Source of the DNA: Planctomycetes bacterium RIFCSPLOWO2_12_38_17
GTDB taxonomy: Bacteria > Planctomycetota > Brocadiia > Brocadiales > Brocadiaceae
DNA length: 35,926 bases
Reading direction: 5' to 3'
NCBI GenBank assembly: GCA_001830285.1
Contig: MHYY01000017.1
Location: forward strand, 1-35,926
Shown in pieces: positions 1-35,926 of the stretch (position 1 is its first letter; each line of letters opens with the position of its first letter). A program made the translations under genes and the position numbers. Under the pieces are notes generated by a model, which was not told where the DNA came from, ran no database searches, and saw only the letters and a program-made list of their open reading frames with translations.

Positions 1-492
1 CTTGGTTCTTTAATTTCAGGCTTACAAACACTACCGACAATTTGCTGGTTACCGCTTGCATTACTCTGGTTTGGTTTGAATGATTGGTCTATAATGTTTC
101 TGGTTATTATGGGTGCAGTGCTTTCTATTACCATTGCGACTGATGCGGGTGTAAAAAATGTACCACTACTTTATATGAGGGCTGCCAAGACTATGGGGGC
201 TAGAGGATGGAAGTTGTACCTTGAGGTCATCATACCAGCGGCTCTTCCATATATTATAACAGGTATGAAACAGGGCTGGTCTTTTGCATGGCGCTCTCTG
301 ATGGCTGGGGAATTGTTAATAGTATGCGTAGGGCTCGGGCATCTGTTGATGGTAGGTAGGGAATTAAATGATATGAGTCAGGTGATTGCTGTAATGATAG
401 TTATTATTATAATCGGTATCCTGGTGGATAGATTATTTTTTGTAAAGGTAGAAAGACGTATACGTGAACGTTGGGGTTTAGTAAAGACTTAG
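1..492 (+). CDS. ABC transporter permease, SsuC/TauC type (5' partial)
   Basis: This is the C-terminal part of an inner-membrane permease of the nitrate/sulfonate/taurine ABC import family. The frame is open from base 1 (frame 1, reading LGSLISGLQTLPTICWLPLA), so the gene starts outside the window; a TTG at 76 falls inside the conserved membrane region and is not the start. The segment GLQTLPTICWLPLALLWFGL is typical of SsuC-like proteins. The cytoplasmic EAA loop that contacts the ATPase follows (AAKTMGARGWKLYLEVIIPA), then further hydrophobic helices and a basic C-terminus. The ATPase and binding protein are not in view, so the substrate cannot be named. The stop lies two bases from the stop of the convergent gene, with no terminator hairpin between them. 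Confidence 0.9.
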   Translation, partial: LGSLISGLQTLPTICWLPLALLWFGLNDWSIMFLVIMGAVLSITIATDAGVKNVPLLYMRAAKTMGARGWKLYLEVIIPAALPYIITGMKQGWSFAWRSLMAGELLIVCVGLGHLLMVGRELNDMSQVIAVMIVIIIIGILVDRLFFVKVERRIRERWGLVKT

Positions 493-494
493 AA

Positions 495-686
495 TTACAT
501 TTCAACTTCAACAGGTAGTTCCATATTTTGCATTGATGCCTGTATTAATGCCTCCTGGTCTACTTTATCCTCTGGTTGTTTAATCCGGTCTGCACTTCTT
601 TCGACAAATTGAATGCCCTCTGTTTTATATTTCTTTTTTAGAAATTCGCACTTTGTGCAGTCTGGGGCTGTATAAATATATTTCAT
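495..686 (-). CDS. Glutaredoxin-like small protein
   Basis: This 63-residue protein starts with a thioredoxin-fold beta strand (MKYIYTAPDC) and a redox CxxC motif, CTKC, at Cys10/Cys13. A short helix and an acidic linker follow, then a strand ending LPVEVEM that resembles the cis-proline strand of glutaredoxins. Ordinary glutaredoxins run about 75-85 residues, so the last helix is missing or very short. The gene is nevertheless well expressed by appearance: a strong Shine-Dalgarno AAGGAGG lies 7 bases before the ATG. It is monocistronic and convergent with the permease. A role as a small thiol-disulfide exchanger or metal-binding protein is inferred from the CxxC only. Confidence 0.75.
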   Translation of the reverse strand: MKYIYTAPDCTKCEFLKKKYKTEGIQFVERSADRIKQPEDKVDQEALIQASMQNMELPVEVEM

Positions 687-810
687 AAAGAGACCTCCTT
701 AAAATGTTAAAAGTTATCAAATTTATGGTTATTAATTTTACTAAAATAAGTGATTCTTTCAAGGGCATTTTTTAATTTAGATTAATTAGATTATAGATAG
801 GTATAATCGT

Positions 811-839
811 TTGACTGGGTAAGGCTTATATGTTATATT
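811..839 (+). promoter_or_regulatory. Sigma-70-type promoter for the 866/yqeY pair
   Basis: TTGACT at 811-816 and TATATT at 834-839 are separated by exactly 17 bases. This is near consensus and would start transcription about 20 bases before the ribosome binding site and ATG at 866. It is the best promoter match I see in the window. Confidence 0.65.
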
Positions 840-865
840 CCTTGAAACATGGGAAGGAGTGATTT

Positions 866-1162
866 ATGCCAAGATTTATCGGATTAATTGTTGCAGCTGG
901 AGTTGCAATCTGGGTGTATATAGATGCGAAAAAGAGGGGCTATAAAACCCTTGCGGCTGTCGGCTGGATGTTGGGCGTATTTTTATTGATGATAGTTTTT
1001 TTACCACTTTATCTATTTCTGAGAGCAAGAAAAGCTAAACAAGTGGAAATTTTGATACCTTGCAAATATTGTGGGAAATATTACGAGGGATCGCCTATAT
1101 ATTGTCCTAACTGTGGACATAAAGTTGGTGGTTACTCATTTAATAAAGAGGAACAACCATGA
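866..1162 (+). CDS. Small membrane protein with C-terminal zinc ribbon
   Basis: This 98-residue protein has two hydrophobic helices (about residues 4-20 and 29-52) joined by a short basic loop. A cytoplasmic-type zinc ribbon follows with CxxC pairs at Cys66/Cys69 and Cys80/Cys83. The start is supported by GGAAGGAGT about 6 bases upstream. Its last four bases overlap the yqeY start (ATGA), so the two are translationally coupled. I do not recognise a named family. Zinc-ribbon membrane proteins of this size often act as scaffolds or regulators, but no function can be assigned here. Confidence 0.8.
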   Translation: MPRFIGLIVAAGVAIWVYIDAKKRGYKTLAAVGWMLGVFLLMIVFLPLYLFLRARKAKQVEILIPCKYCGKYYEGSPIYCPNCGHKVGGYSFNKEEQP

Positions 1163-1596
1163 GTGTGAAAGAACGAGTAATTGAAGAACTCAAAAGTGCG
1201 ATGAAGGCACAGGATAAATTAAGAACGTCTGTTCTGCGTATGATACTTGCTGATATAAAAATTGCGGACACGTCCGGGAAACCGAAGGACCAGATTGACT
1301 ATGTGGAGGTGGTTCGTGGTTATCATAAGAAGCTCAAAAAAACACGGGAAGAATACGAGAGGCTTAATTTACCAGAGAAGGTAAAGGAATTGGACGGAGA
1401 AATTGCTATCATAGAAGAATACTTGCCAAAACAGTTATCAAACGATGAAATCAGAAAAATTGTTGAAGAGGTTATTAAAGCAAATAATTATACTGCAAAA
1501 GAAATGGGCGTTGCAATGAAACAGATTATGAGCAAACAAGGCAGTGTTGTTGATGGGAAAAAGGTACAAACTATATTGAAAGAAATATTGAAATAA
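1159..1596 (+). CDS. yqeY: GatB/YqeY domain protein
   Basis: The 145-residue length is typical of stand-alone YqeY proteins. The N-terminal half is helical and basic (start MSVKERVIEELKSAMKAQDK, then RTSVLRMILADIK), and the C-terminal part contains the family signature region around EEYLPKQLS and AMKQIMSKQGSVVDGK. The domain is homologous to the tail of the GatB subunit of tRNA-dependent amidotransferase, which contacts tRNA, so a tRNA-related role is likely. The free-standing protein has no settled biochemical function. The start codon overlaps the upstream stop, and a GAGG sits inside the upstream gene at suitable spacing. Confidence 0.9.
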   Translation: MSVKERVIEELKSAMKAQDKLRTSVLRMILADIKIADTSGKPKDQIDYVEVVRGYHKKLKKTREEYERLNLPEKVKELDGEIAIIEEYLPKQLSNDEIRKIVEEVIKANNYTAKEMGVAMKQIMSKQGSVVDGKKVQTILKEILK

Positions 1597-1663
1597 ATAA
1601 GTTTGTAAAGTTAATTTCTATGAAATTTCAGGATAAAATACATAGAATTTAAGAAGTATAATT

Positions 1664-2443
1664 ATGTTGGACAACTCGATACTCGAAGACTTATCAATAT
1701 ACAGCGAGGAATTTACACTTGGATATGGCAGTACGGCATGTTTACTTATACATGGCCTTGGTTGTGGACCTATTCAAATGAGAGAGCTTGCAGAATATTT
1801 GTGCAAGTGGGGTTTCACTGCAAGGGGGATACTTTTACCGGGTCATTGCGGGGAGGATATAGACAGCCTTGAATTAATATCAGGGCACGATTGGAGAGAA
1901 AAAGTTGAATATGAATATCAACAATTAAAAGAAGAGTACGAAAATGTCGTAGTTATTGGATTTTCGCTGGGCGCACTGCTGACACTGCAACTGGCAATGA
2001 AATATCCAATAGAGAAAATAATACTGATGAGCACGCCCGTGTTTATAGTACATGAGTATATGCCTTTAAATGGCTTAATTGATTTATTCAGGATTTTTGT
2101 GAGGAGACTGAAAACTATAAAAAAGACGTGTTATATGGAGACTGACGGCTATGCTGGTTATTTATACCAGCCTGTAGAATCTTACTACTCATTGCAGACC
2201 ATTTCAGAAATCAATCAGATGATTGAAACTATAAAACCGAGATTAAAAGAAGTGAAATCATCTGCACTTGTTATTCATTCCAAAAAAGACCTTACCGCCA
2301 CCCCTTCAAGCGCAAGATATGTTGTGAAACATCTTAGCTCTGCCGAAAAACAATTGATTTGGCTTGATCGAAGTCATCACTTGATGATGTATGGAAATGA
2401 AAAAAAGGTAGTTTTTAACGCTGTAAAAGAATTCCTGAAATAA
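1664..2443 (+). CDS. Alpha/beta hydrolase, carboxylesterase/monoacylglycerol lipase-like
   Basis: This 259-residue cytoplasmic hydrolase resembles the Est30/monoglyceride lipase group. LIHGLGCGP near residues 28-36 forms the oxyanion strand. The nucleophile elbow GFSLG places Ser101, HSKKDLTATP gives Asp209, and DRSHH gives His238, so the triad is complete. A cap insertion spans about residues 130-180. There is no signal peptide. The ribosome binding site is weak (AAGAAG). The gene stands alone on the plus strand, with its stop 10 bases from the convergent DJ-1 gene. The expected substrate is a short- or medium-chain ester or monoacylglycerol; specificity cannot be read from sequence. Confidence 0.88.
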   Translation: MLDNSILEDLSIYSEEFTLGYGSTACLLIHGLGCGPIQMRELAEYLCKWGFTARGILLPGHCGEDIDSLELISGHDWREKVEYEYQQLKEEYENVVVIGFSLGALLTLQLAMKYPIEKIILMSTPVFIVHEYMPLNGLIDLFRIFVRRLKTIKKTCYMETDGYAGYLYQPVESYYSLQTISEINQMIETIKPRLKEVKSSALVIHSKKDLTATPSSARYVVKHLSSAEKQLIWLDRSHHLMMYGNEKKVVFNAVKEFLK

Positions 2444-2452
2444 AAATCTAAA

Positions 2453-3169
2453 CTACTTACTGATGTAACGATCGTCCTTTAAAAGTTCTCGCGCCTTGCT
2501 ATATTCCATAATTCTTGCAACCTCGCTTATGAATTTTTCGTCATAGCCATGTCTCTCAAGAAGGTAAAACCCAAGCTCCATCCCAGAAGAAATACCTCCT
2601 GCGGTGATAATCCTTCCCGTATCCACTACCCGGGCTGTATTCAGCTTTACCGTAGGACAAAAAAGTTTTAATCTATCCAGCGGCACCATTTCGTTAGGCC
2701 CCGCCTCTTTTCTTGATGTTGCAGGAAGATTATCCAGCAACCCTGCTTGTGCAAGAATCCACGAACCTGTGCATACCGAGGTTACAAGTGTATCTTTAGG
2801 TAATGACTTTACAAAATCTATTAAGCGCTGGTTGAAAACCTCTGTACGGGTACCGATTCCTCCCGGTATAATAAATGCGCTCATATTAGGTTTATCGTTT
2901 AAGGAGTATTTAGGAAGAACTGTGAGACCTGCCTGCGCTGCAATTGTTCGCATGGTATCGGCTATTAAGAACACTTCAATAGAAGGATCGAGTCTCCTTG
3001 CTACTGCGAAGACACCGTAGGGAGCTGTGAAGTCTACTACCTCAGCGCCTTCAAAGACGTATATACCAACCCGAACGGGGACTGTTTTCTCCTCTGCATA
3101 AAGTTCAGAACTAAATTGATTAAAAAGAATAATTGCGAAGATAATTGTAAATAAGCTTAATCTTTTCAT
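2453..3169 (-). CDS. DJ-1/PfpI family protein, exported
   Basis: I place the start at 3169 (238 residues) rather than the longer frame from 3193, because GGGAGG lies just before this ATG and the shorter form begins with a clean signal peptide (basic MKRLS, hydrophobic core, SELYA before EEK; cleavage near residue 25). The mature protein carries the class-I-glutamine-amidotransferase-like fold, with the nucleophile Cys133 in SVCTGSW, the acidic residue in VFEGAEVVDF and the PGG loop. It resembles isonitrile hydratase-like members. A periplasmic location is unusual for this family. It lies 95 bases after fdhA on the same strand and may be read with it. The reaction is unknown. Confidence 0.85.
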   Translation of the reverse strand: MKRLSLFTIIFAIILFNQFSSELYAEEKTVPVRVGIYVFEGAEVVDFTAPYGVFAVARRLDPSIEVFLIADTMRTIAAQAGLTVLPKYSLNDKPNMSAFIIPGGIGTRTEVFNQRLIDFVKSLPKDTLVTSVCTGSWILAQAGLLDNLPATSRKEAGPNEMVPLDRLKLFCPTVKLNTARVVDTGRIITAGGISSGMELGFYLLERHGYDEKFISEVARIMEYSKARELLKDDRYISK

Positions 3170-3264
3170 TTTGCCTCCCTCGGATATACGCACCGTACTT
3201 TCGTGACGGCATTCGGTATGTCAGACTTATTAGTGCTAATGAATTTACGCACTTTCGCTTTAGG

Positions 3265-5967
3265 CTAAATTATTTTCTCGAGCTTTGCCCCACAGACTTT
3301 GTATTCAGCCGTCTGGGTGATGTTATCGTATGCGTCCTTTGTGAGCTTGTTAACTGCCGACTCAACAAAGTGCATGGGTATCCAGATAACACCTTTCTTC
3401 ACTTTATCTGAAACCTCTGCCCTTGCAGTAATCTCTCCACGCCGAGTAGCAATCTTGACCGTCTCGCCATCGAAGATACCTAGTTCACTGGCATCTACCT
3501 GATGTATTTCCACAAAGCAGTCATTTGTTTTATATGTGCTCCCGGCAGATCTCCGTGTCATAGTGCCTGCATTATAATGATAAAGCGTACGTCCTGTTGA
3601 AAGTATCAATGGATAATCTTTGTCAGCGCTTTCGGCAGGGGCGCGATACGGCAGGACAAAGAATTTACCAGGACCTCTTGTGAATTTTCCTTCGTGTAAG
3701 AATTTTGTGCCCGGGTGTTTTGTATCGGGGCAAGGCCATTGAATACCATTGTGTTCAATCCTTGCATAATTGATACCAGCAAACATGGGGGCTAGGCTTG
3801 CTATTTCATCCCAGATTTCTTTCGGAGACGGGAAATCCATTTTGTATCCCATGAGATTGGACAATTCGCAGATTATTTGCCAGTCTGGTTTTGAATTTCC
3901 TATAGGATTTATTGCCTTACGCACCCTCTGCACGCGCCGTTCTGTGTTGGTAAACGTGCCGTCCTTTTCTGCAAAGCTTGCTGCTGGCAGGACGACATCT
4001 GCATATTTAGCAGTTTCAGACATAAAGATGTCCTGCACAACCAGGAAATCGAGATTATTTAAACCGTTAATAGTATAGTTCTGATTTGGCTCGCTCATTA
4101 CAGGGTCTTCTCCAATTACATACAATCCCTTGAATTGACCTTTGCTCATGCGTTCAAACATCGTTGGAGATGTTGCACCCTGAGTTCTTGATAGTTTGAC
4201 TCCCCAAGCCTTTTCAAATTTATCAACAACAGCAGAGTCTGAAAGGTATTGATAGCCATGCATCCTGTCGGGTAAACAGCCCATGTCTGTTGCACCCTGT
4301 ACGTTGTTCTGACCACGAATCGGGTTAACTCCTGTGCTGTGTTTTCCTATATGTCCAGTAAGTAATGCGAGGTTTGCAATTGTTCGTACATTGTCAGTAC
4401 CGCAGGTGTGCTCTGTAATACCCAAGGTATAAAATATGGCAGATTTTTCGGATGTGGCATAAAGTCCTGCAGCCTGACGGATATCTTCCGCAGGAATGCC
4501 TGTATATTCAGAGGCTTTTTCAGTTGTAATATCTTTTACAAATGCCTTAAATTCTTCATAGCCCTCTGTACGCGTTTTTATGAATTCCTTATTTTCAAGC
4601 CCCTCTGAAATGATAACATGAGCCATTGCATTAAGTAACCAGTTATCTGAACCGGGTCTTACAGGAAGATATAATTTTGCATGTTGTGCAAACCAGATTC
4701 GCCTAGGGTCAGCGACTACGAATGTACATCCTTTCCTCAATGCCTTTTTCATTTCCAATCCAACGATTGGGTGTGCTTCTGTGGGGTTACCACCAATCAG
4801 GAATATAAGTTTGCAATCCTTAATTTCGCTGATGGAATTGGTCATTGAACCACTACCGAATGACATCGCCAGACCGGCGACGGTAGGTGCGTGTCAAGTC
4901 CGGGCACACTGGTCTACATTGTTGGTGCCAATCACTGCCCTGGTAAATTTCATTGCCAGATAATTTTCTTCATTTGTGCATCGGGAAGAACTGAATACGC
5001 CGATATGCTCAGGTCCGTGTTTTGCTTTTATTTCTCGGAATTTTGTTGCAATGAGGTTTAAGGCTTCGTCCCACGTTGCTTCTTCAAATTTGCCATTTTT
5101 CTTTACCAGCGGTTGTTTTAAACGGTCGGGATGATGTATAAAGTCATATCCAAACCTGCCCTTTATACAGAGGTTTCCGTCGTTGGGAATGGTTCCTACC
5201 TTTGAGGTAACTTTTACGACCTGATTACCAGTAACATTTAAATACATTGTACAGCCGACACCGCAGTAAGCACATGTGGTTTTGACCTGTTTGAATTCCC
5301 ATTCACGTCCCTTCCCTACAGCCTGTTTCTCGACTAGGGAACCTACAGGGCATGTTGATACACATTGACCGCATAAGACACAGGTTGTATCGAGCAAGGA
5401 TTTTCCGAAAGGGGTACCGGTTTCTGTGTCAAAGCCACGGTTCTTAAAATCAATTGCATAATCTTGCTGGATTTCTGCGCAGATGCGGACACAGCGGCCG
5501 CAAAGGATGCATTTGCTAGTATCTTTTTGAATAACAGGGTTTCTATCATTAACCACTCCACCATCAGGTTGTTCGAAAAATCTGCTTTCCCTTACGTTAT
5601 ACTCATAAGCAAGGTCTTGTAGTTTGCAGGAACCACATTTCTCGCAGGTCATACAATCTTTTGGGTGGTCTGAAAGAATTAATTCTAATACCATCTTGCG
5701 TGTCTTAAGGACTTTTTCAGAATTGGTGCGGATGGTCATACCATCAGTGGCTTCGGTATTACAGGATGTAATAAGTGCGTTTGTGTTGCCGCGCTCTATT
5801 TCTACCATGCATACCCGGCACCCCGCAAAGGGTTCCAGGCGTGGGTCATGACAAAGGGTAGGAATATTAATACCAATTGAATTGGCTGCCTGTAATATAG
5901 TTTTTCCTTTAGCAATTTCAGTAGCTTTACCGTCAATAGTTAATTTAATTTTTGGAACCATTACCAT
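3265..5967 (-). CDS. fdhA: Formate dehydrogenase alpha subunit, selenocysteine-containing
   Basis: This is a 900-residue molybdenum/tungsten-bis(pyranopterin) formate dehydrogenase. It would appear as two ORFs (5967-4894 and 4866-3265) unless the in-frame TGA at 4894-4896 is read as selenocysteine, residue 358. The context is NNVDQCART-U-HAPTVAGL, the catalytic site where relatives have Sec or Cys. Domains in order: [2Fe-2S] ferredoxin (Cys39, 50, 53, 69); His/Cys [4Fe-4S] (His101, Cys105, 108, 114); two [4Fe-4S] ferredoxin motifs (Cys153-163 and 196-206); molybdopterin Fe4S4 domain (Cys232, 235, 239, 267); catalytic domains; and a C-terminal dinucleotide-binding domain from about residue 785. 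The N-terminal clusters suit an NAD- or ferredoxin-linked cytoplasmic enzyme, but no partner subunit is in the window. AGGAG precedes the ATG by 10 bases. Confidence 0.94.
4853..4896 (-). promoter_or_regulatory. UGA selenocysteine codon with SECIS-like hairpin
   Basis: On the minus strand, TGA (4896-4894) is followed 18 bases later by the loop GGUCU (4875-4871). The same spacing and loop occur in the E. coli fdhF SECIS as I recall it. The loop is closed by UCGCC/GGCGA (4880-4876 with 4870-4866). A lower stem CUACCG/CGGUAG (4886-4881 with 4858-4853) stacks below it, leaving a 7-base bulge on the 3' side. The element lies inside the coding frame, as in bacterial SelB-dependent recoding. Confidence 0.85.
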
Positions 5968-5986
5968 AAATTTCTTTCTCCTGATT

Positions 5987-6790
5987 CTAAATTACCATAA
6001 TTCCTGCATAACCTACAACCTGATCATAATCCCCGGTGATATCGCCGCTGGTTTCATATCGTACTAGTTCTGCTTTTTTAGCGCCTCTTTCCTTGGAACA
6101 TACAAGCATAATAACTGTTGGGTAAATACCGCACATAGTGATGCGCATTTCGTGTACTTTACTGTATAGTTTATCCTCATCAAGCGCAAGAATTTCTGCT
6201 ATTGCTATTTTATCCTTTCTATTTGCTGATGTTTGTGTTTCATGGTGTGTCATATCAGAGGATGCAACCACAAGTGCATCGGGTCGTATTTTATTCAGTA
6301 CCTGTGATAGATTTTTTCCAATATTTTTAAGGTCTGTTATGTTTCTTGATGATATGACCATGACAACAATTTTTACTGAAGGCTTAAAGTATTGAATAAA
6401 TGGTATCTGTACCTCAGCGGCGTATTCGTCTAAATGCGCCTCTTTGTCCTTCTCAATTAAGTTGCATACGTGTAAGAGTTCGTTTACTACTTCTTCATCT
6501 ACCGTTACATCACCCAGAGGAGTACGCCATGAACCGCCTGGCCAGATAGAATAAGTTGCACCAACGCCAGTATGATTTGGGGATAATATTATTACCGTGT
6601 CAGGTATCTCTATTTTTGAATAAAGATTACCTGCAACACGCCCAGAATATATATAACCTGCATGTGGCGAAACAATGCCTAAAACAGTATGTTTTTCTGC
6701 ATCCTTATTTACAAAATCCTCGATATCGCTTCTTAACTGAGTTTTGTCTTGGCTATAAAAACTGCCCGCTACTGCAGGATATCTTATCAT
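5987..6790 (-). CDS. amrB: MEMO-family protein (AmmeMemoRadiSam system protein B)
   Basis: This 267-residue protein matches the MEMO family over its length. It opens with RYPAVAGSFY and has SPHAGYIYSG with His43, the central HLDEYAAEVQIPF motif and SSDMTHH near residue 180; these histidine-rich motifs line the pocket in MEMO proteins. The fold is related to extradiol dioxygenases, but the family's reaction is not established. The gene ends 19 bases before fdhA on the same strand, so co-transcription is likely. The usual companions, an AMMECR1 protein and a radical SAM protein, are not next to it. No clear Shine-Dalgarno precedes the ATG. Confidence 0.9.
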   Translation of the reverse strand: MIRYPAVAGSFYSQDKTQLRSDIEDFVNKDAEKHTVLGIVSPHAGYIYSGRVAGNLYSKIEIPDTVIILSPNHTGVGATYSIWPGGSWRTPLGDVTVDEEVVNELLHVCNLIEKDKEAHLDEYAAEVQIPFIQYFKPSVKIVVMVISSRNITDLKNIGKNLSQVLNKIRPDALVVASSDMTHHETQTSANRKDKIAIAEILALDEDKLYSKVHEMRITMCGIYPTVIMLVCSKERGAKKAELVRYETSGDITGDYDQVVGYAGIMVI

Positions 6791-7001
6791 GTTAACTAAA
6801 TGAAATATTCTTGTTGTTTATTAAGGATTATAAGTACATGTTATTAATGTAATTTCTAGAATTAGTAATTATAAAACTTATTTAGTCTAACATGATATTT
6901 TATTACAGTCAAACTTCTTTAGAAAATATTAGTTTAGTACTTTTATTTGTAAAAATACAGCGACATGTGTGTTCTCTTTGGTTCTTGAATTGATTTTTTG
7001 T

Positions 7002-7030
7002 TTGAAAGATGTTGTTGTATGATTTAGAAT
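7002..7030 (+). promoter_or_regulatory. Candidate promoter for the 7086 gene
   Basis: TTGAAA at 7002-7007 and TAGAAT at 7025-7030 are 17 bases apart, about 55 bases before the TTG start at 7086. The match is good but rests on sequence alone in AT-rich DNA. Confidence 0.45.
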
Positions 7031-7085
7031 TTTCATAGTGTTTTTACATTAGAGTTAAAATACATCGCTATTTAGGAGCATTATT

Positions 7086-8141
7086 TTGGCAAAGGCATTA
7101 GCTTTATTATCAGGTGGATTGGACAGCACCCTGGCTATTAGGGTGATACAGGAGCAGGGGATAGAGGTAATTGCACTTAATTTTGTTACAGTATTTTGTC
7201 GTTGTACGTCTCACGGTAGTTGTAAACTTGAGGCAGTAAAGGTTTCTGAAAAGTTTGGCATACCTATAAAAGTTATAAATACCACAGAAAGATTTCTTGA
7301 ATTAGTTAAAAAGCCGAAGTATGGTTATGGTAAGAATATGAATCCATGTATTGATTGCAGGATCAATATCTTCCGTATTGCGGGGGAGTATATGCGTGAA
7401 ATAGGCGCCGATTTTATAATTACGGGCGAGGTGCTTGGACAGAGGCCTATGTCGCAAAGAAAAGAAGCGATGAGGATTATTGATAGAGAGGCTAATCTAA
7501 TAGGGTTGGTGTTACGTCCTTTATGCGCCAAGCATATGGAACCTACTATCCCAGAGAAATCAGGACTCGTAGATAGAGAAAAGCTTCTTAACATGCGTGG
7601 TCGCTCGAGAAAAGATCAGATTCAACTCGCAGATGTTTTTCAGATAAAAGACTATCCCTGTTCTGCGGGAGGCTGTTTACTTACAGACCCTGAATTTGCG
7701 CATCGTATGAGAGACCTTATTAATACCTGTGATGCAAATGTAAATGATGTTAATTTACTGAAGGTAGGGAGGCATTTCAGGTTTGATTCAGAAACAAAGG
7801 TCATTGTTGGCAGGAATGAAGATGACAACGCGAAGATTGATACGCTTTCGAGAGAGGGTGATGTTTTATTGAATCTAGTTGATATGCCTGGACCTCTCAC
7901 GCTTATGCGTGGAGAGATTACTGACGAAAAGATTCAAACAGCAGCACGACTTACTGCGAGGTATGGGAAATCAAACTTTCTGTCTGTTGTGAAAGTTTCT
8001 GTACGTAAGGTAGAGGGAAACGCTTCGTCAACAATAATTGAAGTTGTACCGATGAGCCGGGAAGAGGCAGAAAGGCTTTTATTAAAAAAGAGGGAGCATG
8101 TAACTCATGATATTGAAAATTACAGGAGTATTTTAAAATGA
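7086..8141 (+). CDS. PP-loop ATPase with NFACT-R-type domain, MnmA/ThiI-like tRNA thiolase candidate
   Basis: The 351-residue protein begins with a PP-loop, SGGLDS at residues 9-14, that binds ATP for substrate adenylation. Paired cysteines follow: CRCTSHGSC (38, 40, 46), NPCIDC (88, 91) and CSAGGC (192, 197). The last two correspond in position and context to the catalytic cysteines of MnmA-type tRNA 2-thiouridylases. From about residue 208 the sequence RHFRF, VIVGRNEDDN and MPGPL fits the NFACT RNA-binding domain found fused to these PP-loop proteins. A role in tRNA sulfur modification is likely but not proven. The start is TTG: TAGGAG lies 7 bases upstream and no ATG fits. The gene ends in an ATGA overlap with the next. 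Confidence 0.85.
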   Translation: MAKALALLSGGLDSTLAIRVIQEQGIEVIALNFVTVFCRCTSHGSCKLEAVKVSEKFGIPIKVINTTERFLELVKKPKYGYGKNMNPCIDCRINIFRIAGEYMREIGADFIITGEVLGQRPMSQRKEAMRIIDREANLIGLVLRPLCAKHMEPTIPEKSGLVDREKLLNMRGRSRKDQIQLADVFQIKDYPCSAGGCLLTDPEFAHRMRDLINTCDANVNDVNLLKVGRHFRFDSETKVIVGRNEDDNAKIDTLSREGDVLLNLVDMPGPLTLMRGEITDEKIQTAARLTARYGKSNFLSVVKVSVRKVEGNASSTIIEVVPMSREEAERLLLKKREHVTHDIENYRSILK

Positions 8142-9292
8142 ATATACCTTTTAAAGATTTGTTCACTCGTATGGCGAGTCTGAAAAGTGTATTATCCTTT
8201 GCGCAAGGTGGGTCATTTATTAAAGCAGATAAAAAGATTTTTGTAATACTTGGACCCGCCTTTGGCGTATTTATTATCGCCTTGTTCTGTTACTGGTTCC
8301 TTATCGAGAAACCTTACTATGTGGAGATGATTGAAAACAACGGTGAGTTAATAAAAGATTTGAAATTTACGAGAGATAAACTAAGAAAGATTCACGAAAA
8401 TACTGTCGCTTCTTATGAGGATAAATTAAAAACAGAATATATTCAGAAATCCATTTATGATGAGAGAGTAAAAGATTATGAGCAAAAACTGGAAACCTTT
8501 AAAAGCGGTTTTATTGCTATGAATGAACATGATAGGCAAATAAAGGAACTTGAGCAGAAACTCAAAGAAGAGAGTCAATCTAAGGAAAATCAGTCAAAAG
8601 AGAACTATGAACAGAAAATATTAGCATTGGAACAAAAAGTTTCAAGTCTTGAAGATAAATATGTCAATCAGAAGATAGTACTTGAGAATTCTCTGGAATT
8701 TGTTAATGAGGAAAAGGAAACATTGGAGAATACGCTTTTGATTGAGAGGAGAAAGGTGTTAATACCTTCTCTAATACTTCCAGAAATTATGAATAGAGCA
8801 ATAACTGCTGATATCTTAAAGAAATTGGTTACAACAAAAGACAGACTAGAGAGATTAGAAGAAATGAATGTAATTTTGAAACCGGATACATATTTTGAGA
8901 TGGGATTAGTTTCTTATTATAATAAACAAAATGATAAGGCAATAGAACAATGGGAAAATGCGGTATCCTTAAATAAAAATAACGTTAAAGCATATATTTG
9001 TTTGGGAATTGCTTACAATGAAGAGGAAATGTATGACAATGCAGTTAAGATATTAAAACGTGCCATTGAGATTAACCCAAAGTATGCAACTCTGCATTTA
9101 GTACTTGCACGAATTTATGAACAAAACGAAATGCTGGATGACGCTATTTATGAGTACTCTGAAGTGATTGAAATTAATCAGGAAGCTGTGGATATACATT
9201 ACATCCTTGGTACACTTTATGAAAGAAACGGGATGAAAGAAGAGGCAAAAAAATGTTTTGCTCAATATGAAAAATTAAAGGGGAAAAAATAA
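8138..9292 (+). CDS. Membrane-anchored coiled-coil/TPR protein
   Basis: The 384-residue protein has a short N-terminal region, one transmembrane helix (about residues 34-56), a long charged coiled coil (about 57-230, rich in Glu/Lys/Gln heptads) and four consecutive 34-residue tetratricopeptide repeats from about residue 249 to the end. The topology suggests one anchor with a protein-binding TPR platform displayed at the end of a stalk. The start overlaps the PP-loop gene stop (ATGA), so the pair is translationally coupled, but no functional link is obvious. The downstream neighbours are polysaccharide genes, so a scaffold role in envelope assembly is possible. I do not recognise a specific family. 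Confidence 0.82.
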   Translation: MNIPFKDLFTRMASLKSVLSFAQGGSFIKADKKIFVILGPAFGVFIIALFCYWFLIEKPYYVEMIENNGELIKDLKFTRDKLRKIHENTVASYEDKLKTEYIQKSIYDERVKDYEQKLETFKSGFIAMNEHDRQIKELEQKLKEESQSKENQSKENYEQKILALEQKVSSLEDKYVNQKIVLENSLEFVNEEKETLENTLLIERRKVLIPSLILPEIMNRAITADILKKLVTTKDRLERLEEMNVILKPDTYFEMGLVSYYNKQNDKAIEQWENAVSLNKNNVKAYICLGIAYNEEEMYDNAVKILKRAIEINPKYATLHLVLARIYEQNEMLDDAIYEYSEVIEINQEAVDIHYILGTLYERNGMKEEAKKCFAQYEKLKGKK

Positions 9293-9340
9293 ATTAGTAA
9301 TCCTGTAAACATGTGTTATTTAAAGAAAAAAACTGGATTT

Positions 9341-9946
9341 TCATAAATATTCTTTATTTTTTAAAACGGCGGTTATTGTTAAAGATAGAATTTTAAAATC
9401 AAAAAACAACGACCTCTTTTTTACATATTCAGTATCATATTTTATCCAATCACTAAATTTACCGCTTGATTTTCCCATTATTTGCCATAGACCTGTCACT
9501 CCTGGTTTTACTGAAAGTCTAGTTTCTTTCCACTCATTATTTCTTGTCATTTCATCGTTTGATAAAGGCCTAGGCCCTACAAGGCTCATTTCTCCTTTTA
9601 AAACATTAAATAATTGTGGTAATTCATCAAGACTCCATCTTCTTAAAAATCTTCCAATGGATGTAATTCTTGGATCGTTTTTCATTTTAAACATCGGTCC
9701 ATCAACATCGCTCTTGAGCTTTTTTTTAAGCGATTCTGCATCTTTTATCATAGTTCTAAATTTATACATTTTGAATTCCCTTCTATTCTTACCGCACCTC
9801 TTTTGTAAAAAGAAAACGGGGCCGCTGCTAGTTATTTTTATTAAGGTTGCGACAACCGAAAAGAAAGGAATGAAAATAACTAATAAAATGCTTCCTAAAA
9901 TAATATCAAATATTCTTTTCGGTAAATCTTGTTTAATGGATTCCAT
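9341..9946 (-). CDS. Initiating sugar-phosphate transferase (bacterial sugar transferase family)
   Basis: This 201-residue protein is the catalytic core of the polyprenyl-phosphate hexose-1-phosphate transferases (WcaJ/WbaP C-terminal half, PglC). It has one N-terminal membrane helix (about residues 12-36). The family motifs follow: KRCGKNRREFKMYKFRTM, the region with DPRITSIGRFLRRWSLDELP (the D-E pair sits in this type of motif), SLVGPRPL and KPGVTGLWQ. It would load the first sugar phosphate onto undecaprenyl phosphate at the cytoplasmic face, starting the glycan made by the plus-strand cluster. It lacks the N-terminal multi-helix domain of WcaJ. It is transcribed away from the cluster, and no clear ribosome binding site is visible. 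Confidence 0.93.
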   Translation of the reverse strand: MESIKQDLPKRIFDIILGSILLVIFIPFFSVVATLIKITSSGPVFFLQKRCGKNRREFKMYKFRTMIKDAESLKKKLKSDVDGPMFKMKNDPRITSIGRFLRRWSLDELPQLFNVLKGEMSLVGPRPLSNDEMTRNNEWKETRLSVKPGVTGLWQIMGKSSGKFSDWIKYDTEYVKKRSLFFDFKILSLTITAVLKNKEYL

Positions 9947-10095
9947 AATTTTAAATTAATTAATAAAATAAACTAAAATATAGAGAATTATTCAGTTTCT
10001 TGCTCAAAAAATTTTCGGAAACTTTTACCAGAAAAGGGTATGTTTATCAATTAAATTTTATGCTTTTTATATTTGTATGTAATATTTCACATTTA

Positions 10096-10119
10096 TTATC
10101 TTATTTAATAATAAGATAA
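10096..10119. repeat. Perfect 10-bp inverted repeat, candidate operator
   Basis: TTATCTTATT and AATAAGATAA flank the 4-base spacer TAAT. There is no T-tract consistent with a terminator, and the element sits between divergent promoters, which favours a regulator site. The half-site ATAAGATAA recurs at 10268-10276. Confidence 0.5.
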
Positions 10120-10255
10120 AGTAAGATATAGTTAAAAAAACTTGCAATAAGTAGCAATATAACATAAAATAACACACTTTGATAATTGTTTTTATTGTTA
10201 GTTACAAATGAAAATATTATACTAATTTTTACTATAAGGTAAATTTAGATAATGT

Positions 10256-10284
10256 TTGAAATCATGCATAAGATAAGCTAAAAA
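10256..10284 (+). promoter_or_regulatory. Weak candidate promoter for the export gene
   Basis: TTGAAA (10256-10261) and TAAAAA (10279-10284) are 17 bases apart. The spacer contains ATAAGATAA (10268-10276), the half-site of the upstream inverted repeat. The -10 match is only 4 of 6. Confidence 0.3.
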
Positions 10285-10384
10285 CAGGGATGTATTCTAT
10301 ACTTAATCGCTTAAAGTATTCAGCAAAGTATTTTGTATTATCAATAACTGAATTAATAGTTTCTGACAACTTTATTTTACTAAA

Positions 10385-11188
10385 ATGATAAGGATATTAG
10401 CTTTAATTATAATCTTTCTGACTTTTATCTCTGCTTGTGGTACAGACAAAAAATTTACTAAAAATGATTCTGTTGCAGAAGTTTCTAAAAAGAATCACGA
10501 TGTAGATTTGGAGGGTGGAAAAGAAATAGTTCTTTCTGAATTTATTCTTGGTGTTGGAGATGAATTAGAAATAACGGTATATAGACATGATGATTTAAAC
10601 AAAAAAATACGCATACCCCCGGAGGGTAAGAATACGCTTCCACTTATAGGTGAGATACAGACTAAAGGTGTAAGCATACATCAACTTAGTAAAAAAATTA
10701 AAGAAGGTTACGATGTTTATATAGAAAATCCACAAGTTACTGTTGAGATAGCATCTTATAAAGGTCAAAAAATATTCGTTTTAGGTGAAGTTAATAATCC
10801 TGGTGTTTATCAGTTTGACCCTCCAACAACAGTACTTGAAGCAGTTTCAAAGGCGGGCGGATTTACTCTGGATGGGAAAGATAACAGTGTTGTGTTGATA
10901 AGAGGGGGTGCAAGCAATCCTGAAATAAAGAAACTCGATTTGGAAAGCGCTTTGGATAAAGGTGAGGTGTCCCAAAACATGTGTTTGCAGACTGGAGATG
11001 TAGTTTTTGTCCCGAGAACATTTATTGCTAACGTTGATAGGTTCTTTTCGCATTTCGAGAAAATTATTCGTCCCATTTTGTTTATGGAACAAGCTATAAT
11101 AGTTGCTCCACGTGTTGAAGATGTTTTTCAAGGAGAAAGTGCTGGTGCGAGTAAAAGTAAAGTACCAATTGTAATTTCACCTCCATAA
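10385..11188 (+). CDS. Polysaccharide export lipoprotein, Wza/OPX family
   Basis: The 267-residue protein has a lipoprotein signal, MIRILALIIIFLTFISAC, with lipidated Cys18 (lipobox ISAC). The poly-export domain runs from about residue 54 (LGVGDELEITVYRHDDL) to 125, and an SLBB domain from about 127 (GQKIFVLGEVNNPGVYQF) to 210. It is shorter than E. coli Wza (about 380 residues) and seems to have one SLBB, so it is a minimal outer-membrane export component. It should form the outlet for the glycan assembled by the downstream genes. No Wzc-type co-polymerase or tyrosine kinase is visible nearby. The start lacks a good Shine-Dalgarno sequence. Confidence 0.92.
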   Translation: MIRILALIIIFLTFISACGTDKKFTKNDSVAEVSKKNHDVDLEGGKEIVLSEFILGVGDELEITVYRHDDLNKKIRIPPEGKNTLPLIGEIQTKGVSIHQLSKKIKEGYDVYIENPQVTVEIASYKGQKIFVLGEVNNPGVYQFDPPTTVLEAVSKAGGFTLDGKDNSVVLIRGGASNPEIKKLDLESALDKGEVSQNMCLQTGDVVFVPRTFIANVDRFFSHFEKIIRPILFMEQAIIVAPRVEDVFQGESAGASKSKVPIVISPP

Positions 11189-11639
11189 ACTTAGCTAATG
11201 TGTATCCCTTGTAACATTAAAGATTAAAAGTTAAAGGTTTAGGCACTGGAGCAATAAACTTAATTGATTGACCAAGACAAGTTCTAAATGATAGTAGATT
11301 AAGTGTGATTCGGGATTTTATTTAGAATAAAGATTTAATTAAATAAGGTTTTCGGGGTTTGGAATAGTGGTAATAATGGTTTGTTGGGAATACGGATAGA
11401 GAAAAAGTGTCTACATAAAATTTCTTGATATAAAAGTCTTTAAATCGTTGAACTTATAAACTGGCAGTAAGACAAAAAATCAATTCACTTAAATAAATTG
11501 TTAGCTTTCCTTTACCTTCCGGGAAATAAGTATTTTCGCTTTGATATTGTTTGTTTGACGAACTTACATACCTTAAAATGCCTTTTCGATCTCTTACTTT
11601 AAATGTTGTATTTGGCTTAAAAGATATTGAGGTAGTTGA
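11189..11639 (+). other. Intergenic region before the flippase
   Basis: These 451 bases hold no convincing ORF, RNA gene or terminator. TTGACG and other partial -35-like strings occur, but none has a properly spaced -10 that I trust. A promoter for the glycan genes starting at 11640 may lie here. Confidence 0.5.
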
Positions 11640-13079
11640 TTGACTGTAGAAAAACTAATAATAAAAAACACTGGATTTGTATTTATTTCTAGCATAGCAA
11701 ATAAGCTGTTTGCTGCTTTTTTCATTGCATATGCAGCCAGGGTCCTCGGACCCGGTGATTTCGGTTTATATGCATTTATAGGTACAATTGGATTTTTATT
11801 TTTTTCCTTTGCGAACTTTGGCATAGGACCAATGGCTGTAAGGGAAATATCCAGAGAAAAAGAAAAAGCAAAATTACTTTTTAATAACGTGCTTGCACTT
11901 AGGATAAGTATTGTTCTTCTTGCGTATCCGATCCTTATTCTGGTAGTTAATGTATTGGGATATAAAGATAATGTTAAACAATTAGTATATATAGTTGGAC
12001 TAACAGCAGTATTTTCAACGTTTTCAAATTCCTTCAAGATATTGTATATGGCTTATGAAAAGTTTAAAGTGCCTTCCCTTGTTTCTATTTTGGTATCTTT
12101 CCTGAGTAGTGTGTTTAACATTTTGGCGCTTTATTACGGTTATGGTCTAAAAGGGATTGTTATTATTTCTCTTATAGGCAATGTATTAGGCGCCGCTATT
12201 TCTGGTATTTGGCTGAGAAAGAAATTCTTTAAATACAAATTTTCGTTCAATCTGTCAGTTTGGAAAGATTTAACATTACAGTCCATACCCTATGCGGTAA
12301 TTTTATTTTTTCAGCAAACTAACAGATTCTTGAATATCTTACTTCTTTCAAGACTACCGGGTCCTTTACCTGGCGAACTCGCAATGGGTTATTATAACCC
12401 TCCTTCCTCGATAAATAAACTTACAATGATGCTACCTTATAGTTTAAAACAGGCAGCACTTCCTACTGTATCTGCTAATGTTGAGAATACTCAGTTAATT
12501 AAGGATATAATAAAAGGTTCAACAGAAAAATTACTTGTGTTGATTGTATTTCCATTGATTGTTGCTACTACTTTTTTCCCAACTGAAATTATCACTATCA
12601 TATTTGGTGAAGCGTACTTACCATCAGTTACAGCCTTTATTATTCTTGGTTGGGCTAGTGCACTTCAGGTATTTAATACGCCAGTTTCTATGACGCTTAC
12701 TGCGACTCGGGAGATAAAGAAATTTATTCCTTGGTCAATACTGATATTCTGTGTAAATCTTATTCTTGCTGTGCCGTTGATTATTTATTACAGTTTCCTC
12801 GGCGCTGCAATAGCGTTTCTGGTGTCAAAAGTCATTGAGACGTTTTTAAGGAATTATCTCCTTAAAACAGTGTGGGGTATAAGTAGATTAGGAATGATGG
12901 AATCTTTTAAGGTATTAATTCCGATGGCTATTATCTTTTTCATATTATTAATACTTCACCTATATTCTGTGAATAACATTATAATTTTGATACTAGCAAT
13001 AATGTCGTATCTTCTCTTTGTTTTTTCTATGAGGGGTTTTCGTAGAAAGATTTTAGAGATTCTAAGAAGGGACGGTTAA
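11640..13079 (+). CDS. Wzx-like oligosaccharide flippase (MATE/MOP superfamily)
   Basis: This 479-residue polytopic protein has about 12-14 hydrophobic helices. Its N-terminus (NTGFVFISSIANKLFAAFF, then YAARVLGPGDFGLYAFIGT) is characteristic of polysaccharide flippases. It would move a lipid-linked oligosaccharide across the inner membrane. I chose the TTG at 11640 because GAGGT lies 6 bases before it and the N-terminus matches the family. It opens the main glycan locus; the carrier protein gene follows after 126 bases. Charged residues inside helices, such as Arg34 in YAARVLG, are common in this family. Confidence 0.92.
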   Translation: MTVEKLIIKNTGFVFISSIANKLFAAFFIAYAARVLGPGDFGLYAFIGTIGFLFFSFANFGIGPMAVREISREKEKAKLLFNNVLALRISIVLLAYPILILVVNVLGYKDNVKQLVYIVGLTAVFSTFSNSFKILYMAYEKFKVPSLVSILVSFLSSVFNILALYYGYGLKGIVIISLIGNVLGAAISGIWLRKKFFKYKFSFNLSVWKDLTLQSIPYAVILFFQQTNRFLNILLLSRLPGPLPGELAMGYYNPPSSINKLTMMLPYSLKQAALPTVSANVENTQLIKDIIKGSTEKLLVLIVFPLIVATTFFPTEIITIIFGEAYLPSVTAFIILGWASALQVFNTPVSMTLTATREIKKFIPWSILIFCVNLILAVPLIIYYSFLGAAIAFLVSKVIETFLRNYLLKTVWGISRLGMMESFKVLIPMAIIFFILLILHLYSVNNIIILILAIMSYLLFVFSMRGFRRKILEILRRDG

Positions 13080-13205
13080 ATAACAAGAGAGGTGAATAAT
13101 TGAAATGAGCAATTCATATACAAGGGATAAGTGAATTTGAATATCTAATTCTGAATTATAGATGCAACCTCTGTATATAAACTTAAGTCAGGAGATAAAA
13201 GATTT

Positions 13206-13451
13206 ATGAATGATTTAAATGATGTTGAACAACAGGTGAGAGATATAATAGCTGAACAGCTCCAAGTAGGTATTCAAAATATAAAAAAGAATTCTACAAT
13301 AGCTGAGCTTGGGGGAGATTCACTTAAAGCCCTTCAATTGTTGTCTATTTTCGAAACACATTTTAATATATCAATATCCGACGAGGATGCCGTAAAAATT
13401 AACTCTTTTAAAAATGCAGTAGAGGTCATAAAAAAGAATTTAAAAAAATGA
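13206..13451 (+). CDS. Acyl/peptidyl carrier protein
   Basis: The 81-residue, four-helix carrier protein has the phosphopantetheine attachment Ser39 in LGGDSLKALQL. The GGDS motif is closer to carrier domains of polyketide/nonribosomal systems than to the GADS of housekeeping fatty acid ACP. AGGAG lies 11 bases before the ATG. The last four bases overlap the ketosynthase start (ATGA), so the two are almost certainly partners. It would carry an acyl or amino-acyl group as a thioester in the cytoplasm. No phosphopantetheinyl transferase or adenylating enzyme is visible in the window, so loading must be done by genes elsewhere. Confidence 0.93.
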   Translation: MNDLNDVEQQVRDIIAEQLQVGIQNIKKNSTIAELGGDSLKALQLLSIFETHFNISISDEDAVKINSFKNAVEVIKKNLKK

Positions 13452-14668
13452 AAAGAAGGGTTGTTATTACTGGTATTGGTGTAGTTACATGTGTGGGCAC
13501 AAGTAAAGAGACATTCTGGGATGCCATTATTAAAGGTAAATCAGGCATAAAGAAAATTAGTTTTTTTGACCCAACAACATATAAAACGCAAATTGCAGGA
13601 GAAATAAGGGAATTTGACCCATTGCAGTTTATTGATATAAAAGAGGTAAGAGATATGGACAGGGTCAGTCACCTTACCATTGCGGCGACTGAGGAAGCTA
13701 TAAAAGATGCAGGTTTCAAACCAGATGAAAATGCAGGTATTATTATTGGAACGGGGATAGGTGGAATCACCTCTGATGACTTTCAGCATACCCTTCATGA
13801 TTTAAAAGGTCCAAGGTATGTACAACCAATGGCAATACCAACAATAATGTATAATGCGATTGCATGTAATGTTTCAAGAAGATATGGGTTAATGGGGCAT
13901 GGTTATACTGTTGCAACGGCTTGTACCTCTGGTGCGAATGCAATAGGAGAGGCATATAGATTGATAAAACATGGTTACGCTGATGTTATGGTTACTGGCG
14001 GCACGGAGGCTACTATTAGTCCTGGAATTTGGAGTGGATGGTGTGCGCTGAGAGTTTTATCTACAAAGAATGATGATCCAGAGGGCGCTTGCAGGCCGTT
14101 TAGTAAGGATAGAAGCGGTATGGTGATAAGTGAAGGCGCTGGTATTGTTATATTGGAAGAATTGGAACATGCTCTAAAAAGATCGTCAAATATATATGCT
14201 GAAGTGATTGGGTATGGTTCGTCTTACGATGCAAGGCATATTACAGCGCCAAATGTTTATGGTCAAATGCGTGCAATTTCAATTGCAATGAAAGATGCAA
14301 ATATTTCTCCAGATAAAGTTGATTATATAAAAGCACATGGTACTTCGACTATGTTGAATGATAAAATTGAAACGGAAACGATTAAAAAAGTGTTTGGCGA
14401 CAAGGCATATTCAATACCAGTAAGTTCTATAAAATCCATGATAGGGCACACTATCGGAGCATCCGGGGCTATCGAGCTTATAGCATGTTGCCTCTCACTT
14501 AGGGATAGTATTATTCCACCAACAATTAATTATACAGAACGCGACCCAGATTGCGACCTTGATTATGTGCCTAATGAAGCGAGAAAGGCAAGATTAAATG
14601 TTATTATGACTAACTCTTTTGGATTTGGCGGTATTAACGGGGTGCTTATTTTAAGAAGATGTGAGTAA
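13448..14668 (+). CDS. Beta-ketoacyl-ACP synthase (FabF-like)
   Basis: The 406-residue condensing enzyme of the thiolase fold has a complete Cys-His-His set: Cys159 in ATACTSGAN, His297 in KAHGTST and His334 in IGHTIGASG, with Lys329 also present. Its length and motifs match FabF/KAS II, which extends an acyl chain on a carrier protein with a malonyl unit. It is fused translationally to the carrier protein gene and sits between a flippase and a phosphodiesterase. A dedicated role in making an acyl group or lipid for the locus is therefore likelier than bulk fatty acid synthesis. No ketoreductase, dehydratase or acyltransferase gene accompanies it. Confidence 0.93.
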   Translation: MKRRVVITGIGVVTCVGTSKETFWDAIIKGKSGIKKISFFDPTTYKTQIAGEIREFDPLQFIDIKEVRDMDRVSHLTIAATEEAIKDAGFKPDENAGIIIGTGIGGITSDDFQHTLHDLKGPRYVQPMAIPTIMYNAIACNVSRRYGLMGHGYTVATACTSGANAIGEAYRLIKHGYADVMVTGGTEATISPGIWSGWCALRVLSTKNDDPEGACRPFSKDRSGMVISEGAGIVILEELEHALKRSSNIYAEVIGYGSSYDARHITAPNVYGQMRAISIAMKDANISPDKVDYIKAHGTSTMLNDKIETETIKKVFGDKAYSIPVSSIKSMIGHTIGASGAIELIACCLSLRDSIIPPTINYTERDPDCDLDYVPNEARKARLNVIMTNSFGFGGINGVLILRRCE

Positions 14669-14715
14669 AGTAGTACATTTTGTCAAATTTATAAGTCAGT
14701 TCTTGTTTAGAGAAT

Positions 14716-16401
14716 ATGAAAAACAGAACAGTTATTCTAGGTATTGACGGGGCAACTTTTGATATTATCAATCCTCTTATAGAAAGAGGCGAATTGAAAA
14801 ACCTGAAAAGTTTAATTGATACTGGAACTAAAGGTTTTTTGAGGTCAACCATTCCATCATATACACCCGTTGCTATTTCCTCATTCCTTACCGGTATGAA
14901 TCCTGGTAAACATGGAATATTTGATTTTACAATAACAAATCACAATAATTATGAGACATTTAAAAACCTTGCTAATTCTTCGACTATTAAAGCGCCAACT
15001 ATATGGGAATTATTTGGAAAAACTGATAAAAAAATTATTAGTTTCCTTTTCCCTCTTTCGTATCCTCCACAGCCTGTAAACGGTATTATGGTGTCAAAGG
15101 TCAAGCCTGAAATAATGAAAACTAATCCGTTTACATACCCTGAGTCTTTAAAAAATGAACTTTTTGCGCACCTTGGCAACGTGGATTATTCGAGGATGCC
15201 GTTTAGCGCTGATGTTAGAATGAAATACAGGTCTAGTTCAAAAGACTTTTTTTCAAGAAGTCTGAGTAATCTTTATTATAAGTTTGAAAAAGAGAAAGAG
15301 GCCATTAGATATTTGATGAGTAAACACGAATGGGACCTTCTAATGCTTTATTTTAACAACACGGATTTAACTCAACATTGGTTTTGGAAATTTATGGATA
15401 AAAGTCATCCCTTATATGACTCAGGAAGGTCGGAATATTCGGAAGAGATTTTTAATATTTACAAGGCAATTGACGCCTTCATTGGCGAGCTTTTAAGTAA
15501 AATAGGGAATGACGTTAATTTGTTAATTTTTTCTGACCATGGATTTGGTCCCTTATATTATAAATTTCAATTGAATAATTGGTTGATGGATAAGGGATTA
15601 CTCGTTATTAAACCAGGGAAAAGAAAACGATTGACGGTTGCGAGAAGAAATCTTAAGGAAATTTCCAGACGTTTTGGGCTTGGAGAGCTTGTAAAAGTTT
15701 TACCAGGCAGAATTAAAGGTATTAGTTTTCCCGTACCAAGAATGACGAATATCCCATTAAGGGAAATTGTTGACTGGCAGAGAACAAGGGCATACGGGAC
15801 GCTTTTTGGTATAAATATCAACCTTAAAGGAAGAGACCCGATGGGTATAGTTGAAAAATCTGAGTGCGACGAACTGGTAAATTATATCAAAAATGAGCTT
15901 AAAACATTATCTTATACAGATAGAAATTGTATAATTGAAAATGTCTTCCAGAAGGAAGAATTATACAATGGGGAGTCATTGGATTATGCTACGGATATTT
16001 TATTCATTTTTAAAAATGAGTTTCCCTGTCAGGTATCTATAGACATTTCAGAGGATGGTGTATTTAAAAATACAGGCGATGAAGAGATGTTGAGCGGAAC
16101 GCATTTCTCGAGTATAAATGGTATTTTTGTGGCAAGTGGAAAGGATATTGAAAGAGGTAAGGTTATACATGGGGCGTCAATAATAGATATTCTTCCTACA
16201 GTATTGTACCTGATGGGACAACCGGTACCATCTAATATTGACGGAAAGGTTTTAAAAGATGCAATTACATCTGACTTTTTAAGTCAAAATCCCATGGAGT
16301 TTAGTGAAGGCGAACATGTAACCAGAAAAGAATTTGTTTTTACAAATGAGGAGAGAGAGGCTATACAGAAGGAACTGAAAGGGTTGGGATATTTAGAATG
16401 A
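14716..16401 (+). CDS. Alkaline-phosphatase-superfamily phosphodiesterase, copy 1
   Basis: The 561-residue protein belongs to the type I phosphodiesterase/nucleotide pyrophosphatase group. All expected two-metal residues are visible: Asp11 in GIDGATF, nucleophile Thr50 in PSYTPVA, Asp217 and His221 in TDLTQH, Asp274 and His275 in SDHG, and His463 in SGTHF. A helical insert with the WQRTRAY...NLKGRDP segment lies near residues 350-380, and the tail ends LKGLGYLE. There is no signal peptide or membrane helix, so it should be cytoplasmic, unlike many family members. It overlaps copy 2 by four bases (ATGA). The substrate may be a nucleotide sugar, a phosphodiester or a lipid-linked phosphate; none can be chosen from sequence. 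Confidence 0.88.
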   Translation: MKNRTVILGIDGATFDIINPLIERGELKNLKSLIDTGTKGFLRSTIPSYTPVAISSFLTGMNPGKHGIFDFTITNHNNYETFKNLANSSTIKAPTIWELFGKTDKKIISFLFPLSYPPQPVNGIMVSKVKPEIMKTNPFTYPESLKNELFAHLGNVDYSRMPFSADVRMKYRSSSKDFFSRSLSNLYYKFEKEKEAIRYLMSKHEWDLLMLYFNNTDLTQHWFWKFMDKSHPLYDSGRSEYSEEIFNIYKAIDAFIGELLSKIGNDVNLLIFSDHGFGPLYYKFQLNNWLMDKGLLVIKPGKRKRLTVARRNLKEISRRFGLGELVKVLPGRIKGISFPVPRMTNIPLREIVDWQRTRAYGTLFGININLKGRDPMGIVEKSECDELVNYIKNELKTLSYTDRNCIIENVFQKEELYNGESLDYATDILFIFKNEFPCQVSIDISEDGVFKNTGDEEMLSGTHFSSINGIFVASGKDIERGKVIHGASIIDILPTVLYLMGQPVPSNIDGKVLKDAITSDFLSQNPMEFSEGEHVTRKEFVFTNEEREAIQKELKGLGYLE

Positions 16402-18083
16402 AAAATAATAAAGTTGTAATAATAGGTTTGGATGGAGGTACTTTTAATGTAATCCACCCTATGATTGAAAAAGGCGAATTACCAAATTTAGCCTCAATTA
16501 TGAAAAACGGCTCCTGGAGTGAGTTAACTTCTACTATTCCACCAATAACATTGCCAGCTTGGGTTTCTTTCGCTACTGGAATGAATCCCGCAAAGCATGG
16601 GATTTACTACTTTTTGTCGGATACGCACAGGACTTATGATGAGGGACCTATTGTTAATTCTACTTATGTAAAGGCAAAGTCGCTATGGCAGATTCTTACT
16701 GAAAATGATAAGAAGTCCATAGTAGTAACAGTTCCATTTACATATCCGCCAATAGAAGTCAATGGCGTTATGGTTTCTAATATTAAGGCCGCACAGGTTG
16801 AGAAAATGAAGAGTTATCCACCTGCGGTAATAGGTGAATTAGTAGATATTTTAAAACTGAATGAACTTAGAATTGAAAATTTGAAGCAAATTATAGACAG
16901 TTCGAATAATGTTAATGATATTCCGTCAAGAATAGCGGCACTGCATAAAGTCGCTGTTGGGAAGATTGCAGATGGGACTATTTATTTGATGGATAAATAT
17001 AATTGGTCGTTTTTGATGACGGTCTTTCAGTCATCCGATGTGGTGCAGCATTATTTCTGGGCACACATGGATAAAAATCATCCAAACCACAAACCATCGG
17101 AAGCCGTGAAATACGGCAGTATAATTTTTGACACTTACAAAAGAATAGATACCGCTGTTGGAAAAATAGTAGAAAAGGCGGGGGAAGATGCAATTATTAT
17201 AATTATGTCTGACCATGGTGCTAGTGCCGTCCATAAATTCTTCTTTACTAACAGATGGTTATTGGAAAAGGGACTACTTGTGCTTAAAGAGGAGAAGCCT
17301 TTTAGAACTCTGATAAGGAAGACAGAACTCGAAAGGGTGTTGACTCGCCTTGGATTAAGAGACGTTCTTGTATTCTTCCCGAAAAAACTGAGGAATATAA
17401 AGGTGCCTTTTCTGAAAAGACAATTAAAGCCGTTGTCTGAGATTATTGACTGGAGCAAAACAAAGGCTTATGCGACCAATACTGGAATAAATATAAATTT
17501 GAATGGCAGAGAACCAAATGGAATAGTTAGCAAAGAAAAATATGATGAAACGATTAACTTTATAAAAGATGAGTTATCGAAACTAATAGATACTCAAACA
17601 GGAGAAAAGGTTACTGATAAGGTGTACAGGAGGGACGAGATATACCACGGTCCTTATTTGGAAGATGCTTATGATTTATACTTTACGCCGTGGAAATCGC
17701 TTTATCAACCGCAAAAGAGTTTACAGTCAAAAGATGTCGTAGCGTTTATACCGAACGAAGGCAGGTGCGTTAGTGGACATCATCATAACTGCGTGAATGG
17801 AATTTTTATGATCAAAGGTCCTGATATAAAGAGCGGCGTTAAGTTAGATAATCCAAAGATTATTGATATAATGCCAACAGTGCTTTATTTATTGGGTTTA
17901 AAAATTCCAGAAAATATAGATGGAAGGGTGTTGCGGGAAGTGATAAATGATAATTATCTTAGAGAAAATCCTGTCAATCTTACAACTACTACTGAGTATA
18001 GAGCGCAGCAAGTTGAAGCTATTTTGGGTGAGGAAGAAGAAGAATTAAGAAGACAATTAAAGAATCTTGGATACATCGAGTAA
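16398..18083 (+). CDS. Alkaline-phosphatase-superfamily phosphodiesterase, copy 2
   Basis: This is a 561-residue paralogue of the gene before it, identical in length and layout but clearly diverged in sequence. The metal and nucleophile residues are intact: Asp12, Thr51 in PPITLPAW, Asp214 and His218 in SDVVQH, and Asp272 and His273 in SDHG. The last histidine lies within a run of three (His461-463, SGHHHNC), His462 aligning with that of copy 1. The conserved WSKTKAY...NLNGREPNGIV segment and the LKNLGYIE tail are present. No signal peptide is seen. The ATGA overlap with copy 1 suggests equal expression of the pair, perhaps as a heteromer or for two related substrates. Confidence 0.88.
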   Translation: MKNNKVVIIGLDGGTFNVIHPMIEKGELPNLASIMKNGSWSELTSTIPPITLPAWVSFATGMNPAKHGIYYFLSDTHRTYDEGPIVNSTYVKAKSLWQILTENDKKSIVVTVPFTYPPIEVNGVMVSNIKAAQVEKMKSYPPAVIGELVDILKLNELRIENLKQIIDSSNNVNDIPSRIAALHKVAVGKIADGTIYLMDKYNWSFLMTVFQSSDVVQHYFWAHMDKNHPNHKPSEAVKYGSIIFDTYKRIDTAVGKIVEKAGEDAIIIIMSDHGASAVHKFFFTNRWLLEKGLLVLKEEKPFRTLIRKTELERVLTRLGLRDVLVFFPKKLRNIKVPFLKRQLKPLSEIIDWSKTKAYATNTGININLNGREPNGIVSKEKYDETINFIKDELSKLIDTQTGEKVTDKVYRRDEIYHGPYLEDAYDLYFTPWKSLYQPQKSLQSKDVVAFIPNEGRCVSGHHHNCVNGIFMIKGPDIKSGVKLDNPKIIDIMPTVLYLLGLKIPENIDGRVLREVINDNYLRENPVNLTTTTEYRAQQVEAILGEEEEELRRQLKNLGYIE

Positions 18084-18138
18084 TAACAAATATTATAAAG
18101 AATTATAAAACTGGCGAACATTTTTTGGATATATTGGG

Positions 18139-19677
18139 ATGATAGTTTGTAAGAAACGGTTTTTTACTGCAATCTTAATACTCGTTTTTTTAAATGTGTG
18201 TGTGTTATCATGCAAGAAGTTAAAAATATATTCAAAAAGAGAGGTACATTCTGAACAATTATCAAAGAAGAAAGAGGCGTTAAATTCACTCATAATACCT
18301 GCAAATGCGTTGTTCAAAACCCCATGGCCTATGTTTCAAGGGGATTTGCACCGAACAGGACGGAGTCCATTTGTTGGCCCGAAAAGAGGGATAATAAAAT
18401 GGAACTTTCCCATAGAGGGGCTTTTTGAGGCCTCGCCGGTAATAGGAGTTGATGGAGTAATTTATGCAGGAGGCGATAACTCAAGATTTTATGCTGTTTC
18501 TCCGGACGGTAGACTGCTCTGGATGTTTCAAACGCGGGATATTAACAGGAACTCTGTAGCCGTTGCCTCTGATGGTACGTTGTTTCTGCCTTCAGCAGAT
18601 CATTGTGTTTATGCCCTCACGCCAGATGGCATGGTTAAGTGGGTATTTACCACAGGAGGCAGGGTGAATTCCTCGCCTGCAATAGATGGCGATGGAATAA
18701 TCTATTTTGGTTCACACGATGAAAATCTTTACGCGGTCAATCCCTACGGCACTCTCAGGTGGAAATTTTCGGTTGGAGCGATCAGCGCTTCCTCACCTGC
18801 TATTTCCAATGACGGCACGATATATGTTGGTTCATATGACGGTAATCTTTACGCCGTTAATAAGACAGGGCAGTTAAAATGGAAGTTTAAAGCCGATAGC
18901 GGGCTGAGGGCATCTCCGTCTATTGGTGATGACGGTACAATATATATTGGTTCAAGAAAAGGTACTTTTTATGCTATGTCGCCCGAAGGTGTTTTAAGGT
19001 GGAGTTACGAAACAGGTAATGATATCAGGGCTTCTGCGGCGATTGCAAATGATGGAACTGTTTATATTGGTTCCTGGGATAATAATTTTTATGCATTTTC
19101 AGGTAGTGGCAAGATCAAATGGAGCTACAAGACAAATGGTCCAATTGAGGCATCTGCAGTGATTGATGCAGAGGGCAATGTATATGTGGGTGCAATAGGG
19201 GATAAAATATATTCTTTTACGCAAGACGGAACAGTAAGGTGGACAATCGTTGGTGGGATGATAAATACAGCGCCCGCCATAGACAGCGATGGCACAATAT
19301 ATATATGCAGGGAGCACAATCTCCTTGCTATTGGGGAGCCTAATCCGGTAATTGAAATTCGTACAACTAAAGAGAATACAAATTCAAACGTTATTAAAGA
19401 TGTAATGATTGTTAAGATTTCTAACGAGTCATTGTTTGATAAAGATGTTGATTTGAAGGTTTTTATAAGAGCCAATATGGGTATCATGATTCCGTTAGAG
19501 AGCGCAAGATTAGTAATTAAGGCGGGAACTTCAGAGGAAAAAAAATACGAAGTGCCGTTTAACAAACTAAACATGAAGAAGGGTAGTTATTTTGTAGTTG
19601 GAAGGCTTTTAGATGCACAGGTTGGAACACTATTAAGGGAGGAGTTCAAGGTATTTGAATTAAATGAACAAAAATAA
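18139..19677 (+). CDS. PQQ-like eight-bladed beta-propeller lipoprotein
   Basis: The 512-residue protein starts with a lipoprotein-type signal ending VLSC (Cys25). Next comes WPMFQGDLHRTGRSP, the usual lead into PQQ-like repeat domains. Eight repeats of about 40 residues follow (about 75-405), each with a W-F/Y strand, an ASPAI-like turn and DGTIYVGS. Eight copies would close an eight-bladed propeller like BamB or quinoprotein dehydrogenases. I see no quinoprotein catalytic signature, so it is more likely a binding or scaffold protein than an enzyme. A separate C-terminal domain (about 410-512) looks beta-rich. It lies between phosphodiesterase copies 2 and 3 and overlaps copy 3 by 14 bases. 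A periplasmic location is predicted. Confidence 0.87.
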   Translation: MIVCKKRFFTAILILVFLNVCVLSCKKLKIYSKREVHSEQLSKKKEALNSLIIPANALFKTPWPMFQGDLHRTGRSPFVGPKRGIIKWNFPIEGLFEASPVIGVDGVIYAGGDNSRFYAVSPDGRLLWMFQTRDINRNSVAVASDGTLFLPSADHCVYALTPDGMVKWVFTTGGRVNSSPAIDGDGIIYFGSHDENLYAVNPYGTLRWKFSVGAISASSPAISNDGTIYVGSYDGNLYAVNKTGQLKWKFKADSGLRASPSIGDDGTIYIGSRKGTFYAMSPEGVLRWSYETGNDIRASAAIANDGTVYIGSWDNNFYAFSGSGKIKWSYKTNGPIEASAVIDAEGNVYVGAIGDKIYSFTQDGTVRWTIVGGMINTAPAIDSDGTIYICREHNLLAIGEPNPVIEIRTTKENTNSNVIKDVMIVKISNESLFDKDVDLKVFIRANMGIMIPLESARLVIKAGTSEEKKYEVPFNKLNMKKGSYFVVGRLLDAQVGTLLREEFKVFELNEQK

Positions 19678-21331
19678 TACAAAAGTAATGGTAATAGGTT
19701 TGGACGGAGCTACCTTTGACATAATAAACCCGCTCGTTGACAAAGGAAGATTACCGACTTTTAAAATGATAATGGGAAATGGGGCATGGGGGGAGCTTCG
19801 TTCTACAGTCTTACCTGTTACACCGCCTGCATGGGCATCATTTATGACTGGGAAAAACCCAGGAAAACATGGCGCTTTTGGTTTCTATTCTTATAAAGAA
19901 GGTTCTTACGATACAGAGCTTGCTACAAGTTTAAATATAAAATCAAAGAAATTGTGGGATTATTTTGATTCAGCAAAAAAGATAGGTTTAATAGATATTC
20001 CTATGACATTTCCTCCTGAAAAAATAAATGGATATATGATTTCGGGGATGCCAGTTCCTTCTGAACAAAGCATCTTTACCAGTCCTCCAGAATTACATAC
20101 TGAAATTATTAAGGAGATAGGCGATTATACAATTGACAGAGACCTGATGTTGAGTACCAGGTGTAATCCTGTAGAAAGTCTTAAAAGATTATACAGCTAT
20201 ACTAAGATGAGAAAGGATGTTGCGGAGTACTTAATAAGGGAAAAAGGTCCGTTTGATTTTTTTATGGTGGTGTTCAGGACAACAGACTTTATTCAACATG
20301 CGGCATTTAAATTTCTGGATAACGACTATTCATCCACGCATATAGAAGAAACGAAAAAATATTGTGATGTTATTGCTCAGGTTTACGAAAGAATGGACCA
20401 GTATTTATCAGATTTATTAAAGATTGCCGGGGAAGATTGTATAATAATATTAATGTCCGATCACGGAGGCGGTCCTTTAAAGAAAAGATTCCACTTGAAC
20501 AGGTGGCTTAAAAAGAAGGGACTGCTTGTCTTGAAAAATGAGTCATCCAGAGGTATAAAGATAGAAAAGAAAAAAATATCAAGGATATTAGACAGGCTGA
20601 GGCTATCCCCTTTGAATAAATTCTTACCGTATAAGATAACTTCTGCCTGTATACCTGTTCTCGTACCTTATTTGAAACACCCCGTTGAGCAAGTTGATTG
20701 GGATAAGACGAAGGCGTATGCGAATCTCGTCTGGACTGACGGCGTCATAAGAATTAATCTGAAAGGCAGGGAACCGAATGGGATTGTGGATGAAAATCAG
20801 TATGATGAGTTGAAAACATACATTATAGGGGAGTTATTAAAGGCCACCGATCAGGAAACAGGCCAAAATGTAATAGAGTCCGCCTATAAAAGGGAGGATA
20901 TATATTCAGGCCCTTACGTGAAGGATGCGCCCGATATTCTCCTTATTACCCAAAATATGGAATATGCATTTACAGCTGCATTGACAGGCAATGAGCTTTT
21001 TGAAAAGCCAAATGATCCAACGCCAGCTAATCACAGAATGAATGGGATATTTATGATAACGGGTCCCAATATTAAGAAAGGACAAAAATTACCTGTAATG
21101 AATATTGTGGATATTGCTCCTACTATTCTTTATCTTGCAGAAAATGTAGTGCCTGATGATATGGATGGAAAGGTTATATCCGATGCAATTGAAAACGATT
21201 ACATTGAAAGCCACTCAATATCCTATTTGAAAGCCGATCAATTTAAAGCTCATAAGCCCATTGATATTCAATTTTCTGCTGAAGAAAGGCAAAAGATCGA
21301 AGAAGGGTTAAAAAATCTGGGCTATATGTAA
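19664..21331 (+). CDS. Alkaline-phosphatase-superfamily phosphodiesterase, copy 3
   Basis: The 555-residue paralogue has Asp14, nucleophile Thr53 in LPVTPPAW, Asp208 and His212 in TDFIQH, Asp266 and His267 in SDHG, and His457 in ANHRMNG, so catalysis should be possible. It shares the VDWDKTKAY...NLKGREPNGIV segment and the tail LKNLGYM with the other copies. It begins inside the propeller gene (14-base overlap) and is separated by three bases from the GT9 gene after it, so it is embedded in one transcript. No signal peptide is visible. Compared with copies 1 and 2 the histidine environment HAAF after Gln-His is different, which may reflect a different substrate. Confidence 0.88.
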   Translation: MNKNNTKVMVIGLDGATFDIINPLVDKGRLPTFKMIMGNGAWGELRSTVLPVTPPAWASFMTGKNPGKHGAFGFYSYKEGSYDTELATSLNIKSKKLWDYFDSAKKIGLIDIPMTFPPEKINGYMISGMPVPSEQSIFTSPPELHTEIIKEIGDYTIDRDLMLSTRCNPVESLKRLYSYTKMRKDVAEYLIREKGPFDFFMVVFRTTDFIQHAAFKFLDNDYSSTHIEETKKYCDVIAQVYERMDQYLSDLLKIAGEDCIIILMSDHGGGPLKKRFHLNRWLKKKGLLVLKNESSRGIKIEKKKISRILDRLRLSPLNKFLPYKITSACIPVLVPYLKHPVEQVDWDKTKAYANLVWTDGVIRINLKGREPNGIVDENQYDELKTYIIGELLKATDQETGQNVIESAYKREDIYSGPYVKDAPDILLITQNMEYAFTAALTGNELFEKPNDPTPANHRMNGIFMITGPNIKKGQKLPVMNIVDIAPTILYLAENVVPDDMDGKVISDAIENDYIESHSISYLKADQFKAHKPIDIQFSAEERQKIEEGLKNLGYM

Positions 21332-21334
21332 TAA

Positions 21335-22441
21335 ATGAGTGTATCAAATCAATTAAAACACGCCGGAAATATTTTATTTATAAATCACCTGCTTGCCATG
21401 GGAGACGCTATTTTCCTTTCCGCCGTGTTTAAGGTGATAAAGGACAATACCCCGCAAGTGAATATCACTGTGTTAACGAGAGGTTATGCAGTTGAATTCC
21501 TTAAATCAGTAAGGTCTGTAAACAAGGTGATTAATTTAGACGACTTTGGAATCGCAAGGAATTCTTCAAGATTTAAAAAATTGCTGGCTTTGGTAAGGAT
21601 TAGTTTCCTCATGAGAAGGTTCGACTTCATAATAATGAGGAATGATCCAAGAATACCTTTTACAAGGTTTTTTAGTATAGCAGCGAAGCTGATCGGGTGT
21701 AAGGGGATTGTCCTGATGGATAATTACCTTTCCATGTATGTTTCGGCTGATTCACACATACTTACTGTTTATCAGAAAATTTTACAGGATCTTGGATACG
21801 AAGTGCCTGAAAAGATGAAGTTCGATATAAGTGTTTCTGAACAAGGAAAAACATTTGCAGAGAAATATTTAGTAGAAAACGAGATAAAAAACGAAAGGAT
21901 TATTGGTGTATTTCCAGCGAGTACAATAAGAATAAAAAGTTTATTGCCCGGTGTATTAATTGATATTTTAAATGTTGATTTATTTGCAAAATTCAGAATT
22001 TTATTATTCAGTATGGATGACAAATTAAATGATGGCGTGTGTAAAGCCATTTCTAAAAAACCAATCGTAATTGGCAAATTGCATTTTGATGAACTTGTTG
22101 GATTGATTTCTAAATGTAACTTTGTTATAGCCGCCGATACAGGTCCTCTTCATATTGCTGTGGCGCTGGGAATACCATCAATAGGCATTTATGGACCTAC
22201 GTCTGGCATGGTGACAGGTCCTTACGGAGATATAGGCGTTGCGATACAGAGTCAAAACGATTGCAGATTTTACGACCCCATTGCGCCCTATTCACCGTCA
22301 CGGGCGCTTCAAGTGTGCTATATAAAGGACGAATGCCAGCTAAATATGAGGAGCTGTATTGATAATATATCTGCAAAAGACATATTGGATGTAATAAATG
22401 ATAAATTCAAACATATTTTAGTAAAAGATGAATATGAATAA
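21335..22441 (+). CDS. Glycosyltransferase family 9 (heptosyltransferase-like)
   Basis: The 368-residue GT-B protein has the family 9 N-terminal motif region LAMGDAIFLSAVFKVIK (acceptor side) and the C-terminal nucleotide-binding signature AADTGPLHIAVALGIPSIGIYGPT. It would transfer a heptose or other sugar from a nucleotide donor to the growing glycan at the inner face of the membrane. No ADP-heptose biosynthesis gene is in the window, so the donor is open. The gene starts 3 bases after copy 3 and overlaps copy 4 by 14 bases, placing it between the two phosphodiesterases. The cysteines near the C-terminus are not a known motif to me. Confidence 0.9.
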   Translation: MSVSNQLKHAGNILFINHLLAMGDAIFLSAVFKVIKDNTPQVNITVLTRGYAVEFLKSVRSVNKVINLDDFGIARNSSRFKKLLALVRISFLMRRFDFIIMRNDPRIPFTRFFSIAAKLIGCKGIVLMDNYLSMYVSADSHILTVYQKILQDLGYEVPEKMKFDISVSEQGKTFAEKYLVENEIKNERIIGVFPASTIRIKSLLPGVLIDILNVDLFAKFRILLFSMDDKLNDGVCKAISKKPIVIGKLHFDELVGLISKCNFVIAADTGPLHIAVALGIPSIGIYGPTSGMVTGPYGDIGVAIQSQNDCRFYDPIAPYSPSRALQVCYIKDECQLNMRSCIDNISAKDILDVINDKFKHILVKDEYE

Positions 22442-24092
22442 GAAGGTATTTGTAATTGGAATAGATTCAGCAACATTTGATATTATAAATCCATTAATAA
22501 AAAAGGGCGCACTTCCGAATCTTGAGTTGTTGATTAAAGAAGGTGTTTCGGGAAAACTCAAGTCTACAATCCCACCAGTAACTCCTCCTGCATGGACTTC
22601 ATTTATGACAGGGAAAAATCCGGGCAAACACGGTGTCTTTGATTTTTATGCGCCTCCTAATCTTGGATATCAGAGGCCTATCCTGAATTCAAAATTTAAC
22701 AAGGCAAAGACGATTTGGAAAATATTATCAGAGAATGGGAAGAAGGTTGGAATCATAAACATGCCAATGACCTATCCTCCCGAGGAGGTGAATGGATTTA
22801 TAATACCTGGTATGCAGTATGGGTTGGATACAAATAGCGGGTTTTCGTATCCAAAAGAATTAATGCATGAGTTAAATAAGGCAATCGGCGGTTACAAGGT
22901 TTTATACGGCGATATGGTTTCACTCTATGCGGATATTTTTGATAACCTGCTAAAAGAGTGGAGGGAAATAGTGAAATTAAGAGAGAAAGCAATTTTGTAT
23001 CTTATGGAGAGATATGAATGGGACTTCTTCATGGCAGTTTTCTATTCGATTGATGTGATGCAGCATCATTTCTGGAAATTTTACGACAAATCCCACCCGT
23101 TATATAAACATTCTGAATACTCTGAAATAATACCCGAGTTTTATAAATGTGTTGATTCCTCGGTGGGGGAAATATTAAGAAGATTGGACGAAGATACCGT
23201 TGTTATGGTTGTTTCAGATCATGGTGCTGGTCCGGAGCATAAGGCTTTTTACATTAATAAGTGGCTGGCAAAAGAAGGTTTTTTAACTTTTAAACCAAAA
23301 TATATCTCTTTATGGAAATTCAGACTTCCTCACATAATATATAAAATTTTGAGAAGGGCGGGCGTAAAAGCAATTGAATGGACAGTGCCAATATCGTATT
23401 TACCGTTACTCTGGAGAAAGATAGACCCAAGGGAAGGCTTGCGCGTGCACGAATTGATAAATTGGAATAAAACAAAAGCATATTCAGGTAATCATACGGA
23501 ACAGGGGATATATATTAATCTTAAGGGTAGAGAACCTTATGGAATAGTTGAGTCTGGGAAAGAATACGAGGAAATAAGGAACAGTATAATAGAGAAGTTG
23601 CGCAAGGTAGAAGATCCCAAAACGGGTGAAAGGGTTGTCAGCAAAATTTATAAAAAAGAGGAGATATATAACGGACCTTATACTTACCTTGCCCCTGATA
23701 TTTTTGTTGATATGAAAGAAGGACAATATCTCTTACAAAAAGAAGTATATAATTGGGGGTTATTTAATTATGCAGATAAGAGTTCCGGTACCCACAGAAT
23801 GGATGGGATATTTATAATGAAAGGTGCAAATGTAAAGCGTGGGGAGGGTGTTGATAATCTGAATATTACAGATATAGCGCCCACAATACTACATGTTTTG
23901 GGAGTTCCAGTTCCTGACGATATGGATGGAAAAGTATTGACTCAGTTATTTAAGGAGTCTTTTCAAGAAGCTAATCCTGTAAGGTATACAAAGATTATAA
24001 GTGAATATATGACTGATGATAAAGGTATCTATTCTGACGAAGAGGATGAAAAGATGAGAAAAATGTTGAGGGATTTAGGATATATGGGGTAA
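22428..24092 (+). CDS. Alkaline-phosphatase-superfamily phosphodiesterase, copy 4
   Basis: This 554-residue paralogue has Asp13, nucleophile Thr52 in PPVTPPAW, Asp209 and His213 in IDVMQH, Asp264 and His265 in SDHG, and His456 in SGTHRMDG. The glycine after the first metal ligand is Ser in this copy (GIDSATF), where the others have GIDG or GLDG. The insert WNKTKAY...NLKGREPYGIV and the tail LRDLGYMG are kept. An alternative start two codons in (22434) would shorten the overlap with the GT9 gene from 14 to 8 bases; I cannot decide between them. It is predicted cytoplasmic. The acetyltransferase-like gene follows after 11 bases. Confidence 0.88.
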   Translation: MNMNKKVFVIGIDSATFDIINPLIKKGALPNLELLIKEGVSGKLKSTIPPVTPPAWTSFMTGKNPGKHGVFDFYAPPNLGYQRPILNSKFNKAKTIWKILSENGKKVGIINMPMTYPPEEVNGFIIPGMQYGLDTNSGFSYPKELMHELNKAIGGYKVLYGDMVSLYADIFDNLLKEWREIVKLREKAILYLMERYEWDFFMAVFYSIDVMQHHFWKFYDKSHPLYKHSEYSEIIPEFYKCVDSSVGEILRRLDEDTVVMVVSDHGAGPEHKAFYINKWLAKEGFLTFKPKYISLWKFRLPHIIYKILRRAGVKAIEWTVPISYLPLLWRKIDPREGLRVHELINWNKTKAYSGNHTEQGIYINLKGREPYGIVESGKEYEEIRNSIIEKLRKVEDPKTGERVVSKIYKKEEIYNGPYTYLAPDIFVDMKEGQYLLQKEVYNWGLFNYADKSSGTHRMDGIFIMKGANVKRGEGVDNLNITDIAPTILHVLGVPVPDDMDGKVLTQLFKESFQEANPVRYTKIISEYMTDDKGIYSDEEDEKMRKMLRDLGYMG

Positions 24093-24103
24093 TTGGTTCA
24101 TAT

Positions 24104-25213
24104 ATGACGGAACAGAGCACTTATACAGTAAGGAAATATAAAGACGGAGATGAAATAGAAATAAATCGTCTTTTCAATGAGATACTTTGTAAAGACAGGC
24201 ATAGAACGCTTGACGAATGGCGCTGGAAGATGAAAGAAAATCCAGCAAAAGTCAAAGATATTGCGAATTATATTACAGTTGTGGAAGCGGATGGAAAAGT
24301 CATAGGACAGTATGCGAACTGGCCAGTTGATTTTAAATATAAGGACGAAATTGTTAAAGTAGGCCATCCGATTGAAAATTTTATACATCCTGATTACAGA
24401 TTATCTTTCGATGTTCAGTTAGACATGTTCAACAGACAATACGAAGCAACATCCGAGGAAGATGTTAGTTTTGGATTCGGTTTCCCAAATCAAGTTGCTT
24501 ATCTGATTGGCAAGAGGTTCCTGGGTTATAAAGATATCGGTGAGTTAGCAACTTTATCCACAAGATTAAGTTTTTTATTTCCTGTAAAACGAAGGTTCCC
24601 ATTCCTGCCAAAGGTATTATTCAGCCTCATCCAGCAGATGAGTGAATATTTTTATAAGATTAAAATAAATTTAACAAAAAGGCAATCTGATATATCAGTA
24701 GAAGAAGTCGTAGAATTTAATAGCGAATACGATGAATTATGGAACAAAGTTAAGGACTATTACCCTCTCCTTGCTGTCAGGGACGGCGTTTATATGAATT
24801 GGCGTTACTTAAAAAAACCGACCAGGGAGTATAAAATCTTCTTTGCAAGGAAGGGGGCTGAAATAAAAGGATGTATAGTCCTGAAAATTATTGATGACTC
24901 CACATATTTCTGGGGTGCAAGGGTGGGGCTTATTATGGAGCTATTATGCCTCAAGGATGCAGGTATTCCTGTAGAGCTGCTAAAAACAGCTTTAAATTAT
25001 TTTGTATCCGGAGGTGTAGATTTTTCTGTTGCCGTGCTTTTAAAAGATGACATTTTACTAAATGGCTTTCTAAATGCCGGGTTTGCGATAAGTGACAATA
25101 TATATAAGCACCGCATGGTTTACAAAATTTATGACGAAAAGGGAATAGACGAAAATGTGCTTAAAGATTCAAGAAACTGGCATGTAATGTTTGGAGATTT
25201 TGATCCTCTATGA
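24104..25213 (+). CDS. GNAT-like acetyltransferase
   Basis: This is a 369-residue cytoplasmic protein. The first 140 residues carry GNAT-like features: a start of the type TVRKYKDGDEIEINRLFNE, a beta strand VVEADGKVIGQYANWP and the HPDYR segment where acetyl-CoA binds, followed by GFGFPNQVAYLIGKRFLGY. The second half (about 200-369) looks like another GNAT-type fold, so the protein may be a two-domain member. In glycan loci such proteins acylate amino sugars, and that is the likely but unproven role here. Its start is 11 bases after copy 4, and its stop overlaps the GT4 start (ATGA). Confidence 0.7.
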   Translation: MTEQSTYTVRKYKDGDEIEINRLFNEILCKDRHRTLDEWRWKMKENPAKVKDIANYITVVEADGKVIGQYANWPVDFKYKDEIVKVGHPIENFIHPDYRLSFDVQLDMFNRQYEATSEEDVSFGFGFPNQVAYLIGKRFLGYKDIGELATLSTRLSFLFPVKRRFPFLPKVLFSLIQQMSEYFYKIKINLTKRQSDISVEEVVEFNSEYDELWNKVKDYYPLLAVRDGVYMNWRYLKKPTREYKIFFARKGAEIKGCIVLKIIDDSTYFWGARVGLIMELLCLKDAGIPVELLKTALNYFVSGGVDFSVAVLLKDDILLNGFLNAGFAISDNIYKHRMVYKIYDEKGIDENVLKDSRNWHVMFGDFDPL

Positions 25214-26427
25214 GGATATTGCAAGTTCATGACCATTATTTGCCGTGGGGTGGGGCTGAGGTTTACTTCACCGATATTATTAATTCCCTTGAGGAAAGAG
25301 GACTTGAGATTGCCGTTCTATATTCGGCCATGAAGGATAATGGGTATAAAAGTAGTAGGAGAAAAGAGTATTTTATTCCGCCATCACCCGGTCTTTTACG
25401 GGGTTTATCCCTGATAAAAGAGGTTAGGAAAATAGTAGACGAGGTCAATCCTGATATAATTCATATACACGGTTTTCATGGTTATACTAGTCCTTTAGTT
25501 ATAAGGGAAATGATAAGGATGCGGCCGACTATACATACAGCGCATGATATTATGGCGTTTTGCTTAAACCGCAAAAAGATATATAATCCGGAGGATAATA
25601 TCTGCAAGAGACCTGTCGGCTGGGGTTGTTTGACTTCCGGATGTATAGGGTTCTCTGAAAAGGGTAGTATTATATCAACTTTAAAAAATATAATAATTCA
25701 AAATACTGAGATGCGGCAATATAGAAAACTCATAAAGATTATCGTTGCGAGTAAATATATGAGGGATGAATTAGTCAGGAACGGAGTCTCAATAGAAAAT
25801 ATAGAGATACTTTATTATTATTTAAACGTAGAAAACGATTGGTTTGATTGGAGAGAAAAAGAAGAGAAAAGCAATATTATTCTTTATGTTGGTAGGATTG
25901 AAAAGAATAAAGGAGTGGGGGAATTAATTGATATTTTAAGTTTAATACAAGATATTCAGTGGCGGGCGAAAATTATTGGTTATGGTAGTTATGAATGCGA
26001 GGCAAGGAAGAAGATTGATGCTGTTGGGCTCTCAAGTAAAATAGATTTGGTTGGACATATACAGCATAGCAATTTATCGCAATATTATAATGAAGCAGCC
26101 GTGGTTGTTGTGCCATCCATATATCCTGAGCCTTTTGGTCTTATAGGAATTGAAGCAATGTATTTTGGAAAGCCTGTTGTCTCCTTTGATGTCGGCGGTA
26201 TAAGTGAATGGTTGAAAGATGGAGAAAACGGTTTTCTTGTAAAATTTCCTGATAAAAAACAATTTGCAGAAAGAATTAAACTTCTTTTAGAGGATAGTTC
26301 TTTAGCAGAGAAATTTGGTAGAAACGGAAAAGAAATGGTAAAACGTTTTATAAATAAGGATGAGCATGTTGATAGATTATTAAAAATATATAATAACGTT
26401 ATAGAAGAATGGAAGTATAGAAAGTAG
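25210..26427 (+). CDS. Glycosyltransferase family 4
   Basis: This 405-residue GT-B retaining transferase begins with the acceptor-domain motif HDHYLPWGGAEVYFTDII and has the family 4 donor site: VGRIEKNKGVGELI, then PSIYPEPFGLIGIEAMYFGKPVV with the E-x7-E arrangement, and DVGGISEWLKDGENGFLV. It should add one sugar from a nucleotide donor to the lipid-linked glycan. It is coupled to the GNAT-like gene by a four-base overlap and is followed by a 130-base gap, so a transcript boundary may lie after it. Confidence 0.92.
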   Translation: MRILQVHDHYLPWGGAEVYFTDIINSLEERGLEIAVLYSAMKDNGYKSSRRKEYFIPPSPGLLRGLSLIKEVRKIVDEVNPDIIHIHGFHGYTSPLVIREMIRMRPTIHTAHDIMAFCLNRKKIYNPEDNICKRPVGWGCLTSGCIGFSEKGSIISTLKNIIIQNTEMRQYRKLIKIIVASKYMRDELVRNGVSIENIEILYYYLNVENDWFDWREKEEKSNIILYVGRIEKNKGVGELIDILSLIQDIQWRAKIIGYGSYECEARKKIDAVGLSSKIDLVGHIQHSNLSQYYNEAAVVVVPSIYPEPFGLIGIEAMYFGKPVVSFDVGGISEWLKDGENGFLVKFPDKKQFAERIKLLLEDSSLAEKFGRNGKEMVKRFINKDEHVDRLLKIYNNVIEEWKYRK

Positions 26428-26557
26428 GGTATCTACTGTATATGGATATGCCGAAAAATGTGTTTATTTATGATTTTAGTATGATCTGAAACTATGTTTT
26501 TTTACAGATCGAATAACAAAGAATACGTTTAAAGAGGAGCGCTGGCGGGAATAGATT

Positions 26558-28327
26558 ATGGGAAAACAGATACGCAGCAGGGAATATGTTTTTGTAATTT
26601 TATCGTATATATTTTTAACAAGCCTTTTTACTTATCCGATGATTTTCGAAATAAATGTTCCTTACAACTTTAATAAGAAGGATTATTTATTTAATATTTG
26701 GAACCTTTGGTGGGTAAAAGAGGCACTTTTAAAACATATGATTATGCCCTATAAGACGGATTACATATTTTACCCTGTAGGCACTACCATGGCCTTTCAC
26801 ACAATGAATATGTATAACTACATAATTTCCTTACCGATACAATTATTTACATCAAGAACCGCAGCATACAACATTCTTTTTCTGCATACCTTCATTCTCA
26901 GTGCCTTCGGTTGTTACCTGTTGGTGCGTTATTTAACAAAGAACAGGATGGGTGCTTTTATAGGCGGGATAATATTTGCATTCTCAATATTTCACCAGGA
27001 GGAGTATGCAAGAATTAACGTAGCAACTATTCAATGGATACCATTATTTTGCCTTTTTTTTATAAAATTAATAAAAGATGGCGGCTTTAAGAATTGTTTC
27101 CTCTCCGCGATATTCCTCTCACTGATAGCCATTTCCTTCTGGGAATATTTTATTTTTACATTTTTTATAATTATTATTTTTTTGATTTATTACTACAAAA
27201 GCACATGGAAAACAGATTTTATAAAGATGTTCTTCGTTATGCTATGTATTAGTGCAATATTAGTAACGCCATTCATATACCCTTTAATTAAAGAATTATT
27301 ACATCGGGGAGAATACCTCTATGCGCCTTTATCATCCTATACACAGCTTCTGGGCTTAATGCCCTCAAAGGAATTTGGGCTTTATTCTTGGCCAACAGTG
27401 CTGGGTTATACAGTGTTAACATTATGTATTTATTTCGTATTTAAATTGAGGAGAGAAGATACCTGTGTTTGGCTCATAGCGACATGCGTATTCTTTGTTT
27501 TTGCCCTGGGACCGCATCTTATTATATTTAATAAGGATTTCCGCGAGATTCCATTACCATTTGCAATCTTAAAAAATATTCCTGTTGTCCAGGTAATAAG
27601 AACGCCGCACAGGTTTCTTTCTTTTGTTACACTAGGTACGGCTGTAATGGTTGGATTTGTAATTTCAGAGACAGTTATGAAGAAGAATTACAAGTTTGTA
27701 GTATTTCTTATAATTGGTTTAGTGATATTGGAATATCTTGCGATACCAAGGACTACCTTTTCTCAAATTAAAATTCCTGATATATACAAAAAGATTGCTA
27801 ACGATAAGGAGGATTATGTTGTAGTGGACGCCCCACTTAATGATTTTGGCGGCGCATACTCAATGTATTACCAGACGATACATGGGAAGAAAGTAGTAGG
27901 CGGTTATGTCGCAAGAACACCTTTATACTCCAAATATTTTATAGAAAACAATCCAGTCCTACACCTTCTTGCTGAGCCTGGTAATTATTATACAATCAAT
28001 CTTACAGAAAAAGAGATAAGCGAATCGTTAGACAATCTGAAGAAAAATGGAATAAAATATGTAATTGTCCATAAAAATCTCATGGTAAAAAGGAGTTTCC
28101 AAAAAGTAAAAGAAAGTCAAAGAAATATTATTTCCGATATGTTTTTCCCTTATTCTGTAAACAAGCATAGAATAGAAGTGTGGCGGGGGGAGTCGGAGAG
28201 GGGCGATTATCAAAAGGTCTTTATGGACGGATCGGGATTTAATGATTTTATTACGTTCCTCAACAAAATCCTGTCAAACCCGGTATCCGAAGATGAAGTG
28301 GTTGTCGTATATGAAATCAGAAAATAA
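26558..28327 (+). CDS. Polytopic membrane protein, GT-C-like glycosyltransferase candidate
   Basis: This 589-residue protein has about ten hydrophobic helices spread over residues 10-405, then a soluble C-terminal domain (about 410-589) predicted to face the periplasm. The first loop, with NIWNLWWVKEALL, TDYIFYPVG and AFHT, resembles a family of uncharacterised membrane proteins often listed as GT-C type. GT-C enzymes use polyprenyl-phosphate sugars and act at the outer face of the membrane. An O-antigen polymerase (Wzy) role cannot be excluded, since no other polymerase candidate is in the window. AGAGGAG occurs about 17 bases before the start. A 130-base gap precedes it and a 121-base gap follows. 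Confidence 0.72.
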   Translation: MGKQIRSREYVFVILSYIFLTSLFTYPMIFEINVPYNFNKKDYLFNIWNLWWVKEALLKHMIMPYKTDYIFYPVGTTMAFHTMNMYNYIISLPIQLFTSRTAAYNILFLHTFILSAFGCYLLVRYLTKNRMGAFIGGIIFAFSIFHQEEYARINVATIQWIPLFCLFFIKLIKDGGFKNCFLSAIFLSLIAISFWEYFIFTFFIIIIFLIYYYKSTWKTDFIKMFFVMLCISAILVTPFIYPLIKELLHRGEYLYAPLSSYTQLLGLMPSKEFGLYSWPTVLGYTVLTLCIYFVFKLRREDTCVWLIATCVFFVFALGPHLIIFNKDFREIPLPFAILKNIPVVQVIRTPHRFLSFVTLGTAVMVGFVISETVMKKNYKFVVFLIIGLVILEYLAIPRTTFSQIKIPDIYKKIANDKEDYVVVDAPLNDFGGAYSMYYQTIHGKKVVGGYVARTPLYSKYFIENNPVLHLLAEPGNYYTINLTEKEISESLDNLKKNGIKYVIVHKNLMVKRSFQKVKESQRNIISDMFFPYSVNKHRIEVWRGESERGDYQKVFMDGSGFNDFITFLNKILSNPVSEDEVVVVYEIRK

Positions 28328-28448
28328 ATTTATTTCTGTTAATTTGGCTTTATGAGAATATTTTATTTGAAGCTCATAGAAAAGATACGCACATTCAATA
28401 ATGAAGTGCTATATTGATATTTGAAAGGATTGTGAAACTGTATTTAAA

Positions 28449-29741
28449 ATGAAAGTTACTTATGTATTACCTGTGTATTGGCCTGCCATTGGCGGATGTG
28501 AATTACATACTCATGAGTTAGTTAAAGTACTATCAGAGAGACACGATATTAACGTTATAACCCTGATTGATAATCAGCATGATAAACTCTCTGGTGACCT
28601 GTGGTTTGCATGTATACTTAAAGCACCAGCGAATGCAACAAGGTATAAAGATAATTTTGCAGATGTAACGAGATTGCCATTAACACCTGTTGAAAAGTTT
28701 GTAAATTTTCCTTTTGCTAGGATACAGAGTCCAAAATTGCCCAGCTTCATAATTAAGTTAGCGATGGAGAATTTATCGAACTTTTACATGAAGAAATTAC
28801 TAGGGTTAATAGAAGCTGCAGATGTTTTGCATTGTGTCCATGGAGGTGTTTCCTATCTTGGTTACGCAGCGCTTAAAGCTTCAAAAAGGCTTGGAATTCC
28901 TTTTGTATATACGCCTGTTTTACATTTGTATCATAAAAATCAGACTGTAGGTATAAATAATACGAATTATTATTCCTATAATCCTCAACTTTGTTTAAGT
29001 CCGAGGGGTTGGACAGATAATTACTGGTATAAATTATGTTGTGAAGCGGATGCTATTATAGCAATGACTGATTTTGAAAGGAATTTTTATATTAAGGAAG
29101 GTATAGATTCAAAGAAATTATACAATGTTGGTGTGGGACCTTTGGTTGCTGATAAAACAACAGAAGACATTAGGCAGAAGTATAATCTTAATAACAAAAG
29201 GATTATATTATTTTTAGGTCGTAATGTTGCATCTAAGGGTATGGAAGAGCTTTTAAAAGCTGCAAATATTGTGTGGGAGAAGTTCCCAGATACCTATTTT
29301 TTCTTTGCAGGACCAAAAGAAGGAAATTCTGAAGAGATATTTCGACGTTATTGTGATCCAAGAATTATTGTACTTGGTGTTGTATCAGAAAATGAAAAAA
29401 CAGCATTGTTGAAGGCTTGCAATGTTTTTTGCATGCCATCGTTAGAGGAAAGTCTTGGTGGTACATTCCTTGAGGCATGGATGTTTGAGAAACCAATAAT
29501 TGGAGCAAAAATTCCGCAATTAGTTGAAATTACCAATAATGGTCAGGGGGGATTCCTTGTAAATCCAACGCCGGAAGATATAGCATACAAAATAATAACA
29601 TTGCTTCAAAATCCTGAAACGGCAAGGTTTATGGGGCAATGGGGGAAACGGAGAGTACTTGAGAATTATACGTGGGAAATAATTATAAAAAAGGTCGAGG
29701 ATATTTATTACGATATTATAAAAAGACGTAAAAATATATGA
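28449..29741 (+). CDS. Glycosyltransferase family 4
   Basis: The 430-residue GT-B enzyme has the N-terminal motif LPVYWPAIGGCELHTHELVK and a C-terminal donor domain with FLGRNVASKGMEELLKAA, PSLEESLGGTFLEAWMFEKP (E-x7-E type) and QGGFLVNPTPEDIA. It is predicted to add a sugar to the lipid-linked intermediate. No membrane helix is visible. Its stop overlaps the start of the flavoprotein gene (ATGA). The ribosome binding site is weak, so its start (ATG at 28449) rests on the conserved N-terminus. Confidence 0.92.
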   Translation: MKVTYVLPVYWPAIGGCELHTHELVKVLSERHDINVITLIDNQHDKLSGDLWFACILKAPANATRYKDNFADVTRLPLTPVEKFVNFPFARIQSPKLPSFIIKLAMENLSNFYMKKLLGLIEAADVLHCVHGGVSYLGYAALKASKRLGIPFVYTPVLHLYHKNQTVGINNTNYYSYNPQLCLSPRGWTDNYWYKLCCEADAIIAMTDFERNFYIKEGIDSKKLYNVGVGPLVADKTTEDIRQKYNLNNKRIILFLGRNVASKGMEELLKAANIVWEKFPDTYFFFAGPKEGNSEEIFRRYCDPRIIVLGVVSENEKTALLKACNVFCMPSLEESLGGTFLEAWMFEKPIIGAKIPQLVEITNNGQGGFLVNPTPEDIAYKIITLLQNPETARFMGQWGKRRVLENYTWEIIIKKVEDIYYDIIKRRKNI

Positions 29742-31081
29742 GAAAAATAGTTATTTTAGGGGCTGGTCCAACAGGTCTTGGCGCAGCTTATCAATTAAAA
29801 AAGCTTAATTATAAAAATTGGCAGATATATGAGAAAAACAGTTATATAGGAGGTCTTTCTGCCAGTTTTAGGGATGGGCAGGGATTTACATGGGATATAG
29901 GAGGTCATATAATTTTCTCAACTGATAATAGGTTTAATTACCTTGTTGACGATTTGTTAGGTGACAAATCACTATCTTTTAAAAGAGAAAGTTGGGTATG
30001 GCTTAAAGACAATTTTATAAAATACCCGTTTCAGAATAATTTCCATACTCATCCTGATAAGGAAATAGTAATTGAATGTATTTTGGGGCTTATTGATAAT
30101 CTTTATAAGAATGGTAAATGTAGAAATTTCGAAGAATGGATTTATTATTTCTTTGGGAAAGGTATTGCAAGATATTTTATGACCCCATACAACAATAAGG
30201 TATGGGCATGTCCATTAGATAAGATGGACTATGGCTGGATAGCTGAAAGAGTTAGTGTTATAGACATAAAGAGAATTCTCCAAAACATCGTTTATAGTAG
30301 GGATGACAGTAATTGGGGACCAAACAATGTTTTTAAATACCCTCTTTTTGGCGGGATAGGTGGTTTGTTTGATAAGTTCTTACCTTACATAAATGGGCAT
30401 CTTTACTTAAACAAAAATGCTATAAAAGTTTCTGTAGAAAAAAAGGAAATTGTTTTTCAAGATGGAGAAAAGGTGTCATATGATTTATTAATTTCAACAA
30501 TTCCACTAAATGAACTTTTAAATAAAATAGAGAATAAACCAGAACAAATAAATAAGTCTGCTAAAGAATTTGTATGGAATGGGGGATACATGGTTGGTAT
30601 CGGAATTAACAAACCCTGTCCGAGTAAGAAAAATTGGATATACTTCCCACAGGATGATTCTCCATTTTATCGTGTTACATACCTCTCTAATTATTCACCC
30701 AACATGACTCCAAGAGGAAATTATTTTTCTTTTCTTGCAGAAACATCCTATTCGACTTGTAAATCAGTTTCTAAAGAAACAATTGTTGATGAGACTATAA
30801 GAGGATTGATTAATTCTAAACTTTTAGAAGAGGAAGACAAAGCTCAGATTGTTTCAACATATTTAATTGACGTGCAACACTCATTTCCTGTCCCTTTTCT
30901 CGGTAGAGATGAAGTATTGAGAGAGGTTCAAAGTTTCTTGTCGGGAAATGACATTTATTCCAGAGGACGATTTGGAGGATGGAAATATGAGGTAGGGAAT
31001 ATGGATAATTCGGTAATACAAGGTATGGAAATTGTAGAGAAGATATTGTTAAGTAGAGAAGAAACAATTTACAGGGTTTAA
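29738..31081 (+). CDS. FAD-dependent UDP-galactopyranose-mutase-like oxidoreductase
   Basis: This is a 447-residue flavoprotein. The dinucleotide-binding loop GAGPTGLG starts at residue 8, and YEKNSYIGGLSASF holds the ribose-binding acid. WDIGGHIIF and the segment MTPYNNKVWACPLDKM match UDP-galactopyranose mutase and its amine-oxidase-fold relatives. Such enzymes in glycan loci convert sugar rings (for example UDP-galactopyranose to galactofuranose) or oxidise sugar precursors. It is longer than typical bacterial UGM (about 370-390 residues), so the substrate may differ. It overlaps the GT4 gene by four bases and is followed after nine bases by a radical SAM gene. Confidence 0.78.
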   Translation: MRKIVILGAGPTGLGAAYQLKKLNYKNWQIYEKNSYIGGLSASFRDGQGFTWDIGGHIIFSTDNRFNYLVDDLLGDKSLSFKRESWVWLKDNFIKYPFQNNFHTHPDKEIVIECILGLIDNLYKNGKCRNFEEWIYYFFGKGIARYFMTPYNNKVWACPLDKMDYGWIAERVSVIDIKRILQNIVYSRDDSNWGPNNVFKYPLFGGIGGLFDKFLPYINGHLYLNKNAIKVSVEKKEIVFQDGEKVSYDLLISTIPLNELLNKIENKPEQINKSAKEFVWNGGYMVGIGINKPCPSKKNWIYFPQDDSPFYRVTYLSNYSPNMTPRGNYFSFLAETSYSTCKSVSKETIVDETIRGLINSKLLEEEDKAQIVSTYLIDVQHSFPVPFLGRDEVLREVQSFLSGNDIYSRGRFGGWKYEVGNMDNSVIQGMEIVEKILLSREETIYRV

Positions 31082-31090
31082 GATAATTTA

Positions 31091-32224
31091 ATGGTTCAAT
31101 TATTTAAGAAAATAAAACACGAACTCTCTTATGGTTTTGGAGCCAGTTATGCGCCATACCCCACAGGTATTACGATAGAACTTAACTATAACTGTATGTT
31201 TCGATGCAAAATATGTCAGATGTGGAAAGATGATTTTAAAAACACTCGACTTGTTGGCGATAAAATTCTTGGGAAAGATGAATTACTAAGAATTATAGAT
31301 GAACTCTCTGGTTTAAAAGTGAATTATATATATTTTTGCGGCGGAGAGCCATTCTTAAGAAATGATTTTTTTGATATAGTAGGTTATTGTAAATCAAAAA
31401 GAATTTACTGCTCAACTATTTCCAACGGTTATTTAATTGATGAAGGGCTTTCTGAAAAGATAGTTGCATCAAAGTTAGACTTACTTGGGATATCTATTGA
31501 TAGCGCTAGTAGCAGTTTACATGATGAAATTAGAGGTGCAAAAAATGCTTTTTATCGTGCAACTGAGGGTATAAGATTAATCAAGAAGAAACAAACGGAA
31601 CTTAATACAGAAATTCCCGAGGTATTCATAAACTGTACGGTTTCGTCTAGGAATTTCATGGTATTACATGAAATAGTAGATTTAGCTAAGTTGCTTAATG
31701 TCCGAAGAATAAATTTTAACTATCTTTCAGTATTAGATAGCAAGACTGTAGAGCTAACTAACCGTGTAATGGGTGAGAAGGTTGTTGGTTATCATACTTT
31801 TTCAAATATTGACACAGAATACCTACTTCAAAAAGAACAAGTAGACCAATTAGATTTTGTTATAGAAAATATTAAAAAGAAATGTGGTTCTGAAATCAAA
31901 TGTGATTTAGATCCAGCATTAGCTAATAAGAATAAAGAACTTTTGTTGGAAGGTAAATTTGCTGTCTCAAGATGCAATATACCATGGAAGTCGGCAATGA
32001 TTACTCCATTAGGTGACGTAGTACCTTGTGCCATGTTTACAGATTATAAAATGGGTAATATAAGAGAAGAAACTTTTAGTGAAATATGGAATAGTAAACG
32101 TGCTAGGCATATACGAAGGCTTCTTAGTAAATATCTCCCTCCTATATGTCAAAAGTGCTGTATGGTGCATACAGATACACCGTCTCTGGTAAAGAAAATA
32201 TATTATAAATTTAGGAATATGTAG
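31091..32224 (+). CDS. Radical SAM protein with C-terminal auxiliary cluster motif
   Basis: The 377-residue enzyme has the radical SAM site CMFRCKIC (Cys35, 39, 42) and FCGGEPFLRNDF for SAM binding. The C-terminal region has Cys295, Cys313 (GDVVPC), the NIREETFSEIWNS segment and CQKCC (Cys353, 356, 357). That spacing fits a SPASM/twitch auxiliary iron-sulfur domain with room for one extra cluster. Such proteins modify peptides, sugars or lipids by radical chemistry. The glycan context makes a sugar or lipid-linked intermediate a plausible target, but this is inference. It sits 9 bases after the flavoprotein and 3 bases before the next transferase. Confidence 0.85.
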   Translation: MVQLFKKIKHELSYGFGASYAPYPTGITIELNYNCMFRCKICQMWKDDFKNTRLVGDKILGKDELLRIIDELSGLKVNYIYFCGGEPFLRNDFFDIVGYCKSKRIYCSTISNGYLIDEGLSEKIVASKLDLLGISIDSASSSLHDEIRGAKNAFYRATEGIRLIKKKQTELNTEIPEVFINCTVSSRNFMVLHEIVDLAKLLNVRRINFNYLSVLDSKTVELTNRVMGEKVVGYHTFSNIDTEYLLQKEQVDQLDFVIENIKKKCGSEIKCDLDPALANKNKELLLEGKFAVSRCNIPWKSAMITPLGDVVPCAMFTDYKMGNIREETFSEIWNSKRARHIRRLLSKYLPPICQKCCMVHTDTPSLVKKIYYKFRNM

Positions 32225-32227
32225 TAG

Positions 32228-33433
32228 ATGTTCAAAGGAGAAAATGTAATTTGTATTTCCTGGTTGGTATGGGATTCGATTCCTCTTGTAATGCATCATA
32301 TGATGACAAGGTTAGCAAGGGATAATAGGGTATTGTTTGTAGACCCACCAGTGGCTTACAGCAATCTGATCATCCAGCCCGATTGGTGGAAGAATCATTT
32401 AAAAAAAACGCTATTGTGGCTCCGAGGAGTTAATCAGGTCAGGGAAAACCTCTTTGTTTATTATCCACCGCCATTATTATTGCAGTATGGTCACTTTAAA
32501 ATTGCAGACAGGGTAAGTCAAGCCATTACAGCATCCACGATTTCAAAAACGGCAAAACGCTTAGGCTTTACAACTCCGATATTATGGATATATCATCCCT
32601 ACGCTGTTTATCCCAAGGGACAGTTTAAGGAAAAACTGACCTGCTATGATTGTAATGATGATGTGGGGTTCTTCTATTCTCAAAATTTTAATAAAAGAAA
32701 AAAACTATCAGCGATGGAGGCCAACTTAACTAGAAAAGCAGATATTGTATTTGCTACATCGAAGTATCTTTTTAACCTACGTAAAATGCAAAATCCTAAT
32801 ACTTATTATCTTCCTTCAGGTATAGACTTTACGCTTTTTAATAAGTCTATTTCTTCTGATTGTAAAATTGCTCCGGAACTTGAAGCAATTTCTAAGCCAA
32901 TTATCGGTTTTGTTGGTGGCATGGTAAACTCAAAGATGAATTGGGAATGGATTCGCGAAGCATCGGTTTCTCATCCTAAGTGGACTTTTGTTTTTATTGG
33001 CCCATGTGTCGAACAGCCCCCTTTTTACATAACCCAGCAAAAAAACATCGTATTTTTAGGCCCCAAGCCTCAAGAAATATTACCTGCCTATATTACGGGT
33101 TTTGATGTATGCCTTATCCCATACCAGGGAGAAGCGTTCCTCAGGGCTTGCCAACCAACAAAGACCTTTGAATACCTTGCTGCTGGCAAACCTATAGTGG
33201 CTTCGTGGATACATGAATTAGAAGAATATAGTAATATTGTTTTCCTGTCTCGCACCATAGAAGAATTTGTGAGAAACATTGAATCGGCTTTGGTTGTTGG
33301 TAAGAAAGAGGAAATGATTAAATTGTATATCCAAACTGCTCAAGGGTACTCATGGGAAGACAGAGTGGAAAAGGCGTCTACGTTTGTAACCAAAATCATA
33401 AAAGATCGCGAAATGAATCAGATTAATAAATAA
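32228..33433 (+). CDS. Glycosyltransferase, GT4-like
   Basis: The 401-residue GT-B protein has an N-terminal acceptor domain containing VLFVDPP, LWIYHPYAV and CYDCNDD. Its C-terminal donor domain has IGFVGGMVNSKMNWEW, LGPKPQEILPAYI and CQPTKTFEYLAAGKPIVAS, the family 4 nucleotide-sugar site with its glutamate. The ordering and motifs resemble capsule and teichuronic acid transferases. It starts 3 bases after the radical SAM gene. The short gap and lack of a promoter suggest it is co-transcribed with it. Confidence 0.87.
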   Translation: MFKGENVICISWLVWDSIPLVMHHMMTRLARDNRVLFVDPPVAYSNLIIQPDWWKNHLKKTLLWLRGVNQVRENLFVYYPPPLLLQYGHFKIADRVSQAITASTISKTAKRLGFTTPILWIYHPYAVYPKGQFKEKLTCYDCNDDVGFFYSQNFNKRKKLSAMEANLTRKADIVFATSKYLFNLRKMQNPNTYYLPSGIDFTLFNKSISSDCKIAPELEAISKPIIGFVGGMVNSKMNWEWIREASVSHPKWTFVFIGPCVEQPPFYITQQKNIVFLGPKPQEILPAYITGFDVCLIPYQGEAFLRACQPTKTFEYLAAGKPIVASWIHELEEYSNIVFLSRTIEEFVRNIESALVVGKKEEMIKLYIQTAQGYSWEDRVEKASTFVTKIIKDREMNQINK

Positions 33434-33451
33434 GATGGGCAATATTCTTGA

Positions 33452-34612
33452 ATGGGAAAAATGGTAGACGAAATTCTGTATTTTATTTTGGAAAGAATAT
33501 TATGCCTTTCAAATGGTAAAAGCAAAACAATCAATCCGCTTGAGATTAAGCGTATTCTTGCCATAGGTGGAGGTGGCGGTATTGGTGACCTTCTGCGTGC
33601 CCTGCCAGCATTGGAATCACTTAATTACAATTTTCCACACGCAAAAATATCTTTGTTAGCTTCAAATATTTGTTCTGAGATACTAACGTTATTCCCAAAT
33701 AAACATATTATTTCTGAGGTAATTGAGTATGATCCGAAGAGGGGGCATAAAAGTATTTTAAAAAAACTATTTCTGGTATTATCTTTAAGGAAAAGACATT
33801 TTGACCTCACTTTTTTCCCTAGTAGGGGAGAAGGCATGAGAAAAGAAGTTTTAATGAATTTTATTATTGGGGCGACTCACAGGTTAGGGTTTGTTAAAGG
33901 AAGGGTTGGGTCATTGAATACTATAAAATTGGAATTGAGGGATGATGTCCCTATTATAAAGCAGAATCTTGATATACTGGCTGCTGCGAATTTGAAAATG
34001 CGGTATTCAGAAAAAACACTAGAAGTACCGGAAAAATATTTAACGGAAGCAAATGAATTTCTAATGCTACATACCCCCAATAATACGTTCCCAATTATCT
34101 CGATTCACCCTGGCGTATTGTGGTACTCAGAGCGTAGGTGTTGGCCGATTGAAAAATACGTTCAGCTTATAAAGAGTATAATTGATGAATTTGGCGCTAA
34201 AGTTGTTGTTGTTGGAAGTAAAGAAGAAACATTAATAAGTGAAACGCTTAACAAGAATATTAAGAGTCCATTTATTTTGAATATGATAGGCAAAACTACG
34301 GTTGTTCAGACAGCTGCTTTTATTAAAGTATCTCATTTATTCATAGGCAATGATTCCGGACCGTTTCATATAGCAAATTTCTTAAATGTACCTACGATTG
34401 TACTATTTGGTGCGACTTCGCCGTGGCAGGTTGTTTCATCAGTAAATAATTGTACGATTGTTTCAAAAAATCTAAATTGCAGTCCGTGTTATCTCCATTA
34501 CCCGGGACTCATGCCTGATTGTAAAGATGCGCGCTGTTTAAAGGAAATAGAAGTTGAAGAAGTTATGAATGCAGTAAGAAAGGAAATTAAAAAGCAAGCA
34601 GGACATGATTGA
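33452..34612 (+). CDS. Glycosyltransferase family 9 (heptosyltransferase-like)
   Basis: The 386-residue GT-B enzyme has the glycine-rich N-terminal motif GGGGGIGDLLRALPALESL and the donor-site signature GNDSGPFHIANFLNVPTIVLFGAT typical of family 9. It is a second member of that family in the locus, only distantly similar to the one at 21335. A cysteine cluster near the C-terminus (CSPC, then CKDARC) recalls motifs seen in other GT9 proteins. An alternative ATG three codons in (33461) is possible. It overlaps the GT2 gene by eight bases. Confidence 0.9.
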   Translation: MGKMVDEILYFILERILCLSNGKSKTINPLEIKRILAIGGGGGIGDLLRALPALESLNYNFPHAKISLLASNICSEILTLFPNKHIISEVIEYDPKRGHKSILKKLFLVLSLRKRHFDLTFFPSRGEGMRKEVLMNFIIGATHRLGFVKGRVGSLNTIKLELRDDVPIIKQNLDILAAANLKMRYSEKTLEVPEKYLTEANEFLMLHTPNNTFPIISIHPGVLWYSERRCWPIEKYVQLIKSIIDEFGAKVVVVGSKEETLISETLNKNIKSPFILNMIGKTTVVQTAAFIKVSHLFIGNDSGPFHIANFLNVPTIVLFGATSPWQVVSSVNNCTIVSKNLNCSPCYLHYPGLMPDCKDARCLKEIEVEEVMNAVRKEIKKQAGHD

Positions 34613-35789
34613 TACAATATTATTAATAACCGGGATTTTTTTTTTACCTGTATCCGTATATTTGTTTCTTACAACCTGTCTGGGCGCTTTTAGTAAAAAA
34701 GGAGGTTTGAAAGAATCAACAAGTCTGAAGAAGTTTGCCATAGTAATTTCAGCTCATAATGAAGAAAGGATAATTGGGAGGACTTTACATAGCATACAGG
34801 AGGTAGATTATCCAGCCTCTTTGTTTAATGTTTATGTTGTTGCCGATAATTGTTCGGATGACACCGCTATTATTGCTAGAAAAATGAATGCTTTATGTAT
34901 TGAAAGGTATGATGAGATAAATCGTGGTAAAGGTCATGCGTTGAGATGGTTTTTTAACGATGCATTTAAAAATAATCTTCCTGAAGATGTATTTTTAATA
35001 ATTGATGCAGATACAATAGTAAGTAAAAATATTTTAAAAGAAATGAATAAGAAGTTTTGTGAAGGTGCGCAGGTAGCAAATGTACGTTACGAAATACTTA
35101 ATCCCGGTTGCTCTGTAACTGCAAGTATCGCATTTCTTGGATTTTTGTTAAGAAATTTAAGGTACAAAGGCTTGTGTATTCTGGGTGGATCTGCCCAGTT
35201 GTTGGGCAATGGAATGGCATTTACACGAGAGATAATAAAAGATTACGGATGGCTTGCTACTTCCATTACAGAGGATAGGGAACAGTGGGCAATTCTTTAT
35301 ACTAAAGGGGTAAACGTAGAATTTGTTGACAGTGCGTCTGTATTTGCATTAATGCCAGAAACCTTTAAAGATTTCAGTGTACCAAGGGCAAGGTGGGATA
35401 TAGGTGGATTAGCTGTAAACAGGCGTTATATGTCACAATTTTTAAGAATTTTTTTCAAGAAGATGAATTTTGCCTCTTTCTTTACATTTATCGAGATTAT
35501 AACGCCACCTTTTACGTATTATTATTTTATAAGTAGTGTGTTTTGTATTATTACTTCAATAATGCAATTGACAGACATGGGTTATCACTCTTTTCTGGCG
35601 TGGTTAGTAAATATTATTTTGTTATCAACGGGGGTTTTTTCAGGTTTATTAAATACAAAGGTTGATTTTGCAGTTTATAAAAACCTTTTATTCTATTTAC
35701 CAGTCTTTGTTCCGTGGAGAATCTGGAATTTGTTGAGGGGGTATTTTCGAAGTAATCCAGAAGAATGGATTAAGTCGAAGAGACATTAA
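34605..35789 (+). CDS. Membrane glycosyltransferase family 2
   Basis: The 394-residue GT-A protein starts with one transmembrane helix (about residues 4-27) and has further helices in the last 110 residues. The catalytic core carries SAHNEERIIGRTLHSIQ, VVADNCSDDT, the metal-binding IDADT, ITEDREQWAILY with the catalytic acid, and PRARWDIGG in place of the usual Q-x-x-R-W. The arrangement is that of processive or membrane-bound GT2 enzymes such as cellulose/hyaluronan synthase relatives. It would act at the inner membrane on the same glycan. Its start overlaps the GT9 stop by eight bases. Confidence 0.9.
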   Translation: MIDTILLITGIFFLPVSVYLFLTTCLGAFSKKGGLKESTSLKKFAIVISAHNEERIIGRTLHSIQEVDYPASLFNVYVVADNCSDDTAIIARKMNALCIERYDEINRGKGHALRWFFNDAFKNNLPEDVFLIIDADTIVSKNILKEMNKKFCEGAQVANVRYEILNPGCSVTASIAFLGFLLRNLRYKGLCILGGSAQLLGNGMAFTREIIKDYGWLATSITEDREQWAILYTKGVNVEFVDSASVFALMPETFKDFSVPRARWDIGGLAVNRRYMSQFLRIFFKKMNFASFFTFIEIITPPFTYYYFISSVFCIITSIMQLTDMGYHSFLAWLVNIILLSTGVFSGLLNTKVDFAVYKNLLFYLPVFVPWRIWNLLRGYFRSNPEEWIKSKRH

Positions 35790-35836
35790 CTTATTTACGT
35801 GAATATGGTTGATAGAACCAGTATGGGGTTGATTAT

Positions 35837-35926
35837 TTGAAAATACTTCATGTTTATAAAGATTATTATCCGATACTTGGAGGGATTGAAAATCATATAA
35901 AAATCCTTGCCGAAGCCCAGGCTAAA
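35837..35926 (+). CDS. Glycosyltransferase family 4 (3' partial, N-terminus only)
   Basis: Thirty codons are visible, from TTG, running off the window. The translation starts MKILHVYKDYYPILGGIENH, the usual acceptor-domain opening of GT4 enzymes. A TTG start is chosen because the only nearby ATG (35823) is in another frame and soon meets a stop. The upstream GGGGTT is a weak ribosome binding site. It shows the locus continues beyond the window. Confidence 0.78.
   Translation, partial: MKILHVYKDYYPILGGIENHIKILAEAQAK

Follow-up and report, generated by a model that had tools for sequence, protein, structure and literature searches.

Closest described systems and the layout of the locus

In GPI assembly several PF01663-type paralogues, PIG-N, PIG-O and PIG-G, serve a single glycan pathway together with a PIG-A-like GT4 and PIG-L, and all three are polytopic proteins with a lumenal catalytic domain. 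To our knowledge, the known transferases of the alkaline phosphatase (AlkP) superfamily are membrane-bound and carry an extracytoplasmic catalytic domain; its cytoplasmic members include iPGM and phosphopentomutase. The four AlkP-superfamily proteins described here, A1 to A4, are analogous to the GPI enzymes in that multiple PF01663-type paralogues occur in one glycan pathway, but are soluble instead. NPP/ENPP enzymes, such as Xac NPP (PDB 2GSN, 7N1S), share with them the core fold, both metal sites and the Thr nucleophile, whereas A1-A4 differ by two additional insertions, by the lack of a signal peptide and by a Phe in place of the Asn with which NPPs contact phosphate. The phosphonoacetate hydrolase PhnA (PDB 1EI6, 3SZY) is the nearest solved relative by sequence and has the same motif layout; however, the similarity is mainly confined to residues 10-111, the Asn of PhnA is again a Phe here, and no phosphonate genes were seen in the cluster. 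The literature searched yielded no account of AlkP arrays within glycan loci, and the only and nearest functional precedent in it was EboF, an essential PF01663 enzyme of the ebo cluster, for which a role in bringing a metabolite to the periplasm via a lipid carrier has been proposed (PMC5133447, PMC6282210). EboF, likened to A1-A4 by description only, is likewise a PF01663 enzyme whose substrate is not known, but it occurs as a single copy and without a glycosyltransferase array.

The stretch of DNA analysed (the window) comprises 36 kb of a 42.7-kb contig from a 2.1-Mb genome that is 85% complete. Its resemblance to Wzx-type exopolysaccharide or capsule clusters lies in an initiating sugar-phosphate transferase, a Wza/OPX protein, Wzx and many glycosyltransferases, with Wzz present in one relative (L131). 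In this cluster and its relatives, however, such genes are interleaved with one to four AlkP paralogues, PIG-L, a tandem GNAT and acyl-chain genes. The genes of the window are as follows.

9341-9946, minus strand: initiating sugar-phosphate transferase (Bac_transf)
10385-11188, plus strand: polysaccharide export protein (Wza/OPX)
11640-13079, plus strand: Wzx-type flippase
13206-13451, plus strand: acyl carrier protein (ACP; PP-binding, DSL motif)
13448-14668, plus strand: beta-ketoacyl synthase (KS), FabF-like, Cys-His-His kept
14716-16401, plus strand: A1, AlkP-superfamily phosphoesterase, 561 aa
16398-18083, plus strand: A2, AlkP-superfamily phosphoesterase, 561 aa
18139-19677, plus strand: propeller lipoprotein, PQQ-type beta-propeller, lipobox ending VLSC; conserved companion of the AlkP array
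19664-21331, plus strand: A3, AlkP-superfamily phosphoesterase, 555 aa
21335-22441, plus strand: GT9a, glycosyltransferase family 9, heptosyltransferase-like
22428-24092, plus strand: A4, AlkP-superfamily phosphoesterase, 554 aa
24104-25213, plus strand: tandem-GNAT N-acyltransferase
25210-26427, plus strand: GT4 glycosyltransferase
26558-28327, plus strand: 589-aa polytopic membrane protein, no Pfam match; GT-C-like or polymerase candidate
28449-29741, plus strand: GT4 glycosyltransferase, conserved in the cluster
29738-31081, plus strand: FAD amine-oxidase-like protein, conserved in the cluster
31091-32224, plus strand: radical SAM/SPASM protein
32228-33433, plus strand: GT4-like glycosyltransferase
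33452-34612, plus strand: GT9b glycosyltransferase
34605-35789, plus strand: GT2 glycosyltransferase

The initial annotation had placed the four paralogues exactly, including their start positions and the overlaps within the array (one of 4 bases, ATGA, and two of 14 bases), and was also right that the propeller lipoprotein (lipobox LSC) and a GT9 gene lie between them. The ACP and KS genes overlap by 4 bases and end 47 bases upstream of A1. Misbinning of the contig was ruled out by a flanking gene (3265-4866), of which most same-family genomes in the comparison have a copy with 82-91% identity. The assembly contains no 16S rRNA gene, and the anammox marker hydrazine synthase alpha had no match in this genome and none in a Brocadia MAG either.

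Family, active site and predicted fold

A1-A4, which are 36-40% identical to each other, all match PF01663 (E 6e-34 to 4e-46; 118-159 bits, against a curated Pfam cut-off of 23), and belong to a family that we take to be COG3379-type (predicted phosphohydrolase/phosphomutase, AlkP superfamily). The ligands that define the superfamily's two-metal site (Asp, Asp/His, Asp/His, His), together with a Thr/Ser nucleophile, are found in the four proteins and in 150 of 153 homologues. The full set claimed for each paralogue is indeed complete: D11/T50/D217/H221/D274/H275/H463 in A1, D12/T51/D214/H218/D272/H273/H462 in A2, D14/T53/D208/H212/D266/H267/H457 in A3 and D13/T52/D209/H213/D264/H265/H456 in A4. 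The nucleophile site reads T-[PL]-[VP]-A, in place of the sulfatase formylglycine motif C/S-x-P-x-R.

The prediction that A1-A4 lack a signal peptide was borne out, and no TM segment was seen: by a crude hydropathy measure none contains a 19-residue stretch at a Kyte-Doolittle mean of 1.6, a scale on which the signal of the propeller lipoprotein reaches 2.3. The same crude measure finds no TM-like stretch in 142 of the 153 homologues. The generalization that glycan-decorating family members are usually membrane-bound or exported thus applies to other such enzymes of the superfamily but not to this subfamily, and A1-A4, with no stretch above 1.6, lack the N-terminal TM anchor of lipid-headgroup phosphotransferases of the EptA, LtaS and PIG-N type.

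Of the four paralogues, A4 was modelled with AF2 (pLDDT 90, pTM 0.91), and the model has the alkaline phosphatase fold, with 373 PDB matches at E <= 0.001. NPPs come first, as exemplified by the best match, Xac NPP, at E 1.7e-16 and with a TM score of 0.67 normalised to target length, and PhnA and PafA/SPAP also rank. The predicted architecture is an NPP-like core with two large insertions. By sequence the nearest solved relative, PhnA, is matched at E 2.5e-12 with a 67-row profile. It should be emphasized, however, that the phosphate-contact Asn of NPPs, located 21 residues after the Thr, is replaced by Phe in A1-A4 and in 149 of the 153 homologues, at a position aligned to the Asn of both NPP and PhnA. 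In fold, then, the family resembles the NPPs, but by this test it is not one of them; NPP chemistry cannot be carried over, and ‘phosphodiesterase' and ‘nucleotide-sugar hydrolase' stay inferred descriptions. No known substrate for any member of the subfamily was found in the literature searched. An anti-phage role, as for PglZ or other AlkP defence proteins, received no PADLOC match at E 0.001, and a Foldseek comparison with viral models returned nothing useful.

It could be argued that the paralogues are decorating transferases, each placing a phospho-group such as phosphoethanolamine or phosphoglycerol, donated by a phospholipid or a CDP compound, on a different sugar of a lipid-linked glycan at the inner face, and are thus soluble counterparts of PIG-N/PIG-O/PIG-G or EptA/LtaS. 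A nucleophile in all 153 homologues (Thr in 107, Ser in 46) is in keeping with such a role, as are the varying number of old paralogues per glycan cluster (one to four in close relatives, up to six elsewhere) and the presence of GT4, PIG-L and acyltransferase neighbours, as in GPI assembly. A1-A4, however, have no TM segment, in contrast with the membrane-bound known transferases, and no transferase is among the best 50 of the 373 PDB fold matches listed for the A4 model, where NPPs, PhnA and PafA/SPAP rank instead. We consider transfer of this kind unlikely.

Age and distribution of the paralogues

In a tree of 95 proteins A2, A3 and A4 fall into separate clades with high SH-aLRT support (A2, 8 rows, 97; A3, 6 rows, 100; A4, 12 rows, 99). 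Each clade includes orthologues from other Brocadiaceae and from Nitrospirota, and thus spans Planctomycetota and Nitrospirota, while those of A3 and A4 also have deltaproteobacterial members. The closest orthologues, in Bacterium BMS3Abin06, are 61% (A2), 69% (A3) and 75% (A4) identical, and A2 has a further orthologue in JdFR-81. A1 is a lone long branch, sister to the A2 clade, and no orthologue of it was found among the sequences examined. Each of A2-A4 thus forms a clade of its own, but A1 does not, and the tree excludes a recent tandem duplication of A2-A4, the outcome that would have contradicted the initial annotation.

Of 51 columns with conservation of at least 90% across 149 homologues, A1-A4 each keep 48-51. 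At 80% within-clade identity, seven columns distinguish A2, A3 and A4 from one another, compared with 0.02 when labels were shuffled, and three of them (12, 14 and 15) adjoin the first metal ligand, D13, although only two columns are strictly diagnostic (100%). A2-A4 look constrained, but because dS is saturated there is no dN/dS value for them. Thus, A2-A4 are old, separately conserved and, to judge from their residues, seemingly active paralogues; for A1, which is itself intact, the ligand set may hint at a separate role.

These data bear on whether the copies are redundant or regulatory, with no separate roles. The long A1 branch without an orthologue, and a copy number that differs among close relatives, would fit that explanation. 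Every catalytic residue is kept, however, the A2, A3 and A4 clades stay separate across phyla and A3 tracks GT9a, and we regard redundancy as highly improbable. The proposal that retention of four copies reflects distinct substrates survives as far as the paralogues are old, separately conserved and seemingly active; four different substrates are not strictly proven, and A1 has no orthologue in the set. The other suggestions of the initial annotation, a multi-subunit enzyme, hydrolysis of nucleotide sugars and transfer on lipid-linked intermediates, found no direct support in these results.

The family is widespread, with at least 527 relatives in bacteria and archaea confirmed in one scan, and a long-form match at E 1e-100 in 17 of 148 sampled Planctomycetota genomes. 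Two or more copies lie within 10 kb of each other in 35 of 78 loci, a sample that favours query-like sequences, and two loci have six; the four copies here are at the upper end of a recurring array pattern. Four of the five PF01663 matches of the genome fall within 9.4 kb of its 2.1 Mb, a clustering that is not given by random placement. Contig C176 carries the fifth, a shorter protein of 442 aa whose gene has cytochrome, ferredoxin-type and radical SAM genes as neighbours; it exemplifies the shorter relatives that occur outside glycan loci.

The conserved cluster and its possible chemistry

The array belongs to a conserved Wzx-dependent glycan cluster that is syntenic across phyla. The order, (acyl genes)-Wzx-A2-propeller-A3-GT9-A4-(PIG-L)-tandem GNAT-GT4s-amine oxidase-GT4-GT9, with one to four AlkP genes, is common to the window, BMS3Abin06 (L006), Nitrospirae JdFR-81, a deltaproteobacterium, and a presumed Brocadia and Loosdrechtia. 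Close relatives differ in the number of AlkP copies, and some have added PF00884-type genes to the array, which there lack the sulfatase formylglycine motif. Among 117 genes neighbouring homologues, nearly all outside the conserved cluster, were 16 GT4, 13 GT2, 9 UPF0104 and 6 Wzx genes. On haloarchaeal plasmids, two of which were examined, relatives adjoin GNAT or FemAB-like genes, and on the first of these plasmids they lie in a glycan locus. The association with glycan genes therefore extends to homologues elsewhere, which often adjoin glycosyltransferases, flippases or UPF0104, but is not universal, given the C176 relative and an A3-clade member (L049) near which the glycan genes of the window, used as queries, recognised nothing.

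Within the cluster, the A3 clade accompanies GT9a in all five loci that carry that gene and is missing from all eight uncut loci that lack it (p ~0.0008 before allowing for kinship, which among these eight loci weakens the value). This co-occurrence speaks for the view that the paralogues are sugar-phosphate phosphatases or phosphomutases making nucleotide-sugar donors, such as ADP-heptose-like donors for the GT9s or other unusual sugars, as does the existence of the cytoplasmic members iPGM and phosphopentomutase. The predicted fold, however, is nearest to NPP and not to the mutases, and in two array-bearing relatives a gene of the histidinol-phosphatase/GmhB type lies some 2 kb away from an rfaE-like kinase, so that the role of heptose phosphatase is already taken in them. 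We consider a precursor-supplying role quite unlikely. The narrower proposal of an AlkP protein as a stand-in for heptose-bisphosphate phosphatase was ruled out, as the relatives own a candidate. The rfaE-like gene in the genome of the window sits at a contig end.

Acyl-chain genes adjoin the cluster in several forms: ACP-KS in the window, KR-ACP-KS in BMS3Abin06, two 1,350-aa PKS-like proteins (KR-DH-ACP and KS-AT-PPTase) in the presumed Loosdrechtia (L008), and ACP-KS with a lipid A-type acyltransferase in L131. The product is therefore probably an acylated surface glycan. The predicted fold of the tandem GNAT is nearest to N-myristoyltransferases, which is suggestive only, since the PDB is rich in structures of these enzymes and the scores of other tandem GNATs are almost as high. 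In nearly all relatives PIG-L adjoins A4 or A2; it is absent from the clusters of the window and BMS3Abin06. An NDP-sugar pyrophosphatase following lipid-A-like logic would use these functions in turn: deacetylation by PIG-L, N-acylation by the GNAT with acyl-ACP and LpxH-like cleavage of the NDP-acyl-aminosugar. The NPP-like fold, the position of PIG-L and the adjacent ACP/KS genes are consistent with this scheme, which nevertheless accounts for one paralogue and not four, meets a missing NPP Asn and lacks PIG-L in two clusters; we hold it to be very unlikely. A mycothiol-like logic (GT4, phosphatase, PIG-L, GNAT) was also considered, and no cluster gene supports a thiol product.

We favour a reading in which each paralogue cleaves a phosphoester of glycan precursors at one particular step on the cytoplasmic side, and judge its chances to be about even. 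A1-A4 would be old paralogues of cytoplasmic, two-metal, Thr-nucleophile phosphoesterases in a cluster that builds an acylated surface glycan, and at the inner face each would handle a separate step involving a glycan precursor that bears phosphate, whether nucleotide-, phosphosugar- or polyprenyl-linked. Attack on phosphorus by the Thr would yield a phospho-enzyme, from which the group would be released, more likely to water than to a second sugar. A3 would probably serve the GT9a step, and A4 the amino-sugar branch, in which PIG-L would take off an acetyl group and the tandem GNAT would add an acyl chain from the ACP/KS genes. Against such step-specific cleavage, so many soluble cytoplasmic hydrolases for precursor trimming would be unusual, PIG-L is missing from the window and L006, shorter relatives lie outside glycan loci and the NPP Asn is a Phe.

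A more speculative scheme, which we think improbable, is a bacterial GPI-like pathway. In it a GT4-built amino-sugar glycolipid would be deacetylated by PIG-L, re-acylated by the myristoyltransferase-like tandem GNAT with an ACP/KS or PKS chain, and modified by three to four soluble AlkP paralogues adding or removing phospho-groups at separate sugars, before flipping by Wzx. If true, it would include the first soluble cytoplasmic glycan phosphotransferases of the AlkP superfamily.

The array is real, old and conserved, and its fold is ordinary. A widespread but little-studied enzyme family gains a genetic context narrow enough to test, in which one paralogue is tied to one glycosyltransferase (A3 and GT9a) while a deacetylase and an acyltransferase go with another. 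The recurrence of the arrangement in unrelated phyla suggests one step per copy. The cluster is present in anammox-family bacteria and Nitrospirota, and the extracellular matrix of anammox bacteria holds granules together in wastewater plants.

Acyl-chain genes beside the flippase

Two stand-alone genes are inserted with the Wzx flippase gene (11640-13079) on one side and the array of four alkaline-phosphatase-superfamily (AlkP) paralogues on the other, whereas in the clusters of relatives the ACP-KS genes lie upstream of the flippase. Immediately 5' of the flippase in the Brocadiaceae relatives (contigs L008 and L117) are PKS-like genes with the domains KR-DH-ACP and KS-AT-PPTase.

13206-13451, window: stand-alone ACP
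13448-14668, window: stand-alone ketosynthase
3-8064, L008: PKS-like multidomain genes
15881-18469, L117: PKS-like multidomain gene(s)

Further phosphoesterase-like and membrane proteins

Proteins of the PF00884 type occur within or beside the AlkP arrays of relatives (two in L007, one in L119). All three lack the sulfatase formylglycine motif and, therefore, may be additional phosphoesterases. Arrays on TA06, Acidobacteriota and Chloroflexota contigs (L011, L058, L027, L016) hold four to six AlkP paralogues each. A fifth, shorter AlkP gene of the window's genome is flanked by a radical SAM gene and an old-yellow-enzyme-type gene, distant from glycan genes, and similar short forms were found in nearly all relatives. 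Within the glycan cluster, a polytopic membrane protein that matched nothing in Pfam or NCBIfam is a candidate GT-C transferase or polymerase.

8715-9998, L007: PF00884-type protein
38-1312, L007: PF00884-type protein
13400-14761, L119: PF00884-type protein
2371-3699, L085: fifth AlkP gene, shorter form
26558-28327, window: polytopic membrane protein, 589 aa

Flanking gene and origin of the glycan cluster

Two ORFs in the flank are, as read from the sequence, a single formate-dehydrogenase-like gene of 900 aa. An in-frame TGA divides the two. It falls where the catalytic residue is placed (RT-U-HAPTVAGL), and the frame is unbroken when this codon is taken as selenocysteine. The 540-542-aa open frame is likewise present in same-family genomes.

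4894-5967, minus strand: first ORF
3265-4866, minus strand: second ORF

The glycan cluster (11640-35789) finds its closest match in Bacterium BMS3Abin06, in which the fourth AlkP protein is 75% identical; this organism is unclassified at NCBI, and the closely related L034 is titled Nitrospirae. The flank, in contrast, matches same-family planctomycetes, at 82-91% identity for the gene at 3265-4866 in most of the genomes compared. The cluster has thus probably moved between phyla by horizontal transfer, as judged from these sequence comparisons.
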